NCBI GenBank assembly: GCA_001899005.1
Contig: MKUW01000021.1
Location: 1 to 64,000 of the forward strand
Direction of reading: 5' to 3'
DNA length: 64,000 nucleotides
Source: Chloroflexi bacterium 44-23
GTDB taxonomy: Bacteria; Chloroflexota; Anaerolineae; Anaerolineales; Anaerolineaceae
Position numbers and translations under genes: made by a program
Shown: one piece after another, positions 1 to 64,000 of the stretch
Layout: each line of letters begins with the position of its first letter
Numbering within the stretch: position 1 is the stretch's first letter
The notes under the pieces: model-generated
The model's database searches: none
Seen by the model: the letters and a program-made list of their open reading frames with translations, nothing else
Told to the model about the DNA's origin: nothing

Positions 1-96
1 TCGGCCAGTTGATTTATAATTAACATACCAGTCCTTCTTCACCCCGCACTGGCCGCAATCCACCGGAATCGGTGGCCGAATTCACCGGAATGCGCA
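1..96. mobile_element. Possible end of an IS21-type insertion sequence
   Basis: The window opens with two imperfect tandem copies of a ~22-base unit, roughly 48-69 and 70-91, both ending in CACCGGAAT and containing TGGCCG. Repeated motifs of this GGCCGAATTCACCGGAAT kind are, as I recall them, common in the multiple terminal repeats of IS21-family elements. The stop codon of the neighbouring RHS gene lies inside this repeat, so the element appears to have inserted into the 3' end of that gene. The transposase genes would lie left of the window and cannot be seen. The boundary at about 96 is a guess. Confidence 0.4.
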
Positions 97-1962
97 TATA
101 TCTGTTAATGATGAAATTGCGTAGTCGGACATATTGAATGTATCAGAATCCCATCCAATATCCAAAAGGGTTTTTTGTTCTTTTTTGGTTAAATTATCCC
201 AGTTCGAATAATTGTTATTCTTGATAATTTGTGAAAGAAGACCTTCAGCTTTTTCCACTTTAATCCTTTGCCTACATCCGCTTTCACCAATACCGCAATC
301 AACATTATGCCCGCTCGGATCATTGAACCTAATAGGGTTGTTATTTACATACGCATACCTATCCCAACTCTGCGGACTAACAGGTTCAGGAATGATACTA
401 TCCCCCTGTACAAACCTGCCTAATTGGATGTCATACCAGCGTGCATTGTAAAAATAGAGACCCGCCTCGGCTTCATATTGGCCGGTGTATAGCTTCTTCG
501 TTGGGGTGGAACCATACGAATTTCTAACCTCTCCCCAAGCCGAGTATATTACTTCTCCTGTGACTGCTCCGGAATTATTGAGGATCATCGCTGTGGAATT
601 GATATGATCCTGGACCATGAATGAAAGATTTTTCGTTGAAGTCGTTTGGACTCTCAATCCTCCACCAGGATAGTAAATCCTCCATGTGACGTTGGCATTA
701 TCAGGCTCCATGATCTCGGTGATAAAGGTAGTCGTTCCAAAATTGCCGTGCTGCATGCCAATTGCTTCGATATCATTGATTGCCAATGGAATGAAGACAC
801 AGTACCTGTTCTCGCAGATATCAACCGGTACTATAGTAAGGTCCTGGTTGACTTTCGTTCCATTTTCCATGGTGACTTCAAAATATTCGTTCACATACAA
901 AGTGCTGATGTCACCGACTACAGAGAGTACTCTCCTGCCGTCGCCATCAAAGACATAGCGGGCTGTCAGACTTCCACCAGTAATAGTTGTCATCCTGTTT
1001 TCGGAATCATATCCCATCGTATAGGTGGTCCCACCCACTGTTTTGCTGTCCATATTACCATTGGCATCATAACTGTATGTCTCCTGGCTTCCCAAGGTTC
1101 TTACGGCATGCGGTTGATAGGAGTCATACCCATAGACTTCGGTACCTTTGCTGTAGATGTTACCGCTGGTTGGGTTGTAGGTAATGGTTTCTGCCGGTTG
1201 TCTTCCAATAGCAACTTCCGTAAGGCGGCTGAGTTGGTCATATTCATAGATCCTTGTTTCCATGAGGTTATCACTGCTGTAGGTCAAGCCGGTTATATTC
1301 CCCACTTCATCATAGCCATAGGCGATGTTGAGCAATGGGTCGATACTTGAACCGGTTGTAAAGGAGTCCAACCTGCCACCTGCTGTTTCCCAATCATTGA
1401 AGTCATAGATCTGAGAAACATCGTTGCCCATAGTGCGGCTGACCACCCGTCCGGCTTCGTCGTATTGCGTTTCATTCAGGTAATCGATGGTCGTTATGCT
1501 GCCTGACTCCCAATGATCGCTGGATACAGCATTGAGGGCACCCTGGGCGAGGTGGTCAAAGTCCAGTGCTTCTCCATTGGGTAAAACCATTTGTTTTATC
1601 TGGTCATCCGGGCGATAGGCGTAGAAAGCATGATACATACCTAGCGGGTCATCCCCTAAGGGGTCGCGGATACTTTTAATTTCATGGATCAGCCGTCCAC
1701 GCAGGTCATATTCCCAGGCCGTACTGCCGGAGTTGTCGTTCATACTGGTGCGGTAGCCAATCGAAGAAAGGCCGTAGAATCTAGCAAGATAATCATACAA
1801 CCCGATGACTGACTCGTTACGCTGGCCGGTGAACAGGTAGGGCGTGGAACTGGTAGAATATCGCTCCTCGCCAATCGGGTAGTAGCCGTTGCGGTAGACA
1901 TTTCCCAATTGGTATCTTGTCACCACAGTTGAACCCAGTGAATCAGTGAATATGAAGGCCAT
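82..1962 (-). CDS. Orphan RHS core protein, N-terminally truncated hybrid, 3' end cut
   Basis: 626 residues of RHS/YD repeat protein with no signal peptide. The first ~65 residues already look like the end of an RHS core (DSLGST, then YLFTGQ and GLYDYLARFY), but at the point where a core normally reads GRF-x-S-x-D the frame runs straight into new YD repeats. This is a hybrid of two RHS genes. A second complete core follows at the C-terminus (GLYFYNARWY, DPSGHN), then a ~75-residue tip of unknown function. The last codons and TGA lie in the putative IS21 end, so the tip is probably shortened. In intact relatives the core shell encloses a C-terminal toxin. Without an export signal this copy is more likely a silent tip cassette than an expressed effector. 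Confidence 0.75.
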   Translation of the reverse strand: MAFIFTDSLGSTVVTRYQLGNVYRNGYYPIGEERYSTSSTPYLFTGQRNESVIGLYDYLARFYGLSSIGYRTSMNDNSGSTAWEYDLRGRLIHEIKSIRDPLGDDPLGMYHAFYAYRPDDQIKQMVLPNGEALDFDHLAQGALNAVSSDHWESGSITTIDYLNETQYDEAGRVVSRTMGNDVSQIYDFNDWETAGGRLDSFTTGSSIDPLLNIAYGYDEVGNITGLTYSSDNLMETRIYEYDQLSRLTEVAIGRQPAETITYNPTSGNIYSKGTEVYGYDSYQPHAVRTLGSQETYSYDANGNMDSKTVGGTTYTMGYDSENRMTTITGGSLTARYVFDGDGRRVLSVVGDISTLYVNEYFEVTMENGTKVNQDLTIVPVDICENRYCVFIPLAINDIEAIGMQHGNFGTTTFITEIMEPDNANVTWRIYYPGGGLRVQTTSTKNLSFMVQDHINSTAMILNNSGAVTGEVIYSAWGEVRNSYGSTPTKKLYTGQYEAEAGLYFYNARWYDIQLGRFVQGDSIIPEPVSPQSWDRYAYVNNNPIRFNDPSGHNVDCGIGESGCRQRIKVEKAEGLLSQIIKNNNYSNWDNLTKKEQKTLLDIGWDSDTFNMSDYAISSLTDICAFR

Positions 1963-2035
1963 GAAATTGTAGGTTATAGTACGGTATCAGTTCCGAATTT
2001 ATAGATTATTTGCAATTTTCTATCTCCATCATTAA

Positions 2036-2995
2036 TTATGGAAATAAATTACCTTCAACTTGAAAACAATTACCGTTTTGTAATAGGTTTGTAACCTCCT
2101 CAATCGATAAACCAAGTTCTGAAATTGTCCTTAGGTAATGCTTTATAAGATCAAATCTTAGCAATTTATTTACAAAATCAGAATTATTAATACTATCAAA
2201 TACATAAACATTCATTCTAGAAATTTGACCATCAAAAAGTATTTGTGGACAAAAAGAAAATACAGATTGTTTAATAATCTCTCCCGAATATATTATTATT
2301 AAGTTTTGAGGTTTATAAATTAAGAAAAGCTCATAACCAGTATATATCGGATGACCACCAGTATATTGGCTCATAATCCAGATATCATCTGGTCTACCAA
2401 GCAGATTGAGAATGTTTTCTGGTGAATATTGTGATGGATTTTTAAGTTTTGAATTGACTTCCAATTCCATAAATTCAACATGAACGTAATTAACTAAACC
2501 ATCTAGAATTCCAAAGGTGATTACATTATTGAAACCCATGGTTTTATCAAATCCCTCTAAAAACACTTGAACAAAATCTATCCCTGAAAAATTATTTTCA
2601 AAATATTCTGTTTTAAAACCATTGGCACCCAGGTTATTTCTTAATTCATAATACGTTGTTTTACCAGGATGAACATCCCAAAAGCACGGTAAATCGCAAT
2701 TTCCTATATTATTGATAACGGCATTATAGATTTCTTTTTTTTCATCAACTGTTATGTTAACAACCGTAATCGTCGGAGTTGGGGTTGGAGTTGGAGCTTT
2801 AACAATTGGAATCTTCGAGGGATGTCGGGTAAATATCGCAGTTGGAAGCACTATTTTTGTGGATGTGGTAGATGGAGTAATCTTTAATTCAAGTGTTTCT
2901 GGAAACTTTGTAGTGGTTGGTTTGATTGAATTTGTATTACCTCCACATGAAGTTAAGAAGAAAACTAAAACGAAAATTAGGTTGATTTTTTTCAT
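2036..2995 (-). CDS. Putative lipoprotein, candidate immunity protein
   Basis: 319 residues if translation starts at the ATG at 2995, which has AGGGA about 5 bases upstream; an in-frame start at 3022 is less convincing because it puts nine residues before the signal peptide. The N-terminus is MKKINLIFVLVFFLTSC, a classic lipobox signal peptide, so the protein should be anchored outside the membrane. A low-complexity stretch rich in Pro and Thr (TPTPTPT) follows as a spacer, then a globular domain that I do not recognise. It sits directly downstream of the RHS-metallopeptidase gene, the place where an immunity gene is expected. That role is inferred from position only. Confidence 0.6.
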   Translation of the reverse strand: MKKINLIFVLVFFLTSCGGNTNSIKPTTTKFPETLELKITPSTTSTKIVLPTAIFTRHPSKIPIVKAPTPTPTPTITVVNITVDEKKEIYNAVINNIGNCDLPCFWDVHPGKTTYYELRNNLGANGFKTEYFENNFSGIDFVQVFLEGFDKTMGFNNVITFGILDGLVNYVHVEFMELEVNSKLKNPSQYSPENILNLLGRPDDIWIMSQYTGGHPIYTGYELFLIYKPQNLIIIYSGEIIKQSVFSFCPQILFDGQISRMNVYVFDSINNSDFVNKLLRFDLIKHYLRTISELGLSIEEVTNLLQNGNCFQVEGNLFP

Positions 2996-3081
2996 TTTTT
3001 CCCTGTGTAAATTCTCTTGCAAGTTAATGGATATTTATTTAATTAAATTTTAAACCCTACATCAGACCAAATTAATTGTTT

Positions 3082-4467
3082 TTATTTATTTGCGAATTGA
3101 TAAATATAGGTTCCCATATAAGCTTGCATAAAGCCATTTCTAATATTTCCAGCTTCATCAACCGAAAAAGAACCTTTTACCCAATTAGCAAACATATCCG
3201 CAAATTCCTCACTAGCCGAATTCCAATCATTCCATCGGGTACCATGGTATGCATAAGGTGGAACAGAATCAACGTATCCGCTAAATGTTCTGTCCCATTT
3301 TGTCTCATACCCATTACCATCTGGACTCAATACGCGATGTAAACCTGTGATGAATTGGAGATCGGAAGTAAATAAACTTGATTTTGCCAATAAATTATAT
3401 GGGCTTAAACCTTCAATATTCTCGTTAATAAATGTTGCATTAAACGTGTGCCCGAACTCATGAATTACCAAGCCTGTATCGAAATTTACATTGGATAAAC
3501 AAGAAAAGCCGACTCCTGATGCCTCACAAAAACCACCTGCTGTTGTTGATTTCCTCACCGAAACACCATTGCGAAATACAGCCCTAAATATTGAAGATGG
3601 AGATCCGTTGATAAAAGAACTATATGAGTAGAACTTACTTCCTATACTCCGGATGCCCGCATATATTGTACTTAATTCTTTGGTAGACCAATCACCAAAA
3701 GTGGCAACTCCATATTCCAGTAACTTTGTTATATAGATGTCATTTGCTGAGTAATTTAGAGAATTATGATGTGTGCAATCATCCTCGCAAAAATAGTTTC
3801 CACTCGGATCACTATATCGCACCGGATTCCCATACCCATACAGCCAGACATTATAGGACATCGGCATACCCTCATCCCCCGTCCAAGTATCCCGACTCAT
3901 AAACCGTCCGCTTGCCGTGCTGTAATACCGCGCTCGCAGATACACCAATCCTGTTTGCGGATCATACTGCTCGCCCGTAAAGGCGTAGCTTGTATCGCCG
4001 GTGCCCTGGCTGGACAGCACTTCCCCATACGGCTCGTAGCTGCGTAACAAAGTGATCTCTCCCTCTTCGTCCGTCAGCATGCGCACCGAACCTAGTGCGT
4101 CTCCCAGGAAGTACTCCTTCTCTTCGCTGCTGTTTTCCTGCATGATCCTTGCATTCCCATTCAGGTAGCTGTTCGTCCCCTCTGCCAGGACTTGCGTCAG
4201 CCCGCCCGCCAGATCCAGCACATAATCGGTGGTGACTTCGTTGACCGTTTCACTTACCCGGTCTCCCAAGCCATTGTAACTGTAACTTCTGGTGTTCACC
4301 CCATCCGTCACGGTCTTGAGCCGGTTGGCATGGTCGTAGGTATAAGTGTATTCTCCATCACTGAGCAGGTTGCCGTTATTATCCCAGGTGTAATTCACTG
4401 CGTTCACGCTCACCAGGCGGTTGGCAGCGTCGTATGTGCTCGGGATGATATCAATCTCCAAAACCAC
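3082..4467 (-). CDS. Orphan RHS core with C-terminal zinc metallopeptidase tip
   Basis: 461 residues with no signal peptide. Residues ~1-225 are YD repeats and an RHS core (DALGSVR, GLVYLRARYY, GRFMSRD, RYSDPSGNYF). The tip after DPSG carries HEFGH at residues 336-340 within a hydrophobic VIHEFGHTF context and EEFADMF at about 420-426, which fits a zincin with two His and a downstream Glu as ligands. Zincin tips are known polymorphic-toxin domains. The ORF overlaps the upstream 126-residue gene by 17 bases and lacks the large N-terminal shell of the main RHS gene, so it is probably a displaced tip cassette. Whether it is translated alone is uncertain. Confidence 0.75.
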   Translation of the reverse strand: MVLEIDIIPSTYDAANRLVSVNAVNYTWDNNGNLLSDGEYTYTYDHANRLKTVTDGVNTRSYSYNGLGDRVSETVNEVTTDYVLDLAGGLTQVLAEGTNSYLNGNARIMQENSSEEKEYFLGDALGSVRMLTDEEGEITLLRSYEPYGEVLSSQGTGDTSYAFTGEQYDPQTGLVYLRARYYSTASGRFMSRDTWTGDEGMPMSYNVWLYGYGNPVRYSDPSGNYFCEDDCTHHNSLNYSANDIYITKLLEYGVATFGDWSTKELSTIYAGIRSIGSKFYSYSSFINGSPSSIFRAVFRNGVSVRKSTTAGGFCEASGVGFSCLSNVNFDTGLVIHEFGHTFNATFINENIEGLSPYNLLAKSSLFTSDLQFITGLHRVLSPDGNGYETKWDRTFSGYVDSVPPYAYHGTRWNDWNSASEEFADMFANWVKGSFSVDEAGNIRNGFMQAYMGTYIYQFANK

Positions 4468-4831
4468 ACTCCCATATTTTGGTTTTATTTGTATAACCGC
4501 AGCCGTAATTTGGCTCCAACATGTACGAAATAATGAATCCGTTTAGGTCATCTGTGGAATAGAATACTTCTTTCCCCATTCTGTCTTTAGGAATTGTCTT
4601 TGCATAATAGGTAGGGGTTATGTCATAAAGTTGATCAGGAAATTTATCGTTAATTTTTTCAAATTCATAAATTGCGTTAATGATAGTTTGTACCTCTATC
4701 ATAAACTCTTCTTTCTTCCGCTGCTGCAATTCGTTAATGAAAAGAAAAATAATTATCATTAAACAAATGAAAACTAAACTCGCCAATATTTTTTTTTTGC
4801 CCATAGATAGCCTTTTAATTTCCATACGCAT
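4451..4831 (-). CDS. Small membrane-anchored protein, candidate immunity to the amidase tip
   Basis: 126 residues. After a short basic N-terminus there is one membrane segment at about residues 14-32 (ILASLVFICLMIIIFLFI), then a soluble domain resembling the periplasmic part of pilin-like or small inner-membrane proteins, with no motif I can name. Its start at 4831 overlaps by 17 bases the end at 4815 that the amidase-tip frame would have without its internal stop, so the two were translationally coupled. Together with the membrane anchor, this fits an immunity protein acting outside the cell. The function is inferred from position only. Confidence 0.55.
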   Translation of the reverse strand: MRMEIKRLSMGKKKILASLVFICLMIIIFLFINELQQRKKEEFMIEVQTIINAIYEFEKINDKFPDQLYDITPTYYAKTIPKDRMGKEVFYSTDDLNGFIISYMLEPNYGCGYTNKTKIWECGFGD

Positions 4832-4970
4832 AATTTAAAGAAACCACAGTATAGTCGAGGTTGATACCTGGACATCTGGTTGTATTAAAATGATTGTGAC
4901 CAGCAATCAAGTCTATTGTGTACAAGAAGTCCAGATAATCCACTAAATTCTCGAGAGATTGCTCTTGCGT

Positions 4971-4973
4971 TTA
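4971..4973 (-). other. In-frame TAA splitting the amidase domain
   Basis: On the minus strand the codons read GTT CTT TCA TAA ACG CAA GAG, with amidase-family sequence on both sides in the same frame. One base change (for example CAA to TAA) would explain it. Confidence 0.8.
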
Positions 4974-5868
4974 TGAAAGAACATCAGCTGGTTCCTTTTT
5001 TATTTTTATCTCGCCGATGAGAGGAAGATCAACGTAATCATCTGGTTCAAAGTCACCCGCAACTAATATTCCGATTTTTCCAGAGTTTCCACCCTCAACA
5101 TGGGCTCCACGTACCCCAATATTTCGTCCCGCATAAATTAATCCATTTTTGTCAACCATGAAATGGTATCCAATATCTGCAAAACCTTGATCAAAATGTT
5201 CTTTCTGTATGTTTATAATTGTTGGGTTATTAGTATTGCCCGCGTGATGAATTACGATTGTATCGTATATCTCCGCTAACGTTTTTTCTGGATAAAGATC
5301 TGAATAGAAAGCGTATCCACCATGGGGATTACATTCAAGGTCATAGATTCCTTCACCAATAGGATATGAAGGAATGCAGACTCCGCGTAATGGATCACAA
5401 ACTATGTTATTTCGGGGAGAGTATGCCCCCCATTCCTGCCTTGATATAACAACGGGTTTTCTCGAACATCCATTCTTGGATGCATATGATCCAATTGGGC
5501 AATCGATATATTTTCCAGAAGGGTCATTGTAATTAATCGGGTTTGCATATGTATATAGCCAGGCGTTATAGGACATAGGTGTCTGTTTATCGCCTGCCCA
5601 CGCATCCTTGCTCATAAACCGCCCGTCCGCCATATTGTAATATCGCGCCCGTAGGAACACCAATCCCGTCTGCGGATCATACATCTCGCCTGTGAAAGCA
5701 TAGTCTGTCTGTGCGGTGCCATATGTTTCCAGCACCTCCCCGTAGGGCGTGAAGCTTTGACCCATTGTAACCAAACCACTGTCATCAGCAATTTGCCTTA
5801 CACTTCCTAATGCATCCGGAAGAAAGTAGTCAGTTTGCGTCTCGGTTACCTGAGCAATGCGGTTGACC

Positions 5869-5964
5869 CCATACAAGTAAGTATTCGTCCCGTTTTGCAA
5901 GACTTGTGTCAAACTTGATTGTATATCCAGCACATAGTCCGTTGTCACTTCGTTGACCGTCTGG
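5869..5964 (-). repeat. 96-bp core block shared with the main RHS gene (orphan copy)
   Basis: This stretch of the amidase-tip orphan matches 7851-7946 of the giant RHS gene with one mismatch over 96 bases, well above the similarity of the flanking core. It encodes the stretch around VNEVTTDYVLDIQSSLTQ. It is a plausible crossover site for tip exchange. Confidence 0.85.
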
Positions 5965-6141
5965 TTTACCCTATCTCCTAGTCCGTTATAGGCATAACTG
6001 AAGGTATCTGTGACTTTTGGGACTTCAAACAGCTTGTTGGTGAATTTGACAAAAAGCCCGCAAGTCTCGGAATAACACATTTTATCTGTATTTCCTTCGG
6101 GGTTAGGCATCGATCTCAGCAATTTGTTAGCTCAAGGATTC

Positions 6142-6663
6142 TTATATAGTATTTTCTTGTGACAGTAGATATTCTATTCTTTTGTGTACGCTACCACGAA
6201 TCTCTTCCATTTCTGGAACTAGAAGTGAGGTATCTTTCGCAATCTGTACAACGGCTGGCGGTGGAGGCAAGCGTTTTTTGTAGAGGTAGCTATAGACCTC
6301 TCTTTTCAAGTTGCGGATAGGTTTCTTTGATCTCCTATTTTGCGTAACTGTTTCCTGATAAGCAGCAATAATTTGATCATCCATCTCGCTCAGTCTATGT
6401 ATCAGCTTCACTAATTTATCTAATTGCTCTACCAGTATATAATCTTCAATTTCTTGTGTCACTTTTTCGTGCTGTCTCCAAATTCGTTCTTCGTAGGATT
6501 TATAATACTCATTCCCAAAATCTGCTAACCCTGATGCATGATTCACTATGTAGCTATTAGCAAAGGATAAACTGTCATTAGCAAATTGGGAGACTAATTT
6601 TATAAATTCTTGGCGAGTAACGTAAATAAATGTTCCATCACCGAATATATCATATCCGTACAT
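6142..6663 (-). CDS. Unknown soluble protein, candidate immunity protein of the main RHS tip
   Basis: 173 residues when started at the ATG at 6663, which has AAGGA six bases upstream; an in-frame ATG at 6699 has no such site. The protein begins MYGYDIFGDGTFIYV, is largely helical in appearance with many charged residues, and has a short PPPP run at about residue 140. There is no signal peptide or membrane segment and I recognise no family. It follows the giant RHS gene by about 100 bases on the same strand, the usual place for a cognate immunity gene. Confidence 0.55.
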   Translation of the reverse strand: MYGYDIFGDGTFIYVTRQEFIKLVSQFANDSLSFANSYIVNHASGLADFGNEYYKSYEERIWRQHEKVTQEIEDYILVEQLDKLVKLIHRLSEMDDQIIAAYQETVTQNRRSKKPIRNLKREVYSYLYKKRLPPPPAVVQIAKDTSLLVPEMEEIRGSVHKRIEYLLSQENTI

Positions 6664-6766
6664 TTTCAATCCTTTTTTAAATGCAAGATAGATTTGCATT
6701 GCATGCTCAAGGTTTCTAAATACTGCATGAATAGCTACGAGTTAAGAATCTTTATATTTCCAAAAT

Positions 6767-9700
6767 TTATGGGACAGGAGAGAAGGTAGCAAGCTTGAGC
6801 CCATAATTTATCAAGAAATAGCCACCGGGAACAGTGACAATATCATCCACCACGCCCAAGACAGTGGCATCCTCAACAATTGTCACTAGTAGTAAAGTTC
6901 CTCCAGCAGCTATAAGAACTGCGCCACAAACAGTTCCAATATCGACAGCGTAAGCCGGTTGATATGATGGCGCGCCTGGGGTCCAATTGCGTGATCTAAG
7001 CAGTCGTCGGTTTGGTACTAGTCCTTCTACAGGTTTACCAACTATAACTGGTGCATTAACATTAGGTTCGAGCCAGTAAGCTACTACGCCATTTCCAACA
7101 TAATCTGCAACTAAATCAACAAAAGGAAAAAAGCTATTGAGAGGTGATTTTCTAAATTTACCTGGCCAATCTATTCCTGCACCAACGTGGAAAAAGGTTT
7201 GATTCCAATCAAAACTCCCACCCAATAAATGACTCCCAGATAACAAATTTACCACTGCTGCTTTTTTTAAATCCGTAACATATCCCTGAACTTGAATAGA
7301 TCCAGAAGATCTTAAATATATAGGTTCGATTTCATAAACCTCCCCAATCAAGGAATTAAACATATCAGGATGCCTGAATGGTGTTCCAGGAATAGGGTAT
7401 TCTAATTGTCTGTTTGGATTGAAACCAGACATTGACTCATAATAATCTTCTATAGGCAGATGGTACATTGGTTCAGTAAGATACCAACGCCACAAGCCAG
7501 TAGGGTCAATAAAATTGACCGGATTTGCTGCGACGTAAGACCAACGGTTCAAAGATAGCGGGTGAGTATATTCCCCAGCCCACACATCCTTGCTCACAAA
7601 CCTTCCGTCCCCCGGCGCATAATACCTTGCCCGCAGATAAACCAACCCCGTCAGCGGGTCATACATCTCGCCCGTGTAAGCGTAGTCTGTCTGTGCAGAG
7701 CCATACGTTTCCAGCACCTCCCCGTAGGGTGTAAAGCTTTGACCCAGTGTTACCAAACCGCTGTCATTCGTGAGATTTCTTACCGACCCCAAGGCATCTG
7801 CCAGGTAGTATTCTTCCTCTGTATCGCTGAACTCCGCCACGCGATTGACACCATACAAGTAAGTATTCGTCCCGTTTTGCAAGACCTGTGTCAAACTTGA
7901 TTGTATATCCAGCACATAGTCCGTTGTCACTTCGTTGACCGTCTGGCTAAGACGGTCTCCCAGCCCATTATAGGCATAGCTGAACGTGTCCGTGCCTTTT
8001 GTAATTTCCAGCAGCTTGTTGTTGAAATCGTAGCTGTACAAAGATACCCCGTCATCGAGCAAATTGCCGTTATCATCCCACTCATATTCCAGGCTATTCA
8101 CCTCAATTAAACGGTTGGCGATGTCATATTCATAACTGTTCACAATCTCCGGTAGTTCCGCGCCCAGTTTCCTTACTTCGCTCAGGCGATTCCCTACGGC
8201 ATCATATTGGTAGTGGAAGTAAATTCCATCATCGTAATTGGCTTCCGTCAGACGGTAGAGGGGGGCGTATTCATAACTAATCGCATGCTCTATCACGCCA
8301 TTCTGCCCGCCCGGTAAGGTGATCACCGCTTCCGTGCAGCCTGGTATCACACAGTGATCCACCTCTCCACTCCAGAAGCGTGTCCCGGAAACATTGGCCG
8401 CAAAGCGGTAGCTGCCGTCATTCAACGTGAAGGTTATTTCACCCTCTGCGTTGCTCATATCGTCGTTCGTGACCAATACTTCACCCCGATACAGTTCTAC
8501 CAATGTTCCCTCAAAGGGACTGCCGTCCACGCCCTTGACGCTGACGGTCACAGGCTGGTTCACCACCACGTTCACCTGTTCACAGCCCGGCAGGGTGCAA
8601 TGGTTGGCCGCCCCGCTCCAGAATATGGCTTCGTTGTAATCCACCCGCACACGATAGCTCCCCGCTGGCAGGGTGAACTGCGCATCGCCGTTTTCATCCG
8701 TTACCTCTGAATAGGTTGTGTAAGTACCTCCGTCGTAGATACGCACGGTTAATCCTGCGCGTGGTTCTGCCTGTGTATCTTCCACATGCACGGTCAGCGG
8801 CTTGGTGACCGTAATCGATGCTCCCGTGCAGCCCGGTACCGTGCAGTGGTTCACTGTTCCGCTCCAGAAGGACACGCTGTTCAATTCTGTCCGAAACCGG
8901 TAACTCCCGTTTGGTAAGGTTAGCAATACTCGCCCGTTACTATCCGTCGTACCCGAGACACCTGCGTAGGTTTCGCCGTTGAATGCGTAGACCGGCAGCC
9001 CAACCTGGGGGGTTTCATCGCTGTCCAGTACCGTGACGGGGATCGGCCCAGGGACGGTGATCTGTGCGCTGGTACAACCAGGTACCGTGCAGTGGTTGAC
9101 CGTTCCGCTCCAGAAGTTGGTTCCGTTATAGTTCACCCGGAACCTGTAGCTTCCCATTGGCAGGGTAAGGTTTGCTTGACCATTCTCGTTGGTGAAGCGG
9201 CCGGTAGGGATGGGGGTGGAGCCATTAAAGGCTGTCACCAAAAGTCCTGCCTTGGGTTGGCTGGCTGTATCCTGTACCGTCACGGTCACTGGGTTGGTGA
9301 CCGTGATTCCTGCGGTTTCGCAGCCCGGTACAGTACAATGATTTGTTTCCCCACTCCAGAATGCAATGTTATCCACCAATGCCTGAAAGCGGTAACTTCC
9401 TTCATGTAAGGTAAAGATCGCTTGCCCGTTAGTATCAGTCGTTTTGCTCACCCCGATATAAGTGCTGCCTACAAAAGCTAGCACGTTGATACCCGCTTTG
9501 GGGTTCTCATCCGTATCCATCACGGTAACCGTGATCGGGTCTGTTATTGTGATCTCGGCGCTCGAACAGCCTGGTACCGTACAGTGATTGCTTTCTCCGC
9601 TCCAGAAATGAACGCCATTCACATTCGCGCGGAAGCGGTAGCTGCCATCATTCATAGTCAGAACTGCCTGACCGTTAGAGTTGGTCTGGGCACTGTAGTT

Positions 9701-12700
9701 CATGAAGGTCGTACCGCTGTAGGCATGCACCCAGATACCGGCTTGCGGTTCGTCATCCCCGTTTCTTACCTCAACGGTTACCTGTGTACCCTGCAAAAGG
9801 AACGAAGGCCGGATAGAGGAAAGGAAGCGACCGGTACTGCCGGAGATCATGTTAAAGTCATAAGCGCTTTCCTGCGCATCTTGCGCCGCCGTCTCTTGAA
9901 TACCGGCCAGTTCGCAGCCTGGAATGGCGCATTGATCACCTTCGCTGCTTTTGTAAACTTCTCCATTGATCTCAGCCCGGAAGTGATATTCACCCTCCGG
10001 CAGCAGGAAGACGGCATGCCCGTTTTCTGCGGTGCTGGCTCTAAAACCAGTATCAATCTCACCGATGTAAGCTGCAACTTCCACCCCACTCAACGGGTTG
10101 CCATCCACATCTAAAACCGAGACAGATGTGTGAGGATTAACAATGATTTTTGAGGTAGTACAGCCTGGGAAAGTGCAGTGGTCGTTTTCACCGCTCCAGA
10201 ATTGCGCCTCACCTTCCCCTGCTTCGGTGGAGAAGCGGAATTCCCCGTCCGGCAGGATGAATTGCACCTGTCCGTTACTATCTGTAATAGCCTCAATTTC
10301 GCTTTTCGTTTCTCCTTGGTAGACTCTTACGGTTATGCCTGATTGCACTTGGCCATTGGTATTTAATACAGTAACAGAAACAGGGTGCGGTATTATTACT
10401 TCCATATTATTACATCCTGGCACTGTACAATGATTGCTTTCAGCGCTCCAGAATGTATGGCCATTATACGTGATTCTAAAGCGGTAATCTCCTTTTTGTA
10501 AAGGTAGATAAACTTCACCATTAATGTCAGTCTGGCTCCCAACGCCGCTGTCCGTTTCGCTGTTAAATGCATCCACCTGAGCGCCTTCCACCAGCCAGCC
10601 CTGGCTGTCAACGATAGTAAGCAAAATGGGCTCAATTACACTGACTTGTGCAGAGACGCAGCCTGGCAAAACACAATAGTCTTCATCTGTGCTAAAGAAT
10701 TCTGTGTCGTTGTAAGCTACCCGGAACTGGTATTCTCCCAATGGCAACATCAATATTGCACTACCATCCGGCTCAGTCACTGCAAAAAGTCCGGTGTCTT
10801 TACCTTCGCTATATACCTGGATGGTAACATCTCCTATTGGATTCCCCAGGTTATCCTGTACCGACATTTCCAACTGCTCCGGTACAATGATTTCTGCGTA
10901 ATGACAGCCCTCCACCTGGCAGTGATTGTTTGCTCCGCTCCAGAAGGGTACTCCATCCACCATAGCCCGGAAGCGGTAATTGCCAAAGGGCAGTGTCAGT
11001 TGGACTTCTCCGTTTTCATTGGTTGTACCCATATATTCGGTACTGCTGCTGCCATTGAAAGCCCGTACCTGGATATCCTGCAGTGGTTCCAGGCTGGCAT
11101 TTTTGACAGCCACCGTCACGAAAGGCGAACTGCCGCCGGGGATAAGTAGGAATTCCTGCGCCTGGCTGCGGTTGCCCACTGCATCGTAGCTGTATCCGTA
11201 AGCGGCGCTGATCAAGTCGTCCTCCTGGTGGGTCAGGCTTTCCAAACGGCCGATCCCATCGTACTGATAGGAGGAAACGATCCCGTTTGGCAGATAAGCA
11301 AATAACAGACGCCCGTTCGGGTCATATTGGTAGGTCGTTTCGTGCTCGTCCCAATCGTTGACTTTTTCCAGGCGGTAAAGAGCATCATAGCTGTAATCCA
11401 CCCGCTTTTCGTCCGGGTAGGTCAAAGCGCTGCGGTTGCCCAGAGCATCGTATTCATAGCCGACCAGGTTTTCGTTCGCATCGCTCACACCTGTCACCCT
11501 GCCCAGCTGGTCGTAATACCAAACGGTATCGCCCAGACTGTCCGTCATCCCTACCCGGCGACCGGCAATATCGTAACTGAAGGATACATCCGCTTGCGGC
11601 TCGGGGTAGTCGATTGTAATCAAACGCCCTCCGGCATCGTATTCGTAAGCAATGGTTCCTCCGTTCGCATCCGTGCCGGCAATGCGCTGGCCTAAAATAT
11701 TGTAGATCTGGCTCCAGGTATTTCCCAGCGGGTCACTTTCAGCGGTCTGGCGTCCCATGGCATCATAAACGAAGGACGTCTTATCATTTCTTTCCTCCAG
11801 CAGCGCATTGGCATCCAGAATAGAAAGCCGATTTCCGTTGACATCATATTCATATTCTGTGTGTAAATTGGTTTCGTTATCCGAACCCACGGCCGGACGA
11901 TAGTTTTCCACCACGACTGTCAGGCGGCCGCGCTCGTCGTATTCGTAATGGGTAACGATCTCGTTGGCGTCACGCTGATCGGTCAGGTTGCCGTTCACGT
12001 TGTAGAAATAATAGGTCGGTACGTTTTGGTCGATGTGTTCCTCGTCTTCCGGATCAAAGACCGGCGGGGTTTCGTCGCCAATATCCTGGCCTTGCAGATT
12101 GTTGATCGTGACCAGCACACGCCCCGCTTTGTCGTAGTAGCTGCGTTGAGTCGTCCCATCCGCTGCAATTACGGCTATCGCCTGCCCATAGGTATCGTAG
12201 ACGGTCTGCATCAGGATATTCTGGTCCGGGTATTGCGGATCGAAAACCGGCAGGCTGTCTGTGAAAACGTCTTGCCCACTCAGATTCTGCACTGACGCCA
12301 GCGGACGGTTAAGACCGTCAAAATAGGTGCGCGTGATGCGACCGTAGGTATCCATACTGGCGATAGCCTGCCCAGCCTGGTTGTAGACAGTTTCCGTACG
12401 GATATTGATTTCTGGTGTTTGCGGGTTAAAGCCGGGAGGAGTCTCATCTACAATATCCTGCCCGCTCAGGTTGAGCACTACCAGCCAGATGCGGCCCAAT
12501 GCATCGAAGTAATTACGCGTGATCATCCCGGTCGGGTCGATTGTCGCAATCAGTTGCCCACCACTGTCGTACACACTACGACTGCCGGGGATGTTCCGGT
12601 CGGGAAATTCCTCATCGTATTCCGGCGCTTCGTTAACCTCCACAGCCTGTCCGCTGAGATTCTGCACACTCTGCAGCGGTCGCTGTAAATCATCAAAATA

Positions 12701-15700
12701 CGTACGGCTGATGTGGCCTAGCGCGTCAATTGAAGCGATGGCGTTACCGGATTCATCGTAGAGCGGCTCGGATGCAGGCACGTTGCGGTCCGGGTAGCCC
12801 TGGTCGTAGGCAGGCGCCTCGGTTAATGCCAGCAAGTCTTGTAGCGAAGCTTGTGGTTGGCTGGGGTCGAATAGATTGGCAACGCTCAGGTATGGCCGGT
12901 TGATTTCATCGAACCAGGTTCGGGTAATCGTTCCGGCCGGGTCAATGTTTGCAATTAGATTACCAACCACGTCAAACACCATTTGGGTGGTCACGTTTTC
13001 ATCTTCTGTACGCAATTCGGGCGGTGGTGGTGTGGTAGTTTCCACAGACCAATTGATCAGGTTCTCAACCGTGTATTCCGCCCTTTGCAGTGCGTCATAA
13101 TAGGTGCGGGTGATGCGCCCGGCCGGATCAATTGAGACAATCAGGTTACCGGTCGGGTCGTAAATGCTATCGCTGCGCAGGTTGATATCCTTATTGGCAG
13201 GATTGCGCGCTGGTATGCTTTCGTTTGAAATAGATTGCCCGCTTAAGTTCTGCACCACCGCGACGGAGCGATTGAGCGCGTCATAATAGGTGCGCGTAAC
13301 GCGGCAGGTGGCGGAGGCCGTAATAACCGGGTTTTCGCTGCTGCTTTTCTGAATCGTGCAGCCTTCCGTCAGGGACAGCGTGGCAATCAAGTTGCTGCGT
13401 TCATCGTAGATATTTTGCCTGGTGACATTGGAATCCAGACCGCGATTGGAAGCAGCCGGCGGCGAAGGAACAAAAATATCCTGCCCGTTCAAATTCTGGA
13501 CGATGAACTCCGGTCGCTGCAGTGCGTCGTAATAGGTGCGCGTAATCTTCCCATCCGTGGCAATTGTGGCAATCATGTTGCCCGCCTCATCGTAAACAGT
13601 TTGGTTGAGCAGATTATCAATGACGGTGCGGTACTCCGGCGGCGGCAGGTTGGGGTTGAAGAGATCCCAATTCTGCAGATTTTGCACGGTTGCGACCAGA
13701 CGGTTGGCGGAATCGTAGTAACTGCGGGTTATGATGCCACGCCTATCGATCGTGGCGATCAGGTTGCCGGAGACGTCATAGATGCGTTCGCTGATCAGGT
13801 CGTAATCCGGGTCACCATTTTCTTCATAGTTCTCACGGTCACAGGGATCACTTTGCGGTGATGACCCATCACCGCTGGCGTTTTCAACGCTGCGTGTGAC
13901 GCGGCCGAAATCGTCATAACAGTTCCAATTCGCGCGCCCATCCGGGGTATATTGAGTAATCATCTGCCCCAGTTCGTTATATGCGTACGCAGTGAAAATA
14001 CCCAGTTCGTTGGAGGTTTCGGCCAGTTGTCCGTTTTCATCATAAAAATAGGAGGTTGTTCGCCCAAGTGCGTCAGTGATCGATTTCAGCAGTCCCACTG
14101 GCTGCGGCGAATCCATGGCAGTGGTGTAGTCGTAAGTGGTGATGTTTCCATATTCATCGCTGCTGCTGATTAACAGCTTGCCTTGATAAACCAGGTTGGT
14201 TTCATTACCCAGGGCATCGATGATCTTGGTCAGGTTGTCGTCCGTGTATTCGAAATGGGTTAGGTTCTCCAAAGCATCACTGACCTGTGTCTGGTTACGG
14301 CCATTCTCACTCCATTCCAGTTCCGTTACATTTCCACTGACGTCTGTAAGGGTGGAAAGGTTGAAGTTCAAGTCAAAATCTTTTTCAATGGTCATGCCCA
14401 AAGCGTTTTCCTGACTTTTTAACGCGTTATCATTACCAAAATTGAACACGGTGGGATTCATGTTTGCGTCTAAAACTTTGGTCAATCCGAACCCGTTCTG
14501 ATACTCAAGTTCTAATATGAGCGTATCTGTACCGTCGAATTGACGCACAGCACGGCCTTGTTCATCGTATTCCGTCCGTTCGATGATCCTTTCGCTCGGA
14601 TCAGTTACCTGGCTGAGAAGGTGACCCACAGTGGTAGCCTCAAAATAATCATAAGTCCAGGTATTATTTCCCAGGTCATCAAATTGGGAAAGATCACCGC
14701 TGGTTTCATCGTAATAGTAAAAAACCGAGCGCTCACTTTGATCGCTAACCGTGGAAATCCTGCCTTGCAGGTCGTAGTCAAGGGCTAAAAACCGTCCGCT
14801 GACATCATCCGTTACTCTGACAAGCTGCTGCTGCCCGTTATAGGAATAGATGCGCGCGTGGCCTTCGGAATCCAACTGGCGAATAATCATTCCGGAAATG
14901 TTGAATAAATATATTGTCCCATTTTTATCTGTGAAATGATACTCATTGCCTATTTTTATTAGGTTTCCGCACAGCCCAGGATACGCCGTGAATGTTCCGT
15001 CCGGGTTGATTGTAAATTTGTACTGGTTGGCGGATGGCCCTTTTAATAAGACAATTCCAGCCTCTCCTTGCGGATCATTCGGGAAAATCAGGCGCAAATC
15101 CAGGTTATGGGTCCAGCCGTACCCCAGGTAGGAAGTATAGATATCCGTGGTCAGGCTGGAGTACCAGCGCCGGAATTCCAGTTCCCCGGTCAGAGTGGAA
15201 AAAGATATATCGCTGGTGCTATATTCCAATGCGCCAGTCAAAGTGTTGATAGGATTACCCACCGTAACTTGTGTGTTGGAGGAAGTTGAACAGAAATCAG
15301 CGCTGCTGCTATAAGTGGAACTTCGGTACACCTGTGAGGCGGTACAATTGGCAGAGGTGGAGAGATCTTCCAAATGATAAACCTGTTGTACCAGAGTATT
15401 TGCCTGTGTGGCTGATTCGGCGCAAACATAAGTATGAGCAGAACTTAAGCCAAATCCTAGTTCGAAATCGGAGGCAACCACGTAGTGCCCACTGTTACTA
15501 TGATTCGATTGCAACCTTAATTGTTGCACAGAAGGGCCAATCATGCTACCCTGAAAAGCGTTTGTTGGCACCGATGTACTCAATTCACCATTCGGGATGA
15601 GGTTGCTGAAGGATGCTATCGGTACGCCATTAAAAGAGAATGCGCTGGAATGCTCTCTAACATCATTGGAGATAGGATTCATCAACATATTCAGATCCAT

Positions 15701-18700
15701 TGAGAGCAAATTCTCTGTATTTACAAAACCGGGGATTTTGAAATTGACATCGATGGTTGGTCGGTTTGTGCAGTACCAATCATTCTTGACTGTCACCATA
15801 CAGGAATTCTGAATTTCAACCGCCTGGACTGCACCTGATGAGCAGCCTACCTGTTCATTGAAAACCTCGCTTTGATTTGAGCCACTGACTTCCATTTCGA
15901 AATCAATCTGGGTCGGTGTACCGCTTTGTCCTACTTGTTCCTCGTTGAATATCGGAATAACCTCGAATTGAATCGATTGCCCAGCACCCAAGTTGGCGTG
16001 GCTAATGTCTGGAAAAATGTAAACGTCAGCCAATTCGCCTGATGATTCGTCACGAGTGTCCAGTCGCAGGTCGCTGATAGTCTTGTCACCTACGTTTTCG
16101 ATCTGGTAGGTTGCCACACCAGTTACCGCGTCGGTGGCTATCTTTTGGATATCAACGTCGAAGGCAGTGAGTACCTCTATATTTATACTGGCTGTATCGA
16201 TCAGCGGGTCGCTGCTGCCAAGATCAGCCGTGATTTCGGAAGTCAATTGGTAATTCGATAAAATTGCATCCTGCGCGTGAACAGCAAGTCGTAACATCGT
16301 ACTAGCACCTGGTCCAAGGGTGATTGTTTCGTCCACGCTGCCACTTCCCACGAAGTTGGTAATCAAATCCGTGTAAGGATTTTGAATAGTCGCTGTAAGC
16401 GTATGTGCTTCGTCGTCGTCATTTCGGACCGCAATTTCAATAATTTGATTGTAATCGCGGTCGATTTCATAAACAGGTGTATGGTTGAGGAATGCAATGC
16501 CGGTTCCAACATTGAAGGATTGGTCGGCAATAACGGTACTACCGCAGGTGGAAGTCACGCTCAAGGACCATCCGTAATCTTCGTTATGTAACAAACCGGA
16601 TGCTTGAACAGCTTGTGTGGTAGCGCTCGTATTGGCAGTGAGGGTGTACTCTTCCTCGGGGTCGCTGGCTGCGATATATGTCACAACGCCGGTCGTAGCC
16701 GGCGAGGTTTGCCATGAGAAATTAACCGTGCCTGAACCGGTGGTCATACCTTGCACCGGACTGTTAATTTGAACTTGCGGGGATGCATCCAGGTTGAGTT
16801 GTGCCTGGTACTCAGCAGACAGTTCCGGGTGACCCTGAACATCAAGGTGTACTGTAAACGGATATTCCCCTTCTGCTTGGCAGTCTTGTGTTTCCACGGA
16901 TATCACAACAGTTTGTGATTGTCCGGGTTGTAAATGTGTTTGGCTCGGATTGATAGCGACCCAATTCGTATCCAGACCACTTTGTGATACATTGAAAACG
17001 GCGGGATAAAAACCGGTATTGCGAACCAATAAGTTAAATTCAGCCGTATCGCCAATCCCAATACTTTGTTCAACCGGGAAAAGTTGAGCCGGAAATGAAT
17101 AAGGTGAGACAATCTCCGTGTTCAGAGTGCGGGTGTTGTTGTTTAGATTTGTTTCATCCGTAATGGTAGACACTTCAACCTGGGTTTGCAATTCCTGGTC
17201 AAGCTGGGTTTGCGCGTCAAGACTCGTTACAATACCAAACTCGATCCGTTGGTTAACTGCTAGTGTACCCAGTTCCCATTCATAATAATTGCCACTCTGT
17301 GTGGGTATCACCGGTCCCGTCTGGCTTTCCAGGGTAAATTCTTCAGGCAAAGTCAACCCAAGTACAACATCCTCGGCATCAAGGCGGCTGATGTTCCGTA
17401 CGCCAATGGTGAATTGGTCTTCGTTGGCGGGAGAGCTTTTCTCCGGTCCGCTCAGCACAGCTGAAATATCACTTGTCTCAAACCGGATAGCGGCTGTTTT
17501 CCCTAGCGGGATATCATTTACCAATGGAGTTAAAGTTACTGTTTCCACCAGGGAATCCCGAACTGTGGCGAAAACCTGTCCGTTCTCGTCGGTGGAGGTG
17601 ACTGTTTGCATAACTTGTGCAGAACCGCTGGCCATAATTTCTATATCAAAATCAGGCATCGGCAGGTTGAAATTATCCCGCAAGGTAACGATAACCTCAG
17701 ATGAAGCTAATCCGCCAGCCAATACCAGGGCAGGATCAGTTGAAATTGATGAATTTGTTACGCTAATCCCCCAGAAGTTAACCAATAGTTCCTTCTCATC
17801 TTGAATGGATATATCCGTTCCTTCTAGATGCGCGGAAATGGCGATTGATTGTACAATTGTGGATGAGATTTCTGCGCTTACTTGACCAAGGCTGTCCGTT
17901 ATCAAGGAGGTTTGTGATAATTCGACGCCGCTACCCTCCGCATCTATTCGGATCTCTTTGCCGGGTAGCGGGTTCCCTTGCGAATCACGAATTATAGCAG
18001 TTACAATTGCTGAGTCGTTCTCGTTGATGGTTATTTCTGCGGGGCTTACTTCCAATGAGGATTTGAACAGGTCAATATTTTCTAGGGGTTCCGGCCAGCT
18101 AAAGCTGGATAGAAACCCATCTGTGTCTCCTTGAGGTATATAAGTATCGAAAGCGATTAAACTCAACGGAAAATCTTCGGAAGCTGTATAACCGGCAAAA
18201 ACAATATCACCAGGGTTTTCAGGTGAATTCTTTGCCAGACCGATTACATCTATCCCTGCACCGCCAAAAAAAGTAGCTTGATTCACTTTGTAATCTGAAT
18301 TTGGATCCAATTTAATAAAGAAGCCTTCAACTGTATCACTGAAATCTCTCCTAAATGCATTATCCAAAATTGGGAATCGTAAGGAACGGGTATTTCCCAT
18401 GATTACAAGTTCCTGTTCGTCTGTGATAAGCATGTTTTTTACATTATCATCACCTTCACCCCCAAAATAGGAAGAATAAATTAATTGATCTTCCGGCTCT
18501 GTTTCCGTAAAATCCAGTATAGATAATGTTGCATCATATTCTCCAAAATCTTCATAATGGAAACTTGCGTATGCGTTTTCGGTGGTCGGAAAATCAGTAG
18601 AACTTGACTTGCCGGTTAATACGATATACCCATCCTGATCGATTGCAAGCCCACCGCGCTTTATTACATCGTCATCATTACCTCCCAGGAATGTTGAATA

Positions 18701-20449
18701 TACCATTTGTGTTCCATCTGAACTTAATATCGAAAGAAACAGATCATAACCATAATCCTTCAAGGACTGATATGCTGTTAGTGTAATTGGGAAATTCTGG
18801 GAATCGGTCATACCAGCAATAACAATGTTTCCATTCTCTAAAATTGAAATAGAACATTCAATAAAATCCCCAGCCAATTCACAATCGTTTCCGATCCCTC
18901 CTAAAAATGTGTAAAATACCATTTGATAATTGGTGGAATCAAATTTTGTCACAAATCCATCGTATTCACCGTTGTGGGTTGGATCGAAACTGGTTATGGT
19001 ACCCATTTGATTATCTTGATTGGTTTGACCAAGAAGGATTATGTCTTCATCCTGGTCTAACTCAAGATCAAATCCTTGTCCGGTACCGATGAACGTTGAA
19101 TAGACTAATTCATCGGCTTCAGGCGATAGTTTTACAAGATATGCGGATTGCCCCTCATTGAAGGTTGAATCAAAAGCATTCGTTGTTGTTGGAAAGTCTT
19201 CGGAAATGGTGTATCCACTAATATAGATGTTTCCATTCGAATCTTGAACAAGTGTGTTTACAAAATCAAGATCCTCCCCTCCGATGTATGTAATAAAATT
19301 TACATCCGAAGCAGTGGGATTAAATTGAGCTATAAAGATATCATACCCTCCATTGAAATCGTATAGGCTGTAGCCAGCGGATTCAGGCAAATCAATTGAC
19401 TCTGTATCACCTGTAACGGTTATTTCTCCATTCTCGTTTACAATAATATCTTCGATGTTGTCATAGTTTGATCCGCCCAGAAAAGTGGAAAATATTAGAT
19501 CGTCCTCCAGAAGATCGAATCGCATATGCTCATTCGGAATTACTGCAGGATCAACCTTAGGTGAACCTGGTAAGGAGTTCTGTTCTTCACCACGTATATC
19601 ACTTGAGTAGGTCACGGTCGAGGAAAACCGGAATTGGCCCAGTTGTGTTATTGCCAAGAGCCCCTCTTCCTCGTCTCGCATTTCCTGAGCGCCTGTTACC
19701 ATGAAATTTTTGGATTTCGAATAATCATAAACAGGACCATACGTTTTCATGCCAAAAATGCCTGTTGTTTCCTTATATATGTTGCGTTGTAACAATAAAC
19801 CGTTTTTGGCAGATATTTCCAGATCCATTCCTGGTGGGACCTCCTCAAAAAGGATACACCTGTACATTGTATTGGTTGAGATCCACGTCTTTGGTGCTTT
19901 CCCAAGTATATAATTTGTGGTTGGTGTTTCCACTGGGTTACAGCCTGTAACCTTGCTCAAGTTTAGCGATTCGGAATGTTGTATTCTTAAATTTACACGT
20001 TCAGCCTCTTTTTCACGGCTCTCAGTCCGTTTTTCACCTGGCGAAGGCGTTGGCAAAACACGTGGCAAACCACCGTTCTCTTCGGGATTAGCGAGTTTAA
20101 TATCTAATAAGGAGACCCATATTTCTTCTTGCGTTACATCTATAACGAGGTTATCGCCACGGGCTCGAAACAAGATTTTGGGGTCGAATTGACCCTGGTT
20201 TTCGATAAAAAGTAGTACATCATCTAGCTCCAATGCAACATCCTCAGTCAGTAAAGTTTTCTCATGAAATATTGGATTTTGTAAATTACGCGTTTCTTGT
20301 TGGATATTGTAAGGAAAAGTAACAGGCGCACTCTTTTCAGTGAATGCGCCTGTTTTTTGACTGAGAATTCCAATTTGTGATGAAAAAAGTGAAAAGATAA
20401 CTGAGAAATTCAAAATTCTTTGAAAAACGAAAGAGCTTGCGAAATACAT
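6767..20449 (-). CDS. Giant secreted SBBP/Ig/RHS polymorphic-toxin-like protein
   Basis: 4,560 residues from the ATG at 20449, chosen because AGGAGG lies five bases upstream; an ATG at 20467 lacks this. Order, in approximate residues of the 20467-numbered frame: hydrophobic signal segment 10-35; SBBP propeller repeats (STFLGG) 330-770; Big_1-type Ig domains 775-990; CARDB/DUF11-like Ig domains 1000-1620; DUF6531-type entry to the RHS shell near 1739; YD repeats from about 1800, including nine extended NLSGQ units at 2226-2826; eleven ~82-residue NHCTVPGC repeats at 3114-4052; RHS core 4156-4320 ending in DPTGLW; and a ~240-residue tip with a hydrophobic end. The family exports a caged C-terminal effector. 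I do not recognise this tip. It is the only RHS gene here with an export signal, so it is the expression site of the locus. Confidence 0.9.
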   Translation of the reverse strand: MYFASSFVFQRILNFSVIFSLFSSQIGILSQKTGAFTEKSAPVTFPYNIQQETRNLQNPIFHEKTLLTEDVALELDDVLLFIENQGQFDPKILFRARGDNLVIDVTQEEIWVSLLDIKLANPEENGGLPRVLPTPSPGEKRTESREKEAERVNLRIQHSESLNLSKVTGCNPVETPTTNYILGKAPKTWISTNTMYRCILFEEVPPGMDLEISAKNGLLLQRNIYKETTGIFGMKTYGPVYDYSKSKNFMVTGAQEMRDEEEGLLAITQLGQFRFSSTVTYSSDIRGEEQNSLPGSPKVDPAVIPNEHMRFDLLEDDLIFSTFLGGSNYDNIEDIIVNENGEITVTGDTESIDLPESAGYSLYDFNGGYDIFIAQFNPTASDVNFITYIGGEDLDFVNTLVQDSNGNIYISGYTISEDFPTTTNAFDSTFNEGQSAYLVKLSPEADELVYSTFIGTGQGFDLELDQDEDIILLGQTNQDNQMGTITSFDPTHNGEYDGFVTKFDSTNYQMVFYTFLGGIGNDCELAGDFIECSISILENGNIVIAGMTDSQNFPITLTAYQSLKDYGYDLFLSILSSDGTQMVYSTFLGGNDDDVIKRGGLAIDQDGYIVLTGKSSSTDFPTTENAYASFHYEDFGEYDATLSILDFTETEPEDQLIYSSYFGGEGDDNVKNMLITDEQELVIMGNTRSLRFPILDNAFRRDFSDTVEGFFIKLDPNSDYKVNQATFFGGAGIDVIGLAKNSPENPGDIVFAGYTASEDFPLSLIAFDTYIPQGDTDGFLSSFSWPEPLENIDLFKSSLEVSPAEITINENDSAIVTAIIRDSQGNPLPGKEIRIDAEGSGVELSQTSLITDSLGQVSAEISSTIVQSIAISAHLEGTDISIQDEKELLVNFWGISVTNSSISTDPALVLAGGLASSEVIVTLRDNFNLPMPDFDIEIMASGSAQVMQTVTSTDENGQVFATVRDSLVETVTLTPLVNDIPLGKTAAIRFETSDISAVLSGPEKSSPANEDQFTIGVRNISRLDAEDVVLGLTLPEEFTLESQTGPVIPTQSGNYYEWELGTLAVNQRIEFGIVTSLDAQTQLDQELQTQVEVSTITDETNLNNNTRTLNTEIVSPYSFPAQLFPVEQSIGIGDTAEFNLLVRNTGFYPAVFNVSQSGLDTNWVAINPSQTHLQPGQSQTVVISVETQDCQAEGEYPFTVHLDVQGHPELSAEYQAQLNLDASPQVQINSPVQGMTTGSGTVNFSWQTSPATTGVVTYIAASDPEEEYTLTANTSATTQAVQASGLLHNEDYGWSLSVTSTCGSTVIADQSFNVGTGIAFLNHTPVYEIDRDYNQIIEIAVRNDDDEAHTLTATIQNPYTDLITNFVGSGSVDETITLGPGASTMLRLAVHAQDAILSNYQLTSEITADLGSSDPLIDTASINIEVLTAFDVDIQKIATDAVTGVATYQIENVGDKTISDLRLDTRDESSGELADVYIFPDISHANLGAGQSIQFEVIPIFNEEQVGQSGTPTQIDFEMEVSGSNQSEVFNEQVGCSSGAVQAVEIQNSCMVTVKNDWYCTNRPTIDVNFKIPGFVNTENLLSMDLNMLMNPISNDVREHSSAFSFNGVPIASFSNLIPNGELSTSVPTNAFQGSMIGPSVQQLRLQSNHSNSGHYVVASDFELGFGLSSAHTYVCAESATQANTLVQQVYHLEDLSTSANCTASQVYRSSTYSSSADFCSTSSNTQVTVGNPINTLTGALEYSTSDISFSTLTGELEFRRWYSSLTTDIYTSYLGYGWTHNLDLRLIFPNDPQGEAGIVLLKGPSANQYKFTINPDGTFTAYPGLCGNLIKIGNEYHFTDKNGTIYLFNISGMIIRQLDSEGHARIYSYNGQQQLVRVTDDVSGRFLALDYDLQGRISTVSDQSERSVFYYYDETSGDLSQFDDLGNNTWTYDYFEATTVGHLLSQVTDPSERIIERTEYDEQGRAVRQFDGTDTLILELEYQNGFGLTKVLDANMNPTVFNFGNDNALKSQENALGMTIEKDFDLNFNLSTLTDVSGNVTELEWSENGRNQTQVSDALENLTHFEYTDDNLTKIIDALGNETNLVYQGKLLISSSDEYGNITTYDYTTAMDSPQPVGLLKSITDALGRTTSYFYDENGQLAETSNELGIFTAYAYNELGQMITQYTPDGRANWNCYDDFGRVTRSVENASGDGSSPQSDPCDRENYEENGDPDYDLISERIYDVSGNLIATIDRRGIITRSYYDSANRLVATVQNLQNWDLFNPNLPPPEYRTVIDNLLNQTVYDEAGNMIATIATDGKITRTYYDALQRPEFIVQNLNGQDIFVPSPPAASNRGLDSNVTRQNIYDERSNLIATLSLTEGCTIQKSSSENPVITASATCRVTRTYYDALNRSVAVVQNLSGQSISNESIPARNPANKDINLRSDSIYDPTGNLIVSIDPAGRITRTYYDALQRAEYTVENLINWSVETTTPPPPELRTEDENVTTQMVFDVVGNLIANIDPAGTITRTWFDEINRPYLSVANLFDPSQPQASLQDLLALTEAPAYDQGYPDRNVPASEPLYDESGNAIASIDALGHISRTYFDDLQRPLQSVQNLSGQAVEVNEAPEYDEEFPDRNIPGSRSVYDSGGQLIATIDPTGMITRNYFDALGRIWLVVLNLSGQDIVDETPPGFNPQTPEINIRTETVYNQAGQAIASMDTYGRITRTYFDGLNRPLASVQNLSGQDVFTDSLPVFDPQYPDQNILMQTVYDTYGQAIAVIAADGTTQRSYYDKAGRVLVTINNLQGQDIGDETPPVFDPEDEEHIDQNVPTYYFYNVNGNLTDQRDANEIVTHYEYDERGRLTVVVENYRPAVGSDNETNLHTEYEYDVNGNRLSILDANALLEERNDKTSFVYDAMGRQTAESDPLGNTWSQIYNILGQRIAGTDANGGTIAYEYDAGGRLITIDYPEPQADVSFSYDIAGRRVGMTDSLGDTVWYYDQLGRVTGVSDANENLVGYEYDALGNRSALTYPDEKRVDYSYDALYRLEKVNDWDEHETTYQYDPNGRLLFAYLPNGIVSSYQYDGIGRLESLTHQEDDLISAAYGYSYDAVGNRSQAQEFLLIPGGSSPFVTVAVKNASLEPLQDIQVRAFNGSSSTEYMGTTNENGEVQLTLPFGNYRFRAMVDGVPFWSGANNHCQVEGCHYAEIIVPEQLEMSVQDNLGNPIGDVTIQVYSEGKDTGLFAVTEPDGSAILMLPLGEYQFRVAYNDTEFFSTDEDYCVLPGCVSAQVSVIEPILLTIVDSQGWLVEGAQVDAFNSETDSGVGSQTDINGEVYLPLQKGDYRFRITYNGHTFWSAESNHCTVPGCNNMEVIIPHPVSVTVLNTNGQVQSGITVRVYQGETKSEIEAITDSNGQVQFILPDGEFRFSTEAGEGEAQFWSGENDHCTFPGCTTSKIIVNPHTSVSVLDVDGNPLSGVEVAAYIGEIDTGFRASTAENGHAVFLLPEGEYHFRAEINGEVYKSSEGDQCAIPGCELAGIQETAAQDAQESAYDFNMISGSTGRFLSSIRPSFLLQGTQVTVEVRNGDDEPQAGIWVHAYSGTTFMNYSAQTNSNGQAVLTMNDGSYRFRANVNGVHFWSGESNHCTVPGCSSAEITITDPITVTVMDTDENPKAGINVLAFVGSTYIGVSKTTDTNGQAIFTLHEGSYRFQALVDNIAFWSGETNHCTVPGCETAGITVTNPVTVTVQDTASQPKAGLLVTAFNGSTPIPTGRFTNENGQANLTLPMGSYRFRVNYNGTNFWSGTVNHCTVPGCTSAQITVPGPIPVTVLDSDETPQVGLPVYAFNGETYAGVSGTTDSNGRVLLTLPNGSYRFRTELNSVSFWSGTVNHCTVPGCTGASITVTKPLTVHVEDTQAEPRAGLTVRIYDGGTYTTYSEVTDENGDAQFTLPAGSYRVRVDYNEAIFWSGAANHCTLPGCEQVNVVVNQPVTVSVKGVDGSPFEGTLVELYRGEVLVTNDDMSNAEGEITFTLNDGSYRFAANVSGTRFWSGEVDHCVIPGCTEAVITLPGGQNGVIEHAISYEYAPLYRLTEANYDDGIYFHYQYDAVGNRLSEVRKLGAELPEIVNSYEYDIANRLIEVNSLEYEWDDNGNLLDDGVSLYSYDFNNKLLEITKGTDTFSYAYNGLGDRLSQTVNEVTTDYVLDIQSSLTQVLQNGTNTYLYGVNRVAEFSDTEEEYYLADALGSVRNLTNDSGLVTLGQSFTPYGEVLETYGSAQTDYAYTGEMYDPLTGLVYLRARYYAPGDGRFVSKDVWAGEYTHPLSLNRWSYVAANPVNFIDPTGLWRWYLTEPMYHLPIEDYYESMSGFNPNRQLEYPIPGTPFRHPDMFNSLIGEVYEIEPIYLRSSGSIQVQGYVTDLKKAAVVNLLSGSHLLGGSFDWNQTFFHVGAGIDWPGKFRKSPLNSFFPFVDLVADYVGNGVVAYWLEPNVNAPVIVGKPVEGLVPNRRLLRSRNWTPGAPSYQPAYAVDIGTVCGAVLIAAGGTLLLVTIVEDATVLGVVDDIVTVPGGYFLINYGLKLATFSPVP
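7851..7946 (-). repeat. 96-bp core block shared with the amidase orphan (main copy)
   Basis: Matches 5869-5964 with a single C/T difference. It lies in the RHS core just before the variable tip, where a crossover would replace the tip without disturbing the shell. Confidence 0.85.
8311..11125 (-). repeat. Eleven ~82-residue repeats with a conserved Cys pair, inside the giant RHS gene
   Basis: Each unit reads roughly V-T-V-x-D...P-x-x-G-x-x-V-x-A-F-x-G, then T-D-x-N-G-x-x-x-x-T-L-P-x-G-S-Y-R-F-R, then FWSG-x-x-NHCTVPGC and I-T-V. The first half resembles carboxypeptidase-regulatory (transthyretin-like) folds. The Cys-x4-Cys pair is kept in all eleven units, although the second and fifth have lost FWSG, and a ~35-residue linker separates units five and six. 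The array interrupts the YD shell: YD repeats occur on both sides. Confidence 0.8.
11990..13790 (-). repeat. Nine extended YD repeats with NLSGQ linkers
   Basis: Within the RHS shell, units of about 65-75 residues combine a YD pair (YDxxGNLIAxID, ITRTYYDALxRP) with a linker that starts VQNLSGQ and continues with a Pro/Asp-rich stretch such as PDRNIP. Nine linkers can be counted. Ordinary YD repeats are about 20 residues long. Confidence 0.75.
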
Positions 20450-21300
20450 CTTTCCCTCCTGGACCATTCATACAATGCTTTAGTTAAAAAACTACCTAAA
20501 TTAGCTCATCCGCAAAGAAACTATTGAAATAAAACGGGATTCAGTGGAATGACCATGATGAAAATCTCAATTTGGTTGTTCTGATTTCCAATTTTTGGAT
20601 CTATTTATACAAGGTGGACAGAATTCGCCCCCACTTAAACAGTATACGAATAGCCCGGATTGAATGAAAAGTGACATTTTACAAATTATTTATGACATTT
20701 ATCTATTATTATTTTATAACGATAGTGTTGCGCACAATAAAGTTCTGAAAATAGATCAATATTTTTTAGTTCCATCACAACCAGCTATTACCGTTCATAA
20801 CGGTAATCCGATTCAATTCAGAAAAAGTAAATTTAGTAACAATACATTAAGAGGCTTTCTCCTCTACTGAGTTTCAAAAGTACATTCAGTAATTTATATC
20901 TTGCTACTATACGCTTGATGTTGAATCACTTTCGGGTATTAGCAATTCCGATTTTGACAATCTTTTGGATCAAATCTTAATCTTTTGTGAAAATCAGATC
21001 TGTTATTCCTCTATTAGCGGTTTTTACTTTATGGATAAATGCCATTTCATTCTTATTAGACAACAATTAACTTAATTTATTATCTTGGATTTTCGGTCCT
21101 TTCGTTCAAATTCACTTAATCTCAAACAAGGAACCTGGACTTTTGATTAAAGCATGACCCATAATCCTCGCCTGTAAATACACTAGCAAAGCCAGCGGTC
21201 TATCGCAATAGAATAATTTGCAAATGGGTAATTGTTACAAATGATTCCAGAATTAGGAAATACGTTGAAGCATTTGAAGTTTTATTAACTTAGAGCCTGA
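20450..21300. other. AT-rich intergenic gap without a supported gene
   Basis: About 850 bases between the divergent giant RHS gene and the first pilus leader. It is visibly AT-rich, and the only frame of any size (20664-20870 +, 68 codons) has no ribosome binding site or recognisable sequence. It probably holds the promoter of the RHS gene and may hold an element boundary. I see no tRNA, inverted repeat or attachment site that I could defend. Confidence 0.6.
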
Positions 21301-21304
21301 TGAA

Positions 21305-21420
21305 AAAATTATTGCCCCTCTAGGATAGACACCATTGCTTCATTATACTTAGCTTAGAAAATAATTTTCCCACCAATCGTTGGCCGAACAAGACATTCTA
21401 TGTATCTTTTTCGGCTTTTA
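21305..21420 (+). promoter_or_regulatory. Leader element copy A: promoter plus hairpin before the first pilus operon
   Basis: Contains TTGCCCCTCTAGGATA, a -10-like TATACT at 21344-21349 seventeen bases after TAGGAT, then AATCGTTGG and a hairpin with arms GCCGAA (21383-21388) and TTCGGC (21410-21415) followed by TTTTAATTT. Copies B and C share the same order of parts, and the arm sequences differ but still pair. The hairpin plus T-rich tail resembles an intrinsic terminator placed in a 5' leader. Confidence 0.65.
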
Positions 21421-21446
21421 ATTTAATCAAAACACAGGAGTTGACT

Positions 21447-22157
21447 ATGAACCGCATCATTCATTTTTCGATTGGACTCATATCCCTCGTTATTGCTTTA
21501 GGGGCAGGTTTTTACGGACGCAATCTCTACCTAAAAGAAGTATCCACTTACCAGGTGCCTGTACCGATCAGCGCTATCCCAGCTTTTACCGTTCTCAATG
21601 CGGACATGTTCCAAATGCGAGAAATGCCGCGCACGATGGAATCCTTACCCTATTACCAATCCATTCAGAGTCTGAGTGAAAAGATTAGCACAGTTCCGCT
21701 GCCAGCTGGTCTGCCGGTGGCTCAGGTTAACGCAGTTCCCATCGCACAATTTCGTCTTGCGGATGCAGCTTTTGAGGTGCTATCCATCCCGGTTGAACCT
21801 GTCTCTGCTGTTGGTGGACAGATCCGCATTGGAGAACGAATCAATCTTTATCAGGTGCTTCCCGAGAAAATCGACCCTGAGAACACAGCTATTTCGGCCA
21901 ACGATCAATCTACCTTCAAGGTAGAGCTCATCGCCAGGAGTGTATTGGTAGTAGATGTCCGCAATGCACAAGGTGTCGCTGCGGAATCCAACCAGAAGAG
22001 TGAGGATAACTCAACATTCGGGGGCAGCCCTCAGAACGAACAAGTCCAAATCCTTACCCTGGCGGTGGAGCCAGAAGATGTGGACGTCATTCTCACTGCG
22101 GTTGCAGCAAGCAAAAAACAAGGTGGATTGTTATGGTCAACCCTGGCACTTCCTTGA
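21447..22157 (+). CDS. cpaB: CpaB/RcpC-like Flp pilus assembly protein
   Basis: 236 residues from the ATG at 21447, which has AGGAG six bases upstream (the TTG at 21441 is less likely). One N-terminal membrane segment at about residues 5-25 is followed by a SAF-type domain (VPVPISAIPAFTVLNADMF; GLPVAQVNAVPI) and a second domain with SIPVEPVSAVGGQIRIGERINLYQV shape. CpaB/RcpC proteins support Flp pilus assembly at the membrane or wall. It is the first gene after leader A, and cpaF overlaps its 3' end by 25 bases. No outer-membrane secretin gene follows, as expected in a monoderm. Confidence 0.75.
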   Translation: MNRIIHFSIGLISLVIALGAGFYGRNLYLKEVSTYQVPVPISAIPAFTVLNADMFQMREMPRTMESLPYYQSIQSLSEKISTVPLPAGLPVAQVNAVPIAQFRLADAAFEVLSIPVEPVSAVGGQIRIGERINLYQVLPEKIDPENTAISANDQSTFKVELIARSVLVVDVRNAQGVAAESNQKSEDNSTFGGSPQNEQVQILTLAVEPEDVDVILTAVAASKKQGGLLWSTLALP

Positions 22158-23488
22158 TCCATCCAACAGCTCCACCTGCCATTCAGCCCTTAGACCAATC
22201 CGATCTGCTCCTGATTGAACGGGCCCGTGAGGAATTGGTACAGCGTGGAATCAACCCACCTAGCTGGCGAGAAGCAGACTCAGAAAAACGTCGTCGTTTC
22301 TATGATGAGGTGCGCTCTATCCTGATTGATCAGGGCGAGAATCGCAGCGTCGTCAATCGCAATGCACAAATTATCACGGATGCATTGTCCGGGGTGGGAT
22401 TGCTTGATCAGTTGCTGCGTGACCCATACGTGGAGGAAATCTTCGTCCGCAATGGGGAGGTAGCAGTGGAATATGATGGGAGCTTTTATCATCTGGGGAA
22501 ACTGGCTGATGACACTTATTTTGAAAACCTCGCTGTGCATGTTGCCGATCAAGGCGGCGCTACTTTGCGCGGAGATCGCCCAGCAGTGTTAATCGATCTG
22601 CCAGGGGGAGAACGGTTTACCGCCATCGTTCCGCGCCTGTCAACTGAGGGGACTGCAATCAATATCCGTACTTTCGGACGGCGTGTTCGCACATTGGTGG
22701 AAATGGAGCAATCCGGCACTTTTGCCAAATTTGATCCGACATCAATCGGATTAATGCAGACATTTACCAGCCCTGCCGAAAAAGATGCCAAGTCGGAACT
22801 GACCCGTCGGATCCAATCTCTAAAAGACACACCAGATCGATTTCTAGCCTGGATGGTAGCTAACCTGGCTGGCAGCCTGATGATTGCCGGTGAAATGGGT
22901 TCTGGCAAGACGACTTTACTCAACGCTCTCTCAGGTTTCTTGCCTGTATCTGCACCGATTGCTGCGCTGGAAACCTTCCGAGAATTGGAAATCCAGCACC
23001 CTTTTTTATTGCGTACTGTAGCTCCAGCTGAATTATCACCTGGCACGCCTGGCGTGACCCTGGATTGGGTCCTAAACGTCATTTATACCCGTATGAACCC
23101 GGCAGCCATCCTGGTGGGTGAGGTGGTAGGAAATGAGGCACTGCAATTCTTAAAAGCCACCTGCCTGGGGCGCAAAACATTGACAACCATTCACGGTGGG
23201 ACGATAGAAGAGTCCCTGATGCGCCTTGAACAACTTGCCCTGGCTGCAGCGCCGGAATTGGGATTGTCTGCTGTTCGCTCGATGGTTGCGATGGGATTGG
23301 ATGTTGTTGCTTTGATGGGAAGGGTCAACCGATCAGGAAGAGTTCAACGCACCTTACAGGCCATCGCCACGATTAAAGGAATTAATGCGAAAGGTGATTA
23401 TTGTTTGAACTACCTTTACCGGGCAGAAGGTGATGAGAACATCCCTGTCTTTGAACAAGCCTATCACCAGTTGGAGGGAATGAAATGA
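22133..23488 (+). CDS. cpaF: CpaF/TadA pilus assembly ATPase
   Basis: 451 residues of the type II/IV secretion ATPase family. The N-terminal domain (residues ~85-200) has LLRDPYVEEIFVRNG and ERFTAIVPRLS. Walker A is GEMGSGKTT at 253-261 and the Walker B/acid region is AILVGEVVGNEAL near 326, followed by the His box TTIHGGT. It powers pilin polymerisation together with TadB and TadC. The start overlaps cpaB, indicating coupled translation. A role in DNA transfer is possible for this superfamily, but the partners here point to a Tad pilus. Confidence 0.9.
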   Translation: MVNPGTSLIHPTAPPAIQPLDQSDLLLIERAREELVQRGINPPSWREADSEKRRRFYDEVRSILIDQGENRSVVNRNAQIITDALSGVGLLDQLLRDPYVEEIFVRNGEVAVEYDGSFYHLGKLADDTYFENLAVHVADQGGATLRGDRPAVLIDLPGGERFTAIVPRLSTEGTAINIRTFGRRVRTLVEMEQSGTFAKFDPTSIGLMQTFTSPAEKDAKSELTRRIQSLKDTPDRFLAWMVANLAGSLMIAGEMGSGKTTLLNALSGFLPVSAPIAALETFRELEIQHPFLLRTVAPAELSPGTPGVTLDWVLNVIYTRMNPAAILVGEVVGNEALQFLKATCLGRKTLTTIHGGTIEESLMRLEQLALAAAPELGLSAVRSMVAMGLDVVALMGRVNRSGRVQRTLQAIATIKGINAKGDYCLNYLYRAEGDENIPVFEQAYHQLEGMK

Positions 23489-24147
23489 ACCGCTTCTTAA
23501 AGTGGATCCTTGTCGTTGTATTTCTACTTGCTGTCGTAGGATGCCTGGTTTTTGTTTTCGGGAACCTGAATGCCTTGATGAAGGTGGCCCCAGCGCCGTC
23601 AAGAGCAGATTATTCCGAAGATGTGAATCATAAGAACGAGGAAATCGAGGGCAAATTGCGGAATGCCCCCTGGCAAGGGTTGCGTTTTATCCGACAAGAA
23701 CGAACGTGGCGTTTTTATGGGGTAGCAGGTGAAACCAAACAGATCGATTTTATCCAGCCGATGAGCTTGGTGAAAGTCTACTATCTCGAGGCAGATGGTG
23801 ACCTTAGCTTCACTTGGGCAGCTACTGAAATTCATTTTTCTGGAAAACCGACATACTCTCTGATTTCCCATCCTATCCAAGAAGGACAGTTGATTGGAGT
23901 TCAACTGAAAGGGGATTATGTCACTCAAAGTGGCGTTTATTGGGAGGATTGCGAGTCTGATTATTGCCGCCTGGCGCAAATGATTGACACCATGATTGTG
24001 CTGGATGATGTGGGAACCGGACTCACGAACGGGTTTATTCGTTATGGTTGGGAACCGCCAACTTATCCGATGTATGGTTTTTTATGTTGGCAAATCATCT
24101 CCACAAATGATGAACCGGATCAGTCGTCATTAATTGGTCAGGAGTGA
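23485..24147 (+). CDS. Unknown single-pass membrane protein of the pilus operon
   Basis: 220 residues. A hydrophobic segment at residues 6-28 (WILVVVFLLAVVGCLVFVF) is followed by an extracytoplasmic domain with a probable CESDYC cysteine pair near residue 155. It starts within the cpaF stop region (4-base overlap), so it belongs to the operon. I recognise no family. It may take the place of a missing Tad component such as TadZ or TadD, but nothing in the sequence says so. Confidence 0.7.
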   Translation: MNRFLKWILVVVFLLAVVGCLVFVFGNLNALMKVAPAPSRADYSEDVNHKNEEIEGKLRNAPWQGLRFIRQERTWRFYGVAGETKQIDFIQPMSLVKVYYLEADGDLSFTWAATEIHFSGKPTYSLISHPIQEGQLIGVQLKGDYVTQSGVYWEDCESDYCRLAQMIDTMIVLDDVGTGLTNGFIRYGWEPPTYPMYGFLCWQIISTNDEPDQSSLIGQE

Positions 24148-24150
24148 CTT

Positions 24151-24714
24151 ATGGAACCTTGTGATTATCACAAAGATATTCATCCAGTCACCAATCCTGA
24201 ACCCGGACACCAGGAATTCCAGGATTGTGATCACCCCTTAGCCAGAAAAGATGGAAAGGTGATCTTGAGCCGGCATCTGATGTCAGTCAGTTTAGGACGG
24301 TGGCTGCGTTCATTTGAGATTGTTATTTATAAGGATGGAAATCTGCAAAACTTGACGATTGAAAATCTAGTTCTTACAACCCTTGGCAAACTTTCACATG
24401 ACCCGGATCATAAGGCGGCAATTTTGATTTGCCCATATTGCGGAGAACCATTCAAAGTCACCCTTTCTCATAAAAATCGGCGGATCTACCATAACGATAC
24501 CTGCCGAAGGTTGGCCGATCGGAAATTTATCATTGATCCAGAAGAATTACACCAACTGGTATGGGAAATTCCAACTACTCAGATTGCTGCCTTATACGGA
24601 GTTTCTGATAAAGCGGTTGAAAAACGCTGTAGGGCGTTAGGCATCCCTAAACCTCCACGCGGGTACTGGACCAGACCGGATCGTATAAAAGGTTCTCCGG
24701 AGGAAGAGGCATGA
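24151..24714 (+). CDS. HNH-like/zinc-finger/HTH DNA-binding protein inside the pilus operon
   Basis: 187 residues with AGGAG six bases upstream. Residues ~25-85 resemble a degenerate HNH fold of the kind found in phage homing proteins (HPLARKDGKVILSRH ... KDGN, IENLVLTT). A zinc-binding stretch CPYCGEPF with a further Cys (NDTCRR) follows. The C-terminus is a helix-turn-helix (TTQIAALYGVSDKAVEKRC) ending in PPRGYW, seen in uncharacterised DNA-binding proteins. The canonical HNH histidines are not clearly present, so nuclease activity is doubtful. It overlaps tadB by 4 bases and may regulate the operon or be a passenger. Confidence 0.6.
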   Translation: MEPCDYHKDIHPVTNPEPGHQEFQDCDHPLARKDGKVILSRHLMSVSLGRWLRSFEIVIYKDGNLQNLTIENLVLTTLGKLSHDPDHKAAILICPYCGEPFKVTLSHKNRRIYHNDTCRRLADRKFIIDPEELHQLVWEIPTTQIAALYGVSDKAVEKRCRALGIPKPPRGYWTRPDRIKGSPEEEA

Positions 24715-25595
24715 GTCCGTTTCGATTCTTAATTGATGCAGGAGTAGTTTTCCTGGCGGGCGGCATCTTTCTGGCTTTGTACAATACGCTGTTATCTGGC
24801 GTAGAAATCATAGTGAAAACCTGGCGCAGGACATTTATGTCTTGGGCAAGCCGGCGGCTGCGAGCCATGGGTGTCATTCAAGATAAGCCATATCAGGCAC
24901 AACACGAATTGGATTGGAAACGATTGGCATTGCTCATTGCGACACCTATGTTGGCAATGGCTGTCCATGATTTGATGCTCTCACCGCTTGTGCTGGTGAT
25001 TGGGATGATCATCCTGATTTGGATTAACTTTCAGCAAAAACAGATCGAGCGCGCACAAGTCAATGAAGATGCTGAAGCAGTTGCCTTGCAAATTCGATCA
25101 TTGATGAGTGTAGATCACTCTCTTTTGAATGCTTTGATGAAGGTCAAATTGCCTATGGGAGTGATGAACTACGCCATCGAGCAGGTTGCAAGCCGCTTAC
25201 GAATGTATCAACCTCCTGCCCAAGCTGCACAGGCATTAAAAGGATTACCCGGAAATGTCACATCAAGGCTTTCGGCTTTGATTGCTAATAACGCTCAGCT
25301 GACAGAAGAAATTCAGGAAGAGTTGCTTGTCTCACTGGAACAGGAAGCTCACCGTCAAAAACTGGTGCGTTCAAAAACCCGCCAGACCCTTTCACTTGTT
25401 CGAGGAACAATCCGGCTGCTACAAGGTGTAGTTGCCGCTTCCGTTTCCTTCGTGGTGCTTTCCCCAGCCTGGCGTGATTTTTTCCTGCAAGATGCCCCCC
25501 ATCGGGTGTTACTGGCAGTCATGATTTGTGGAGTCGTGCTGGCCAGCCTGTATTTTGAGTACGAAGTCTACCAATTGAGTTTTGGGGAGGTCTAA
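24711..25595 (+). CDS. tadB: TadB-like pilus inner-membrane platform protein
   Basis: 294 residues. N-terminal membrane segments (FLIDAGVVFLAGGIFLALY; ALLIATPMLAMAVHDLMLSPLVLVIGMIILIW) are followed by a cytoplasmic helical region (QIRSLMSVDHSLLNALMK ... EEIQEELLVSLEQEAHRQKLVRSKTRQTLSLVRG) typical of the T2SS-F domain, and by C-terminal membrane segments near residues 245-290. Start and upstream stop overlap as ATGA. Together with TadC it forms the membrane platform that the CpaF ATPase turns. Confidence 0.75.
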   Translation: MSPFRFLIDAGVVFLAGGIFLALYNTLLSGVEIIVKTWRRTFMSWASRRLRAMGVIQDKPYQAQHELDWKRLALLIATPMLAMAVHDLMLSPLVLVIGMIILIWINFQQKQIERAQVNEDAEAVALQIRSLMSVDHSLLNALMKVKLPMGVMNYAIEQVASRLRMYQPPAQAAQALKGLPGNVTSRLSALIANNAQLTEEIQEELLVSLEQEAHRQKLVRSKTRQTLSLVRGTIRLLQGVVAASVSFVVLSPAWRDFFLQDAPHRVLLAVMICGVVLASLYFEYEVYQLSFGEV

Positions 25596-25597
25596 GA

Positions 25598-26434
25598 ATG
25601 GATACCTTTTCCCTTGTGGTGGGCTTTAGTCTGGCAATCGGAGTGGGCATGATTGCCAATACCGTAATATCCATTTTATTTGAAACAGGAAGGAGGCTTA
25701 GCCGTCCGATACAGCGTGGCCGTTTACACGCTCTCGGACTCGGGACCAAATATCAAAGCGAAGAGAAAAGAACAGAAGAAGCAATTTTGGGGTTCGGCGA
25801 TATTCCATGGGGAGCTCTTTATGCGGGTACAGCCCTGATTGGACTGATCCTATTGGCAATCTTAGGACCGCAGCTTCCCAGCATCCGGTTGGGTTTCCTG
25901 GCATTGCCAGGTCTGGTGTGGTTAGCCAAACGCTATTTGATCCAACAGCGAAAACGATTTATGGTCGGACTAATTCGACAGTTTCTGATCGATGTGCGTC
26001 TGCATATGAGCTTGCAAGGTTCACTCTTACTTGGATTGGAGAGTTTGGCAAAGACGACCATCGAAACTTCAGTTGTATACCAACGTCTTCAAAAACGGCT
26101 GAAGGGTAGTTCTGCTCGCAGTGGGTTGGATTTACTTAACCAGTTAGCTGACGATTTGAGATCTCCCCAGTTGCTTCGCGTTGTACAACGTGTCCAGGCT
26201 GCTCAACAATCCGGAGGAGTCTCCGATGTTGATCAAGCGATTGCCAGTGTCATCGAAGAATTGAACGAAGAGATCGGTTACCAATCCGAAGAACAGATGC
26301 AGCGTTTGCCCCTGCGCATCACCTTACTGGCTATGCCGTTTCTTCTTGGCCCAATTGTTATCTTGTTGTTTTACCCGCTTGTCGACCGCATCCTGAAAAC
26401 TCTCTCCGGGGTGTCGATTGGCGGCGGTTTCTAA
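25598..26434 (+). CDS. tadC: TadC-like pilus inner-membrane platform protein
   Basis: 278 residues with GGAGG seven bases upstream. It has membrane segments at the N-terminus (SLAIGVGMIANTVISILF), near residues 70-105 (GALYAGTALIGLILLAIL; GFLALPGLVWLA) and at the C-terminus (LPFLLGPIVILLFYPLVDRIL after ITLLAM). Between them is the T2SS-F-like cytoplasmic part with LLNQLADDLRSPQLLRVVQRVQAA and a Gln/Glu-rich EELNEEIGYQSEEQMQRLP, the usual TadC signature. It follows tadB by two bases. Confidence 0.75.
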   Translation: MDTFSLVVGFSLAIGVGMIANTVISILFETGRRLSRPIQRGRLHALGLGTKYQSEEKRTEEAILGFGDIPWGALYAGTALIGLILLAILGPQLPSIRLGFLALPGLVWLAKRYLIQQRKRFMVGLIRQFLIDVRLHMSLQGSLLLGLESLAKTTIETSVVYQRLQKRLKGSSARSGLDLLNQLADDLRSPQLLRVVQRVQAAQQSGGVSDVDQAIASVIEELNEEIGYQSEEQMQRLPLRITLLAMPFLLGPIVILLFYPLVDRILKTLSGVSIGGGF

Positions 26435-26482
26435 CCTATTTTTCAAAACCCCGCTCAAAGTGCGAGGAAAAGGAGCCTGTTT

Positions 26483-26653
26483 ATGTTGTTCGATAAGAAA
26501 GCATCCGAAATTCCACAGTTTGTTGTTGTTCTGGCGATCGCCGTTGTCTTGGGAGCAGTGGCTATCTGGGCCATCCTGAGCAATATCGGTACCCAGGGCG
26601 GCAGCATTGCGGACTGGATTAGCAGCATCGCTGTGCCGGCTGCACACCCATAA
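26483..26653 (+). CDS. Flp-type mini-pilin 1
   Basis: 56 codons, too short for most gene callers. The protein starts MLFDKKASEIPQ and continues with the hydrophobic helix FVVVLAIAVVLGAVAIWAIL, then GTQGGSIADWISSI. Size, a short charged leader and one long helix fit Flp/TadE-type class IVb pilins, although the usual G-x-x-x-x-E-Y is not present. It has an AGGAG about nine bases upstream and lies in the pilus operon before a strong hairpin. Confidence 0.65.
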   Translation: MLFDKKASEIPQFVVVLAIAVVLGAVAIWAILSNIGTQGGSIADWISSIAVPAAHP

Positions 26654-26668
26654 TTTTTTAGCAAACCT

Positions 26669-26702
26669 GGTAGCTGGTCTTTCATCCGGAAGACCAGCTA
26701 CC
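26669..26702 (+). promoter_or_regulatory. 13-bp perfect hairpin between two mini-pilin genes
   Basis: Arms GGTAGCTGGTCTT (26669-26681) and its exact complement at 26690-26702, with an 8-base loop. No T-run follows, so this is more likely a 3'-end stabiliser or partial terminator that raises pilin mRNA over downstream genes than a full terminator. Confidence 0.75.
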
Positions 26703-26765
26703 AACCATTAACACTCCGCTTCCTCTGTAGAAGTAAAGAGGAGCGTTCCAAGGAGAGGAGGAATT

Positions 26766-26912
26766 ATGTTACATGATCGAAATGGACAGAGCGTTGTTGA
26801 GTATATCGTTGTCCTGGCGATCTTCATCGCTCTAGTTGGCGGCGCGCTCTGGGAAGTCTTTTCCACTTTAAAGGTCAAGTTCAATGATGTCAACGCCGAA
26901 ATTGGGTCTTAA
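26766..26912 (+). CDS. Flp-type mini-pilin 2
   Basis: 48 codons: MLHDRNGQSVVEY, then the helix IVVLAIFIALVGGALWEVF and a short tail ending EIGS. The GQS-x-x-EY motif is the classic Flp prepilin processing site and start of the helix: the peptidase cuts after G, with E at +5. GGAGGA lies about seven bases upstream. The next gene starts inside its 3' end. Confidence 0.8.
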   Translation: MLHDRNGQSVVEYIVVLAIFIALVGGALWEVFSTLKVKFNDVNAEIGS

Positions 26913-27330
26913 ATCAGATTCTAAGGGGCAGGCAGCGGTTGAGTCCTTGTTAGTTCTGATGGTGCTTGCACTGGTCATTTTTGGTGGTATTGAACTCAGT
27001 CGTGGAGTGGCCATGAGGCAGGCATTGGACAGCAGTGCCGGCGCAGCTGTTCGCGCTTTATCCCTAGATCCTTCCCAATGGAGTTATGCAAAGAACTTGA
27101 TTCAAGAAGGGACGAACCAAAATGTGATGGGTACGGTTGAGGCTACGACCATCCAAGTTTTTGATGCTGCCGGCACTCCACGGAGTTCTGCCTGGCTTTC
27201 AGGCAGCCCATTTGGAACTGCTTTTATCTTGGAGGCTTCTGCACCATTTCAGGCAGATATTCCCTTCCTTTCTGAACCCATCATGACAATACGGGTTCAG
27301 CATTGGGGAATCGTGGAGCGATATCCATGA
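26884..27330 (+). CDS. TadE-like pseudopilin
   Basis: 148 residues (start at 26884 or at the second ATG, 26887). The leader KSDSKGQAAVESLLVLMVLALVIFGGIELSRG has the GQAAVE processing motif followed by a ~20-residue helix. The rest is a small soluble domain. TadE-like proteins are minor pilins of the Flp system. It overlaps mini-pilin 2 by 29 bases and the next gene by the ATGA at 27327. Confidence 0.75.
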   Translation: MMSTPKLGLKSDSKGQAAVESLLVLMVLALVIFGGIELSRGVAMRQALDSSAGAAVRALSLDPSQWSYAKNLIQEGTNQNVMGTVEATTIQVFDAAGTPRSSAWLSGSPFGTAFILEASAPFQADIPFLSEPIMTIRVQHWGIVERYP

Positions 27331-27827
27331 TTATTGAAAGAAAAGCACAATCCGTGGTGTGGGGATTACTATCCATCCTCGTGCTTGTGGTCATTGCAGG
27401 TGGGCTCGTGGATATTTACAGGCTGTATGCAGCGCGTAATTGGGCTTATTCTGTAGCGCAAGAGGCTGCGCTTGCCGGTGCTCCCCGAGGAAGAGATTGG
27501 GATGCTGTTCTCAATACTGGCTTTATCCAACTGGATCAAGCCGTGGCCAGTAATGAAGCCCAAAACGTGGTTCATTCTGCTATGCAAACTCGTGGAATTA
27601 TGGGGTACGCCTCGTCAATTCGAGTTTTACCTGATGCTTTCGGGGGTTCGATATCCGGATTTCCACCCCGTCCAGTTCGCTTGGGAAATGGATTGAGCGA
27701 TTGGTCAAGTAATGAGCCTGCTGTTGGAGTCTATTTGGAGGTTCCAATCCAATGGACGATTCTGAACATTTTCGGAATCGAATTGAAAACCGTTCGGGTA
27801 TTTGCATCCGCTGGGGTTGTCCAATGA
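27327..27827 (+). CDS. TadE/TadG-like minor pilin
   Basis: 166 residues from the ATG at 27327, which overlaps the preceding stop as ATGA; an upstream in-frame ATG at 27303 would add eight residues. MIIERKAQSVVWGLLSILVLVVIAGGLVDIYRLYAARNWA is a short basic leader followed by a membrane helix and the ARNWA-x-x-x-AQEAALAGA pattern of TadE/TadG N-termini. The soluble part is about 120 residues. It overlaps the next gene by the same ATGA arrangement. Confidence 0.65.
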   Translation: MIIERKAQSVVWGLLSILVLVVIAGGLVDIYRLYAARNWAYSVAQEAALAGAPRGRDWDAVLNTGFIQLDQAVASNEAQNVVHSAMQTRGIMGYASSIRVLPDAFGGSISGFPPRPVRLGNGLSDWSSNEPAVGVYLEVPIQWTILNIFGIELKTVRVFASAGVVQ

Positions 27828-29638
27828 AAAAATTTATCTCAAACCTGATGAAACGTAAGAAAACATTTCTGGGAATTATCCTTGCCATTGTGATTGGTTT
27901 GGTGATCACGATCTCTGTGCTGGCGGATTATGGCCATCCTATCGTTTCTTATAATCGAAATCCCGTTTCGATCACATTCCCCAGAGCTGGAAGAATTGTT
28001 TTATGGAATGTCATCACCTCAAGCTCACCGGGGTATTTTTCGCGCTATTACTTCATCCGTAATGGCTGCAGGGTAGGGCAGAACTGCACCTATATGGATG
28101 TGATTAACAATCAAACAGTATTGACCCCGATCACGGTTGCAGCGGGTGAGACGATCCAGATCAGAGGTTGTGATTGTTATGGAGGTAATTGCGGTTCCGG
28201 CGGGTGTGCTAACCCGCATGTGGGTTGGAAAACGCCTCATCACGATTACTTTTGTCCAAATTACTTCTATTCGCAAAACTACAATCCAAGCGCCGGTGGT
28301 AGAGACTTTACCAGTTTAATGACAGCATTCCTCGCTTCCGGGGATACCATTATCGGCACTCCACAATGTTGGGGGGATTGGGATGAAGATAATAGTAATG
28401 GCGGTTATGACCACGACTTTGAAGATTTCGTTTTAATCTGGGCTTATCGAGATACCTTTACTGGCTACCATGACGGAGCCTCTGGACCGGTTCCTCAATC
28501 CCAATGTCGGGCTTACGGCTGGGTGATGCAAGATGCTGCTCCAGGGTTGGATATTAATTTTCGCATCCTGGTAGATGGCAATTCGGTAGCGAGTGGAGTC
28601 GCTAACCAATATCGAGCGGATCTGACCGGAACATGCACGGGCGGCACTTGTGGGTTCACTCAAGATTTATGGGGATTGATCTCGCCCAATATTCAACACA
28701 CCATACGCGTTCAGGGTCAAAATCCCTATAATTCCTCCTGGTTTGATCTCTCAGGAACAAATAAAACGATTCGATGCTCACTCCCGCCCAGCGTGGATTT
28801 GAAAGTGAATAACCAGGATGGACCAATCCGCCTGACTTCTCCCGCTCAATATCTGTTGAGTTGGACATCCAGTAATGCAGATACCTGTACTGCCTCAGGA
28901 AGCTGGACTGGAACGAAGGGTCAGTCCGGCTCGACGAATTACACTGGCATTACCACCGGTATTTACACCTATACGTTGACATGTTCCAATCCCATTGGTT
29001 CCGCTTCAGATAGTGTCACTGTCATTGTCTACAATCCACCAGCAGTGGATTTGAAGGTTAACAACACCGATGGTCCTCTGACATTAATTTCTCCCGCAAG
29101 CTTTACCCTGAGTTGGATCAGTCGCGATGCGACCAATTGTTCAGCAGCCAGTTCAAATGGCAGCTGGGGTGGGAATGTGGTCTTAGCTGGAAATCAGCCT
29201 ATGAGTGGAGTCCCGACTGGAACGCACACCTATACAATCACCTGTTCTAATCAGTATGAAACTGCTAGCGATTCAGTCACGGTTATTGTGATTGCACCAC
29301 TTCGCGGGACAATAGCGGTCACATATGCGCGTTTATTGTTATTTGCTCCTAGCCTGGATCAACCCGCACAGACCCTAACTGGAGAGGTAACAGGTGGTGT
29401 TCCACCTTATTCTATTTTGGTGCAAGTTCGGGCACCATCGGGAGCTCAATTTTCTTTGAACCGCAATGGCTCAACCTGGTCTGTGACTCCTGAAAATTCA
29501 GGAGATCTCAATTTTGGCACCACAGAAGAGGGTATCTGGACCGCATGGGCTGATTTAACGGATGATTTTGGCCAGACATACCGAACACCCAGCGTAATTT
29601 GGGAGGTGGCATGGCATCCCGTGCATGGTCGTCCGTAA
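27824..29638 (+). CDS. Secreted/anchored protein with two Ig-like repeats, pilus-operon product
   Basis: 604 residues from the ATG at 27824 (ATGA overlap with the previous stop). A membrane or signal helix (FLGIILAIVIGLVITISVLA) at about residues 15-34 is followed by an unknown Cys-rich domain, with CDCYGGNCGSGGC near residue 110 and an acidic DWDEDNSNGGYDHDFEDF stretch that could bind calcium. Two ~85-residue Ig-like repeats come next, each with VDLKVNN-x-DGP, SW-x-S and SDSVTVIV, and then a further beta domain. It may be a pilus tip or surface adhesin exported with the pilus, which is inferred from the operon. Confidence 0.65.
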   Translation: MKKFISNLMKRKKTFLGIILAIVIGLVITISVLADYGHPIVSYNRNPVSITFPRAGRIVLWNVITSSSPGYFSRYYFIRNGCRVGQNCTYMDVINNQTVLTPITVAAGETIQIRGCDCYGGNCGSGGCANPHVGWKTPHHDYFCPNYFYSQNYNPSAGGRDFTSLMTAFLASGDTIIGTPQCWGDWDEDNSNGGYDHDFEDFVLIWAYRDTFTGYHDGASGPVPQSQCRAYGWVMQDAAPGLDINFRILVDGNSVASGVANQYRADLTGTCTGGTCGFTQDLWGLISPNIQHTIRVQGQNPYNSSWFDLSGTNKTIRCSLPPSVDLKVNNQDGPIRLTSPAQYLLSWTSSNADTCTASGSWTGTKGQSGSTNYTGITTGIYTYTLTCSNPIGSASDSVTVIVYNPPAVDLKVNNTDGPLTLISPASFTLSWISRDATNCSAASSNGSWGGNVVLAGNQPMSGVPTGTHTYTITCSNQYETASDSVTVIVIAPLRGTIAVTYARLLLFAPSLDQPAQTLTGEVTGGVPPYSILVQVRAPSGAQFSLNRNGSTWSVTPENSGDLNFGTTEEGIWTAWADLTDDFGQTYRTPSVIWEVAWHPVHGRP

Positions 29639-30579
29639 TCCGTATTCTATTAGCCGCCCTTACCGTGATGACCACTGCCAGTTGGGAGACAACATCTGTG
29701 AAGGCTGATAGCGGTGGAACCTGCCAGATGGCTTATGGCTTAACCCCAACATCTATTCCAGATTGGTTAATTCCAGTAAGCGGGAACACGAACCTAGCCA
29801 CCGCCAATCGTTATGATGTTTTGGCTGCTGAGTTATTGTCATCCGGATTAGTCGATGGTATTTCCTGCCCAGCACAAGGGTTGAATCCTGATGGCTCCGC
29901 AAATGGTTGTGGAATCGAACATTCTAAAGACCAAGTGCTCACATGGCAGAATCAATTTGACTCGGTGATTCTCTCCTCTTCTCAGGCTGCAGAGTTGCCC
30001 CCAAGGGTAGTTAAAGCTGTCATTGCCGTTGAATCGCAATTCTGGCCAGCGGCAAATTGGACTCTGGGTGAGATTGGATTGGGTCAGATGACCACATATG
30101 GTGCAGACCTTGTTTTGATGTGGCGGCCGGCTTATTTCCAAACCATCTGCCGGCAAACATACGGTGAAGTAGGATGTACTACCCAATATCAATTCCTGGA
30201 TTCTTCAACGCAATACCTATTACGCGGTATGGTTTTACGAGATATCGAGGCCACCTGCCCGAATTGTCCAGGGGGTGTTGATATTGAAAAAGGAAACCAA
30301 GCGATACGAGTTCTGACTGAAACCCTCAATGCAAGTTGTTTGCAATCGACCAGGATTTTCAATTTGGCAACCGGCAAACAACCAGCTGCGTTTTTAAGTT
30401 ATGACGATTACTGGCGTCTGGTTCTAGCAAATTACCATGCCGGTGCTGGGTGTGTTTATCAGGCTCTTCGAAAAACCGGAAATCCGAACAGTTGGAATAG
30501 CATTGCAGCCAATTTTTCATGCGGTTGTGCAAGTGGCGCTGAATATATTCGACGTATCGAAGGGCAGATCAAGCCGTAG
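29611..30579 (+). CDS. Lytic transglycosylase-like protein (SLT fold)
   Basis: 322 residues from the ATG at 29611 with GGAGGT just upstream, overlapping the preceding gene. It has a signal peptide (SVIRILLAALTVMTTASW). The catalytic region reads VKAVIAVESQFWP with the expected Glu, then GEIGLGQMT, and later an NYHAGAGCV motif, all typical of Slt-family muramidases, which cleave the glycan strand of peptidoglycan. Many cysteines suggest disulphides. Wall-opening enzymes of this kind usually accompany pili or conjugation machines that must cross a thick wall. Confidence 0.8.
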   Translation: MASRAWSSVIRILLAALTVMTTASWETTSVKADSGGTCQMAYGLTPTSIPDWLIPVSGNTNLATANRYDVLAAELLSSGLVDGISCPAQGLNPDGSANGCGIEHSKDQVLTWQNQFDSVILSSSQAAELPPRVVKAVIAVESQFWPAANWTLGEIGLGQMTTYGADLVLMWRPAYFQTICRQTYGEVGCTTQYQFLDSSTQYLLRGMVLRDIEATCPNCPGGVDIEKGNQAIRVLTETLNASCLQSTRIFNLATGKQPAAFLSYDDYWRLVLANYHAGAGCVYQALRKTGNPNSWNSIAANFSCGCASGAEYIRRIEGQIKP

Positions 30580-30592
30580 AAAAAGAGGTGTT

Positions 30593-31159
30593 ATGGATTG
30601 GATTATTTTTGGCCTTGTTGTAACCTGGTTGGGAATCGTATCTTGGTTCGATATTCGAAAAAGTGAAATACCCCACAGCGCCTGGGTGGTTATTCCTCTC
30701 ATTGGCGCAGGTCTTTATCGGATCTGGCAAGGGGATTGGACATTAGTTCTGCTTGCTGCTGTAGTTGCAGCGGTTAGTGAACGGGATAGGATATCTCAAG
30801 CATTTGGCTGGGAAGAGGTAAACCGAATAATCACCTGGCTCCCATTACTATTTTTGGGAGCATCCCTTTCGATTCAATCTTCACCACTTTCCGCTCTGGC
30901 AATCATTGGCTTCTGGGCTGCCTGGGAATTGAAGTGGTGGGGTGGCGCGGATGCCGTTAGTGCAATTACGATCTGTCTTATCTGGCCTGAGATTTTCTTT
31001 ATCATGTCGTTTCTGGTTATTCACTTAATCGTTGTGATTGCTTCGGGATTGGTATCTATGGTACGGGAAAAGAAAATCATGCTTCACCGTTTACCGGGAT
31101 TGCCGATATTGTTAGCCTCGGTGTTAATCTTGAAAGTAGGGATAATCGTTTTAGGCTAA
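30593..31159 (+). CDS. Prepilin peptidase, A24 family (TadV/CpaA-like), copy 1
   Basis: 188 residues from the ATG at 30593 with GAGGTG upstream. Multi-pass membrane protein. The two aspartates of aspartic prepilin peptidases are in SWFDIRKSEIPH (residues ~15-26) and WWGGADAVSA (~residue 118). It removes the leader of Flp pilins. It is the last gene of the first pilus operon, and the gene downstream is convergent. Confidence 0.85.
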   Translation: MDWIIFGLVVTWLGIVSWFDIRKSEIPHSAWVVIPLIGAGLYRIWQGDWTLVLLAAVVAAVSERDRISQAFGWEEVNRIITWLPLLFLGASLSIQSSPLSALAIIGFWAAWELKWWGGADAVSAITICLIWPEIFFIMSFLVIHLIVVIASGLVSMVREKKIMLHRLPGLPILLASVLILKVGIIVLG

Positions 31160-31174
31160 TCGGCTATGTCTGGA

Positions 31175-31567
31175 TTATGCTTTTGTATTCAATACAAAAC
31201 TTTCGATGTCTTCTTCTCTTACGCGGACTGCTTTACCAATTCTCACGACTGGAATTTCACCAGTTTGCATCAACCGATAGGCACCGGATTTGCTTATTCT
31301 CAGGTATTTCGCTACTTCCTCGGCTTTCAGTAGCCGTTTTTGAGGATATGTGAGAGGTGTAGCTATTTCTATGGAGGTTTTTTCAGTGGCTTGGTTTGGA
31401 ATAACCCGAAGTAGATTCTTAACCCCTCGCCGTTCACGCAATTCGCCCACCTTTTCACCAAGAGCCCACAGCAAGAACTCATTGAGAGTGATTCCCTCGA
31501 CCTTTGCGTAAACTTCAATTTCTTTTATCAGTTCGTTCGGAATGATTACTTCCACTTTATGTATCAT
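31175..31567 (-). CDS. Excisionase-type HTH DNA-binding protein
   Basis: 130 residues, the only minus-strand gene between the two pilus operons. Residues ~5-55 look like a ribbon-helix-helix or antitoxin-like segment (VEVIIPNELIKEIEVYAK ... LNEFLLWAL). The C-terminal ~50 residues are a MerR-like HTH_17/excisionase domain (LLKAEEVAKYLRISKSGAYRLMQTGEIPVVRIG). Such domains occur in transposon excisionases and in small regulators. Its start is about 40 bases from leader copy B, which it could control. Function is inferred. Confidence 0.7.
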   Translation of the reverse strand: MIHKVEVIIPNELIKEIEVYAKVEGITLNEFLLWALGEKVGELRERRGVKNLLRVIPNQATEKTSIEIATPLTYPQKRLLKAEEVAKYLRISKSGAYRLMQTGEIPVVRIGKAVRVREEDIESFVLNTKA

Positions 31568-31608
31568 CTAACCTCCATGACAACGGGAAAAGGGGCTGCT
31601 GCTCCCAT

Positions 31609-31730
31609 CAAGAAATTGGCCACCTTGGATAACTTCATTCCGTCATTATAATTATTAATAGACAATCTTTGATTAATCGTTGGCTGGACAGAACCTTCTG
31701 GGCGCAGAAGTGAGTCCAGCTTTAATTTTT
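31609..31730 (+). promoter_or_regulatory. Leader element copy B: promoter plus nested hairpins before the second pilus operon
   Basis: ATTGGCCACCTTGGATA is followed by TATAAT at 31647-31652, then AATCGTTGG. Outer hairpin arms are GCTGGAC (31683-31689) and GTCCAGC (31714-31720). An inner hairpin pairs CTTCTG (31695-31700) with CAGAAG (31705-31710). TTTAATTTTT follows directly. The arm sequences differ from copies A and C but pair perfectly. Confidence 0.7.
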
Positions 31731-31768
31731 AAGCACTTGCACTGATACAGAATGGATAGGAGCGCCTT

Positions 31769-32269
31769 CTGATCGCTAATTTCGCCGTTTTAGCCCTGTT
31801 TTTTGCCTGTATGGTCTACGATCTCCGCAATCACCAGGTCCCCACGCCATTAACCGTTGGCGGGATGGTTGGTGCAGGTGTGTATGGCCTTTTTAATGGC
31901 TTATGGGCTCCAGTATTGTTGATGATTGCATTGACACACGTATCAGATTTCAACCCCCGAGAAAAACGTCTGGCATTCGCCCTCACGCTGTCCGCATTTT
32001 CTGCAATTTTTCAACCTTTAGCGGCGTTGATCTGTCTTCTCATCCTTGTCGTGTGGGTGCTTTGGGAATTTGGTGTTTTAGGAGGTGCGGATGTCAAGCT
32101 GATCATCACTGCTGCCCTGGTTCTTGGAAATCCAATTTTTCTGATCCCGATAACAGTTGTCGGTGGAGTGCAGGGCGTAATCGCGAGCCTTCAGAAAAAG
32201 AGGGAAATTCCTTTTGTCGTATCAATTTTTTGTGGGACATTGTTGTTCGTTCTCTATCCATATTTCTAA
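31769..32269 (+). CDS. Prepilin peptidase, A24 family, copy 2, probable CTG start
   Basis: The first ATG (31811) would begin at MVYDLRNHQVP and cut off the membrane helix that normally precedes the catalytic Asp. The frame is open back to a TAG at 31757, and a CTG at 31769 with AGGAG six to seven bases upstream gives LIANFAVLALFFAC, a proper helix. The catalytic motifs are YDLRNHQVP and GGADVKLI. With this start it has 166 residues. It is the first gene after leader B and presumably processes the pilin encoded next. Confidence 0.7.
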   Translation: MIANFAVLALFFACMVYDLRNHQVPTPLTVGGMVGAGVYGLFNGLWAPVLLMIALTHVSDFNPREKRLAFALTLSAFSAIFQPLAALICLLILVVWVLWEFGVLGGADVKLIITAALVLGNPIFLIPITVVGGVQGVIASLQKKREIPFVVSIFCGTLLFVLYPYF

Positions 32270-32291
32270 AGAAGGAAGGAGGTGATTGGCA

Positions 32292-32438
32292 TTGCGTTTC
32301 CTAAATGATAATCGGGGAATTGAGTCGACTGAGGTCGCATTGATCATTGCAGTGGTTGTTCTGGTGGCTTATGGTGCATATCGGTTGCTGGGTCAAAATA
32401 TCGCTGCCATCGTGACTGATATTGCTGGGAAAATATAG
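32292..32438 (+). CDS. Flp-type mini-pilin 3 (TTG start)
   Basis: 48 codons from a TTG at 32292, nine bases after AGGAGG (a TTG at 32286 is too close to it). MRFLNDNRGIESTEVALIIAVV has the G-I-E-S-x-E prepilin cleavage motif with Glu at +5, then a long helix and a short tail ending AGKI. It lies between the second prepilin peptidase and a TadE-like gene. Confidence 0.7.
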   Translation: MRFLNDNRGIESTEVALIIAVVVLVAYGAYRLLGQNIAAIVTDIAGKI

Positions 32439-32447
32439 TCAAATCAA

Positions 32448-32494
32448 TGGTCTGCCAGCAATGCTCCCTTCGGGGATGTTCCATAAACTGGCAG
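32448..32494 (+). promoter_or_regulatory. Hairpin between mini-pilin 3 and the TadE-like gene
   Basis: CTGCCAG (from 32452) pairs with CTGGCAG about 30 bases later, enclosing a smaller CCC-TTC-GGGG type hairpin. It parallels the hairpin after mini-pilin 1. Confidence 0.5.
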
Positions 32495-32518
32495 ATCAAT
32501 TATTCCTCAAGGAGGATT

Positions 32519-32929
32519 ATGAGATTTATTAAAGACACTCGTGGGATGGAATTGCTTGAGGCTGCAATTACAACTCCAATTGCGATCATGGTCATGTTGG
32601 CGATTGTTAACCTGGGGATGTTAGTCTATGCCCAACAGGCAGTGCAAGCCGCAGCCAGGCATGGTGCGCGTATGGGAAGTGTGGCGCAGCAATGCCCAGC
32701 CTGTTATGCCATGAGTGGAGCAAGAGACGCAATCGCCCAGGCTGGGATTCTGGAAAATACTTCGGTCAGTGTCTTGGCTCCTGGAGGAAGTGCCGGCAGC
32801 ATTTTAAAGATTCAAGTCAGCGGCAGTGTACCCAACTTTATGGCTCCTCTGACCAGCCTGTTTCCAGGTTTGCCAGGGCAGACGTTTACTGTCCGTGCTG
32901 ATTCAACATTTCGGCAAGAAGGCTGGTAA
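32519..32929 (+). CDS. TadE-like minor pilin
   Basis: 136 residues from the ATG at 32519 with AAGGAGGA directly upstream; the frame extends further 5' but lacks a site. DTRGMELLEAAITTPIAIMVMLAIVNLGMLVYAQQAVQAAARHGARMG is the TadE-domain signature: processing Gly, Glu, helix, then the AVQAAARHGAR motif. CPACY supplies a cysteine pair. It belongs to the second pilus operon and is followed at once by TadG. Confidence 0.8.
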   Translation: MRFIKDTRGMELLEAAITTPIAIMVMLAIVNLGMLVYAQQAVQAAARHGARMGSVAQQCPACYAMSGARDAIAQAGILENTSVSVLAPGGSAGSILKIQVSGSVPNFMAPLTSLFPGLPGQTFTVRADSTFRQEGW

Positions 32930-32930
32930 T

Positions 32931-33365
32931 ATGCTGTGGCGAGATCGACGTGGCTATTCAATGACTTTCTGGGCGGTATTCATTGGGTTAGTGATGATTC
33001 CTGCCCTGGCATTGGCTATTGAACTCGGACGGTATTTTTATGCCATTTCAGAAGTGGCAAAAGCAGCGGATGCTGCAGCAGTTGCCGCTTCCGCTGAGAT
33101 CAATCAGCAAGTTTTTCAAGATACCGGAAGTCTTGTTCCCACTTCAAGAACCTGGGGGAACGCCCAGGCTTATGTGACTTCAAATACAGCCAGCTTATCC
33201 GCTAAAGGGGTGCATGCCTTTGTTACAGGAATTCAGGTTAGTGGGGGAGACAACACTGTACGAGTCTCTGTGTCAGCAGATTTATCTATCCTGTTTCCAT
33301 CAGTAGTTCCCAAGGTGCTTGTCACTCAAACCGGAGTGGCCAAATTACGTGTCTTCACACATTGA
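32931..33365 (+). CDS. TadG-like pilus protein, short form
   Basis: 144 residues from the ATG at 32931, one base after the preceding stop. DRRGYSMTFWAVFIGLVMIPALALAIELGRYFYAISEVAKAADAAAVAASAEIN is the TadG N-terminal domain (helix followed by the A-D-A-A-A-V-A-A stretch). It lacks the long von Willebrand-type C-terminal part of full TadG proteins. Last gene of the second pilus operon. Confidence 0.75.
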   Translation: MLWRDRRGYSMTFWAVFIGLVMIPALALAIELGRYFYAISEVAKAADAAAVAASAEINQQVFQDTGSLVPTSRTWGNAQAYVTSNTASLSAKGVHAFVTGIQVSGGDNTVRVSVSADLSILFPSVVPKVLVTQTGVAKLRVFTH

Positions 33366-33399
33366 TCTATTTTTCCCATAAAGGAGCGTGGCATTATTG

Positions 33400-33525
33400 A
33401 AAAGAAATTGACCATCTAGGATAAGCCCCTTGTAATTGATATACTCTGATTGACAACTCAAAAATCCTTCATCTATCGTTGGCCGGACACAACCCACTGG
33501 GATCTGTCCGGCATTTTCTTTTTAA
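33400..33525 (+). promoter_or_regulatory. Leader element copy C: promoter plus 8-bp hairpin before the DNA-processing genes
   Basis: ATTGACCATCTAGGATA, seventeen bases, TATACT at 33440-33445, then CTATCGTTGG and a hairpin with arms GCCGGACA (33482-33489) and TGTCCGGC (33505-33512) followed by ATTTTCTTTTT. Same architecture as copies A and B. Confidence 0.7.
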
Positions 33526-33562
33526 CCCAAGATGACGAAGGTTTCATAAACAAGGAGGTCAG

Positions 33563-34087
33563 ATGATAAATGATGTAGTTCTAGAAGGAATCGTGGTACG
33601 TGATCCATGGAAATTTATGGATGACCTGTTCTTCCGGTTGGTGATCTATCGAGACAGTGATCTACCTGCAAAGAAATTGGATCTGGAACGTGATGCAGGT
33701 GATTACATCAACGTCCGGGTCAATGGCGGAGCCAACGGGCTGATCCATATTCGCCGCGGCATGCGATTGCGAGTGCATGGTTTCCTCCAGTCTCGGGATT
33801 TTCGCGAAAGCTTGGAAGAATTTATCAACAAAGCGCGGAAATCCAAAAACTGTACTGACCTGGCTGTGGATATCAAAGCATGCGATTTGAAACAAAACCA
33901 GGTATTCATTGACCGAAACGTGGTAGAGGCGGTCGCCAGGCGCATTATTGTGTTGGATGCTGCCGCACCAAACGAGAAAAAAGCCAGATCAATTGAGAGA
34001 GTTACGACTGACAACCACGCTGAAGCGAGAAATGATTCAAGTGAGATGGTATCTGCTTCTGGAGAAATTGACGCAACTGCTGAATAA
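33563..34087 (+). CDS. SSB-like OB-fold protein
   Basis: 174 residues with AGGAGG upstream. The N-terminal ~100 residues follow the single-stranded-DNA-binding pattern: INDVVLEGIVVRDPW, FRLVIYRDSD, DYINVRVNGG, IRRGMRLRVHGFLQSRDFRESL. The C-terminus is acidic and low-complexity but lacks the usual SSB tip ending in P-F. It is probably a specialised SSB paralogue used in element replication or transfer, distinct from the ssb at 35801. Confidence 0.65.
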   Translation: MINDVVLEGIVVRDPWKFMDDLFFRLVIYRDSDLPAKKLDLERDAGDYINVRVNGGANGLIHIRRGMRLRVHGFLQSRDFRESLEEFINKARKSKNCTDLAVDIKACDLKQNQVFIDRNVVEAVARRIIVLDAAAPNEKKARSIERVTTDNHAEARNDSSEMVSASGEIDATAE

Positions 34088-34668
34088 CTCATCCTATCAA
34101 CAAACCGAAGGTGAGCATGGGTAATCCTCTTTTTGGATTACCTGCAAAAGGCCTAAGCGTGAAAAAAATTGAGAGATGGATAAGTTCAGACCTGAAGTGA
34201 ATTCTTAATACTTCAGGGTACGTGGAGGATCACAAGATGACGTCCGAATCCCTTGCATAAAGCAAGCTGGATTTCGAGAACAGTCATCGTAAGCTCCCAT
34301 TGGTATTGGGAGCGAGTGATCCTTCTTTTTATTTCCGGGAGTCCCCGGATAGTGGGCTTGCACTTTAACAAACAACCTTTTCCTCCCAGGAGGCGTAAAG
34401 GCGTGCTGAGAAGCAGAAAGGTTCATATCACAAGGAGAAAACAATATTGTGTGGGTGGGATGAATGACTCATCCCACCCATATACTCTCCCATCCATAGG
34501 GCTGCAAATGTCAGCGATGAAGAAAAAGTCTTCACCATTGTCGTTTTCTGCCCTGTGTTTATTCACGGGTAGCAAATAACGTCGGAACGTTCATGGTGCT
34601 TAGCCATGAGTTGATCTTTCGTATCGACCTTTTGTTAATCAACGTCGGATATTTTCACAAGGAGGATT
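34088..34668 (+). promoter_or_regulatory. 580-bp noncoding region with several strong hairpins
   Basis: No supported gene. Hairpins seen: GTAATCC/GGATTAC (34121-34141), GCTCCCA/TGGGAGC (34293-34313), a perfect 12-bp stem TGGGTGGGATGA/TCATCCCACCCA (34452-34480) and TCATGG/CCATGA near 34590-34610. The region ends at the ribosome site of the Rad52-like gene. It may encode a structured RNA or hold several processing sites. Confidence 0.6.
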
Positions 34669-35766
34669 ATGCAAAAAACACAAGACTTTACCCAAGCACA
34701 AGTTGAACGTACTGAACGTGCACAATCTGCGATTCTCGCTGGCAAGTTCCAGGTCACCCGAACCAATCCCCACCAATGGACGGTCAAAAATGGCGACAAG
34801 CTACCGTATGTAGTCTCATTGAGACCATCTCAAGGTGATTCTGAAGAGGTCAATTGGGCGTGTACCTGTATGGATTATCAGCAGCGGGGACCTCAGATTC
34901 TCTGCAAACACATTGAAGGTGTCCGCCTCTTAGAAGCGGCGCAATCACAAATTCACATAGATCAAGAAAAGGAGTGTCACATGAATGAAACCATCCCTTC
35001 AAATGATGGGAACCTGAGCGACCGGCTTAGCCGCATACTCTGGGAACTTCGCCAGCCATTGGATATGTCTCGCGTCAAACGCCGCCAAGCCCCAGGCATG
35101 GGATCTGTTCCATATCTGGAAGGATACGACGTTATTGATCGAGCCAACAGCATCTTCGGATTTACCTGGTCATTTGACTTGATTGGTGATCCGGTCATCG
35201 TGCGTTGGCAAAAAAAGGTGCTGATCTGGAATCAGCAGGAAAAACGCAAGGTTCCTACCCTGGATGCCAACGGAAATGTTCAGACCGAAGAAGTCGGGTT
35301 AGTGTATATCACTGGGAAAGTAACTGTTGATCTGGATGGTAAATTATGCAGTCACGCCGATCTTGGTCGTTGTGTTTTCACCGGCGATACACCAGAAGCT
35401 CTTGATATGGCCTTGGCAGGTTCAGCCACAGACTGTCTGAAGCGTTGCTTCCGTCAGTTGGGTGAACAGTTCGGCAATCTGCTGTATGACAAGGAAATTG
35501 CTCAGAACGCAGGCCTTGACCAAAACCGATCCAACGGTGCCTCATCTACGGCAATCCCAACTTCGAAAGCTAATTCATTACCTCCTGCCATCTCTACCGT
35601 ACGCAAGTATGGGGATGGTGTCTCCGTGAATGGCAATGTCTCCGAACAGGAGGCATTCGACCAATTCAAAGAGAAAACCGGGAGAGTTCCTGCTTCAAAG
35701 GATGAATTGCGTAATTGGCTAGCCAGTCAACGCGCCACTCCGACGCCTGCATCCGTTGCAGCGTAA
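34669..35766 (+). CDS. Rad52/22-family single-strand annealing protein with N-terminal SWIM zinc finger
   Basis: 365 residues with AAGGAGGA upstream. SWIM motif CxC-x11-CxH with C65, C67, C79 and H81. After a linker, residues ~115-280 carry the Rad52-type fold: DVIDRANSIFGFTWSFDLIG, VGLVYITGKVTVDLDG, and MALAGSATDCLKRCFRQLGEQFGNLLYD. The family anneals complementary single strands for recombination. The C-terminus resembles linker DNA-binding sequence (AFDQFKEKTGRVPASKDELRNWL). It lies next to ssb, its usual partner. A fused SWIM finger is uncommon and may help DNA or protein contact. Confidence 0.8.
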   Translation: MQKTQDFTQAQVERTERAQSAILAGKFQVTRTNPHQWTVKNGDKLPYVVSLRPSQGDSEEVNWACTCMDYQQRGPQILCKHIEGVRLLEAAQSQIHIDQEKECHMNETIPSNDGNLSDRLSRILWELRQPLDMSRVKRRQAPGMGSVPYLEGYDVIDRANSIFGFTWSFDLIGDPVIVRWQKKVLIWNQQEKRKVPTLDANGNVQTEEVGLVYITGKVTVDLDGKLCSHADLGRCVFTGDTPEALDMALAGSATDCLKRCFRQLGEQFGNLLYDKEIAQNAGLDQNRSNGASSTAIPTSKANSLPPAISTVRKYGDGVSVNGNVSEQEAFDQFKEKTGRVPASKDELRNWLASQRATPTPASVAA

Positions 35767-35800
35767 GAAAACCATATACTAAAGAGAAAGGAAAAACACA

Positions 35801-36220
35801 ATGTACCAAACGATTATCCTCATCGGAAATTTGGGAAAAGATCCCGAAATGCGCTTTACCCCTGGCGGACAACCGGTGACTACCTTATCGGTAGCCACAA
35901 ATCGCCGTTACAACGGTCAGAATGGACAGCCAGTCAAAGAAACAACCTGGTTCCGTGTCACTGTGTGGGGAAAACAAGCAGAGTCCTGCAATGAATTCCT
36001 ACACAAAGGAAGCAAGGTCTTAGTGGAAGGACGCCTAAACCCCGATCCTGAAACAGGTGGGCCACATATCTGGGAAAACAATGGAAAGGTTGGCGCTTCA
36101 TTTGAAGTAACCGCCTCGACCGTACGTTTTCTTTCTGGACGTGAAGATCAGGAGGAAGCAGAACCCGCAGTAAATACCCAGGTTCCACCAAATTTAGACC
36201 CAAGCGAAATTCCATTCTAG
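35801..36220 (+). CDS. ssb: Single-stranded DNA-binding protein
   Basis: 139 residues, the standard length for a short SSB. MYQTIILIGNLGKDPEMRFTPGGQPV, FSVATNRR-type strand (here LSVATNRRY), TTWFRVTVWGKQAE and KGSKVLVEGRL are diagnostic. The acidic tail ends DPSEIPF, the protein-recruiting tip. It follows the Rad52-like gene, consistent with a recombination or replication unit of a mobile element. The chromosome will have its own copy. Confidence 0.92.
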   Translation: MYQTIILIGNLGKDPEMRFTPGGQPVTTLSVATNRRYNGQNGQPVKETTWFRVTVWGKQAESCNEFLHKGSKVLVEGRLNPDPETGGPHIWENNGKVGASFEVTASTVRFLSGREDQEEAEPAVNTQVPPNLDPSEIPF

Positions 36221-36252
36221 CCAGAGTCAAAACGCACCGGTGAATCACAACG

Positions 36253-36280
36253 AAGGACATGCCATTCAGGGCATGTCCTT
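36253..36280 (+). promoter_or_regulatory. 11-bp perfect hairpin after ssb
   Basis: AAGGACATGCC (36253-36263) and its exact complement at 36270-36280, 6-base loop, followed by TCTCATT. It lies between ssb and the next ribosome site. Confidence 0.7.
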
Positions 36281-36314
36281 TCTCATTCCTATTGAAAGAA
36301 CACAGGAGGAACAC

Positions 36315-36629
36315 ATGGTTAAAGCTGAAATCACAATCGGTACATGTTATGGAGATGCGATCATACCCGTTGAGGTATTGGGAAAAGGCCCAAGACCTGG
36401 AACAGTATGGGTACGCGCGCTCAATGGATTGGAACCATTTACGAAAATCAGTCACGGCGGTCCTTACCAAGACAGAATATCCATCGTGCTTGTCCCACAC
36501 TTGCGTGATGTTCATATTGAAAACGATATGGAAGACCTGAATGAGGAACCAGCTCTGCCTGCAGATCAACGTGTTTCTGCAGACTGGTTCTTGGAGAGTG
36601 CATATGAAGACCGCACTTTTTCCGAGTAA
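36315..36629 (+). CDS. Unknown small protein
   Basis: 104 residues from the ATG at 36315, which has AGGAGG six bases upstream; the longer frame from 36240 runs through the hairpin and is unlikely. MVKAEITIGTCYGDAIIPVEVLGKGPRPGTVWVRALNG looks like a small beta-barrel, and the C-terminus is acidic (NDMEDLNEE). No family recognised. It overlaps the next gene. Confidence 0.6.
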   Translation: MVKAEITIGTCYGDAIIPVEVLGKGPRPGTVWVRALNGLEPFTKISHGGPYQDRISIVLVPHLRDVHIENDMEDLNEEPALPADQRVSADWFLESAYEDRTFSE

Positions 36630-37176
36630 ACCAGTAAATCTGGATAGAAGTCGAACTGGATTCCAGAGAAGTAGCAAAGGGCCAATGATCCGAGAGGACT
36701 TTCCGATGTCTGCACCGTCTGTTTCCATCCAGGGATGTGGATACCTGGTGGATTTTGGTTCGGACTGCGAGCAACGTTTTCACCGGGTCAGTAAAAACAA
36801 GGAGTGTTCTTGTGGTGCCACTTATTGTGAAGCCATTGATGCTGTTCGGTTCTACCTTCAAGCCGGTGGTGATCGAGCACCCGATCCAGAAGGGATGCCG
36901 CCTTGTCCAATCTGTGGCAGCAAGACTTACCGTGATCGAAATTGGGATGGTAAGTACACCAAGGAATTGGGGTGGCGTTGCACAAAAGGCGGCTTGCGCC
37001 ATTTCTTGGATGCGAAAGCTGAAAGGATAAAAAAGAACCTTGCAGAAAACCCTTGGCTCATACCTCCCGCACCTGGATACCCAGGTGTACGGCAAGATGA
37101 ATTGATGACGTGGGAAGAATGCGAAGCGATCAATCGCAAGGTATTTCTTGAGACCGGCTACGATCCGACCGCATGA
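36604..37176 (+). CDS. Unknown zinc-finger protein
   Basis: 190 residues from the ATG at 36604 (GGAGA upstream; an in-frame ATG at 36541 is possible). Two zinc-type clusters are visible: ECSCGATYC with a preceding FHRVSKNK segment that resembles a SWIM-like Cys-x-Cys, and CPICGSKTY with a later CTKGG. The C-terminus is basic then acidic. No named family. It lies within the recombination module and probably binds DNA. Confidence 0.55.
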   Translation: MKTALFPSKPVNLDRSRTGFQRSSKGPMIREDFPMSAPSVSIQGCGYLVDFGSDCEQRFHRVSKNKECSCGATYCEAIDAVRFYLQAGGDRAPDPEGMPPCPICGSKTYRDRNWDGKYTKELGWRCTKGGLRHFLDAKAERIKKNLAENPWLIPPAPGYPGVRQDELMTWEECEAINRKVFLETGYDPTA

Positions 37177-37191
37177 ATCACAAGACCCCAA

Positions 37192-37229
37192 TGGAGGGGA
37201 CAGCATCCCTCCAGGGTTGTCTGTCCCCT
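37192..37229 (+). promoter_or_regulatory. Two mutually exclusive hairpins before radC
   Basis: AGGGGACAG (37195-37203) can pair with CTGTCCCCT (37221-37229), or TGGAGGG (37192-37198) can pair with CCCTCCA (37207-37213). The two stems share bases, so only one can form. This is the geometry of an attenuator, but coincidence in G/C-rich DNA is possible. Confidence 0.5.
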
Positions 37230-37247
37230 ATTTCACAGGAGACAGAC

Positions 37248-37967
37248 ATGAACAATCTACAACCATATCTCATTGAAAGTGCACAATCCCCAACCTACGC
37301 CTTTCCCCGTCTCAAGCACCTGCCCGTTCGAGAGCAGCCGGCTTTCCGGGTAAGTAAGGACTCAGATGCATGCAGTTTGGCGGAATTGCTGGCCGTCATC
37401 ATAGGCGGTTCAAATCAAATTGAGTCCGCTGAACAACTGCTGGCACAATTTGGCACGATCCAGAAAATTGCCCGGGCACATTTGAATGAGATTACCAAAA
37501 TGCCGGGTATTAGCAACTTGACTGCACTGCGGCTCAAAGCGGCTTTAGCACTCGGACGTAAGCTCCTTCAACCTGAAGATGAACGCCCAGTGATTCATTC
37601 ACCTGGGGATGCTGCTCAAATCTTGATGCCGATGCTGGCGCATCGTGAACAAGAATACATGGTCGTGATGCCGCTTGACACACGTAACCGTATGTTGGAC
37701 GTGATCGAGATCTATCACGGCTCGCTCAATTCCTCGATGGTGCGGGTCGGCGAGTTATTCAAACCAGCACTGCAGCGCAATGCGGCTGCTATCTTGATCG
37801 CACATAACCATCCCAGCACAGATCCTACACCCAGTCCAGAAGATGTCAGCGTGACTCGTGCCATTGTCCAGGCTGGCAAGCTCTTGGATGTGTCAGTCTT
37901 AGACCATTTGGTCATTGGATTATCGCGTTGGGTATCCCTCAAGGAAAAAGGGTTGGGCTTTTCGTAA
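37248..37967 (+). CDS. radC: RadC-like JAB-domain protein
   Basis: 239 residues from the ATG at 37248 with AGGAGAC upstream; the longer frame from 37173 includes the hairpins and is unlikely. N-terminal helix-hairpin-helix region (ELLAVIIGG, ITKMPGISNLTALRLKAALALGRKL), then the JAB metal-binding motif AHNHPSTDPTPSPED and LDVSVLDHLVIG. RadC proteins are common on plasmids, integrative elements and phages. The biochemical role is unsettled; earlier links to repair have not held up well. Confidence 0.88.
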   Translation: MNNLQPYLIESAQSPTYAFPRLKHLPVREQPAFRVSKDSDACSLAELLAVIIGGSNQIESAEQLLAQFGTIQKIARAHLNEITKMPGISNLTALRLKAALALGRKLLQPEDERPVIHSPGDAAQILMPMLAHREQEYMVVMPLDTRNRMLDVIEIYHGSLNSSMVRVGELFKPALQRNAAAILIAHNHPSTDPTPSPEDVSVTRAIVQAGKLLDVSVLDHLVIGLSRWVSLKEKGLGFS

Positions 37968-37984
37968 TTTACAAGGAGATGAAT

Positions 37985-38419
37985 ATGAATGAATTACCCA
38001 CTTTACAACAGCTTGAATATCTGGAAGTCGGTTTTGAGGTTTCGAAAATCTTAGCTCGTGCTGGGTTTTCGATGGATAAACCTGCTTTCGCCATTACCTG
38101 GGGACAAATTGCCGAAGAGATCGCTCATACTCTGGCCGATCACGGTCTTCCTCCAGATCGGTTGGAAGAAGATTTTTTGATAGGCCTGGCGCAAGGAGTC
38201 CAGAAGGTTCTTCAAAATGATGATGTGCTATTCTGGCGCAATTCCGTCCGCGCTTATACCACGGATCAACCCACCTTCATGGCACTCCTCAGCTCGTCAA
38301 ATGAGGAAGATGACGAAGGCTCCCTCACTGAGCAATACGAAAATGTAATTCGCTTGGGGGATGACGAGGCATATTGGCCAGATGGTGGTGCATCTGCCGA
38401 TTTATTCGACGAATTCTAA
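37985..38419 (+). CDS. Unknown acidic protein
   Basis: 144 residues from the ATG at 37985 (AGGAG six bases upstream; an ATG six bases earlier is possible). Mostly helical in appearance, with a strongly acidic C-terminal half (SSNEEDDEGSLTEQYENV). No recognisable domain. It lies between radC and dnaN in the same direction. Confidence 0.6.
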   Translation: MNELPTLQQLEYLEVGFEVSKILARAGFSMDKPAFAITWGQIAEEIAHTLADHGLPPDRLEEDFLIGLAQGVQKVLQNDDVLFWRNSVRAYTTDQPTFMALLSSSNEEDDEGSLTEQYENVIRLGDDEAYWPDGGASADLFDEF

Positions 38420-38425
38420 ACCAAT

Positions 38426-38460
38426 TAAGACACGCAGGGAAAGAAATCCTGTGTGTCTTA
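38426..38460 (+). promoter_or_regulatory. 13-bp hairpin before dnaN
   Basis: TAAGACACGCAGG (38426-38438) pairs with 38448-38460 with one G-T wobble and a 9-base loop. It sits about 20 bases before the dnaN ribosome site. Confidence 0.65.
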
Positions 38461-38482
38461 CATAAAAACAAGGAGATCTTGA

Positions 38483-39643
38483 ATGACAAGCAAAATGATT
38501 GTTCAAAAGGTGATATTTGCCGATAGCCTGGCGATTGTCGGGCGGGCGGTAGGATCACATACTCATCTACCAATCCTATCGAATGTGCTGCTCAATAAGG
38601 ATGAAGGGCAATTACGCCTTTCTGCTACCGACCTGACTATGGGTGTTACGCTTTGGATGGATGCCAATATGGACGGCGAGTTGGGAATAACCTTGCCTGC
38701 CAAGACGTTAACCGATGTAGTCAATTCTCTGACAGAACCAGAGATCGTCTTCTCAGTGAATGGAAAACCTGAAGCATCCCTGAAATGTGGTTCTTACAAA
38801 GGGGTTGTCAAAGGGGTAGAAGCTTGCGAGTTTCCAGCCATCCCTGTATTTGATTTCTCAGATGGCGTAACCCTGGAAGCAACCATCCTCAGAGAGATGA
38901 TTCTAAAAACGGCGTTTGCTGCTTCGATGGATGTTAGCCGGCCGGTTTTGACCGGAGTATTGCTGAATATTGACGGGAAATCGATTTCGATGGTGGCAAC
39001 GGATGGTTTTCGCTTGGCAATCTGCACAGCGGAATTACCGGTTGCTCTTGGTAAGAAACAGTTAATCATTCCCGCTTCAACCTTGAAAGAAGTGGTACGA
39101 ATCCTGGGAGCTACAAAACCGTCCCAGATCACCCTCTGTCTCCCCGCCACAGGTAGCCAAGTAGCGATACGTTGCGAAAACGTGCAAATCGTTTCACAGT
39201 TGATTGATGGGAATTTCCCTGACTACCAGAAAATCATACCCAAAGGATACAAAACCAGGACAGTGATTAGTGCTTATGACTTGCTCAAAGCCTGTAAACA
39301 GGCTGCCATTATCGCCCGCGAGGGTAGTAATATAGTGCGTTTTCACCTGAAGCCTGGAATTGATCAAACGGGAAAGATCCAACTGCAATCTGAATCCTAC
39401 GAAACCGGTGCGAGTGAAATCGAGCTAGATGCCACAGTTGAAGGCCAGGAATTGGAGATCGCCTTCAACGTAAAATTTCTGCAGGATGGTCTGGAAGCGA
39501 TTTCTACCAGGAATGTGGTCATTGAAAGCAACGCTCACAACACACCGGCCATCATTCGTCCAGCTGATCGCGATGCATCTCACTTAGGGGAAGAGGATGG
39601 TTTTCTGTACGTACTGATGCCAATGCATATTGATGGGAAATAA
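38483..39643 (+). CDS. dnaN: DNA polymerase III beta subunit (sliding clamp), element-borne copy
   Basis: 386 residues, full family length, with AAGGAGA upstream. Three clamp domains are recognisable: LPILSNVLLNKDEGQLRLSATDLTMGV, then SRPVLTGVLLNIDGKSISMVATDGFRLAI, then IDGNFPDYQKIIPKGYKTR. The C-terminus ends YVLMPMHIDGK, close to the usual Y-x-x-M-P-M-R-L/I. The clamp tethers polymerase to DNA. There is no dnaA or recF next door, so this is not the chromosomal origin cluster. An extra clamp suggests a self-replicating plasmid, phage-plasmid or element that loads its own replication factors. Confidence 0.9.
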   Translation: MTSKMIVQKVIFADSLAIVGRAVGSHTHLPILSNVLLNKDEGQLRLSATDLTMGVTLWMDANMDGELGITLPAKTLTDVVNSLTEPEIVFSVNGKPEASLKCGSYKGVVKGVEACEFPAIPVFDFSDGVTLEATILREMILKTAFAASMDVSRPVLTGVLLNIDGKSISMVATDGFRLAICTAELPVALGKKQLIIPASTLKEVVRILGATKPSQITLCLPATGSQVAIRCENVQIVSQLIDGNFPDYQKIIPKGYKTRTVISAYDLLKACKQAAIIAREGSNIVRFHLKPGIDQTGKIQLQSESYETGASEIELDATVEGQELEIAFNVKFLQDGLEAISTRNVVIESNAHNTPAIIRPADRDASHLGEEDGFLYVLMPMHIDGK

Positions 39644-39648
39644 GAAAA

Positions 39649-39676
39649 GGATGGGGGAGCAAATGCTCCCCCATCC
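39649..39676 (+). terminator. Hairpin terminator after dnaN
   Basis: A perfect 12-bp stem, GGATGGGGGAGC (39649-39660) with its complement 39665-39676 and an AAAT loop. It lies just after the dnaN stop. The following bases are A-rich rather than T-rich, so it may act for either strand or be a processing stem. Confidence 0.7.
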
Positions 39677-39761
39677 AACGAAAAAACTATGACAATACCA
39701 AATCAAGTATTCTTCATAGAGAGAGGTTGCCTTCAATGATACCTTTTTGGAAAAAGACTTG

Positions 39762-41429
39762 CTAACCTGCACAACAGGAAAGCTTATCCACGTCTTTTGT
39801 AAAGGATAACGCTGCCAGTTTTAATCCTTCAACTTGTGTCAGATAAGGGAATAGTGTCTCGGTAAGATCGGACACCTTCAGCCCAAACTTGACTGCCATG
39901 GTTGCTGTTTGAATAACCTCGCCTGCTTCGGCTGCTAAAACATGAACTCCCAGGATAGTACCTGAGGTTTCATCGGTTACCATCTTAATCAAACCACGAA
40001 CATTCCTTGCAGCAAGGGCTCGGGGAACATACTCTAAAGGGAGGGTATTTGCTTTTACTTTGTATCCGTGTTGTCTTGCTTCTTCTTCCGTTAGCCCAAC
40101 AGACGCAATTTGCGGATCAGTAAAAACCACTCCTGGCAGAGCTGACAAATCTAGAGGCTTATGGTTGCCATTCATTGCATTGCTTACTGCCAATGCGCCG
40201 CTTGCTGCTGCCACATAAACGTAATCTGGGTTCGGGGTCACATCTCCAGAAGCGTAAATGATCGGATTGGAAGTTTGTTGATATTCGTTTATGATGATCG
40301 CTCCATTCCGATCCAATTTCACTCCAACATGGTCTAAACCTAGATCAATAGTATTAGGCTGGCGTCCTAAAGCAACCATGATTTGGTCTGTGTCAAATGC
40401 TCGGGATTGGCCCATCATCTTGGCATGAACTGTGCGGATTTCTCCCTCACGACTAACACGCTCTATCTGAACACCTGTGAGGACGGTGATCCCTTCCTGT
40501 TCCAAATATTCCTGAATTGCACGTCCAATTTCCGGTTCGTGGTCAGGCACCAGACGAGTGCTGCGTTGGAGGATGAGCACTTTTACACCCAAGCGCGCCA
40601 TCGTTTGGCCTAATTCCAAAGCTACAGCACGCCCACCCAAAATAATGAGAGATTTGGGCAACTCGTCCAAGTCCATCAGAGTGGTGCTAGTGAGCGGCTG
40701 GGCTTCAGCAAGGCCAGGGATTGGCAGGATTCGCGGCTGAGCGCCGGTCGCGATCACATAGCGAAACGCCCGATAAGATTTATCTCCAACATGCACGGAA
40801 CCATCAGTGGCAAATGTAGCATATCCTTTGATCAACTTGATGTTCTGATAGGCTTCTAAAACATCCACATATTTCTTCTGGCGTAAACCTTTGACCAATT
40901 CGTCCTTTTGGTTTCGAACCACATGCCAATCGAGTTTTGTCTGGGATGTTATAACCCCTGAGAAGGGATGGTGCCCGGCGTTTTGCCAGGCTTCCGCTGC
41001 TCGGATGAGTGTTTTGCTGGGTACACAACCAACATTAACGCAGGTACCGCCAATTGTCCCACCATTGATGATTCCCACCTGATAACCTAATTCTTCCCCT
41101 TTGATTGCAGCAGCAAATCCACCCGAACCACCACCAATTACCAATAGATCAAAATCAACATTTTCTTGAGCTGCTGATTCTGATCCAGCCGGTGTCTCCA
41201 GATTTTGAATGGATTTTATGGACGCGTGATAACCTGCATTAGCCACTGCGCTACTCAGGGTTTTTGTATTGACTTCTTGATCGGTAACCACAGTGGCTTT
41301 TCCGGATTCCCATCCAGGCACGTCTACGTTTTCCACACCTGGAACAGATAATAAACTTTTTTTTACATGGATTGCACATGAACTGCACGTCATTCCGCGG
41401 ATGTCAAACTCAATTCTTTGTTTTGCCAT
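39762..41429 (-). CDS. merA: Mercuric reductase with N-terminal HMA domain
   Basis: 555 residues from the ATG at 41429 (AGGAG seven bases upstream; a GTG at 41450 is less likely). The HMA domain carries GMTCSSCAIHV. The flavoprotein part has GGGSGG for FAD, the redox-active GGTCVNVGCVPSK, an NADPH site near GGRAVALELGQTMARLG, and the C-terminal vicinal cysteines in SCCAG that hand Hg(II) to the active site. It reduces Hg(II) to Hg(0) with NADPH in the cytoplasm. No merT, merP or merB is nearby. It forms an operon with merR upstream. Confidence 0.95.
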   Translation of the reverse strand: MAKQRIEFDIRGMTCSSCAIHVKKSLLSVPGVENVDVPGWESGKATVVTDQEVNTKTLSSAVANAGYHASIKSIQNLETPAGSESAAQENVDFDLLVIGGGSGGFAAAIKGEELGYQVGIINGGTIGGTCVNVGCVPSKTLIRAAEAWQNAGHHPFSGVITSQTKLDWHVVRNQKDELVKGLRQKKYVDVLEAYQNIKLIKGYATFATDGSVHVGDKSYRAFRYVIATGAQPRILPIPGLAEAQPLTSTTLMDLDELPKSLIILGGRAVALELGQTMARLGVKVLILQRSTRLVPDHEPEIGRAIQEYLEQEGITVLTGVQIERVSREGEIRTVHAKMMGQSRAFDTDQIMVALGRQPNTIDLGLDHVGVKLDRNGAIIINEYQQTSNPIIYASGDVTPNPDYVYVAAASGALAVSNAMNGNHKPLDLSALPGVVFTDPQIASVGLTEEEARQHGYKVKANTLPLEYVPRALAARNVRGLIKMVTDETSGTILGVHVLAAEAGEVIQTATMAVKFGLKVSDLTETLFPYLTQVEGLKLAALSFTKDVDKLSCCAG

Positions 41430-41458
41430 TTCATATCTCCTATTATTCACAAACCAAT

Positions 41459-41860
41459 TTACATTTCACTGACCAAGTGACAAACACAATTCTTACCATC
41501 TACATCATCTGTGGGAAATGTAAGTCCCAGAGCATGTAAATCACGAAGCTCAGCCTCGAGACGTTGCAGGACGATAATTCTTTCAGCAACCTCCTCCGTT
41601 TTTTGTTGGATTTGATTCAACAATGTACGACAAGGTGCTTCATGTTTATCCCTTAGTGCAAGTATTTCTCGGATATCATCCAAGGAGAGATCCAGGCGTC
41701 GTGCACCAGCAACCAGTCGTAATCGATTAATATCTGTTTGGTCGTTATCTCTGTAACCGTTAGGCTTACGTATTGGTGATGGCAAAACCCCCGATTCTTC
41801 GTAAAAACGAATTGTCTTGGTTGACACTCCTGTAGCTTTGGATAACTCTTGAATTTTCAA
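41459..41860 (-). CDS. merR: MerR-family metal-responsive regulator
   Basis: 133 residues. The N-terminal winged helix reads IQELSKATGVSTKTIRFYEESGVLP, followed by the dimer helix and three candidate metal cysteines: one in KHEAPCRTLL and two in NCVCHL at the C-terminus. This arrangement suits Hg(II)/Pb(II)/Cd(II) sensing, and merA directly downstream points to Hg(II). It is first in the merRA operon and sits behind a 19-base-spacer promoter, so it controls its own transcription. Confidence 0.88.
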   Translation of the reverse strand: MKIQELSKATGVSTKTIRFYEESGVLPSPIRKPNGYRDNDQTDINRLRLVAGARRLDLSLDDIREILALRDKHEAPCRTLLNQIQQKTEEVAERIIVLQRLEAELRDLHALGLTFPTDDVDGKNCVCHLVSEM

Positions 41861-41883
41861 GGCAGCCTCCTTTATCTCTTGAA

Positions 41884-41914
41884 ATTATAGACCTTCCAGT
41901 TACTGGAATGTCAA
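41884..41914 (-). promoter_or_regulatory. MerR-type promoter/operator of merRA
   Basis: On the minus strand: -35 TTGACA (41909-41914), -10 TATAAT (41884-41889) and a 19-base spacer, the overlong spacing typical of MerR-activated promoters. The spacer contains the perfect dyad TTCCAGT-A-ACTGGAA (41894-41908). Confidence 0.9.
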
Positions 41915-42035
41915 TAGGTAATTTTAATGGAATTTTCACTAGTTTAGTTGTTTTTCAGAATAGCAAAAGAATACCCTGGATTGCATAAATAAAGGTATTT
42001 CTTTGCCCTTCTGTATTGCATCTACTTACAGAATT

Positions 42036-42076
42036 GCTCGAACGTTGTCCAATTTTATAAACTTCAACGTTGGTCA
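42036..42076 (+). promoter_or_regulatory. AACGTTG repeats upstream of the 42109 gene
   Basis: GAACGTTGTCC and CAACGTTGGTC flank an AT-rich TTTTATAAAC stretch. As AACGTT is self-complementary the pair can be read as a direct or an inverted repeat. CGTTGGTC resembles the CGTTGGCC of the three leader elements, but the hairpin is not preserved. Confidence 0.4.
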
Positions 42077-42108
42077 TTCAAAATAAATAAAACCCAAAGG
42101 AGGAACAA

Positions 42109-43176
42109 ATGAAAATTTATGAAGACAAATACCTGCGCGAGAAAGTAAACCGTATCATCGCCAGGCAAAAAGAGGGCAAAATAGTCATTGCAGCCTATAA
42201 GGACGGCAGCGGACTGCCAGCCAGGGAGGAGCTTGGTCAAGAACTAACTCGTGCAGCTTCCCCTTATGATTATGCGGTTGGGAAAGCCGGTTTTCTGAAT
42301 TACGATTCGGAACTCGGCGCATACTTGTTTACCGCAAAAGCAGGCGAGAAACTGCCACCAATTTTGGCTAACTACCGCCCATTAGCTCTGGCGGAAGCCA
42401 ACCTTGATGTGCAAGATCGGAGAATCAACATCCAATGCGGCGAAGTCAGCATCACATTCACCGGTGTGCAACCCTGGAAAGGTCTATACGAAGTTCTGTG
42501 GGAACTCAACGAAGAGCTGACACGAATTAATGCCGGGATTGTCATTTGGAAAATCATTCCAAAGGAAAATGGTAAAGCCAAACTTGGTAATCGTCTGTTT
42601 CCAGAAGCAATTCCAAAACTGCGTAATGGACAGGCGATGGCGCATGTCACCGGTTATGCCTACGACAGTGACCATTTCCTGGCTTTTATCGGCTTGGTTG
42701 GTTATAAGACCAGCCTGGAGTCGCTGCGGGTGACGATCATGTGTGCCAAACCGCTGCAAATAACACAGGATGGTGTGGGTGATGTCAGCCTTATCCCCAC
42801 TGACAAGTATGAACAAGCCTGGCAAGCTATGCCAGAATACACCAGCCATCATGTCGGTTTTGTATCTCGACTGGCAGTGCCTGGAAAATGGGAACCAGAA
42901 GACCTCAGTGCATATCTGCTTGTCTTTCGAGGGTCACTTAATGCAGAGAATGATATGATCCGGCTCTTCATCGAGCGGATCAAGGAAGCTCTTGAAGTGC
43001 CGATCCTGGACAATTGGGGAGTTACACTTTGGAGAAAAGCTCGCAACCGGAAGCTGGTTCAAGACCTAGTTACAGGCGGCGATTGCATCCTGGGAGCCAG
43101 AATTGACCTGCAAGCTGACTGGCAGGAATTGTTGACCGAGTTGTTGGCACAGAAGGATATTTCACTAACTGTCTGA
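42109..43176 (+). CDS. Unknown protein of the mobile-element module
   Basis: 355 residues with AAGGAGGA upstream. Soluble, mixed alpha/beta in appearance, with no signal peptide, membrane segment or nucleotide-binding motif that I can see. Segments such as GKIVIAAYKDGSGLPAREELGQELTRA and HVTGYAYDSDHFLAFIGLVGYKTSLESLRVTIMCAKPL do not match a family I know. It lies directly upstream of the methyltransferase-helicase gene in the same direction, so it may work with it. Confidence 0.65.
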   Translation: MKIYEDKYLREKVNRIIARQKEGKIVIAAYKDGSGLPAREELGQELTRAASPYDYAVGKAGFLNYDSELGAYLFTAKAGEKLPPILANYRPLALAEANLDVQDRRINIQCGEVSITFTGVQPWKGLYEVLWELNEELTRINAGIVIWKIIPKENGKAKLGNRLFPEAIPKLRNGQAMAHVTGYAYDSDHFLAFIGLVGYKTSLESLRVTIMCAKPLQITQDGVGDVSLIPTDKYEQAWQAMPEYTSHHVGFVSRLAVPGKWEPEDLSAYLLVFRGSLNAENDMIRLFIERIKEALEVPILDNWGVTLWRKARNRKLVQDLVTGGDCILGARIDLQADWQELLTELLAQKDISLTV

Positions 43177-43199
43177 ACGAACAAGTAAAACTACTCTCA

Positions 43200-43265
43200 A
43201 TATCACCCCGGAGGGGGCGCATTCCATCCCCTCAAGGGGCGGGACGCGTCTCCAGCGGGTATTTT
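43200..43265 (+). promoter_or_regulatory. G/C-rich leader with alternative hairpins before the helicase gene
   Basis: CCCC-GGA-GGGG, GAGGGG with CCCCTC, and CCCCTCAAGGGG can each form stems and compete with one another. It stands out from its AT-richer surroundings. Confidence 0.5.
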
Positions 43266-43285
43266 GTTACCTAAAGGAGTGAAAA

Positions 43286-46200
43286 ATGCGTCCACCAGCT
43301 ATCGAACGAATGGGGTATTACCCCACAGATGACCCGATTGTCGAGATCATCTGCTCTTACCTGAAGCCGCCCGCAGAGAAAGGGCGGTTATTTGATCCCT
43401 GCGCAGGGGAAGGAAAAGCTGCTTCTTCCTTGGGCAACACGCTCAACTGCGAAACCTGGGGTGTAGAACTCTCACCAGAACGAGCAGGGAAAGCTCAAAA
43501 CGTGATGGATAAAGTTTACCAGGCTCCCTGGCAGGCTTGTGTTCTGAGTGATGAAAGCATTTCCTGGCTCTATCTGAATCCGCCCTATGAATTTGACCGT
43601 TTTGAGGGTCAAAAGAGGCTCGAATGGGACTTTCTCAAGACGACTTCCTCCAAACTGATGCGTGGCGGGCTGCTGACCTATATCATCCCTCAGAAAATTC
43701 TGGGAATGATTGAAGTTGCTCGGCTGTTAGCCGGACATTATGAAGCCATCACAGTCTATCGGTTTCCGGACGGATTGTACGAGAAGTATAAACAGGTAGT
43801 GGTGTTGGCCTACAAACGCAAGCTCTACCAGCTGCCCACGGACAAGGAGGTTCTTTCGCTTCAAAGCCTGGCATCGGTTGAACTGGAACCCATCCAATCC
43901 GCCATCGAACCAATCTATCAACTGTTGCCTGCACCATTACGTGGTGCAAATGGCAAACCAGTTATGTTCAAACGAACGGATTGGGAACCGGAAGAGGTGG
44001 TTGAAGCCACGAAGGAAGCAGGTGTCCAGAAAACCAATGATTGGCTTGACCTGATACACCCAACGCGTGGTCTGGCTCAACTCTCCCAACCGGTCATGCC
44101 CTTGAAGAAAGGTCATATCGCTATGCTCATGGCCTCTGGCATGATGGGCACAGTGAAGTTGACCGATGAAGAGGGGAAACCAATGCTGATCAAGGGACGG
44201 GTGATCAAGGTGGTCGAAAAGACTGAGCAGCCGGATGCCAAAGAAACAGATACAGTTGTAGAAACCTACAAGGATCGTTTTGTTACTACGGTGGCTGTGC
44301 TGAAACAGGATGGTATCCAGGTGATCCAGGATGTTAAAGGTCTTTCAGAGTTTATGAAAGTTCACGGCGAGAAGATCGCTGCGCATGTCCTGGAAACCTA
44401 TAAACCCATCTACAATCTGGACCCGACTGCAACCGAAATTGAAGTCCTCGATAATCTTGGTACTCTACGAAAAGCCCTTCCCGGGCAAGAGCGTGCTGGA
44501 TTGCTTCCTGCCCAAAGACATGCGGCAGCGGCGTTGGCTCGTTCAATTCGCAGAAATGGCGTAGCCAACTGCCAGGCAGAAATGGGTACCGGGAAGACGA
44601 CAATATCAACTGGGGTGATTGAGCTGCTGGATGCTTATCCTGCAATTGTGCTTTGTCCTCCACACCTTGTACCCAAATGGATCCGCGAGATCGAGGAAGT
44701 GATCCCAGGAGCATATGCTCGAGAAATCCGTCGCATCGGTCGGAATAGTGACGAAGCTTATGATGTGAACGATGTTCGTGAATTCCTGGATCAATATAAA
44801 GCAGCCTGTGATACTGCTCAAAAGAAAGGAGGTTCAAAGCCCAAATGGGTGGCAGTAGTAGCACATACCTCTGCCAAATTCGGGGCTGGATGGCAGCCGG
44901 CAGTCATCACCAGGAAAGCGAGAGACCCACTCACTGGAAAGATTGTGGATGCCTGTGCTTGTCCTGGTTGTGGTAAGGTCGTGATGGTCGAAAAGGACGG
45001 ATTTGTGGTTCCGGTAACTGACGCCTCTGAATTGGCAGAAAAACGCCAATTCTGTCACAATCGAATCTCTGGTTGGGAGTTGTATGCAGTCGGGAGGGCG
45101 AAACTTGATGCCAATGGTGACTCGGTATGGGGTACGCGTCCATGTGGGACACCCTTGTTTGAGTTCAATGGGGCGAGGCGACATAGTATTTCGGAGTACA
45201 TCACAAAACATGCGAAGGGTGCTTTCAAGCTTCTGATAGCCGATGAGGTTCATCAGTTTAAATCCAAGTCATCAGATCGAGGTGTCGCCTTCCATCAACT
45301 GGTAACAGCGGTGAAGTGGACGCTAACGCTCACCGGGACATTCTTTGGTGGCAAAAGCACCTCAATTTTCTGGCTGCTGCATCGCTTGAACCATGGCGTC
45401 CGTCGTGACTTTGCTTTCCATGACGAGAAGCGCTGGGCGCGGTTATATGGAGTGCTTGAAACCACCCGAAGACGGAGGCGCAATGAAGATGCCGATGAAG
45501 ATGGCGTGTACACTGGTAACCGGCGCTACCGTAACCAGGCCAAGGAACAGCCGGGTGTCAGCCCGGCAATCGTGAGCCGGTTATTGGATACCACCATATT
45601 CCTGAGCCTGAAGGATCTGAACCTGGCTCTGCCATCGTATAAAGAGGAAGTGGTTGCCCTGGATATGCTCGGTGACCAGGGACAGCAATATCACAGCATG
45701 GACAGCAGCCTGAAACAACTAGCTATCCAATCCAGTCGTTACCTATCTACCTGGCTTCAATGGACACTGGCGCGACCGAATTCCGCTTTTCGGGATGAGG
45801 TTGTGGTGGTCGATGAGGTGGATGGCGGCGATGGTAAAACCGTGCGAAAAGTACCGCTGATAGAGTTGCCGGCAATCAATCCGAATGGTCATAAATGGCT
45901 GCCGAAAGAGAACTGGCTGGCTGATTTCTGTAAGGTTGAAAAGCAGCAAGGGCGAAAAGTGCTGGTCTATGTTCGTCAGACTGGTACGCGCGATATTCAA
46001 GACCGGGTGATGATGCCTCTACAAGCCAACGGGCTGAGAGTCTCAATCCTGAGTGGGAATGTTGACCCACGCAAGCGTGAAGAATGGATCGCCAAACATG
46101 TGAATACAATCGATGTTTTGATTTGTAACCCTCGGCTTGTGGAAACAGGTCTCGACCTGGTGCAATTCTCAACCGTGGTGTTCTTTGAGATCGAATATTC

Positions 46201-46642
46201 ACTCTATACGTTGTGGCAAAGCGTGCGACGTGTATGGCGTTTGGGACAGACACAGCCGGTCAAAGCGATTTTCTCGGTTTACTCGTCAGCGATGGAAGCA
46301 ACAGCGCTGGCCTTGATGGGAAAAAAGATGAAAGCCGCGCAGCTCGTCTACGGGGATGAGGTCGGAGGTGCGATTGTTCCAGAAGAGGAAGGCGACTTTC
46401 TCACTCAGCTTGCTCGTGATGTGCTTGAGGGGGCAAAGCTCTCTGATTTACAGACCTTATTTGCTGATGACCTGCAAGTCAGCCACAATCCAATGGGCAG
46501 CCTGACGACCCCAAGCGCCGTGATTATTCCTGGTCCGAAAGTAATGACTTGGGATGATTGGGTAAGCCAGAAGACGGTGGTAGTTAGGCGGACTCGAAGA
46601 AAGGAGGAAGTACCGGAGGGACAGATGGGATTAGGGATTTAA
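43286..46642 (+). CDS. DUF6094-type methyltransferase fused to an SNF2-like helicase
   Basis: 1,118 residues with AAGGAG upstream. Residues ~1-200: class I SAM methyltransferase with LFDPCAGEGKA at 35-45 and the catalytic NPPY at 98-101, suggesting an N6-adenine target. The helicase part has Walker A AEMGTGKTT near 430, a DEVH box near 653 in LLIADEVHQFKS, and a C-terminal RecA lobe (VLVYVRQTGTRD, then DVLICNPRLVETGLDLVQF, then QSVRRVWRLGQ). A Cys-rich insertion (CACPGC) separates the motor lobes. Genes of this type are common on large conjugative plasmids and integrative elements. Roles in element maintenance or DNA modification are inferred. A terminator follows. Confidence 0.85.
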   Translation: MRPPAIERMGYYPTDDPIVEIICSYLKPPAEKGRLFDPCAGEGKAASSLGNTLNCETWGVELSPERAGKAQNVMDKVYQAPWQACVLSDESISWLYLNPPYEFDRFEGQKRLEWDFLKTTSSKLMRGGLLTYIIPQKILGMIEVARLLAGHYEAITVYRFPDGLYEKYKQVVVLAYKRKLYQLPTDKEVLSLQSLASVELEPIQSAIEPIYQLLPAPLRGANGKPVMFKRTDWEPEEVVEATKEAGVQKTNDWLDLIHPTRGLAQLSQPVMPLKKGHIAMLMASGMMGTVKLTDEEGKPMLIKGRVIKVVEKTEQPDAKETDTVVETYKDRFVTTVAVLKQDGIQVIQDVKGLSEFMKVHGEKIAAHVLETYKPIYNLDPTATEIEVLDNLGTLRKALPGQERAGLLPAQRHAAAALARSIRRNGVANCQAEMGTGKTTISTGVIELLDAYPAIVLCPPHLVPKWIREIEEVIPGAYAREIRRIGRNSDEAYDVNDVREFLDQYKAACDTAQKKGGSKPKWVAVVAHTSAKFGAGWQPAVITRKARDPLTGKIVDACACPGCGKVVMVEKDGFVVPVTDASELAEKRQFCHNRISGWELYAVGRAKLDANGDSVWGTRPCGTPLFEFNGARRHSISEYITKHAKGAFKLLIADEVHQFKSKSSDRGVAFHQLVTAVKWTLTLTGTFFGGKSTSIFWLLHRLNHGVRRDFAFHDEKRWARLYGVLETTRRRRRNEDADEDGVYTGNRRYRNQAKEQPGVSPAIVSRLLDTTIFLSLKDLNLALPSYKEEVVALDMLGDQGQQYHSMDSSLKQLAIQSSRYLSTWLQWTLARPNSAFRDEVVVVDEVDGGDGKTVRKVPLIELPAINPNGHKWLPKENWLADFCKVEKQQGRKVLVYVRQTGTRDIQDRVMMPLQANGLRVSILSGNVDPRKREEWIAKHVNTIDVLICNPRLVETGLDLVQFSTVVFFEIEYSLYTLWQSVRRVWRLGQTQPVKAIFSVYSSAMEATALALMGKKMKAAQLVYGDEVGGAIVPEEEGDFLTQLARDVLEGAKLSDLQTLFADDLQVSHNPMGSLTTPSAVIIPGPKVMTWDDWVSQKTVVVRRTRRKEEVPEGQMGLGI

Positions 46643-46645
46643 CAT

Positions 46646-46676
46646 ATTGGGGTTGTCAATTTTGGACAGCCCCAAT
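46646..46676 (+). terminator. Rho-independent terminator after the helicase gene
   Basis: ATTGGGGTTGTC (46646-46657) pairs with GACAGCCCCAAT (46665-46676) with one wobble and a 7-base loop, followed by TTGCTTTTTG. It closes the plus-strand module; the next gene is convergent. Confidence 0.8.
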
Positions 46677-46742
46677 TTGCTTTTTGTAAATTTGATTTGA
46701 ATTGAAATTTTAATAGCTCAAAAGCACTTGTCTACTGATTGC

Positions 46743-49700
46743 TTACTTAAATTGTTTATGATTTGAGCATTCAAAATACCTGGCTTTCTCAGCTGAATAA
46801 TTTGAAACAGCTTTGACGACATCCGATTTAGCTAAGAGAATCATTCCTTCGATGCTTGGCTCTTGATGAGCTTCGTTTGTGGATGGTATCAACTTTTCTC
46901 TCCAATACTTCATTACAATAAATGGATTTCCGTTTTGATCAACCAATGTAAAACCATGCTGAAAAGGCCCAGGAAACAAATTCTTAACAAGTTGAAGAAT
47001 TGGATGAGGAACAAGAATCACTATTTTGCCAAACATATCACGCGTAACACTAATTCCTACTAATGGGCCATGAAAAGGAACGCTGACATTTGAAGGATCA
47101 ATCTTTTTTTGCCAAGTTTCTATATTGCCATATCCTAAAGGCAAACCTTCATTACTATGCCAATCGGAGGCAAATTGTATTCCTGAATAATTACGGATTT
47201 CTCCAACCAGTGATTTTTCATAATCGTCTTCGTACTGAACTTCAGTTTCCGAATGAGCAAGAATCACCCAACCCTCATATTCACCTGCTGGCACATATTT
47301 TAATTCTTTTTCATTACACCCTTCTGGTTGTGATGAACAACGCGGAAGGTACCAAGGGCGGATAATACGGCTGAACATTTTTCGAACCGTTATGTCAACG
47401 TCTTGCAGCAAATTATCACCAACGATTTGCTCAACAGAGTAATTGAAATTACCCATTTTCGCGAATTCAGATCTTGCTGTCGTGCCTACTGTTTGAACCG
47501 CCCTTTCAGCCTCCTCATCAACCGGAAGCCATGCAGGGTTATAAAGTCCTCTATTATGCGGGTCAATTTCATGAAGAGTTCGCTGCATTTCCCTTTTCAA
47601 GTCATCGGAATTGACAAGAACATCTACGTATTTGGCAACCTGTTTTCCAAACTCCGGCCAAATTCGGTTTATTCTGGATATTCGTTCTTTGCCTATCCAT
47701 TCCTCAATGCTTGATTGCTTATTTTTTGGAATTTCAGGAAGTATAGGTAAAGCCGTGGGGCTTTGAATTTCATTTGGAATTTCAGCTCTGGTTAAAAGTC
47801 TTTTTGCCAATGAACGTAAACTAGAATAGGGGCTTGCCAATAATAAGATAAGATCCTCTTTTATTATTTGTGTTACTTCAAATGGATCTGGTTCATACGT
47901 AGCTACTAACTGTAGAAGTATTATTTGTGTTGAGATGGGGGTATTACTGGAAAGTGCAAACCTTAAAGCAGAAGCAAAAGATGATCTGTCGGTTGTAATA
48001 GATAAAGCTGCAGCTGCTACTGCCATTCTTTTTTCATGAAGAAAGCAACAATTGATACGAGAAAAAATAACGGAAACCAACCATTTTTCAGCATCATTCG
48101 AAATATAGTTATAAGGAATATCAATATCATCATGCGGCCCCGTATTGGGTAAGCGGTGACTTATGATATTACATGCTGCTTTCCATGATGAAAAAGCTTC
48201 ATCTACAAGACCTCCAGCGATGAGCAGTTCAATAAGGTGAGCAGTTACTCCGTTATCACCTCCACTAGCAACTCGTTCTGAAACCTCTATCGCGAGTGTC
48301 GACCAAGTTGTCTCTGGATCGAGTTCAAGAGCTTTATAGAAGTTGTTTATTGCTTTCTCGCCGGCAAAACTCCTCCACCCATCTCTGGATTTTGTATACA
48401 CATATGTATTCGCAATTGCAGCTAACCTACTTAAACCATGACGTTCTAAACCAATAGCAATATCGAGAAAGAACTGTTCAGCATTCCAGGATGGTAGATC
48501 CTGAGCAATTTGCCGGAGCACAGATTCAGCAGAACCTTCATCCCCCGCTTCTATCATTTCGATTAGACGCCAGCCAACCATATTCGAAAGACGCTGAGAA
48601 TTACCACGAACACCTCCAGAATCACGCCATACTCTTACACAATAAGTGATTTGTACCGGAGTAGCCATTTTAGGGAGTATCGGAAAAACTATTTTCTCGG
48701 AATTTTCATGAAGATCAGCTTTTAAAATAGCATCGGTTTTTTCTTCTCCTTTCTCATTTGTGGTCACTTTCTTTTCATAATGAGCATCTATCCCAAGTCG
48801 ATTTGCTGACTCAACTAACAAATAGGGCAATTCATCAGGGACATTAAATCCATCTCCATCTAAACAGCCCACAATTACATTCCAAAGAGTTCTTGCAAGA
48901 TCTACGTTATTATTCAAATCTTCACAGCACTTAAGAGTAGCATTTATATTACTTCTTGCTTCCGATCCAATCGCAAGCCATCCTGCGACAAGAAGAGCAG
49001 GATTGATTTGACTGAAAAGGGCTTCTAGTGCATATGGAATCGCATGGTCAAGCACTGCAAAATTCGGAAGTTTATCAATCCCATATTGTGATAAATAAGT
49101 TAAAGCTCCAGAGGGTTGAATTCTTGCAGCTTTATCTAGCCATTGATGAATCGCATGACTGGTTTCTCTGCCGTCTGTATGATTAATAACCTGTTCAACT
49201 ATCGGCTGAACATCGAATAAACATCTATGAACTTTGACTGGGTCAACCGATGCAAGTTTATCTAAAGGATCTAGCAACTCATAAACCGTTATGTCTTTTC
49301 TTTCCCCATAACTAAATAAGAAATGGCAGGCTTCTCGCCAGGCTTTCTCAGCAAGAATTTTCTCACCCGAAAATACTAAAAGCCGAACAAGTATAAGTTG
49401 ATCTATAGCATGAATATCATATACTTCTGAGCATCTTAGCTTTGGATTAAGGAGCTCTATTCCAAAAGTTGCAGATATTCGTCGTTTCTCCTCGGAATTA
49501 GCTGTTGAGATACAGAGTTCAAACAATTCATCGAGGGGTAAAGGACCATTTCGAATGCTTTGTAACCAAGTACTTGTCTTTACACTAATATCTTTAAGAG
49601 CACTTAATGCTAACTCCCAATGTTTGTCATCAAGAAATGAGAGCATTTTCCGGAAAGAGCGTCTAATAAGATCATGGAGTTCATAAAGATCACAAGCCCT

Positions 49701-52700
49701 TGGTTTCCCTTCAAAAACCTCAATATTTTGACTCAGATCAGCAAGGGCAGATACGATTTCATCCTGTGTTGATTTTGAACGATAAATAACTAAACAAAAT
49801 CTCAGCCATTTGTGGAACCAAGAATCAGGTTGAATGGCTATTTCGGATTGTGCCAAGGATGATTGATCACCTTTGGCATCTGAATATGATATAGCCGAAA
49901 TCCAATAAGCTAATGACTTGTTATCGAATTGAATTCTGTCTGAAATAACTTTGGTGGTTAATCCATTGAGATCAAGAACATCATCAGGAAATAGTTTTGG
50001 ATCTACACCTTTTTCTAAGCAAAATAGCCATTCATCTGGTGGGAGGCCATCCAAAATCGAGTTTTCAGCATAGGCCTTAGCATCAGCCTCGTTATTACTG
50101 CTCAAAGCCAGTACAAGGTAACAAAAAGCTCTCGCTAAACTCTTTGGTAATAAATTGACCACCTCGATTAGCGCGTCAGGGCCATATAATTGGAGGATTG
50201 TCCAATTAATATCTATTGGGTGTACCGGGGGTTCATTTGATGAATTTAACAAATCACAACATAACTTTATTGATAGTTCTCGTCCACTTAACCGAAATCT
50301 GCCGGTCAGGCGAGCAATATTGATTACATCATTACTACCGTCGGCATATGTAGTATCTTTTTTTTGTAACTCTTTATCGTGGGCTTTTCGGTACTCAATC
50401 CAAGGTGGAATAACGCCTTCATCATCACAAGTTTTGCAAAGTACTAATCCTGACCGTGCTGGGAAAGTGCAGCGATTGTTAGATAAAAGACGTTCCGATA
50501 ATAACTTTGCACCAAACAAAGCCGAAAAGGATTTCCCGTAATTTTCAGCAATGGGGTAATCATCTAATCTCCACTTATAAAAATGATAAGCAGCGCGTGA
50601 TAACTCTATTAGCCGGGTGAGATCTGTCCACAATTTCTGGGTTGCAGCTATCTCTGCTGCTAAAGCGAGATTAGCTTGTACAGCATCCGCAGGTTGCCCA
50701 TAAGCAATCGAATTAATCACAAAATCATCATTTATTCTTGCGATAACCTCTTCTTTCCTACCTACTACAACAAGTAGTTTTAATAGGGAACGATAAGCTC
50801 TTGTATCTGAATAGAACCCACGACTATCCAACCAATTAGCGACAGGAATGAGGATGGCAGCAATATTAGCTTCTGGATCCGATTCCAGCCTCTGCCTCAT
50901 AAATCGCTGGAAGCTTTCATGATAGAGCCTTACTCCGCCAAGAGTTATATCTTCCGTCAGAACTGGTGATAAATGAGTAAGAATCTTGCTGATGTAGTGG
51001 CCGATATCAGGTTTAATTTGTTTTATTTCTGACGCTGCTAATGGAAAGTCCACAAGAGACAATAATTCGCCAATCCAAATAACCCCCGTATCTCTTGCTA
51101 ATCCATTTATTAGCCACTGATAATACGCGTCTAAATTTTGATCAAGTGCCGGAACAGCTGATAAGTATTCAGGAACATCAGATATATCCTTAGTATTTTC
51201 ACTATCACGAATGGAGAAAACCATCCTAACTAGATAAGCAGCATAAAGAGGATTGCCATCGGCTTTCTTTTTTATGACTTCTTGAACACGTTCATAATCA
51301 CTATCCAACCCTAAAACCGATAATATCTCCCTCAGCTCCATGCGATCAACAAGCTGACGCATTGAACCATCATTCCATTTCTGGACGATATATTCAGTGC
51401 CTAATGAAAGATATGAAGCTAAATGTGTGCCGGGTTGAGAACCCACAATAATAACAACACCAGGAGGGATTTGGAGAGCAGCCAATTCCTGAATTATCTC
51501 GGCAGCAAGTCCGGGCCGCACGGAACCGGGGAGGCGATCAGCATGATCTAACCCATCAACAATGATAGCTATTTTACTCCCCACATTTTGTCGATTTCTA
51601 TGAGTCAGTAATTTCTCTAATTCATGAGGTCCGGCCGAAAACCGTGGTACTACATCAGTTGAAAGCGATGGGTCTTTTTCAAGGAGTTGTGCAATAATAC
51701 TTCCGAAAATAGTGTCGATAGAATTTCTTTGAATTAAGTCCGGATCAAAAGCATCGATAAAACAATAATGTAACGCGGTAAGCCATCCATTTTCTGTTAA
51801 GTACGAATTTAGTTCATGTAAAAGCCATGATTTTCCCATTCCTGGCGAACCGGTAATCGCTATGCGCGAGTTTTGCTCTATAATCCTTGAGATTTCAATT
51901 AGGTGGTCATTCTGCGGAACAAGTCGATTCTCTGATATAGGGAAGTTTTCTTCTACCTTTCCATAGTCCACCCGTAAAGCCAAAGTTTCAATCACAGATT
52001 GTTGGTCTAAAGTATCACCATGAGCGCGAGCGATACTTGCAGCTTTAATTAAATGGGCAGCTGCATCAAATACATCACGGTTATGGTTTGGCCATAAACC
52101 TACCCCAATTTTTTCGTGTAGGACATTAAGGAGTATGTTATCCAAAGGACCTGGGATCCGTAGATCACCAGATGCTCTAGGGCAATTTGTCTCTATAGTG
52201 AACCGTTCACAAAACGCAAGAAAAACATCCCGTCCAAAAACATCTACATGAGGCCAAAGCGGTACTGTACTCTCGGGCCAAATCTTTTCCGGGATTAGTT
52301 TGTATCGCTCTGTTGCAAAACACGGAAGAAGAGGAGCTATTAATGGTGTTGTGAACAAATAAGGCGCCAATTCCGCTTCCGGAGAGTCATATGAAGTGAA
52401 GAGGCAATATGAATTGGCTGGATTTGGATCTTCGTAAAAACTACGGATAGCTTTATCAATACGAAATGATATTCGGTTTGTTGTGAAGTCGGATAGTAAT
52501 AGAGGGCGGTAATCGCTCTCATGTGATTTTATCTGAATTCGTGATCGTTCCTTGCCTGATAATTCGAGGTCATCAAAGCAGTCTTCAGCGATTACCTTCC
52601 GATCAACGGTAACTTTCACCCCCTCAAATTTAGGTAGCAAAATAGTTGCGAGAGCACATGCAGTTATGCAATCTTGATGGTTATACCCGAAGTGTGCTGC

Positions 52701-52715
52701 TGATAGTGAAGGCAT
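46743..52715 (-). CDS. Avs-like STAND NTPase with N-terminal Cap4/DUF4297-type nuclease
   Basis: 1,990 residues. Residues ~8-65 match the Cap4/DUF4297 endonuclease pattern: GYNHQDCITACALATILL, acidic D48-D49, then IQIK with Q61 and K63. The STAND NTPase has Walker A GSPGMGKS at 289-296 and Walker B IAIIVDGLDHAD at 382-393. The remaining ~1,500 residues are helical and repeat-like, as in sensor domains of Avs proteins, which recognise phage proteins and switch on the nuclease to stop infection. A CKTC pair (LVLCKTCDDEG) near residue 755 may bind zinc. It is the last gene of the minus-strand defence cluster, 233 bases after the 723-residue gene. The target and the exact Avs class cannot be told from sequence alone. 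Confidence 0.75.
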   Translation of the reverse strand: MPSLSAAHFGYNHQDCITACALATILLPKFEGVKVTVDRKVIAEDCFDDLELSGKERSRIQIKSHESDYRPLLLSDFTTNRISFRIDKAIRSFYEDPNPANSYCLFTSYDSPEAELAPYLFTTPLIAPLLPCFATERYKLIPEKIWPESTVPLWPHVDVFGRDVFLAFCERFTIETNCPRASGDLRIPGPLDNILLNVLHEKIGVGLWPNHNRDVFDAAAHLIKAASIARAHGDTLDQQSVIETLALRVDYGKVEENFPISENRLVPQNDHLIEISRIIEQNSRIAITGSPGMGKSWLLHELNSYLTENGWLTALHYCFIDAFDPDLIQRNSIDTIFGSIIAQLLEKDPSLSTDVVPRFSAGPHELEKLLTHRNRQNVGSKIAIIVDGLDHADRLPGSVRPGLAAEIIQELAALQIPPGVVIIVGSQPGTHLASYLSLGTEYIVQKWNDGSMRQLVDRMELREILSVLGLDSDYERVQEVIKKKADGNPLYAAYLVRMVFSIRDSENTKDISDVPEYLSAVPALDQNLDAYYQWLINGLARDTGVIWIGELLSLVDFPLAASEIKQIKPDIGHYISKILTHLSPVLTEDITLGGVRLYHESFQRFMRQRLESDPEANIAAILIPVANWLDSRGFYSDTRAYRSLLKLLVVVGRKEEVIARINDDFVINSIAYGQPADAVQANLALAAEIAATQKLWTDLTRLIELSRAAYHFYKWRLDDYPIAENYGKSFSALFGAKLLSERLLSNNRCTFPARSGLVLCKTCDDEGVIPPWIEYRKAHDKELQKKDTTYADGSNDVINIARLTGRFRLSGRELSIKLCCDLLNSSNEPPVHPIDINWTILQLYGPDALIEVVNLLPKSLARAFCYLVLALSSNNEADAKAYAENSILDGLPPDEWLFCLEKGVDPKLFPDDVLDLNGLTTKVISDRIQFDNKSLAYWISAISYSDAKGDQSSLAQSEIAIQPDSWFHKWLRFCLVIYRSKSTQDEIVSALADLSQNIEVFEGKPRACDLYELHDLIRRSFRKMLSFLDDKHWELALSALKDISVKTSTWLQSIRNGPLPLDELFELCISTANSEEKRRISATFGIELLNPKLRCSEVYDIHAIDQLILVRLLVFSGEKILAEKAWREACHFLFSYGERKDITVYELLDPLDKLASVDPVKVHRCLFDVQPIVEQVINHTDGRETSHAIHQWLDKAARIQPSGALTYLSQYGIDKLPNFAVLDHAIPYALEALFSQINPALLVAGWLAIGSEARSNINATLKCCEDLNNNVDLARTLWNVIVGCLDGDGFNVPDELPYLLVESANRLGIDAHYEKKVTTNEKGEEKTDAILKADLHENSEKIVFPILPKMATPVQITYCVRVWRDSGGVRGNSQRLSNMVGWRLIEMIEAGDEGSAESVLRQIAQDLPSWNAEQFFLDIAIGLERHGLSRLAAIANTYVYTKSRDGWRSFAGEKAINNFYKALELDPETTWSTLAIEVSERVASGGDNGVTAHLIELLIAGGLVDEAFSSWKAACNIISHRLPNTGPHDDIDIPYNYISNDAEKWLVSVIFSRINCCFLHEKRMAVAAAALSITTDRSSFASALRFALSSNTPISTQIILLQLVATYEPDPFEVTQIIKEDLILLLASPYSSLRSLAKRLLTRAEIPNEIQSPTALPILPEIPKNKQSSIEEWIGKERISRINRIWPEFGKQVAKYVDVLVNSDDLKREMQRTLHEIDPHNRGLYNPAWLPVDEEAERAVQTVGTTARSEFAKMGNFNYSVEQIVGDNLLQDVDITVRKMFSRIIRPWYLPRCSSQPEGCNEKELKYVPAGEYEGWVILAHSETEVQYEDDYEKSLVGEIRNYSGIQFASDWHSNEGLPLGYGNIETWQKKIDPSNVSVPFHGPLVGISVTRDMFGKIVILVPHPILQLVKNLFPGPFQHGFTLVDQNGNPFIVMKYWREKLIPSTNEAHQEPSIEGMILLAKSDVVKAVSNYSAEKARYFECSNHKQFK

Positions 52716-52812
52716 ATTATTTGGCGGTTTTTCTGAAATAGCTATAAGCCGATGGAGAATGGGGAAAACTAATGGGTAATGCGGGGCTTTGACTCAATTC
52801 ACTCTGGTGATT

Positions 52813-52834
52813 CTCAAAAAACCTTTTTTTTGAG
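52813..52834 (-). terminator. A/T-rich hairpin between the two defence genes
   Basis: CTCAAAAAA and TTTTTTGAG form a stem within the 233-base gap between the 723-residue gene and the STAND gene. On the minus strand it could end transcription or attenuate it. The rest of the gap shows nothing coding. Confidence 0.4.
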
Positions 52835-52948
52835 CATTATCCAAAACAAACAACTCTAGATTTCTATCAGGCATTATCGCATTACAGTCCTTTTTGAGTT
52901 ATAGCTCTGAGTTTGAAAGTCCATAAACCCATGGTAATCACAATAAGT

Positions 52949-55120
52949 CTATTCGATCGTAGCTTTTTCAATAGCTGCATCAATAATTCGGAACCAATCT
53001 TCTTCGTCAAGAATTACTAATGGATAACCAAATTGTCCAGAAACAAACTGAAAATCTTCTCTCACTTCATCATTGATTGTGTTGGGGATTGACACCCCAA
53101 TAATATCTAGATCTGCGCCTTGAATTGTTGCTAAATATGCAGAGTGACAATACTGTGTATAAAGTCCCTTGATTGAGGGTACCGACCTTCCAAGACCGCG
53201 AACTTTTGATCTCTCTCTGCTTTTTAGGTGGATCCCTATCCGTTTTTCTTCTCCAGTGTTTATCCATACATCTGGATATCGAATATCAGCTATCTCATGG
53301 CCATGATGAACGCCGTCAAACTCTTCATCAACAGCATAACCGAACAATCTGGAAAGACATAGATCATTACCAGCTTTTATCCTGGCCGTGGTTATTACTT
53401 CTCGCATGCAACCACTGCAAATTTCATTACTGGAGTGACGATTGTTTCGGGCGCACTTTTCTTTTATGCGCCAAAGTATCTGACCATATTGATTTTTTCT
53501 TTCATCAGAAATATTTCGTTGGTGAATATGTGCCCTAGTTTGCCACATTTGGAATTCGGATAAATGATATTCGTTGATTGCCACTCTATTTCTTGGGAGC
53601 AATCTTAAAACATGTCCAATGATTATAAAACTACCATCGAATTGTTGATTCTCCAATACGCCTAAAAACCTGTGGATTGCTTTTAGAAGCTGTACCCCGG
53701 GAAGAATCCTGATATCTGCCGAAAATGTCAGCTCAATATTGGCTCCACAGTCGCAGGGGAACAACTCATTATCTTGATATTGATGCTCATTAGGATGGGT
53801 GGAGCATTGAAAAATGAGCTGGTGATCTACAACAATAGGGGTTAGAGGAGAATTACAAACTGAACAGCGAGCGATATTATCCCCGCAATTTTCACAGTGA
53901 ATATTTAGTGCTGGAACAATGTCAAGGAAATGATATTGTTCAACCAGGGTCCTAACGAAAACAGGATCGAATTGAAATTCTGTAGTACGTGACCTTCGAG
54001 CTCCAATTATCGCTTTTATCAATTCCTCGAAATAATACCGTTGTTGAATTCTTAGTTTTTTTCTGCCAAGGGTTACAGGCACATGTCGATAGTACGCTAT
54101 AAACCCATTCGGATTAATATCAGCCTCCCTATTTAGTTCCTGTTCTGTTTTCTGGATTAAGTTGATAGAGAGAGCTAATAGGGAATCTTTTCGTAAGTGT
54201 GTTGGCGTCCATATACGGCCGTATTGACGTGATATTCCCATTCCACCTTGGACTAAATCGGGATGACTTGAATAAAAACCAAAAGTTTGCTGGCGGGATG
54301 GATCACCGGAAAGAGATCGATAGGATCTTAGTTCTCCTAAAGAAGGATCTGAAATTGTGAGAGACTGGGCATCAAAATTACCGATTGAATCATCGTCAAT
54401 ACGTGAAAAGGAGGCCGTCCTTGGATTTGCTCCTTCTGCTAAACGATCTAGCATTTCCTCGGAAAGATATGGAAGCTGCCAACTTATGGACAACAATGTT
54501 CTACAATAATAGAGAATTGGCTTAACTGCTTGGAAATCCGCACATAATAAAAGGGCATGCCTAAACTCTCTGCTATACCAGATAATTGCTTTTTCTAGAC
54601 TGTAAATAACATTTACTTCTCCAAAGTCTTCCGACTCCGGATCAGAAACCACATATTCAATTTTCTTTTCATAAACGAGAGGAATCTCTTGAAATGGTAT
54701 TTGTGTAACAACCTCTCTCGCAGGAGTAATGATGTAAACTGACCTTACTGTTCGATCCAAACCAAATTGAACCGCTGCCTCTTGCATCTGTTCTGCAAGT
54801 TTAGTAGTCGTCTCAAGAAGGTGCTGAAAATCTGGCCAGGAGTTAACCGACACCAGATAAAGTGTTGGGCTTGAAGATAATGGATAGTTCGCTTTTGTAT
54901 CTTCAAGAGCATTGTGTCCATTTTCCGTAGATTGTAGAACCTCCACTAATTGAATTTTTGAGAAATCATCAAGCCTACGCCTTAAGTCGGTTTCAGCCTG
55001 GATTTTTAACATTTCTCGAATTTGGTCGCCAGGAATATTCCGGATGACTAATTCAATGATTTCTCGTTTTGGGACAGGAGTTCCACCAATGGGCATATTT
55101 TTCCCTTGCTTTGCTTCCAT
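52949..55120 (-). CDS. Uncharacterised zinc-ribbon protein with possible PD-x-x-K nuclease end
   Basis: 723 residues; the ATG at codon 9 (55096) has AGGGA seven bases upstream and may be the true start. I know no family for the whole protein. Residues ~85-210 look like an alpha/beta domain (TLYLVSVNSWPDF ... HALLLCADF). A zinc ribbon has C409, C412, C419 and C422, with further Cys at 439, 456 and 458, and CSGC at 568-571. The C-terminus has PD at 616-617 followed by IHLK (K633), a spacing that fits a PD-(D/E)xK nuclease with His at the variable position. It follows brxL by 69 bases, on the same strand. A role in defence is inferred from position and the nuclease-like end. Confidence 0.6.
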   Translation of the reverse strand: MEAKQGKNMPIGGTPVPKREIIELVIRNIPGDQIREMLKIQAETDLRRRLDDFSKIQLVEVLQSTENGHNALEDTKANYPLSSSPTLYLVSVNSWPDFQHLLETTTKLAEQMQEAAVQFGLDRTVRSVYIITPAREVVTQIPFQEIPLVYEKKIEYVVSDPESEDFGEVNVIYSLEKAIIWYSREFRHALLLCADFQAVKPILYYCRTLLSISWQLPYLSEEMLDRLAEGANPRTASFSRIDDDSIGNFDAQSLTISDPSLGELRSYRSLSGDPSRQQTFGFYSSHPDLVQGGMGISRQYGRIWTPTHLRKDSLLALSINLIQKTEQELNREADINPNGFIAYYRHVPVTLGRKKLRIQQRYYFEELIKAIIGARRSRTTEFQFDPVFVRTLVEQYHFLDIVPALNIHCENCGDNIARCSVCNSPLTPIVVDHQLIFQCSTHPNEHQYQDNELFPCDCGANIELTFSADIRILPGVQLLKAIHRFLGVLENQQFDGSFIIIGHVLRLLPRNRVAINEYHLSEFQMWQTRAHIHQRNISDERKNQYGQILWRIKEKCARNNRHSSNEICSGCMREVITTARIKAGNDLCLSRLFGYAVDEEFDGVHHGHEIADIRYPDVWINTGEEKRIGIHLKSRERSKVRGLGRSVPSIKGLYTQYCHSAYLATIQGADLDIIGVSIPNTINDEVREDFQFVSGQFGYPLVILDEEDWFRIIDAAIEKATIE

Positions 55121-55188
55121 TAGCCATTCATAAGTATTTATTTGAGATGACCAACAGATTCATTTTCTCTTTCTCAGATATCTGTGAA

Positions 55189-57267
55189 TTAAACCTTGTA
55201 TATATCCACCTTCGTTTCCAAGCATTTCCTCAATGATAGATCATTGGCGCCGATTTCATTCCAGCTTTGGGGTTTCTGGTAGAAATCCAATCCTCGACCA
55301 ATTTTTACCACCCAGCCGTTATCCAGCCGAATTTCACGATCATGAATGTTTGGGTTAAAGTCAAAGTCGAAAACAATATCAACTTCGAGCAGGCTTTGTT
55401 TCAGGTCGCCTAGTTTCTGTTCAATCTCCAACTTCTGAGTTTCATCGTCATACCCAGTGATCAATTCGATGCGTTTGATGCCCGACAATTTGATAATAAC
55501 CTCACAAAAGCGAACAAGGTTCTGAATTTGGTGAGGCATACGAATGTAGGGGTCTTCAATCTCGATACTCTTTGAACCTGTAAAGTAGGGGCCAAAAATA
55601 GTCTCATAGCTATAGCCAGTATCACCATAAAAAATTGTGTAATGCTTTTCGCTTAGTTCTGGTTCTTTGGGTGAAACGATTTCTGGCTGGACCATTACTG
55701 CCACTTCTGAAGGCAGCTCGACCACAGTTCTAGTTTGAGCTTTCCTCGTTTTTGCTTCCGGATTCTCTTGTGCTCCTGAATTCAATGAACGCCGGAATGG
55801 ATGCTGTGTAGCAGTTGCGTTACGCGATTCCGGACAAAAAACCACGACTTCTTTTCCATCTGGGGCAAAATAGGACAGGTTAATCCGTGCAAACTCATCA
55901 TCAGGTTTGCGTTTGTTCATTTGTTCTTTTACACGCCGCCTAGCTTCAACTGCATAAGCTACATATTCGTCAAATTCTGAATCGCTGGGTGGACCATCGG
56001 GATGCAGTATTTTTAGAAAAGCACATACAGTCTTTTTGATGCCCTTTTCATCGCGGCCTTCGACATTCTGTCCCAATCGAATTCGCTTATTGACTTCCTC
56101 GTACCGATTGGTGTGAGAGAATTGATGATGAAATGCTTCCGCCAAATAATCCGTAATGAAACCATAATTTCCCGTCAGAAAATCACTGCTATTCTTCGGC
56201 ATTTCCCAACCGGGTAAATAGGCGGCAAACCGATCCATTATTGCCAGATCAAACTCTCTTGGCATGGGAATAAAAAGATCATGTTCAGTCGAATTGACTA
56301 ATTGTTCAATGGAATGATCGATATTCCCGTTGAATGCCAGGCTCGCGTCGGCAATCACTTCGGCTCCACGCGAGAAACGACCGTTTGCCATGAAATCTTT
56401 CATGATCTGGATGGTTGTGGAGTCTTTGATTTGGATGCCGGCGACCTCATCAAAGGCAACGGTATCCCAGAAACCAACCAGGCCGGTTCTTTTCCGGGCA
56501 TTGTTGTAGAACAATATTGGGGTTGTAGCCTGTCCGCCACTGACCAGGGTTGAATAGGGAGAAAATTCGCTAAAGAAGTACGATTTTCCAGTTCCCCTGG
56601 GACCTAGCTCGATAAAATTGTAGTTAGGTTCCACCAAACATGCCAATCGGAGCATAAAGTGGAATTTCAACCGCGTTGAGAGCTTCGTTGGCTCTAATCC
56701 GACAGAGCGTAAAACAATATCCAACCATTCATCTCTTGAAAACTTACTCCGACCTGCTGCATACCCATCGAAATCAAACCGGCTCAATTGAATTGGTCGC
56801 AAATCTTCAACATAGAACGTGTAATCGTCATCTTCAATTTCGTTGTATCCAATGGTAATTTCAGCCCAAATACCACCTTCTAACAGACGATCATTATCGC
56901 GATAAAATTTTTCATTGATAGCCACCCGCTGGGAATTAAAGTTTTCAAGGGCAGCCCAATGGCGCTTTTCTTTCTCAACATAGTTGACATGGACTTTATC
57001 AATAAAGCGGTGTTTTCCTTTGGTTGCGACCTTAGACTGAGCAGCGTTCGCTTCGTCTGCGCGCACATAGTTATCCTGAAGGGTTGCCAGGACAGCTTCC
57101 AATCCCTCCTGGATTTCTTTGGGATCTTCACTGGCGCAATACCGTGCCAATAGAAATTCCAATACAAACGTTGGGACATTCGTGCCCTTTTTGATACGAT
57201 GTAATAAATCTTTGCGGACAGCTTTACCTTCAAAAACCTCAAGAAGTTTCTCGTCTAATATATCCAT
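55189..57267 (-). CDS. brxL: BREX Lon-like ATPase/protease BrxL
   Basis: 692 residues, close to the usual BrxL length. AAA+ core: Walker A GPRGTGKS near residue 224, Walker B-type FDEVAG near 270, then the conserved SRGAEVIADASLAFNGN and PREFDLAIMDRFAAYLPGWEMPK. An acidic/low-complexity linker near 490-530 precedes the C-terminal Lon-like domain. BrxL is an AAA+ factor of type 1 BREX phage defence. It starts two bases after the pglZ stop, so the two are coupled. Confidence 0.9.
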   Translation of the reverse strand: MDILDEKLLEVFEGKAVRKDLLHRIKKGTNVPTFVLEFLLARYCASEDPKEIQEGLEAVLATLQDNYVRADEANAAQSKVATKGKHRFIDKVHVNYVEKEKRHWAALENFNSQRVAINEKFYRDNDRLLEGGIWAEITIGYNEIEDDDYTFYVEDLRPIQLSRFDFDGYAAGRSKFSRDEWLDIVLRSVGLEPTKLSTRLKFHFMLRLACLVEPNYNFIELGPRGTGKSYFFSEFSPYSTLVSGGQATTPILFYNNARKRTGLVGFWDTVAFDEVAGIQIKDSTTIQIMKDFMANGRFSRGAEVIADASLAFNGNIDHSIEQLVNSTEHDLFIPMPREFDLAIMDRFAAYLPGWEMPKNSSDFLTGNYGFITDYLAEAFHHQFSHTNRYEEVNKRIRLGQNVEGRDEKGIKKTVCAFLKILHPDGPPSDSEFDEYVAYAVEARRRVKEQMNKRKPDDEFARINLSYFAPDGKEVVVFCPESRNATATQHPFRRSLNSGAQENPEAKTRKAQTRTVVELPSEVAVMVQPEIVSPKEPELSEKHYTIFYGDTGYSYETIFGPYFTGSKSIEIEDPYIRMPHQIQNLVRFCEVIIKLSGIKRIELITGYDDETQKLEIEQKLGDLKQSLLEVDIVFDFDFNPNIHDREIRLDNGWVVKIGRGLDFYQKPQSWNEIGANDLSLRKCLETKVDIYKV

Positions 57268-57269
57268 AG

Positions 57270-59789
57270 TTACACCGTATAGTCCGTTTCAAGTTCTAAT
57301 GATTTACCCAGGGCGGTTTGTGTGATCGGATCAAGAGCTTTCACAATGAATTTACCCTCAAAATCCATATCCATTTTTAGTGTAATTGGAATGGTGTCTC
57401 CTGGTTTTAGCGTAATGATTCTGGTTGCCGGGTTTACCGGACCGCCAAGTTTTGCTTCGCCAACGACATGTCCTTTTACATCGTAAGCTTCAATTAGCAG
57501 CTCCGTTTCCTGGGCAAAGAGATCCGAAGCTCCGGCTTCAACCTCTATGACCGGTAATCGGGTGGTGATCTTTTTGGAGCCTCGCTTGTAATTTAACATC
57601 ACTGATAGTTTGCTACCAATTCCAGTCTCTGCGGCGCGAATCTTCACTGCGATGACGGGCACAATCGCTTCCTGAAGCGAAAGCCCGCCGTGGAAATACC
57701 ATTGCCCAGCGCGATATGCCACCATTGCACGCGGAACCGCTACCTGGTTAAAGTCTCCTTTGATGCCAAACATTTCAGAGGGTAGAACCAGGTTGGATGC
57801 ATCGCCAATCCCATCGCCGAGAAGTGTTCTCTCATGAACATTGATCCATTTCCCGGATGGTTTCACGCACACATCGCCTGGTTCAATGGCTGTATTCAGG
57901 AAAAAGCCATGATCGGTGGCAATGATGACATCCTGAAATCCAAGGTCACGTAATTTATAGATAGCCGACCGGATTTTCTGGAAGGTACGACTGATTAATC
58001 CTGGAGCCGCTTCTGGATTGGCTTCAAAATCATTATCCATATCATTACTGCGAATGACCAGAAGTTCAACGGTGCTCTCAATCTTGGGATGATCACGGAC
58101 AAACCGGACCAATTCCATTTCTGCAAAACGCTGCCCATACTTTTTACGCAGCACATCCATGCGTTGAGCGACGGTGGCTAATGGCTGGTCACCGAATACG
58201 ACCAACAACTGATTATCCTTATTCGTAATTATTAGGTTTTGACCGGCCCCGGGTAACAGTGTCGCCATCCCAACGGGTGTGACTGTAGGCATCTGAGCGC
58301 AAGCCATCTGAACATCAATTTGCCCAGCTTCGTTCAAGTGCTTTGCTAACTCAACACCGAGTTCATAACGCATGGCATCGATCAACAAATAAGCCACGCG
58401 CCGGCCGCTTTCGAGCAATTTCGGTGCGACCAATTTATCAAACACATCAGCATTCGATAAGCGCCCCGAGATTGGCCAGCCGGATTTTTCGATATGTCGT
58501 ACGAAAACTCCATGGATCTTGTCCATTAATTTATGGTACATTGAGCGCGATTGATTGATCACCTCTATTGATGCGCCACCTGAATCGAGGAGATCTCCAG
58601 CAGCTTGTTCAAATTCACGCTGGATGCGATCTACTTCGCGGATATTGCTGGTGTAAAAGTCCAACAAGGTATCCAGTGTACGGGTGTGCTCGGATAGCTG
58701 GCGGTCGGTGTCTTCGCATGCCTGGGCTAGGCTGGCAGCCGAGTGGAGCAGCGCCCACTGGGCCTGGTTTTCACCCCGACTGACCCAGACCGATTGCTCA
58801 TGTCGATTTAAGATACTGCGCAGTTTATCGACATTATCCCTTTTAAGGGCATCTACTGCTTGGTTGAAACAGGCACGTTCTTCAAACGGGAAAGTATCGC
58901 GAATGCCAAAATCTTCATTTTTCTCGCATATTGACGGCAGATTTAATTCTTTTTCTATTCCCTCAGCCCGCTCAATATATAACGCTTGAGTGCGCCGGTC
59001 ATTCCGTAACCGGTCACACAGATCTTCCACGAGGTGGAGCGCCTCTTGGGGGGCGCAAGGCACGTTCGTTAAAGCAGGCGGAAGATCGCCGGGTAGATCA
59101 AAGTCGAATTCACTGAACAACAAGAAACGCCACAGCTCATCTGCAATCGCGTTCCACGTTTTGATTTTGGTTTTCAGGTTAAGGCCCAGTGTGCTTTGGA
59201 ATAATCCTGTTGCTTCAGATACCCAGGTTATTTGGTTTTTAAGGGCTTCTTTTTGCGTTTCGGAAGGTGCAAGCAATGCAAACAAAATATCGCGAGCTGA
59301 TTCAACTTTGAGTATCGCTTGCAGGTTTGGCCAGCCTGCTCCTCCGCCAACGGCGTCAATGACCGCAAAACCGGGATTAGGATTGTCCTTAAAAATCCGG
59401 CGGATTTCGGTAGCATAATCCGCGCGTGCTTTCAAGCAAAGACTGAGGAATTCATCCCCATCTCCCTCTGGAAAAACAGAGCCGCAAGCGCCGTAAATGG
59501 CAAACGGATCGCGTTGTTTTTCCTCATCCGTGATCGGCGGCTTGGCGGGAACATACACCAGGATGCCCTCAAGGGATGGGTTGGGCTGGCCAAACTCATT
59601 GAGTGCTTCCAGTGCAGCAAAGCGGCTGGTGATGCTGCTTTCGGATGCATCAATGACACGCAGTTTTTCAGCGTTCAGCTCCAAACACAGCTCGTGGTAG
59701 CGCTGGTCGGGGTCATACACAACCAACACCCCATTTTGTTTGAGGCGTGGCAAGAATATTTTTTTTTGGATGAAATCTTTAATCGTCAT
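57270..59789 (-). CDS. pglZ: BREX alkaline-phosphatase-superfamily protein PglZ
   Basis: 839 residues from the ATG at 59789 (the frame is open to 59816). The PglZ domain has VAYLLIDAMRYELGVELAKHL near residue 470 (metal-binding Asp), and VIIATDHGFFLN further on, the two hallmark metal motifs. The C-terminus is a beta-rich domain. PglZ is essential for BREX. It overlaps the end of pglX by 11 bases and runs into brxL without a gap, which is the type 1 BREX order. Confidence 0.9.
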   Translation of the reverse strand: MTIKDFIQKKIFLPRLKQNGVLVVYDPDQRYHELCLELNAEKLRVIDASESSITSRFAALEALNEFGQPNPSLEGILVYVPAKPPITDEEKQRDPFAIYGACGSVFPEGDGDEFLSLCLKARADYATEIRRIFKDNPNPGFAVIDAVGGGAGWPNLQAILKVESARDILFALLAPSETQKEALKNQITWVSEATGLFQSTLGLNLKTKIKTWNAIADELWRFLLFSEFDFDLPGDLPPALTNVPCAPQEALHLVEDLCDRLRNDRRTQALYIERAEGIEKELNLPSICEKNEDFGIRDTFPFEERACFNQAVDALKRDNVDKLRSILNRHEQSVWVSRGENQAQWALLHSAASLAQACEDTDRQLSEHTRTLDTLLDFYTSNIREVDRIQREFEQAAGDLLDSGGASIEVINQSRSMYHKLMDKIHGVFVRHIEKSGWPISGRLSNADVFDKLVAPKLLESGRRVAYLLIDAMRYELGVELAKHLNEAGQIDVQMACAQMPTVTPVGMATLLPGAGQNLIITNKDNQLLVVFGDQPLATVAQRMDVLRKKYGQRFAEMELVRFVRDHPKIESTVELLVIRSNDMDNDFEANPEAAPGLISRTFQKIRSAIYKLRDLGFQDVIIATDHGFFLNTAIEPGDVCVKPSGKWINVHERTLLGDGIGDASNLVLPSEMFGIKGDFNQVAVPRAMVAYRAGQWYFHGGLSLQEAIVPVIAVKIRAAETGIGSKLSVMLNYKRGSKKITTRLPVIEVEAGASDLFAQETELLIEAYDVKGHVVGEAKLGGPVNPATRIITLKPGDTIPITLKMDMDFEGKFIVKALDPITQTALGKSLELETDYTV

Positions 59790-62700
59790 TGAACCAACCT
59801 TCTGTCTCTTCATCAATTGCTGGTTTTTTGGCTTTTTTCTTTTTAACGGATGCCGGCGGCTCTACGTACAATTCTTCTAAATCGTGCGCAATCGCTATCG
59901 ATTTATCGGTCTTACACTTTTCACGCACACGCTCTGGCCAGATGCTGTAAGCCAGATGCGCCCAGTCGTATTCGCCAGATTCAAGTTTTGACCAGGTTTC
60001 CCGCAGACGTTTCTGCCAGGGTTTGTGTTGGAATAGCTTCCACAACGGGGCGGCGGTAATTTCCACACCATCGTTCAAATTCGGTTTCCAGAACTTCGCC
60101 ACACGCAGCAATTCTTCACGGAAATCTTTCAATTCGCGCTCGAAATCCGTCAGGCGCTCCAGTTCTTTTTCATCGGCAGCTGAGCGGCCTTTCTTCAGTC
60201 GCAGGCGGGCAGCTTCCTCGGATACTTGCTTGAGCTTCACATCGACAAAGTCATTCACGCAGGTATAGAGTGTCTGATCGTTCAGACGGTGGTAATACAA
60301 CCATAGGGTATATGAACAGGATGGTGTGGAAAGCGGCCAGTAGATTGGTGCAGCGCGGCGGCTCTTAGAATAGCGTTTGAGGTGATCGGCAAAAAACAGA
60401 GCCGGTTTATTATAATATTCCCGTATAGTGTGCACACCCAAGATCTGGCAGGTTTCATCTTCGATGGTTTCGACTCGCTCGCCCCAGATAATATGTAATA
60501 CATTACGTATACGCCCTTCAATATCTTCAAAATGTCCTTCATCATCTACCAGAATCCCCGACCAGGAAATCCGCAGAGGGTAATAGGAAGGCATATTCTG
60601 CGAAGCAGCAGGAAAATCTTGGACGTCATGCAGCATTCCTGGCGGGTAAGCAGGCAACGGGGCAAAAGGATCAGATAAATCGGAAGTAGATATTTGATTA
60701 AAGGCATGTCTTATGTCCCAACGCCCAAGTAGGCATCCAATTATCCACATAAATAAATCAATTTTCAATTCACTTTGGGAACGAGTGCGGAAAACATGTT
60801 TCTTCATTAAAAATGAAGTGGTAGCTAATTCTTTAAATTGGTCCTTATTAATATTTAATGCAACTTGAACGCAATTATCAATTTCATCTATATTTTTTAG
60901 AATCTTTTCTTCGGTAATATCTAAAAACGAAATATCATCCGAAGATATTAATGGTCTAAGAAAATATGGGGACAGCTCGCAATATTGTTCAAGTAATAGC
61001 ATCGACCTAACTGCTTCTTTGGTTAAAGGTCCAATTAGATTTTCTGTCAAATAGAGAAGGTTTAACCCATAAGGTAAATTTGCAACAGCACGATTCTCGT
61101 ATGCTCGATGGCGTCCAAACGCTTTCAGTAAAACATCACTCCAACTTGAGACCAATAACCCTAAAAGTGCGTAAATATTGTTCTGATCTGCTAAGAAAAT
61201 TGACATTCCCTTTTCTGAAAAAATACATTGAGAAGGTAGAATCTTGGGGCTAAACGATAGATTTACCCTTGGATAAGTCAAACCAGGTCGAAACCACTTT
61301 GATATACTTTGAATAATTTGTCCATCCGTACCATATAAACCTATTTGAAAACTACGGGGTTCAGCACCATTGTTTGACCAGTTGAATACCAAATTAGTCG
61401 GCGAAATAAGAGGTTGGTACTCTCCGCCTTTTTCATAGGAAAACCAAATTTTATTAAGAGATTCAGGTGAAACCTCATTGCGAAGTCGTAGAAATCTAAA
61501 ATCATCAAAAGTATGATTTCCAGCAACAACTTCAGCCAAGTCTGGCTCGAGCCTTTCTTGTTCTTTCCATAAATGAAGAAGATTTGAATTCATGTGTAGA
61601 CACAAAGGCCACCCATATATATTCTCAAAAAAATCCAAATTATGTAGAGTAAATTGTTTTTGTTGACACGCAACGAGTAAAGAAGAATCCTTTTGAATTA
61701 TATTGAACAGATCTAGATAATTAGTAGTGGGGGTACCGTTGTTGACAAATACTGATAAAGCTGTTTCGACCGCCGCATCATCAAGAACACCGGATCCAAG
61801 TTCCACAATAATTAAGAGAGCATTTTTGGTAATTATATTTTTCCGGAGTTCACGAAGTTGTTTTGAATATAAATAAAGGAGAGATGTTATTGCGCCAACC
61901 ATTCCGTTTTCATCAAGTTTTGATTGCATTCTTTTTATAAAAGCAGCGTAAATATCTTTCCAATCATCTGCATATTGCTTTTTTAATAATGATATTGAAG
62001 AGCTTGACGGTTTACCAAAAGGTGGATTCATTAACACAATATCAAACATTTTTCTGGACAAATTGATAAATTTAAATCCTTGTGATACATCTCCAACAAA
62101 CAAACGCCGCCTATATCCCTCACCGTTTTCAGTACGTTCTGCATATTCTCCTAGTGCTACCAGTACAAGTCCTTCGGCTCGATAAAAGAAATCCTGTTCT
62201 TCGCTAGATACCACCTGCACATATTTCTCTTTCGGGGGTTCGGTCAAGCCATAGTCCAACACTCGGAAAAGTGGGGATTTTTCCTCCGATTCTTTTCGAG
62301 CTATAGAAATTGCATCCCGCAGTGTTTCCTCAATTTTCAACAAACTGCCGGCTTCCCCCGCCAGTTCCATCTCCTGCCATACCGCGCGCACTAGTTTAGT
62401 CAAGGCCTCCGCCATTTGTGGTGTAGCACGTACTTTCTTATCAGCAGGCACATACCAGGCTTTGCGCATCAGTGCTTCCAACCTTTCGCCCTGCAAGGTA
62501 CCCAAAAATTCCTCCAGCATCTGCCGGTCGCCAGGCATGGGTTCGGCACACACCACGTTGGATTTTCGGATCTGAGGGCGTTCGCTGGGGCACAGCCTCT
62601 GTGTTTGCCAACTCTTCTGGGCACGAAGCCATAGGCTCAGTCCTGCAATCTGTACCGCGCGTGGGTCAATATCTACACCGTGAACGTTGCGCTCGATAAT

Positions 62701-64000
62701 TAAACGAGATATATCACGTAAATAGGCATCTTTGTCTGAATACGTTTTGTGTAAGGGATCGAGATCCGCCAGGCGCTGTAAGGCGTCTTCTCCCAGACGC
62801 TCTTCCAGCTCCCAAGCTTCGGCGTAAATCTGCTCAAAGAGATCGAAGGCATACAGCCCAAAGTGCATCGAGCCGCAGGCCGGGTCGAGCATCTTGATCT
62901 CGCGTGGGTCCTTCAACGGCCGGTGGGGGATGAACTCGACTTCGAGGTTCCAGCGCTCACAAGTCGCCCGGTACAAATCCAGAATGGCTTTCGCGTTATC
63001 GCCCTCGGGACCTTCACCAAAATGGTGATACCTGCGCTGTTCAAAGAACAGGCAGCAGCGCAATTCATCGAAAGTTCCTTCCCATTTCCCGCTTTCGTGA
63101 TACTGTTTCAATTTCTTGTTAGCGAGGTCGCCGCATTCGATCCCCCATTGTTTCCTGGCATAATCGTACCCGTCGGCAGTCAACCCATAGAGGAAAATGA
63201 TGTTCAGGTCAGTAATCTGATCGTTGGGGGGCAGCCACATTTCATGGGCAAGGTCAGGGTCGGTTTCATGCAGCTGCTCCGGCAGGAACGGCTTGGGCGC
63301 AGTCTGCCCCTCAGCCAGGAAAAAAGCGTGCTTTCGCCGTACCAGGTAGCGGCAGCTATCTATTAGCGCCGTCTCGCCTTTAGTCATCTCGTACCAGATG
63401 CGCCCCAGGGTGTTATCGGTCAGAAATTCCACCACGTAGCGTGGCGTAAAAAACTGGTTGCGTACCGCCAGCTCACGGCTGTTGCGTGGTGCCTGCGAAG
63501 CATCACGCATGGCTTTACGCTCCTCTTTGCTATTGAAATACTGGTAAATCCAGCCAATCGTCTCATCCTCGGTCCATAACGGATCGATCTCTGGATCGTT
63601 AATCAGTTCCAATAGTTTAAGCAAAGCAGTTTCGCGAGGAAAGAGCCGTCCCTGCGGGCTAAATCGGTCAAACAGAACCGGCAGATCGACGGCAAATTCA
63701 TCCATCAAACTGAAGAGGTACATGCGATAGGCTTCACCCATCTCACCCAGGGCGCTGCCCGCCAGGCGGGTATAAAGTTGAAAACCTTTCGATTGGTATC
63801 CGTTGGCAATCGATTCTAAAACCAACCCGCGTGCTTCTGACATGCGAAATGCACACAGCCGGTTGAGGATGGTAAACGCCTGTTCACGCACTATGCGATC
63901 CAAAGTTTCCCTCACCCCTGCCGCTCTCCCAGAGGGCAAGGGGTTCACACCCGCCAGATAGTAATCCAGGGTTTCGCGTAATATCCGCGCCGTCTCACGT
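59779..64000 (-). CDS. pglX: BREX adenine-specific methyltransferase PglX, 5' end outside the window
   Basis: The frame stays open to the window edge upstream of the GTG at 63948, so the real start is beyond 64000; at least 1,406 codons are present. Numbering from 63948: RNQFFTPRYVVEFLTDNTLG near 165, SAM motif LDPACGSMHFG at 354-364, NVHGVDIDPRAVQIA near 421, catalytic NPPFG at 641-645. Residues ~645-1085 form the specificity region and are encoded by AT-rich DNA unlike the flanks. The C-terminus is Lys-rich. PglX methylates an adenine in a non-palindromic site to mark self DNA. brxA, brxB and brxC are expected to the right of the window. Confidence 0.92.
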   Translation of the reverse strand, partial: RETARILRETLDYYLAGVNPLPSGRAAGVRETLDRIVREQAFTILNRLCAFRMSEARGLVLESIANGYQSKGFQLYTRLAGSALGEMGEAYRMYLFSLMDEFAVDLPVLFDRFSPQGRLFPRETALLKLLELINDPEIDPLWTEDETIGWIYQYFNSKEERKAMRDASQAPRNSRELAVRNQFFTPRYVVEFLTDNTLGRIWYEMTKGETALIDSCRYLVRRKHAFFLAEGQTAPKPFLPEQLHETDPDLAHEMWLPPNDQITDLNIIFLYGLTADGYDYARKQWGIECGDLANKKLKQYHESGKWEGTFDELRCCLFFEQRRYHHFGEGPEGDNAKAILDLYRATCERWNLEVEFIPHRPLKDPREIKMLDPACGSMHFGLYAFDLFEQIYAEAWELEERLGEDALQRLADLDPLHKTYSDKDAYLRDISRLIIERNVHGVDIDPRAVQIAGLSLWLRAQKSWQTQRLCPSERPQIRKSNVVCAEPMPGDRQMLEEFLGTLQGERLEALMRKAWYVPADKKVRATPQMAEALTKLVRAVWQEMELAGEAGSLLKIEETLRDAISIARKESEEKSPLFRVLDYGLTEPPKEKYVQVVSSEEQDFFYRAEGLVLVALGEYAERTENGEGYRRRLFVGDVSQGFKFINLSRKMFDIVLMNPPFGKPSSSSISLLKKQYADDWKDIYAAFIKRMQSKLDENGMVGAITSLLYLYSKQLRELRKNIITKNALLIIVELGSGVLDDAAVETALSVFVNNGTPTTNYLDLFNIIQKDSSLLVACQQKQFTLHNLDFFENIYGWPLCLHMNSNLLHLWKEQERLEPDLAEVVAGNHTFDDFRFLRLRNEVSPESLNKIWFSYEKGGEYQPLISPTNLVFNWSNNGAEPRSFQIGLYGTDGQIIQSISKWFRPGLTYPRVNLSFSPKILPSQCIFSEKGMSIFLADQNNIYALLGLLVSSWSDVLLKAFGRHRAYENRAVANLPYGLNLLYLTENLIGPLTKEAVRSMLLLEQYCELSPYFLRPLISSDDISFLDITEEKILKNIDEIDNCVQVALNINKDQFKELATTSFLMKKHVFRTRSQSELKIDLFMWIIGCLLGRWDIRHAFNQISTSDLSDPFAPLPAYPPGMLHDVQDFPAASQNMPSYYPLRISWSGILVDDEGHFEDIEGRIRNVLHIIWGERVETIEDETCQILGVHTIREYYNKPALFFADHLKRYSKSRRAAPIYWPLSTPSCSYTLWLYYHRLNDQTLYTCVNDFVDVKLKQVSEEAARLRLKKGRSAADEKELERLTDFERELKDFREELLRVAKFWKPNLNDGVEITAAPLWKLFQHKPWQKRLRETWSKLESGEYDWAHLAYSIWPERVREKCKTDKSIAIAHDLEELYVEPPASVKKKKAKKPAIDEETEGWFNDD
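63906..63946. repeat. REP-like dispersed palindromic repeat within pglX
   Basis: CCCTCACCCCTGCCGCTCTC followed by CCAGAGGGCAAGGGG is an imperfect inverted repeat of a type widely dispersed, as I recall, between genes in many environmental bacteria. Here it is read in frame as NPLPSGRAAGVRE in pglX. A family search would be needed to confirm it. Confidence 0.5.

Follow-up and report, generated by a model that had tools for sequence, protein, structure and literature searches.

A row of probably displaced RHS tip modules with candidate antidotes behind a giant RHS shell gene in a Chloroflexi bacterium

Does a row of RHS core fragments behind a giant RHS gene serve as a store of tips for that gene, or is it what remains of tips that the gene has lost? 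The question is raised by the window analysed here, the first 64 kb of contig C21 in the 4.18-Mb draft genome of Chloroflexi bacterium 44-23 (28 contigs, 2.99% contamination). On its minus strand, a shell gene is followed by three downstream RHS core fragments that alternate with small genes. A preliminary description had outlined this same-strand arrangement, all elements of which are present, and had interpreted the fragments as orphan toxin/immunity modules from which tips would be switched onto the main gene.

The shell gene (6767-20467) encodes 4,566 amino acids from its first ATG, the length of 4,560 residues given previously corresponding to the second methionine, and its product contains DUF7948, SBBP, Big_1 and DUF6531 domains, RHS repeats and about ten CarboxypepD_reg repeats. 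Its Rhs_assc_core, placed by family match at 7493-7735, is followed by a variable tip of 241 amino acids (6767-7492) with a hydrophobic stretch near the C-terminus, and then by a 185-aa gene (6142-6699). Four Rhs_assc_core domains (TIGR03696) stand in a row, all four detected with E values of 5e-21 to 5e-16, and the tip of the first orphan cassette matches Amidase_2 at 1.4e-9; given these values, neither the RHS cores nor the amidase can be put down to chance. Tip and core are modular, in that the four tips are mutually unrelated and each starts directly after a DP[ST]G motif.

The first orphan cassette (4971-6122) joins an RHS core fragment to the Amidase_2 tip, which an in-frame stop ends early at about 4971. 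What is left of the tip continues in the same frame (4815-4970) to its original stop at 4815-4817, 17 nt within the next gene (4451-4831), which encodes a 126-aa protein with an N-terminal membrane stretch. The array is located at a contig end of a draft assembly and the stop could be an assembly error; the broken amidase was queried as two separate pieces, unmended. The second orphan cassette (3082-4467) ends in a zincin tip (3082-3810) with an HEFGH motif and a distal ExxAD, and is followed by a lipoprotein gene (2036-3022, likely start at 2995) whose lipobox cysteine is residue 26. The third (82-1962), which holds the fourth core of the row, consists of a diverged RHS core, 76% identical in DNA to a broken core on contig C28, and a truncated tip for which no partner gene is left. 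An IS-like terminal repeat on the plus strand (1-96) cuts into this last tip. Matches to the repeat occur at four further sites in this genome, in two cases at a contig end, and we therefore conclude that an IS-like end cuts the fourth cassette and that the contig stops there. Consequently, only the main and zincin tips are intact: the earlier assignment of the orphan tips as amidase, zincin and unknown stands for the zincin, whereas the amidase is broken by a stop and the unknown tip is truncated.

The earlier statement that the orphan cores lack export signals agrees with a simple 15-aa hydropathy heuristic, by which none of the three orphan fragments has a signal-like N-terminal hydrophobic stretch: the best N-terminal values are 0.7-1.2 for the fragments, whereas the shell reaches 1.8 and the lipoprotein and the membrane protein reach 2.3-3.3. 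The shell is putatively expressed and the orphans are putatively silent, as the preliminary description had it.

Comparison across genomes supports the view that the small genes belong to specific tips, as each recurs beside the same tip family in other genera. The main tip, which has no NCBIfam family match, is present in three of 400 genomes of the order. In one of them (G636) the gene next to it is a clear homologue of the 185-aa gene (z 14.4); in another (G135), where the tip sits on an orphan core, the neighbour is a weaker relative (z 9.2) linked through G636, its own match being too weak (E 0.05) until G636 bridged the two. A Pfam match of the 185-aa protein to EntA_Immun (E 0.04) lies below the cut-off and was not relied on. 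For the amidase, genome G005 encodes an RHS-amidase protein, about 50% identical in the tip, whose gene overlaps the reading frame of a homologue of the 126-aa protein (z 10), and this pair also stands within an array of RHS cassettes. The pairing of the 185-aa gene is thus based on two other genomes and that of the 126-aa gene on one.

For the lipoprotein, a search of 400 Chloroflexota genomes with this family alone placed it immediately after RHS-zincin tips, a neighbourhood that is found across the phylum. A zincin profile search of 400 Chloroflexota genomes found the lipoprotein adjoining 10 of 11 zincin sites, a figure that is partly circular because the profile was built partly from lipoprotein neighbours. 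The same cannot be said of the zincin cassettes collected by RHS-core similarity alone, where the lipoprotein lies directly downstream in all four (in the window, on contig C24 and in genomes G142 and G008); among the loci collected in this way, it is next door to no non-zincin cassette. The one exception in the profile search is a zincin-like match in G476 (E 1.9e-6) with neither an RHS core nor a lipoprotein beside it. Genome G210 has three more distant zincin/lipoprotein pairs within one array, the profile match being supported for one of them. A direct pairwise alignment of the C24 zincin to that of the window fails (z -0.4), and the two are joined only through the family profile and their lipoproteins. 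Taken together, these neighbourhoods make it probable that the 185-aa protein, the 126-aa protein and the lipoprotein are the antidotes (immunity proteins) of the main, amidase and zincin tips, respectively. The preliminary description had seen a threat to this idea in small genes that never co-occur with these tips elsewhere; co-occurrence was found.

None of the three candidate antidotes has a Pfam match above cut-off or an NCBIfam match, and the zincin tip likewise has no Pfam match above cut-off; nor does any Pfam family match the ten zincin tips that could be aligned. In these ten, H117, H121 and E201 are invariant and E118 is nearly so, giving the HExxH motif and distal glutamate ligand that are a feature of M34-type peptidases. 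A structural model of the zincin tip (pLDDT 68.6) finds its best Foldseek matches in lethal factor and Zmp1 (E 0.03-0.1, TM 0.3-0.4), and the zincin profile compared with the PDB gives an E value of 0.9; any resemblance to the M34-type fold (lethal factor / Pro-Pro endopeptidase) is therefore only weak. For the lipoprotein, structure prediction led to no fold match that could be used.

The arrangement is repeated elsewhere in the genome. Contig C24 (22,000-33,469) holds six same-strand RHS cores, whose tips all differ and between which small genes lie. One tip is an LHH nuclease with a SUKH_5 gene next to it, a textbook toxin-immunity pair; an SMI1_KNR4 gene lies behind another, and a third is the zincin followed by its lipoprotein. 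The shell of this array is not in view because the first core runs off the contig end. We found no end-to-end overlap that would join the C21 and C24 arrays, and since the C24 cores are of another core type, with about 31% amino acid identity to the main core, we treated C24 as a second locus. Long stretches without a mismatch are common to several pairs of C24 cores, the longest being 174 nt against a background of 80% (p<0.0005), and identical synonymous codons are clustered in seven pairs (p 0.005 or less), a patchwork that indicates recombination among the cores.

Related tips are found in the converse arrangement in other species. Genome G142, of the same genus, encodes a 6,082-aa shell that matches the window shell at 54.7% identity over 2,674 aa and also adjoins the Tad operon. 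Its C-terminal tip is a zincin related to the orphan zincin of the window, although not the same, and the lipoprotein follows. Because this shell is located on the opposite side of the operon, it could be a paralogue and not an orthologue. Joining of the orphan tips to the main shell in relatives, which had been proposed as a check, is thus found to the extent of a homologous shell with a related tip. The preliminary description had also held that orphan cores proving to be complete genes in relatives would count against it; the zincin core does correspond to the C-terminus of a complete shell gene in this one relative, but that is what an orphan model predicts. In the reverse direction, the main tip of the window is carried in G135, which belongs to another genus of the same family, on an orphan core of 393 aa (57% identity). 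With an orphan tip found on a full-length gene and the main tip found orphaned, tips are evidently exchanged between species, as judged from these comparisons. No RHS gene is present at the Tad locus of G141, the closest relative by Tad genes (92-97% for most), and the locus is therefore variable. Many such RHS arrays occur in the order, for example in G210, where a 2,146-aa shell is followed by a row of short RHS cores. The Tad operon also adjoins the window shell, which offers a lead, and only that, to the delivery route.

We think it very likely that this is a polymorphic-toxin RHS locus in which the downstream fragments are displaced tip modules with their antidotes. The giant gene would encode a secreted RHS shell bearing one toxic tip that is brought to neighbouring cells, and the gene directly behind the tip would protect the producer. 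The three fragments would be older or incoming modules, each comprising the 3′ end of a core, a tip and an antidote. According to the C-terminal displacement model for enterobacterial rhs, each new module recombines in at the core and shifts its predecessor downstream, which would account for the modules standing in a row. Over about 185 codons, DNA identity to the main core is 74% for the amidase core and 59% for the zincin core, while the similarity of the fourth core is detected only at the protein level; this drop with distance along the array is as sequential displacement predicts, albeit from only three points. Displaced modules would decay downstream. Their tips, having no export signal, would probably act only once recombined back onto a shell, whereas their antidotes may remain useful and could still protect against relatives deploying the same tip. 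An extracytoplasmic site of action is probable for the amidase and the zincin, since their putative antidotes are membrane-anchored or lipoproteins. The array thus looks to be mostly a trace of tips that were displaced and whose antidotes were kept.

The alternative that fares best overlaps with this explanation and differs in what selection maintains: the fragments may be kept mainly for their antidotes, as an immunity collection against relatives, with the toxin fragments as decaying passengers. We regard this as a serious contender, if somewhat short of an even chance. Damage affects two of the three orphan tips but none of the three small genes; at four loci (L092, L093, L103 and L104) a gene of the lipoprotein family occurs alone, with no zincin; and G142 has a further near-copy of its lipoprotein at a separate place. 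Less easily accommodated are the zincin cassette, which is intact including its metal-binding residues, and the intact-looking toxin fragments that are common in other arrays of the order.

An active switching store, in which homologous recombination would regularly bring downstream tips onto the main gene, in the way that was selected during passage of Salmonella, appears unlikely. The main and amidase cores do share an identical run of 60 nt, with clustering of identical synonymous codons (p 0.01), and the longer tracts among the C24 cores likewise speak for it. In the Salmonella precedent, however, the block used for switching was 522 bp long and 95% identical (PMC3967940), and a need for very high identity was expected by Jackson et al. 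(2009, PMC2935791), whereas the longest run shared by the main gene with the zincin core, which carries the only intact orphan tip, is 14 nt. The amidase core, with the better match, leads to a tip broken by a stop, and the fourth tip is cut by the IS-like end. No switched junction between the main shell and an orphan tip was seen in the one genome of the species that was searched. The tip switching that had been predicted for the main gene therefore finds some footing in the amidase core and little in the other cassettes, and it is doubtful, judging by these identities, that the window array is able to feed tips to its main gene.

It is improbable that the orphan tips are instead expressed inside the cell as toxin-antitoxin modules, a role that is reported for Salmonella RHS elements (PMC7043789). 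The GTG start of the zincin fragment overlaps the end of the previous gene and has GGGAG just upstream, so that coupled translation of the fragment is possible, but an exported lipoprotein would not easily neutralise a cytosolic zincin and the substrate of an amidase would be located outside the membrane. That the fragments are ordinary pseudogene debris of duplicated RHS genes, with neighbours assembled by chance, is a very remote prospect, for although two of the three cassettes are damaged and there are comparable broken cores on C28 and C6 of this genome, the recurrence of tip-antidote pairs across genera is unexpected by chance and contradicts it.

The arrangement itself is known. Like the enterobacterial rhs loci of Jackson et al., this locus has a full gene and then same-strand core fragments with differing tips, and its tips are decoupled from the cores, modules attached in one strain being detached in another; unlike those loci, in which the cores within a locus were described as identical, its cores share 59-80% DNA identity, and its shell is far longer, carries Big_1 and CarboxypepD_reg repeats and belongs to the phylum Chloroflexota (Jackson et al., 2009, PMC2935791). 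The orphan rhs-CT/rhsI and cdiA-CT/cdiI modules likewise pair a toxin fragment with a linked immunity gene and no export signal, share the DPxG boundary and have relatives of their tips on full-length genes of other species, but the candidate antidotes here are a lipoprotein and membrane proteins of unnamed families (Poole et al., 2011, PMC3150448). The rhs locus of Salmonella LT2 also combines a main gene with a downstream orphan and a common core block of about 500 bp; the window offers at best 455 bp at 80% against the 522 bp at 95% there, and its intact zincin cassette reaches 59% (Koskiniemi et al., 2014, PMC3967940). HExxH metallopeptidases are already known as tips of polymorphic toxins (the Tox-MPTase and ALF-type peptidases), from which the ten tips here differ in having no Pfam family and a linked, cysteine-conserved lipoprotein family that is unnamed in Pfam (Zhang et al., 2012, PMC3482391). 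We also considered two other systems. A CDI (CdiA/CdiB) protein is not indicated: no haemagglutinin family is among the 25 best of the 26 Pfam families of the shell, which include RHS_repeat, Big_1 and CarboxypepD_reg, and the tips follow DP[ST]G rather than VENN. Among the same 25 best of 26 families, the SpvB/TcdB-type N-terminal part of a Tc toxin (TcB/TcC) is absent.

Polymorphic toxin systems are not new to this phylum, since Zhang et al. (2012, PMC3482391) name Chloroflexi among the groups in which several polymorphic toxin domains occur. In the open-access literature, a scope that makes for weak evidence of novelty, we found no paper on polymorphic toxins with Anaerolineae; for Rhs toxin/immunity in Chloroflexota, the phylum was mentioned only in passing and no study of tip displacement was found. 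The present locus extends rhs tip displacement, detailed in enterobacteria, to the little-studied Chloroflexota, and its three named tip-antidote pairs are directly testable. A further point is that an array can last although its cores have diverged too far to switch easily. This favours a record and a collection of antidotes over a store of tips, an issue that Poole et al. (2011, PMC3150448) had brought up before. More broadly, and tentatively, Chloroflexota of the Anaerolineales type may hold a large undescribed interbacterial repertoire, in which diversified zincin tips and their cysteine-conserved lipoprotein antidotes would be stored and reshuffled behind giant RHS shells.

The giant RHS shell gene adjoins a Tad pilus operon (window 21441-33365, forward strand), and in the same-genus relative G142 a homologous shell is found at the opposite end of the same operon. 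A second Tad copy is present in the genome from which the window derives (C21:224168, on the same contig), with no RHS genes within 19 kb upstream. Orphan RHS cassettes stand in rows with no full shell adjoining at L122 and L123 (G265:C9) and at L124 (G201:C28). A natural zincin tip in G265 (L088:689-1405) has HKLGH in place of HExxH and still has its lipoprotein behind it; it is possibly an inactive toxin whose antidote has been kept.

A Rad52/22-family recombination protein, of a kind often carried by phages, is encoded at window 34669-35766 (forward strand; E 4e-16). At the right end of the window, the BREX Lon-like protease BrxL, with a C-terminal MIT_C phospholipase-D-like domain, and an adjoining PglZ-domain gene (55189-59816, reverse strand) probably constitute a BREX-type phage defence island. 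Additional defence genes may be represented by a protein of 1,990 aa that contains a P-loop domain of the NACHT/nephrocystin type (46743-52715, reverse strand) and the adjoining helicase-methyltransferase-like protein (43286-46642, forward strand).

Follow-up and report, generated by a model that had tools for sequence, protein, structure and literature searches.

The 64,000-nucleotide stretch of Chloroflexi bacterium 44-23 analysed here (the window) carries two Tad-type pilus operons and one DNA-processing operon, each headed by the same kind of short leader, and it raises the question what a putative promoter followed by a terminator-like hairpin does in front of all three. The preliminary description had proposed a three-copy element with a hairpin under selection as RNA, by which the operons would be switched on together. 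All three copies were found at the positions claimed. The leaders and their operons are, in order of position:

21316 to 21327, + strand: box CCNNCTNGGATA of leader copy 1 (class C), at the -35 position
21344 to 21349, + strand: -10 box TATACT of copy 1
21375 to 21383, + strand: AATCGTTGG motif of copy 1
21383 to 21415, + strand: terminator-like hairpin of copy 1 (arms 21383-21390 and 21408-21415; T-rich tail 21416-21427)
21447 to 31159, + strand: operon C, with RcpC/CpaB, T2SSE (TadA-type) ATPase, TadE, TadE/G-like proteins and SLT transglycosylase
31175 to 31567, - strand: excisionase-type HTH_17 gene, divergent, between operons C and B
31620 to 31631, + strand: box of leader copy 2 (class B)
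31647 to 31652, + strand: -10 box TATAAT of copy 2
31675 to 31683, + strand: AATCGTTGG motif of copy 2
31683 to 31720, + strand: terminator-like hairpin of copy 2 (arms 31683-31690 and 31713-31720; T-rich tail next)
31769 to 33365, + strand: operon B, with A24-like prepilin peptidase, Flp-like, TadE and TadE/G-like proteins
33412 to 33423, + strand: box of leader copy 3 (class A)
33440 to 33445, + strand: -10 box TATACT of copy 3
33474 to 33482, + strand: TATCGTTGG motif of copy 3
33482 to 33512, + strand: terminator-like hairpin of copy 3 (arms 33482-33489 and 33505-33512; T-rich tail 33513-33524)
33563 to 39643, + strand: operon A, with a conserved small protein that matched no family, Rad52/22, SSB, RadC, DnaN and unknown small proteins

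In both pilus operons the Flp-like protein and the A24 or A24-like peptidase matched only below Pfam's cut-off, and TadB and TadC of operon C, which had no Pfam match, were named from gene order and look. By reading, the peptidase gene of operon B may start at the ATG at 31811 or at an in-frame CTG at 31769. Box and -10 box are both present as described, but the gap between them is 15-16 bases instead of 16-17. Both stem positions said to covary are real: C-G is replaced by T-A in copy 2, and copy 1 has A-T where the others have G-C.

Covariance-model searches showed that the window leaders belong to a large family. A model built from the three copies found three further ones in the same genome (E = 1.8e-11, 2.5e-7 and 4.6e-5) and matched 14 of 61 genomes at E up to 1, this genome included. 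Such models were needed because BLASTN with copy 1 as query recovered from its own genome only copy 1 itself (sole match at E below 0.7). Within the Anaerolineaceae, the family of the window's genome, leaders were detected in 34 of 147 genomes (assigned to the family by record title), a count that scores leader matches, the other 113 being leader-free. Contigs of the named strains Leptolinea tardivitalis and Levilinea saccharolytica, both cultured bacteria, are among those with leaders. Wider samples, of 396 genomes of the class and 400 of the phylum, gave matches only in the window's genome and one more Anaerolineaceae genome; searches of more than 40 genomes ran with stricter filters, by which weak matches are lost. 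One later search gave 46 matches, of which 15 loci were read, besides loci read earlier. The copies expected in this and related genomes thus exist, and the family is wider than had been claimed. A common element indeed precedes DNA-processing operons (class A: SSB, Rad52, RadC, DnaN) and Tad-type pilus operons (classes B and C), and it extends to a further pilus class (D), to operons with a HerA/VirB4-like ATPase (E) and to those with DnaB (F). Classes A to D share one architecture, type I; classes E and F have another, type II.

Rfam 15 gave no match in the 64-kb window at gathering score, and among eight leader-bearing loci at E up to 1 only microRNA models appeared, all in locus L014 at 4-74, outside its leader. 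A known RNA family was therefore ruled out as the identity of the leaders. An open-access literature search returned no paper, by title or abstract among the matches listed, on the leader or on these Anaerolineaceae elements.

A typical leader reads, from 5' to 3', CCNNCTNGGATA box at -35, -10 box, ATCGTTGG, stem, T-rich tail and first gene of a core operon. We parsed 43 type I copies, leaving out two further matches, and dropped two identical cores, which gave 41 distinct copies. These have box, spacing, AUCGUUGG, stem, CC..CUGG loop and T tail in common, each part with variants, and the box is recognisable in all of them except that of G010. The hairpin lay downstream of the promoter, as recognised by its sequence, in the 43 parsed copies. 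In Bellilinea and a Levilinea MAG, TTGACA-18 nt-TATAAT replaces the box, with ACGTTGG, hairpin and T tail kept. In an Anaerolinea MAG (L161) the class A leader has another hairpin, again with a T tail, and one class B leader (G020) keeps the promoter box, with no hairpin detected.

The claim of a leader conserved at the RNA level is borne out by the type I alignment. Over the 41 distinct copies 94.8% of the stem's cells are paired, against 22.6-43.0% when it is slid by one to three columns, and double changes occur in four of its eight pairs. One of 500 shuffles reached the covariation score, and 10 of 500 had as many pairs with a double change; the eight doubly changed cells were no more than in the slid versions (1-9), and 116 of 500 shuffles matched the number of further pair types. 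We rate the covariation as moderate. Folded singly, the window leaders gave z of -2.6, -2.3 and -2.9. Hairpin energies averaged -19.2 kcal/mol (range -28.3 to -10.6), the weakest being that of window copy 1 at -10.6 kcal/mol. The 12-base tail after the hairpin is 70% T and 23% A, compared with 37% of each in the leader before it, in line with the terminator-like character first ascribed to it. The sequence features of an intrinsic terminator attenuator, a stable hairpin and a T-rich tract between predicted promoter and first gene, are present.

The leaders follow the modular build of the element. A leader was present at 42 of 43 split module junctions and at none of 10 fused ones, the latter half of the comparison being nearly forced because the gaps there, -4 to 32 nt, hardly leave room for one. 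Outside these junctions, 17 of 18 first genes with no upstream marker gene in the stretch examined had a leader, the exception being of class B (G010). In a tree of 61 leaders, one without class, operon labels required 5 changes where each of 500 shuffles gave 25 or more, so that leaders of one kind of operon group together, whereas genome labels required 51 changes against a shuffle mean of 47.8; the idea that the leaders multiplied as repeats inside an element was rejected on this tree. The nearest upstream ORF of at least 90 aa points away from the leader in 28 of 62 cases, lies on the same strand in 31 and is absent from the stretch examined in 3. In those 28 the hairpin is not simply the terminator of an upstream operon, and that role was rejected.

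What carries the leaders is an integrative and probably conjugative element of environmental Anaerolineaceae. It is about 100 kb in size, has at least six transcription units with a promoter-terminator leader of the one family, and encodes the HerA/VirB4-like ATPase. Its conserved small regulators include a LuxR-type protein of 147 aa (G000:C21:70468-70911), a 138 aa protein (69942-70358 of that contig) and the HTH_17 protein. In G017 it has two tyrosine recombinases, whose relatives occur on four and five further contigs; an integrase is expected of an integrative conjugative element. A tRNA-Met gene adjoins the integrase gene in G017 and in G000:C10; no tRNA gene was found near the integrase in the window's element. 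A phage origin was rejected: the first-gene protein of class A, the one protein compared, had no relative in viral contigs.

We consider it fairly probable that the leaders form a promoter-attenuator regulon: each operon would be held off by its terminator until some factor lets the polymerase through. Each leader would be a cassette heading one transcription unit. Its promoter appears sigma-70-like, with the conserved box in place of the -35 hexamer as a likely activator site. From the predicted start site a transcript, some 65-105 nt long in type I and about 145 nt in class E, would run into the intrinsic terminator just ahead of the first gene. Unless a signal arrives, most polymerases would stop there and the element would stay silent; the same terminator would also stop cargo transcripts arriving from upstream. 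Upon induction, a factor might recognise AUCGUUGG, the hairpin, the loop motif ACCNNCUGG or, as phage Q does, the promoter box, and read-through would then allow co-induction of the genes for pilus, transfer ATPase, DNA processing and DnaB. The sharing of one leader suggests joint silencing and joint release of the genes for pilus, DNA handling and replication.

The attenuation might, instead, be fixed and unregulated: a leaky terminator would keep the core operons low and block read-through from cargo, and an activator at the promoter box would do all the regulation. We regard this as unlikely, though worth weighing. The leaders do lie at the borders of modules, where cargo has often been inserted upstream of them, and a LuxR-type (GerE) regulator is encoded in the element's integration module. 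Experiments showed that T1 of Tn916 is an insulator terminator (PMC11658703). A pure insulator, however, should lie upstream of the promoter and not downstream, and the conservation of AUCGUUGG and the loop motif goes further than termination would demand.

A 5' location near the ribosome-binding site would also suit an mRNA 5' stabiliser, a processing site or a translation control element that is no terminator. Stem-loops at the 5' end can stabilise mRNA. This explanation, which we hold to be improbable, does not account for the T-rich tail after the hairpin; predicted pairing of the Shine-Dalgarno sequence was the same as in shuffled leaders (0.656 vs 0.652, higher in 20 of 41), by which its occlusion was ruled out. 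As compact units of promoter, RNA and terminator, the leaders could encode small trans-acting RNAs, with the downstream genes expressed by leakage or from other promoters. We give this very little credence, since leaders precede the first genes of split modules and the 14-48 nt from stem end to putative Shine-Dalgarno (sought from 12 nt on) leave little room for another promoter. That the inverted repeat acts as DNA, bound by a regulator or serving recombination between modules, is hardly credible: stem letters are conserved beyond what pairing requires and leaders lie at module and cargo boundaries, but structure and tail persist while letters change (type II stem with AUCGU[U/A]GG; L161 hairpin).

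If the leaders are regulated attenuators, what would let the polymerase pass? In type I, RNAalifold predicted the terminator stem alone, with no second conserved structure, and in truncated transcripts the 5' arm paired, with whatever partner, to a varying degree (0.11-0.62, mean 0.42); an internal antiterminator was therefore rejected for this type. The encoded antiterminator envisaged in the preliminary description was not identified. Genes of the NusG family occurred in all 12 genomes searched, nine of them with leaders, and on none of the element contigs read, so that a NusG paralogue of the LoaP or RfaH type was rejected. No Q- or N-type antiterminator and no BglG-type protein matched among the element proteins scanned, which represent part of the element's genes.

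Classes E and F are predicted to form two competing hairpins, built from three conserved complementary segments. An upstream G(G)UCGC is predicted to be able to pair with the 5' arm of the terminator. The type II stem differs from that of type I; AUCGU[U/A]GG stands in the same place, at the start of the terminator arm in class F and two further copies. Both alternative helices are paired in 99.2% and 100% of cells (19 sequences), nearly without variation, and the near-invariant segments show no covariation. At equilibrium, forcing the upstream helix cost 9.8-14.7 kcal/mol relative to the terminator form. The G(G)UCGC pairing is possibly a built-in antiterminator. A bolder version, which we put forward as doubtful, would have a single factor, element-encoded or from the host, read AUCGUUGG beside the terminator hairpins and free at least six operons together, with the E and F leaders as sensor switches timing transfer; if so, the mobile elements of Chloroflexota would have an antitermination system of a new kind.

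In BglG/RAT attenuators and riboswitches, an antiterminator hairpin competes with a terminator hairpin. The E and F leaders, with their predicted hairpins, resemble these but have no Rfam match and no known ligand, and the proteins scanned include none of BglG type. The put RNA of HK022 and the EAR antiterminator RNA are cis-acting leader RNAs; here, the conserved leader RNA is terminator-like itself. Both of these RNAs are named in PMC11658703 and PMC8955417. Phage lambda Q/qut is described in PMC11658703. With it the leaders share the order of parts (DNA site near the promoter, leader, terminator), but lambda has one late promoter against several leaders per element here, and no Q-type protein was matched. 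In the conjugative plasmid pLS20 (PMC8955417), one long conjugation operon has more than 20 internal terminators and an antitermination system at its start, the protein ConAn1 and the RNA conAn2. Intrinsic terminators on conjugation genes, limiting spurious transcription, would be common to both systems, whereas no counterpart of ConAn1/conAn2 was identified in the leader-bearing element. Tn916 is likewise an integrative element; its transfer genes lie behind the intrinsic terminators T1-T3 and need antitermination, the effect of canT being experimental and a terminator insulating from outside transcription (PMC11658703). There, canT is most likely one cis-acting RNA, processive and made from one promoter, whereas here each core operon apparently has its own promoter and terminator, and antitermination would be a prediction. 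The same paper suspects that terminator-antiterminator control, shown for the transfer genes of Tn916 and pLS20, is wider (PMC11658703). Our sequence comparison suggests the same logic in another phylum, distributed over many units. Together with the hairpin, AUCGUUGG provides an exact sequence handle for finding the regulator of these little-known Tad/HerA-type elements, which in this group also carry BREX and other defence genes.

The three leader copies of the preliminary description were found in the window at the positions it had given, and the two compensated stem positions it had pointed out proved real. The gap between promoter box and −10 box, put there at 16-17 nt, measured 15-16 nt in the three copies. 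A covariance-model search, proposed as a check, recovered further copies in the own genome and in related genomes. BLASTN with copy 1 as query found nothing but itself in the own genome at E below 0.7. The model of the three copies yielded six strong matches in this assembly of 4.18 Mb (contig C21, to which the window belongs, at 21295, 31599, 33391 and 219614; contig C10 at 66947 and 73680), the worst having an E value of 4.6e-5 and the seventh match one of 5.5. With E up to 1, it matched 14 of 61 genomes, the own included. A model of 41 copies matched 34 of the 147 family genomes, 2 of 396 in a class sample and 2 of 400 in a phylum sample; in both samples these were the window's genome and G010, members of the same family. 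Loci scored with the model separated into copies of at least 28 bits and next matches of at most 18.6 bits, among them L078 (18.2 bits), the promoter-only site of genome G020; three weak matches to the RNA half at other loci scored 20.5-36 bits. According to the ORF lists, the leaders at G004:C14:2034-2211 and G032:C21:2137-2328 lack their core gene downstream (one has no near gene on its strand, the other is followed by a non-core gene) and are probable relics.

The leaders were classed by the operon behind them.

Operons behind leaders of classes A to F (A24, Flp, T2SSF and CpaE matches lie partly below Pfam's cut-offs; naming as TadB/TadC follows gene order and look)
Class A (copy 3 in the window, about 33412-33524): small protein without family match, Rad52, SSB, RadC, DnaN
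Class B (copy 2, about 31620-31720): A24-like peptidase, Flp-like, TadE, TadE/G-like
Class C (copy 1, about 21316-21427): CpaB, TadA-type ATPase, others
Class D: protein without Pfam match, T2SSF-like protein, CpaE-like protein
Class E: 1162 aa protein with HerA/VirB4-like ATPase domain, CpaB, CpaE-like, TadA-type ATPase
Class F: DnaB-like helicase gene (Pfam, own genome)

The 1162 aa class E protein (L050:2903-6388) matches NCBIfam NF033849, 'serine-rich protein', and its C-terminal part resembles HerA-type ATPases. Codons for MPDP or MSDP follow the class F leader in six further copies and in genome G017, whose gene list has no long ORF behind this leader.

Classes A to D share one architecture, type I: CCNNCTNGGATA, 15-16 nt, TATACT or TATAAT, 22-42 nt in which ACAAC..AATA is frequent, then (A)ATCGTTGG and the stem. 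Exceptions are one parsed copy with 13 nt between the boxes and G010, which has no box. The stem arms are GCCGGACA/TGTCCGGC and the loop contains ACCNNCTGG; on the 3' side come a spacer whose length varies greatly, then the second arm, then a T-rich tail. The CGT of CGTTGG was identical in 41/41 copies. Since the copies are related, the figures for pairing (94.8% of stem cells versus 22.6-43.0% in slid versions, 41 copies) and for the 12-base tail (70% T and 23% A, versus 37% and 37% in the leader upstream) are descriptions and not independent tests. Double changes affected four pairs and eight cells in total. Covariation is moderate, because the number of doubly changed cells did not exceed that of slid versions, and conservation extends to the stem letters themselves.

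Type II, the architecture of classes E and F and of a few further leaders, has a promoter box like that of type I, followed by G(G)UCGCUGAU...GGAGCG[A/G]CC...GGUCGC and a T-rich tail. Of the three segments, the middle one may form a helix with the first (antiterminator) or with the last (terminator). Both helices are nearly invariant, so that covariation is silent on them; in 17 folded class E copies the terminator form was more stable by 9.8-14.7 kcal/mol. At the start of the terminator arm, class F, L235 and L237 have AUCGUAGG or AUCGUUGG, the motif that type I carries in this position, and most class E copies have AUCCUUGG. A model built on 17 class E and 2 class F copies matched 26 of 147 family genomes. 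L235 (G020:C41) and L237 (G089:C62) are further type II leaders; the excisionase-type HTH gene behind the former points to a seventh class. Genome G088 carries five class E leaders on five contigs, suggesting several elements within one genome.

A scan for box and −10 box over 1.256 Mb gave 74 matches versus 4.0 in local shuffles. CGTT or CGTC with a stem start was present in 58 of them; the other 16 divide into eight already known sites (E, F, A or B) and eight that look unrelated. Bellilinea and a Levilinea MAG have lost the box and have a TTGACA-18-TATAAT promoter instead, with the RNA part kept. The RNA half of the model alone was matched by three further loci. The class A gene of L161 (an Anaerolinea MAG) is preceded by what resembles a promoter and by a T-tailed hairpin, though in other letters. 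Two more MAGs (L169, L170) keep the loop CCUACUGGA with a different stem. Hairpin, tail and loop motif thus seem to be under selection separate from that on the promoter.

We also examined the gap from the last gene of the preceding module to the first gene of module A, B, C or D. Split junctions had a leader in 42 of 43 cases; the exception, a class B junction of G020, kept the promoter box, and no hairpin was detected there. None of ten fused junctions had one (nine CpaE-CpaB pairs overlapping by 4 nt, one E-D gap of 32 nt), an absence that lack of room alone would explain. A further 18 first genes lacked an upstream marker in the stretch examined, 17 with a leader and one without. CpaE and CpaB of genome G162, 95-96% identical to proteins of the fused element in the window's genome, are separated by about 1 kb of other genes and a leader, so that a leader can have been gained or lost recently, along with cargo. 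On a tree of 61 leaders, operon class required 5 changes, where 500 shuffles never needed fewer than 25; the genome label, with 51 changes versus a shuffled mean of 47.8, did no better than chance. The leaders are positional orthologues that have stayed alike as they diverged, which is what reading by shared trans-acting factors would lead one to expect.

Placed downstream of the promoter, the hairpin precedes a putative Shine-Dalgarno by 14-48 nt, and transcripts from the predicted promoter must therefore cross it. Two readings would be left, regulated attenuation or fixed attenuation with insulation, once three others are weighed. A leader peptide would have little room in type I because the RNA before the stem is short. 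Occlusion of the Shine-Dalgarno was rejected, pairing being no higher than in shuffled leaders, as was a mere terminator of the upstream operon, the nearest upstream ORF being divergent in 28/62 cases. Conservation of AUCGUUGG and loop beyond a terminator's needs favours recognition by a factor. As for an encoded antiterminator, NusG-family genes are present in 12/12 genomes searched, and none lies on the element contigs read. A LuxR-type protein (GerE match 3.1e-12), a 138 aa protein whose G017 relative weakly matches a phage regulator (0.0099) and excisionase-like HTH proteins are candidate regulators, none linked to the leader by evidence.

Tn916 relies on insulating terminators and canT RNA (PMC11658703), and pLS20 on ConAn1 and conAn2 in a single operon that contains more than 20 terminators (PMC8955417). 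The control logic of both is like that proposed for the leaders, whereas here each operon has one promoter-terminator leader, there are two architectures and split-junction leaders, and the phylum differs from either. We do not class the leaders with either of these systems. No publication on them was among the open-access literature matches listed.

G017 carries leaders A-F on one contig with two tyrosine recombinases, an excisionase-like HTH gene and a ParA gene; the own-genome relative of a neighbouring gene has a DnaA N-terminal domain. tRNA-Met adjoins the integrase gene in G017 (180310-180382) and on contig C10 of the own genome; the surroundings of the integrase in the window's element yielded none. 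Cargo genes, among them BREX, NACHT and RHS, are found next to the modules or between them. From leaders, recombinases, HTH and ParA genes, tRNA-Met and cargo we conclude that the leader-bearing DNA of G017 forms an integrative, probably conjugative element spanning roughly 100 kb. The window also contains:

6767-20467: protein of 4566 aa containing repeated segments, which on reading looks RHS-like; it precedes leader copy 1
39762-41860: oxidoreductase with N-terminal metal-binding-like domain, next to a MerR regulator; by reading it looks like a mercuric reductase
46743-63948, minus strand: defence-type cargo adjoining the core modules, with a NACHT-type protein and a BREX-like cluster (BrxL, PglZ, Eco57I-type methylase)

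RHS matches were obtained in the neighbouring ORFs 82-1962 and 3082-4467; the contig begins at this RHS-like region, with no module D before copy 1. The own genome apparently holds a second element, G000:C21:203432-236283 with G000:C10:38014-73934, perhaps divided between the two contigs: the former has modules E, D and C, with D and C fused, and the latter modules B and A and the integrase beside tRNA-Met.

Follow-up and report, generated by a model that had tools for sequence, protein, structure and literature searches.

A widespread family of STAND nucleases with an Avs3-like fold, and a member downstream of a BREX operon in Chloroflexi bacterium 44-23

Contig MKUW01000021.1 of Chloroflexi bacterium 44-23 (Anaerolineaceae, assembly GCA_001899005.1) was analyzed over its first 64,000 nt (the window). 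The window contains an open reading frame in which a predicted nuclease head is joined to a STAND NTPase and a helical sensor. Is this protein a phage sensor of the Avs type, and if so, what might it recognize? The protein is best read as an Avs-type innate immune receptor of Avs3-like build, in which sensing of a phage protein would lead to cutting of DNA by the head. We give this reading a probability of about 0.78. The features of the locus are listed in Table 1.

Table 1. Coordinates of the STAND gene, its domains and motifs, and adjoining genes in the window
Feature	Position	Strand	Remarks
STAND gene	46743..52715	-	intact ORF, 1,990 aa: nuclease head, NTPase and sensor
Cap4/DUF4297-type PD-(D/E)XK nuclease head, residues 1–253	51957..52715	-	AF2 pLDDT 93; matches 7yib, 9c1m, 9ux7
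Nuclease core motif, residues 45–63 (D45, D48, D49, Q61-x-K63)	52527..52583	-	kept in 72–73 of 73 aligned members
STAND/NACHT NTPase, residues 254–540	51096..51956	-	Pfam NPHP3_N/NACHT; NB-ARC, NACHT and Apaf-1 folds
Walker A GSPGMGKS, residues 289–296	51828..51851	-	P291, G292, G294, K295 invariant in family
Walker B IIVDGLDH, residues 384–391	51543..51566	-	D387, G388, D390, H391 invariant in family
Winged-helix/arm region of STAND module, residues 541–700	50616..51095	-	from model; H599, S601, F602, R604 conserved
Alpha-helical solenoid sensor, residues 701–1660	47736..50615	-	AF2 of residues 800–1990, pLDDT 88; Avs3 8dgc match
Sensor motifs Y-x3-KD-x-T (1136–1143) and HTDG-x-x-T (1179–1185)	49161..49310	-	conserved
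Separable C-terminal module, residues 1661–1990	46746..47735	-	separate downstream gene in several relatives; beta strands in model
723-aa protein, no known family, between brxL and STAND gene	52949..55120	-	no Pfam, PADLOC or NCBIfam match
brxL, type 1 BREX	55189..57267	-	PADLOC BrxL, E 5.6e-283
pglZ, BREX	57270..59816	-	PADLOC PglZ, E 0
pglX, BREX	59779..63948	-	NF033452 BREX-1 PglX, 660 bits, above cut-off

The three-part anatomy of the protein is established, and its catalytic and P-loop residues are intact and conserved. The initial annotation had named D48/D49 and Q61-x-K63 as the nuclease pattern and had pointed to Walker motifs. All of the named nuclease residues are present and are conserved in the aligned relatives: D45, D49, Q61 and K63 are found in each of the 73 aligned members and D48 in 72. 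Both Walker motifs are present and their key residues are invariant in the family. Pfam gives matches of the NPHP3_N/NACHT type only, at approximately residues 282–456, and the winged-helix/arm region carries a YHESF motif at residues 598–602. The sensor was originally described as a long helical one. A helical solenoid is indeed predicted (AlphaFold model of residues 800–1990, mean pLDDT 88) and continues to about residue 1780, however the model ends in a beta-rich domain at residues ~1799–1988. Among the sensor motifs, Y1136 is conserved in 100%, D1141 in 97% and T1180 in 97% of the 73 members. A further conserved motif, F-x-G-x-PR-x2-DL, is at residues 1001–1010.

The AlphaFold model of residues 1–705, built from 51 sequences, has a mean pLDDT of 93.1. 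The best Foldseek match of this model is terminase-bound Avs3 (8dgc_A, E 5.6e-16), and VIA-align pairs model positions 1..705 with chain positions 4..688 of the same structure. By VIA-align the nuclease head matches Cap4 (7yib, Z 15.4, rmsd 3.3, 211 residues aligned), HerA-DUF4297 (9c1m, Z 15.8) and LmuAB (9ux7, Z 13.3, rmsd 3.5, 197 residues aligned). The NTPase displays matches to NB-ARC, NACHT and Apaf-1 domains. It also matches MalT and other non-immune STAND structures, which would fit a MalT-like STAND protein with a regulatory or housekeeping role and an inactive nuclease head. Such a role is very improbable: the nuclease residues are kept almost without exception across phyla, some relatives are located on plasmids, and the distribution among related genomes is patchy (3 of 101, a count that includes the genome itself and one short fragment match).

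Residues 800–1990 also have 8dgc as the top Foldseek match (E 3.2e-10, TM 0.43), and the runner-up is far behind (E 1.5e-4, TM ~0.1). VIA-align gives Z 12.1 over 838 residues, with model positions 14..1191 on chain positions 799..2049, and Z 8.5 for the runner-up; for helical repeats a Z below ~13 is not conclusive. The match of the sensor is given weight because two programs agree, the alignment spans the whole length, there is a gap to the runner-up, and both halves of the protein lead to a single known protein, with their order kept. Each half thus has an Avs3-like fold. Structure comparison gives good support to the proposal of an Avs-like STAND protein with a Cap4-type nuclease head. Searches of PDB sequences with the STAND protein or the family profile gave no Avs match, and the link to Avs came from fold comparison alone.

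The sequence searches give a different picture of the sensor. PADLOC shows a weak, local match of the protein to Avs1b (E 1.5e-5), and NCBIfam scores Avs1b at 17 bits against a cut-off of 1500. No equivalog in NCBIfam (June 2026) is above cut-off for the family, which is without an NCBIfam, Pfam or PADLOC model. The Avs3 profiles of NCBIfam and PADLOC do not match the protein at E<=0.1, and the Avs2 and Avs4 family profiles do not match it either. HHalign comparisons were made with Avs2, Avs3 and Avs4 proteins fetched by NCBIfam models and with a true Avs1b from a locus that also has Avs1a and Avs1c (L125). In the NTPase region the probabilities are 99.3% for Avs1b, 97.3% for an Avs3-like protein and 94.4% for Avs3, and the similarity to Avs2 and Avs4 is limited to the P-loop region. 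In the sensor and the C-terminal module the probability is at most ~1% against Avs1b, Avs2, Avs3 and Avs4, and none of the Avs1–Avs5 sequence profiles recognizes the sensor. The view of the sensor as unfamiliar therefore holds by sequence but not by fold. Likewise, the sensor belongs to a described Avs class, which was to speak against the initial annotation, by fold but not by sequence or phylogeny. Y-x3-KD-x-T and HTDG-x-x-T also occur in two sister families on plasmids, P0004 and L127. The idea that KD-x-T/TDG sensor motifs are common to Avs1–Avs4 was rejected, as they were not seen at corresponding positions of the Avs1b, Avs2, Avs3 and Avs4 reference proteins.

Avs3 (AVAST type 3, the terminase sensor of 8dgc) and the STAND protein both have a Cap4-type head, a STAND core and a helical sensor in that order, and they agree in overall fold and in length (2,004–2,028 residues in the Avs3 structure). 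The STAND protein differs from Avs3 in that the sensor and C-terminal module show no sequence-profile similarity, and the family differs in that the C-terminal module is separately encoded in some members. Of the Avs classes tested, Avs1b (AVAST type 1) has the nearest NTPase profile, however the STAND protein has a nuclease head and not a protease, and its sensor is unrelated to that of Avs1b by profile. Genes for the Avs1a metallo-hydrolase and Avs1c are absent beside the STAND gene, where the neighbors are brxL, the 723-aa gene and a helicase fusion. Unlike Avs5, the head is of the Cap4 type and not Sir2. The head resembles Cap4, a CBASS effector, and the DUF4297/LmuA nucleases in fold and in the D...QxK motif, but here it is fused to STAND and solenoid regions and is not accompanied by a SAVED domain, HerA or LmuB. 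No SAVED domain was found in the protein and no CD-NTase among the adjacent genes scanned. Two unnamed plasmid-borne "ATP-binding proteins", WP_070596068 and WP_011514896, share the Cap4-like head, the STAND core and the Y-x3-KD-x-T motif. Their HHalign probability with the STAND protein is 99.9–100% over ~1,100 residues, however they are more distant and their C-terminal part is not alignable.

The STAND gene is present as a single copy in its own genome, and full-length relatives exist elsewhere. A profile scan of 84,980 species genomes, with a five-sequence alignment as query, gave 78 loci, and the family consists of about 80 loci in more than 10 phyla. These include Acidobacteriota, Actinomycetota, Bacillota, Bacteroidota, Campylobacterota, Chloroflexota, Gemmatimonadota, Planctomycetota, Pseudomonadota and Verrucomicrobiota. 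The closest relative is an Acidobacteriaceae protein with 50% identity over the N-terminal 705 residues. A tblastn search of plasmids shows a full-length relative in Pseudanabaena (30% identity) and shorter ones in Moraxella and Pseudoalteromonas. PGAP annotates the relatives just as "ATP-binding protein". No relative was detected in the viral contigs and phage records searched, and the literature search gave no functional description of any family member. Variation of the head within the family is not supported; the head aligns in nearly all loci and is strongly diverged in one (L084). On a tree of the NTPase region, made by a quick method and with some long branches, the family and its plasmid-borne sister proteins group together with support and are separate from Avs2, Avs3 and Avs4. 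The Avs3 sequences are in a starred clade of their own and the window family is in another; WP_070596068 branches outside most of the family. The family is a widespread, so far unnamed branch or variant among the Avs immune receptors already described.

The C-terminal ~330 residues form a module that can be separated from the rest of the protein. With a profile of residues 1661–1990, built from 58 fused members, the module is found as a separate downstream gene in eight loci (L035, L037, L039, L048, L055, L062, L065 and L083) and as a broken one in L063. In most cases the separate gene and the main STAND gene overlap by a few bases. The split layout is also seen on the plasmids of Moraxella and Pseudoalteromonas, and a relative in Pseudoalteromonas translucida TAC125 has a two-gene form. 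In Pseudoalteromonas the downstream protein is similar to the C-terminus of the fused Pseudanabaena protein (E 3e-6), and the Moraxella downstream protein has a weak match to the window protein (E 0.14). In a tree based on head and NTPase, well-supported branches force three changes between the fused and split states, thus the module has switched at least three times within the family. To our knowledge this split has not been described, and it was not found in the literature searched. Sister STAND nucleases of ~1,474 aa in Cupriavidus and Klebsiella plasmids (5434–11300 of L127 and 5401–11264 of L128) are followed by an overlapping or abutting gene of ~480 aa, which suggests that a split sensor layout is present outside the family as well. 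A more doubtful proposal is that the family represents a separate, phylum-wide type of Avs, in which a detachable C-terminal subunit, fused or from a downstream gene, would be part of a ligand-binding or gating surface and the phage target would differ from those of Avs1–Avs5.

Avs1–Avs4 cleave phage and host DNA upon recognizing terminase, portal or another phage protein (PMC12931631), and the Cap4 domains of Avs3 are brought together in a tetramer (PMC11291478). The STAND protein has the parts of Avs proteins in matching order; the same mechanism is the best reading, and a receptor/nuclease mechanism is quite probable. At rest the NTPase would keep the protein inactive. During infection the solenoid and the C-terminal beta-rich module would bind a conserved phage protein; the likeliest target is the large terminase subunit, in its ATPase part. 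The NTPase may then drive oligomerization, to tetramers in the case of Avs3, and join the Cap4-type heads, which would cut double-stranded DNA of phage and host and so stop the infection. We infer ligand, oligomerization, DNA cleavage and protection, the ligand from fold alone.

Large terminase is the leading guess for the trigger because the sensor matches terminase-bound Avs3 by fold; a shared solenoid fold alone is no proof of a shared ligand, and we give terminase about an even chance. The initial annotation had instead proposed that the sensor may detect a phage protein that is neither terminase nor portal; the receptor/nuclease mechanism would then be the same. The lack of a match to any Avs1–Avs5 sensor profile and the alternation of the C-terminal module between fused and split forms favor that proposal, and other Avs proteins do have unrelated triggers such as Ksap1 and JADA (PMC12931631). 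However, the sole outstanding structural match of the sensor is terminase-bound Avs3, which makes such a trigger less likely, and we regard it as possible but somewhat doubtful.

Upstream of the STAND gene is a complete BREX operon of type 1. The order is brxA/brxB/brxC, pglX, pglZ, brxL, the 723-aa gene, a 233-bp gap and the STAND gene; brxC, brxB and brxA lie beyond the window in L120 (Pfam BrxC wHTH, BrxB and BrxA). In Carboxydocella (L009) the end of brxL is 23 bp before the STAND open reading frame, and the layout in Syntrophomonadaceae (L015) is alike. These two are counted as one event since their STAND proteins are 94% identical. On the NTPase tree, members without BREX in the flanks covered lie between these two and the window protein. 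Such positions could suggest that the protein is a BREX back-up effector, which works only with the BREX complex or upon its failure and does not itself sense a phage protein. This is unlikely. Most family loci are without BREX nearby, and in the flanking open reading frames examined, called in the relatives as longest ORFs so that neighborhood counts are rough, clear BREX genes adjoin the STAND gene only in L009 and L015 besides the window. The nearest relatives (L011 and L008) have no BREX within the flanks covered, and here the 723-aa gene and the gap separate brxL from the STAND gene. A definition of the family by BREX was rejected, and the STAND gene does not show the conserved presence in BREX operons that marks a core component. 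The association with BREX is recurrent but uncommon. Many auxiliary nucleases are described in BREX loci (PMC12839542), and the STAND architecture was not found in the part of that account consulted. A promoter scan between the genes gave sites no more numerous than chance.

The 723-aa protein has a Cys-rich region containing CxxC clusters and, at the C-terminus, a PD-(D/E)XK-like motif (D...IHLKSR; D-x(n)-HLK), and is possibly an unrecognized restriction-like factor. It is rejected as an obligate partner because it is absent beside the STAND gene in L009 and L015, and its distant homologue in G785 (35% identity) has neither BREX nor STAND nearby. The region of that homologue is plasmid-like or mobile, with DnaA- and ParA-like genes nearby. 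The 723-aa protein is probably not part of the sensor.

On the other side of the STAND gene, a DUF6094 methyltransferase domain is fused to an SNF2/DEAD-type helicase in a 1,118-aa protein (43286–46642, +) that adjoins the defense genes. Inspection of the sequence by eye suggests a mercuric-reductase-like protein and a regulator of the MerR type at 39762–41860 (-), beside the defense region. Positions 22133–39643 (+) show mobile-element-like cargo, i.e. a secretion ATPase of the T2SSE type, a protein of the Rad52 family and an additional DNA polymerase III beta clamp. A 4,566-aa surface protein (6767–20467, -) displays RHS repeats and Big_1/invasin and carboxypeptidase-regulatory domains, and is followed by smaller RHS-repeat open reading frames and an amidase open reading frame (82–6122).

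The family enlarges the Avs receptors by a big, unnamed branch in more than 10 bacterial phyla whose members are currently annotated as "ATP-binding protein". The natural splits of the sensor are ready-made two-gene versions for probing the role of the C-terminal module. The BREX-linked copies permit tests of a layered defense, in which BREX would act at an early stage and an Avs-type suicide response would follow its failure.

Follow-up and report, generated by a model that had tools for sequence, protein, structure and literature searches.

Type 1 BREX systems combine methylation of a 6-bp asymmetric site with restriction of unmethylated phage, and their core genes usually lie in the order brxA, brxB, brxC, pglX, pglZ, brxL. 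About a third of the Type 1 taxa with BrxL carry an HKD-nuclease variant of this protein, and auxiliary or backup nucleases beside BREX, PD-(D/E)XK types included, were catalogued in 2026 (PMC12839542), so the concept of a backup nuclease next to BREX is already known. Among the AVAST systems (Avs1-Avs5), the nucleases of Avs1-4, once phage packaging proteins have been recognised, cut the DNA of both phage and host (PMC12931631). We analysed a stretch of 64,000 nt (the window) from contig MKUW01000021.1 (C21) of Chloroflexi bacterium 44-23, which carries a BREX locus (L002) on a mobile element and in which an earlier note had proposed that the two genes behind brxL form a two-gene module. We consider it probable that the locus is instead a Type 1 BREX operon to whose tail two independent defences of one gene each have been added, a putative nuclease gene that we call P2 and an Avs-like STAND receptor gene; P2 would be a lineage-linked addition to the BREX tail, and the STAND gene a later cargo. 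While backup nucleases beside BREX have been published, the P2 family, an outlying STAND clade and the direct view of a cargo slot are new.

The gene for the BREX Type 1 adenine methyltransferase, pglX (59779..63999 on the reverse strand; PADLOC PglX E 0, NCBIfam BREX_1_MTaseX 4e-198), is open at the window end, with its 5' end just past the edge. It overlaps pglZ (57270..59816, reverse strand; PADLOC PglZ E 0, Pfam PF08665), which is followed after 2 bp by brxL (55189..57267, reverse strand; PADLOC BrxL 6e-283, Pfam BrxL_N, BrxL_ATPase and MIT_C), whose C-terminal MIT_C/PLD-like (HKD-type) domain places it with the HKD-type variant of PMC12839542. The genes brxC, brxB and brxA lie directly upstream on the contig, just outside the window, and with all six core genes found in their usual order, the Type 1 BREX operon is complete. 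It differs from other Type 1 operons by two tail genes on the same strand, neither of them a core BREX gene: P2 (52949..55120, 723 codons), 68 bp behind brxL, and the STAND gene (46743..52715, 1,990 codons; Pfam NPHP3_N 2e-10, AAA_16 and NACHT), which follows after another 233 bp. A gene for a DUF6094 methyltransferase joined to an SNF2-type helicase (43286..46642; Pfam DUF6094 6e-29, Helicase_C), here called SNF2/MTase, converges on the cluster from the forward strand. The open reading frame coordinates, strands, overlaps and both gaps given in the earlier note were reproduced by our check of the reading frames. Because its relatives begin at an aligned methionine, P2 likely starts eight codons later, at 55096, which makes the protein 715 aa long and the gap to brxL 92 bp. 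At the other end of the operon, a 169-aa gene overlapping brxA (L002 5127-5636), without a Pfam or PADLOC family match, possibly has an accessory or regulatory role in BREX. Further upstream of brxA (L002 8147-16559; contig C21, 72147-80559) are two tyrosine integrase genes and a gene for a 1,953-aa DruE-like (Druantia) helicase, which make the region an island with at least one more defence-like system.

P2 and the STAND gene both have a GC content of 40.1% (GC3 31.4 and 29.3), compared with 43.7% for brxL, 48.8% for pglZ, mostly 51-54% for the ends of pglX and 51.0% for SNF2/MTase. The two genes are thus more AT-rich than the flanks of pglX, as had been noted, and this had been taken to suggest separate acquisition at the tail of the operon. 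The centre of pglX (60616-62014) is lower still, at about 35% GC; a low GC content therefore does not by itself mark acquisition, and we rejected it as proof. This central part is without a DNA match in relatives whose sequence on either side is 78-91% identical, and is probably a swapped target-recognition region that would alter the BREX methylation site. At the level of sequence comparison, empty sites in relatives are the stronger evidence for acquisition, and on this ground separate acquisition at the BREX tail is supported: four relatives show the exact site of the STAND gene in empty form, and behind more distant brxL genes P2 is either missing or replaced.

The gene order pglX-pglZ-brxL-P2 is kept in five other Anaerolineae BREX loci (L025-L029, from Levilinea, an Anaerolineae MAG, Leptolinea and Flexilinea), where P2 lies directly behind brxL at a near-identical short gap and encodes a protein 90-97% identical to that of the window. 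The STAND gene is absent from the locus in L025-L028. In blastn alignments with L025, L026 and L028, DNA homology stops 8 bp past P2 (52941) and resumes at 46641, a single base inside the 3' end of SNF2/MTase; the breaks thus fall at the 3' ends of the two flanking genes, and a 6,299-bp stretch (46642..52940) occupies the place of 69 bp. The 69-bp empty-site sequence is identical across L025-L028 and includes a strong predicted hairpin (-17.7 kcal/mol, z -5.6) with a T run, which fits a transcript that ends after P2 in those loci. The convergent SNF2/MTase gene is common to L025-L030 and bounds the cargo slot on its far side. Between P2 and this gene, Flexilinea flocculi (L029) has a HerA-like ATPase gene alone (12240-14387), while Longilinea arvoryzae (L030) has an Avs3a-like STAND gene directly behind P2 (12312-18797; PADLOC E 3e-223) and, beside this receptor and ahead of the same convergent gene, a gene of 253 aa. 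We consider it likely, as part of the preferred reading, that the STAND gene of the window was dropped into this slot later than P2 joined the operon. Empty sites and alternative occupants of one slot illustrate how single-gene defences are exchanged at a BREX tail.

Searches of Pfam, NCBIfam and PADLOC placed the P2 protein in no family. It contains 11 conserved cysteines, ten of them invariant across nine aligned sequences, in two clusters (C409-C458 and C556-C588), and its predicted model has a C-terminal restriction-endonuclease-like domain at about residues 535-723. The PD-(D/E)XK fold consists of an alpha/beta core with D and (D/E/Q)xK at the ends of adjacent strands. In the P2 model, the strand-strand-helix-strand topology of restriction endonucleases is recovered (beta613-619, beta625-631, alpha648-667, beta673-677), and D612 and H631-x-K633 are at the expected positions, with histidine where aspartate, glutamate or glutamine is usual. 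The best structural alignments of this domain, with FokI, MspJI, N.BspD6I, AspBHI, EcoT38I and Shedu, extend over about 130 residues at modest Z scores of 5.1-6.2 (<8); a Foldseek search with the model returned nothing below E 0.1, and sequence searches of solved structures gave chance-level matches only. With Z scores of this size and the unusual histidine, nuclease activity is something we infer for P2, and we read the protein, from its model, as an auxiliary restriction nuclease with zinc-binding cysteine clusters and a restriction-fold domain that, next to PglZ and the HKD-type BrxL, would most likely cut the DNA of invaders. As a putative PD-(D/E)XK-type nuclease adjoining the core operon, it resembles the BREX-adjacent backup nucleases (GmrSD/BrxU, Shedu and PARIS-like; PMC12839542), yet it differs from them in falling outside the profile families, in the cysteine clusters that precede the nuclease domain and in the HxK motif. 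With P2, the set of auxiliary nucleases found next to BREX would gain a protein family that is undescribed and testable.

The HxK in place of (D/E/Q)xK, the extensive cysteine clusters and the weak structure scores would also fit a P2 that is not a nuclease, and is instead a DNA- or protein-binding regulator or an antitoxin-like partner with a degenerate restriction-endonuclease fold. We consider this unlikely: even though the histidine is replaced by alanine in the most distant relative, that sequence keeps the aspartate and the lysine, and D612, H631 and K633 are invariant in all other aligned relatives, which speaks for an active site.

P2 is present in at least 12 other genomes. One genome scan gave eleven relatives, all in Anaerolineae or other Chloroflexi; the scan used two short peptide patterns, and the whole-genome searches covered one phylum (Chloroflexota) and at most 1,999 genomes, with repeats between searches. 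Virus-borne or plasmid-borne P2 was rejected, as no copy was found in viral contigs or plasmids. Two copies have interrupted reading frames, one in L035 (10004-12115), which is split into two ORFs and apparently decayed, and one in G686 with a single in-frame stop. A distant P2-like protein (22-26% identity in the C-terminal part) in L018 (9907-12009) adjoins homologues of the MADS genes mad7 and mad8.

How closely P2 is tied to BREX can be judged from these genomes. Its position directly behind brxL in six loci, the window included, and its company elsewhere, which is mostly methylation-based (a methyltransferase/helicase operon in L081, on a contig that also has BREX; a type I-like restriction-modification and helicase set in L033; MADS mad7/mad8 for a distant relative), would suit a P2 that serves BREX, or methylation-guided systems at large, as a functional subunit needed for restriction by the host operon, with the STAND gene as unrelated cargo. 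Against this stand the genomes in which one gene occurs without the other. A brxL match was found in 41 of 400 genomes of the order; five of these have P2 directly behind it, and most of the 41 have no P2 nearby. In G497, where brxL is about 80% identical, P2 lies about 14 kb past it, on the far side of DruE-like, DpdE-like and methyltransferase genes, and in G655 (L082; brxL 73% identical) the tail gene is a different one that weakly matches HEAT_CxxC_PDDEXK, another nuclease-like family. P2 also occurs alone, without BREX, in Tad-type mobile elements of three genomes (G120, G588 and G600). Its sequence history is not linked to that of brxL either: DNA identity between the window and L025 is 87.3% for pglZ, 91.8% for brxL and 97.7% for P2, compared with 89.0, 95.4 and 89.7% for L029, and these unlike values indicate that P2 has been exchanged independently of its neighbours. 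An obligate subunit is therefore improbable, and P2 as an add-on that may or may not depend on BREX remains the preferred reading. A bolder, rather improbable proposal is that P2 represents a new autonomous defence family whose members join a variable N-terminal part to zinc-ribbon-like cysteine clusters and a restriction-fold nuclease, might plug in behind different methylation-guided systems (BREX, methyltransferase/helicase operons, type I restriction-modification and MADS) as a shared second cutting activity, and would also work alone on mobile elements.

The 1,990-aa product of the STAND gene has a Cap4-like nuclease motif at about residues 1-65, a NACHT/STAND NTPase at about 280-600 and a long C-terminal region that is a putative sensor. 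The NTPase motifs GSPGMGKSW, IIVDGLDH, GSQPG and GNPLY are conserved in five relatives and, together with the NPHP3_N match, identify it as a STAND NTPase; the N-terminal motif GYxxQD / DxFDDL / QxK is invariant or nearly so in five relatives. The Cap4 family (DUF4297, PF14130) has no match in the window protein and a weak one (E 0.53) in the relative L101. The model of the N-terminus (pLDDT 52) is too poor for structure search, and its best match among solved structures, anti-bacteriophage protein A (8zue), is at chance level (E 0.37). With an N-terminal nuclease-like motif, a central STAND NTPase and a long C-terminal part, the protein is laid out like AVAST proteins, especially Avs3, but differs from them in sequence, with only weak Avs1b similarity over the NTPase (PADLOC E 1.5e-5, residues 384-703 only; NCBIfam 17 bits against a cut-off of 1500). 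None of the Avs1-Avs5 profiles of PADLOC and NCBIfam matched over most of the protein, and Avs3, Avs4 and Avs5 gave no match at all. Membership in Avs3 was rejected for want of a curated match; likeness to the Avs3a-like protein of Longilinea is confined to the NTPase (residues 280-667), and hhalign found no match of the N-terminus of the window protein to that protein. In the reading that we favour, the gene probably encodes an Avs-like sensor that bears a Cap4-like nuclease motif and falls outside the known Avs families. By analogy with Avs proteins, it should be an abortive sensor, in which the C-terminal part would sense a phage component, the NTPase would oligomerise and the N-terminal Cap4-like nuclease would be released. 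Relatives occur in Pseudanabaena, Moraxella, Pseudoalteromonas, G028 and G658, and one distant relative with a different N-terminus lies in a viral contig.

The earlier note proposed the module as a second line that may act when BREX is defeated; in it, P2 could modify, sense or regulate and the STAND protein execute. The shared strand, the 233-bp gap and the similar GC and GC3 speak for it, and in Longilinea, too, P2 precedes a giant gene of the nuclease-STAND kind, from the Avs3 family. Between P2 and the STAND gene of the window no terminator was recognised, so co-transcription is possible in this strain; the number of sites from promoter scans did not exceed that in shuffled sequence. The comparison of genomes does not bear the proposal out. 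P2 was never found beside this STAND family in the other genomes that carry it, and of the six BREX loci with P2 behind brxL, only the window has this STAND family. Conversely, P2 was not found near five full or long STAND-family relatives whose flanks were examined; the relatives in Pseudanabaena, Moraxella, Pseudoalteromonas and G028 lack P2 nearby. A single slot in one family of mobile elements holds P2 alone in G120, G588 and G600 and a STAND homologue alone in G658, where the flanking genes are 60-81% identical to those of the P2-bearing Tad-type elements. In addition, the Longilinea STAND protein is related over the NTPase only, and P2 ends at the strong hairpin in four loci. A second pair of P2 with this STAND family, whose lack elsewhere the note itself had named as telling against a module, did not appear in anything searched. 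The module is thus very improbable and was rejected on co-occurrence. Since P2 and the STAND gene are found apart, and in one slot in different genomes, their pairing in the window is, as far as the sequence search reaches, a one-off juxtaposition. Either gene alone may still act as a second line when BREX is defeated. Neighbours in a defence island need not cooperate, and a pair that seemed convincing in one genome dissolved on comparison.

Other parts of the window contain further genes of interest. Adjoining the defence cargo are a mercuric reductase-like gene (39762-41860; HMA and pyridine nucleotide-disulphide oxidoreductase domains) and a MerR regulator. Near the start of the window, a gene for a 4,566-aa YD-repeat (RHS-like) protein (6767-20467) is followed by three shorter RHS-like ORFs (82-6122) with differing C-terminal ends.

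Follow-up and report, generated by a model that had tools for sequence, protein, structure and literature searches.

A rare protein family with a putative Mrr-like nuclease domain at the ends of BREX, ARMADA-like and MADS-like operons

The window analyzed here is a stretch of 64,000 nucleotides from Chloroflexi bacterium 44-23 (contig MKUW01000021.1, positions 1 to 64,000). It contains the gene under study, called X, between BREX genes and a gene of the STAND type. The following features were assigned (G and L numbers are our handles for genomes and loci):

43286..46642, plus strand: gene for a DUF6094 methylase-helicase, convergent, flanking the site where an apparent mobile element carries defence cargo
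46743..52715, minus strand: NACHT/STAND gene, 1990 aa, downstream neighbour of X in a neighbourhood that is not conserved (Pfam, PADLOC)
52949..55096, minus strand: gene X, preferred start M9, 715 aa (start signals, dN/dS 0.15–0.22)
52976..53323, minus strand: C-terminal putative PD-(D/E)xK (Mrr-like) nuclease core, X residues 600–715 (motif, element order, hhalign, VIA-align)
53222..53308, minus strand: putative active-site stretch H605-x-G607-x-E609-x2-D612...K633 (alignments)
53357..53461, minus strand: second Cys4 zinc knuckle, X residues 554–588, with EKC556, C568xxC571 and C588 (alignments)
53735..53908, minus strand: double zinc ribbon, X residues 405–462 (alignments, weak Pfam DZR and PDB matches)
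53921..55096, minus strand: N-terminal region of X, residues 9–400, fold unassigned (model and alignment)
55189..57267, minus strand: brxL, upstream neighbour of X and last BREX core gene (PADLOC BrxL, E 5.6e-283; Pfam)
57270..59816, minus strand: pglZ (PADLOC)
59779..63948, minus strand: pglX (PADLOC)
Past the window end, after pglX: brxC, brxB and brxA (L005:4174-9130)

The BREX operon is complete and intact, with six genes of a type-1-like set, and X comes after brxL. As the initial annotation had described, X lies between brxL and the STAND gene with all of them on one strand, which is the minus strand; 233 bp separate X from the STAND gene, and no terminator-like site was found in the scanned stretch covering X and both its flanks. 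The longest open reading frame (52949–55120, minus strand, 723 codons, start at 55120) had been taken as the full protein. This frame is real, and the plus strand over the same stretch contains many stops throughout, but the start is more likely M9 at window position 55096. Since conservation among relatives sets in at residue 9, a Shine-Dalgarno-like AGGGA lies upstream of M9 (no such site is visible ahead of M1) and the start codon of the Longilinea homologue corresponds to M9 and is preceded by AAGGTG, the product probably has 715 aa. The dN/dS ratio of X is 0.15 against Flexilinea and 0.22 against Leptolinea, and brxL gives 0.03–0.06 in the same comparisons; X is thus a real gene under purifying selection.

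X represents a real, rare and uncharacterized protein family that is associated with defence loci and had no name until now. The earlier statement that it could not be placed in a family was borne out by profile searches: X and nine relatives have no significant match in Pfam, NCBIfam, PADLOC or PHROGs, a Pfam nuclease match was obtained for none of the members, and PADLOC HMMs matched none of the 10 at E values up to 1. A full-text literature search returned no paper on this exact type of protein. Five relatives (two from Levilinea and one each from Leptolinea, Flexilinea and an Anaerolineae MAG) are 90–97% identical to the window protein. Identity drops to 58% for Longilinea, 57% for genome G585 and about 32–35% for G177 and G673; members from G147 (another Chloroflexota class), a Rubrobacter plasmid (Actinomycetota) and Paenibacillus (Bacillota) are ∼20% identical. 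Levilinea, Leptolinea, Flexilinea and Longilinea all belong to the host family of the window (Anaerolineaceae, Chloroflexota). The Paenibacillus gene is full length in a contig of a viral collection, beside prophage genes, and incomplete on a plasmid.

The distant relatives were reachable solely by steps through the distant member L018, with E values of 1e-5 for window to G147, 1e-24 for G147 to Paenibacillus, 8e-14 for Paenibacillus to Rubrobacter and 8e-30 for G650 to Paenibacillus. Plasmids and viral contigs gave no match to the window protein or to the alignment of its close relatives, and phages gave none to L018; a second phylum search, covering mostly the same genomes as the first, gave no additional relatives. 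In the genome samples, X occurs in 7 of 101 at family level, 8 of 301 at order level and 3 of 400 at phylum level. A stretch of about 30 kb that includes dnaA is nearly identical in L040/L041 (G663) and L019/L020 (G177), which are listed as different genera; one of these genomes may be mislabelled or contaminated. As this stretch is essentially identical between them, G663 and G177 were counted as one case of X.

The N-terminal region begins with a helical part (residues 18–78, pLDDT about 80–88), followed by alternating strands and helices of very low confidence, and may be a sensor or regulatory part. Zinc-type cysteine pairs had been noted in the middle of the protein; they are indeed present, in clusters at 409–422, 439–458 and 556–588 that are mostly conserved in relatives. 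The double zinc ribbon (C409, C412, C419, C422; C439, H442, C456, C458) is matched weakly by Pfam DZR (E 1.8, in 2 of 10 members) and by PDB zinc-ribbon chains, and is absent from the Rubrobacter member. The second knuckle, EKC...CxxC...C, is present in 9 of 10 members and is followed by the motif HxGxExxD-x(18–20)-K. H605, E609 and D612 are kept in all nine full-length members, down to ∼20% identity, and K633 is kept in all of them at a spacing of D-x(18–20)-K; the members sharing this motif span Chloroflexota, Actinomycetota and Bacillota. The motif was originally read as PD-x13-H-x-K. Its letters are there (P616-D617...H631-L-K633), but it does not describe the family: P616 varies even in close relatives (PD, AD, SD or KD), and in distant members D617 is lost and H631 is replaced by A or K/M.

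In both models the C-terminal elements follow the order strand-strand-helix-strand-helix-strand-helix, and this order and the motif spacing are compatible with an Mrr-like PD-(D/E)xK nuclease. An hhalign comparison of the X C-terminus with an Mrr_cat alignment, made of proteins from related genomes, gave a P value of 0.014 and was in register over the last half (DIIGVSIPNT...LVILDEEDWFRII of X against KGIFITTSGFT...ITLIDGETLSQLM of Mrr_cat). Scores as high were reached by 3 of 200 column shuffles, the reversed profile scored lower, and the global mode gave a meaningless alignment that was off register. AlphaFold predictions were unusable for the full-length protein (7 sequences, pLDDT 44) and reached a pLDDT of 49 for the C-terminal domain (8 sequences). 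With this domain model the best VIA-align rows, all below the reliable range, were residues 5–168 of Avs4 (Z 5.9) and several RPB5 subunits (Z 5.3–3.8), which we take to be restriction-endonuclease-like folds. Foldseek returned nothing at E 0.001 for the same model; its rows were RuvC (the best, at 9e-3) and Hsp70-like proteins and were judged to be chance, and the RuvC fold differs from PD-(D/E)xK.

The profile and structure tests agree in direction, all under significance: the structure prediction and profile search proposed earlier gave weak nuclease-like rows and no significant family match. The acid or glutamine position before the catalytic lysine is H, A or K/M in X, so that catalysis would need E609 as a stand-in; E609 may replace the missing acid or the domain may be inactive. 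The idea of a divergent nuclease remains plausible, on other grounds than the exact motif first named, namely the invariant E-x2-D-x(18–20)-K, the element order, the similarity to Mrr_cat and the weak fold matches. On balance we lean towards a nuclease for the C-terminal domain.

This end of the protein is exchangeable. Identity between the window and Flexilinea proteins is 95% as far as residue 519 and 78% from there on; the break is sharp, at residue 500–520, just ahead of the zinc knuckle and the putative nuclease. The member in G650 (L046:3909-5606) has 565 aa; behind its zinc-ribbon part it carries, instead of the zinc-knuckle/nuclease module, just a short tail terminating in VTIYNTIRVGTVESGGTVTGVALDGKGSAVVQN, and this tail could be an interaction motif. 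The swap in Flexilinea and the loss of the module in G650 point to a recognition part combined with an exchangeable effector. A plainer cause is that the swap in Flexilinea may be a by-product of the recombination that brought in a HerA-like gene: directly behind X, in the position of the window's STAND gene, Flexilinea carries a HerA/DUF87-like gene (L015:12240-14390).

In the window and its five close relatives X directly follows brxL on the same strand. This near-identical version of BREX is known from six operons in six genomes, each with X in this place; the BREX-linked genes are one recently spread lineage. In G585 the operon ahead of X encodes a YprA/DruE-like helicase, a SNF2 helicase and, third, a PglX-like methylase. 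X comes next, in a reading frame overlapping that of the methylase, and its preferred start may be further in. In Longilinea X lies at or near the end of a longer version of this operon. A YprA helicase, a BrxHII-like helicase and a PglX-like methylase make up ARMADA type I in a 2025 preprint (PMC12458937), and on gene content both operons can be labelled ARMADA-type-I-like. The single MADS-like case is G147, where X stands behind the operon (PADLOC matches to mad2, mad5, mad6, mad7 and mad8) in the same orientation and itself matches no mad model. In the BREX, ARMADA-like and MADS-like loci alike, X is always at the 3′ end of the system and in its orientation.

Other members are solitary and lie outside defence islands: in G177, G663 and G673 between pilus genes and the dnaA region, and further on the Rubrobacter plasmid and in G650. 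Thus, of eight separate contexts, about four have X at the 3′ end of a defence operon that relies on a methyltransferase, with X and the operon on one strand. The chance of at least four of eight is ∼4 in 10,000 if 5% of positions qualify. This is a rough guide: the 5% base rate is assumed, and one mobile-element site is common to the BREX cases and Longilinea.

Several side observations concern these operons. A 415-bp methylase 3′ end is doubled in G585 (L044:5531-5965 and L044:8993-9406, 95.7% identical) and flanks X, the mark of a recent insertion or duplication. The ARMADA-like operon of G585 sits 3′ of a BREX operon containing nested AbiLi/AbiLii genes; such a pair lies between pglX and pglZ in Levilinea saccharolytica (L012:3386-5315) and in G585 (L045:8469-10485). 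PglX is just 61–68% identical across operons whose BrxL is 97–99% identical (window 59779–63948 against L014 and L015), as expected where the target-recognition part has been exchanged. The pglX frame is split in two in Levilinea and in the Ch132 MAG.

X is independent of each of the systems it accompanies. BrxL is encoded at 33 places in 19 of 101 family genomes, and X adjoins 6 of the 33; it stands directly at the operon end on the same strand, as a BREX core gene might, but is absent from most BREX loci. An ARMADA-type methylase was found in 19 of 301 order genomes, with X adjoining in G585 only; the Longilinea locus with methylase and X comes from outside this sample. X was not found in the remaining methylase-bearing genomes of the sample, nor in the G492 and G011 loci, and is not a conserved component of ARMADA type I. 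X and brxL also differ in their history: dS for X is 0.07 between window and Leptolinea and 0.36 between window and Flexilinea, against 0.26 and 0.22, respectively, for brxL. The co-occurrence check called for earlier thus gives 6 of 33 places for brxL, and the STAND gene is not conserved beside X. The view of X as a BREX accessory stands insofar as X is an optional add-on of six operons; it fails as to BREX specificity. X attached separately to the ends of BREX, ARMADA and MADS operons and for this reason resembles an additional, exchangeable defence layer.

The DUF6094 methylase-helicase beside the window's cargo marks the place where an apparent mobile element of Anaerolineaceae carries defence genes as cargo (L117–L123), and the window genome has a second copy, 96% identical and with different cargo, on contig C10 (G000:C10:53794-57147). 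The helicase is present in 29 of 101 family genomes, mostly without X, for which reason X was rejected as a fixed part of the mobile-element backbone. The neighbouring cargo varies and includes other BREX versions, ARMADA-like operons and Avs3a-like genes, among others; X was absent in all seven copies of the site that were read. At the same site, L119:3-19979 and L016:616-18797 contain an ARMADA-type-I-like operon and then an Avs3a-like STAND gene with a 253–262 aa gene. In Longilinea X and several small genes are inserted between such an operon and this gene pair.

Among known systems BrxU is the closest working parallel by analogy, though not a homologue. BrxU is a GmrSD-family type IV restriction enzyme inside the pEFER BREX island that stops phages BREX does not, a precedent for a BREX-linked nuclease acting as an independent layer (PMC8565348). 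Both are single genes linked to a type I BREX operon, the nuclease of X being putative and its separate layer proposed. BrxU carries DUF262 and DUF1524 (HNH-type) domains and is NTP-dependent, whereas neither domain was found in X in the Pfam search; unlike BrxU, X has zinc ribbons and an Mrr-like C-terminus and attaches to ARMADA and MADS operons as well. With Mrr_cat (PF04471) X shares the element order, a D followed by K after 15–20 residues and the register of the second half; it differs in lacking a Pfam match, in HxK, AxK or similar for QxK, and in its additional E609, EKC zinc knuckle and other N-terminal part. As far as the available part of the preprint describes them, the components of ARMADA type I exclude X, and DISARM (DrmC) and Dpd/BRIGADE have, like X, a nuclease gene downstream of a methylase/helicase defence operon (PMC12458937). 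The nucleases of DISARM and Dpd/BRIGADE are PLD-type or other PD-(D/E)xK enzymes, and no similarity of X to them was found in PADLOC.

Our preferred reading, which we put forward tentatively, is that X is an exchangeable accessory defence protein with an Mrr-like nuclease, forming a separate layer beside methylation-based operons. X would have attached itself to the 3′ end of such anti-phage operons; its N-terminal region and zinc ribbons would recognize either foreign DNA, which may be modified, or a signal produced by the phage, and the zinc knuckle and Mrr-like PD-(D/E)xK domain, with E609, D612 and K633 in the active site, would then cut DNA. Defence would thereby gain a second layer against phages escaping BREX, ARMADA or MADS, much as with the unrelated BrxU. 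The main rival to a separate restriction layer is that X is a guard, which the neighbouring methyltransferase complex keeps silent and whose effector is released to damage the cell when a phage inhibits that complex. PrrC, a guard beside a type I restriction system, follows the same logic, and exchangeable C-terminal modules are known in guard and abortive-infection proteins. A guard would fit the exchangeable C-terminal module, the position behind three systems that are unrelated but all have methylases of a PglX-like or type I/IIG-like kind, and the presence of AbiLi/AbiLii genes inside the BREX operons of Levilinea and G585; solitary members, having no methylase system beside them, would have nothing to guard, and we rate this rival as rather unlikely.

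It is doubtful, too, that X acts as a DNA-binding regulator or as a factor of a mobile element, its C-terminus having a nuclease fold without activity or some other alpha/beta fold. The replaced (E/Q)xK acid and the results with the domain model (pLDDT 49, no Foldseek row at E 0.001, VIA-align rows under the reliable range) speak for such a fold, and the position at the edge of a mobile-element cargo site for such a factor, but E609, D612 and K633 stay constant while most of the sequence changes, and the DUF6094 helicase mostly occurs without X. A role as an integral part of a BREX subtype that supplies the cleavage step would agree with the place of X in the six near-identical operons and with the lack of a terminator-like site in the scanned stretch; it is nevertheless very unlikely as BREX without X is common, X also occurs without BREX, the histories of X and brxL differ and type I BREX already has a nuclease in PglZ (PMC12205998). 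The earlier suggestion of a partnership with the STAND protein, here with X as the effector, fared worst. The two genes are close and on the same strand in the window, and in Longilinea an Avs3a-like STAND gene follows X; this gene belongs to another family, and the two STAND genes do not cluster as homologues. The window's STAND gene is absent beside X in the other clade loci, five of the seven clade loci (those of the five close relatives) have no STAND gene beside X, which makes five of six relatives compared with the window, and G011 has an Avs3a-like gene and lacks X. The STAND gene of the window is cargo of the same site and not a partner of X, and a joint function is most improbable.

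Returning to X as an accessory layer, one speculative extension, which we regard as unlikely in this specific form, is that X is a plug-in immune nuclease sensing something that BREX, ARMADA and MADS have in common, such as a PglX-like methylase complex retained on phage DNA that lacks methylation, or the inhibition of that complex. X would then be a movable cleavage or guard module with an exchangeable effector. Genes that join the ends of methylation-based defence operons show how such systems gain layers. A family found on BREX, ARMADA and MADS operons is a natural tool to ask whether a downstream effector reads a signal shared by them, and X offers four invariant residues (H605, E609, D612 and K633) and an exchange point at residue 500–520 for this purpose.
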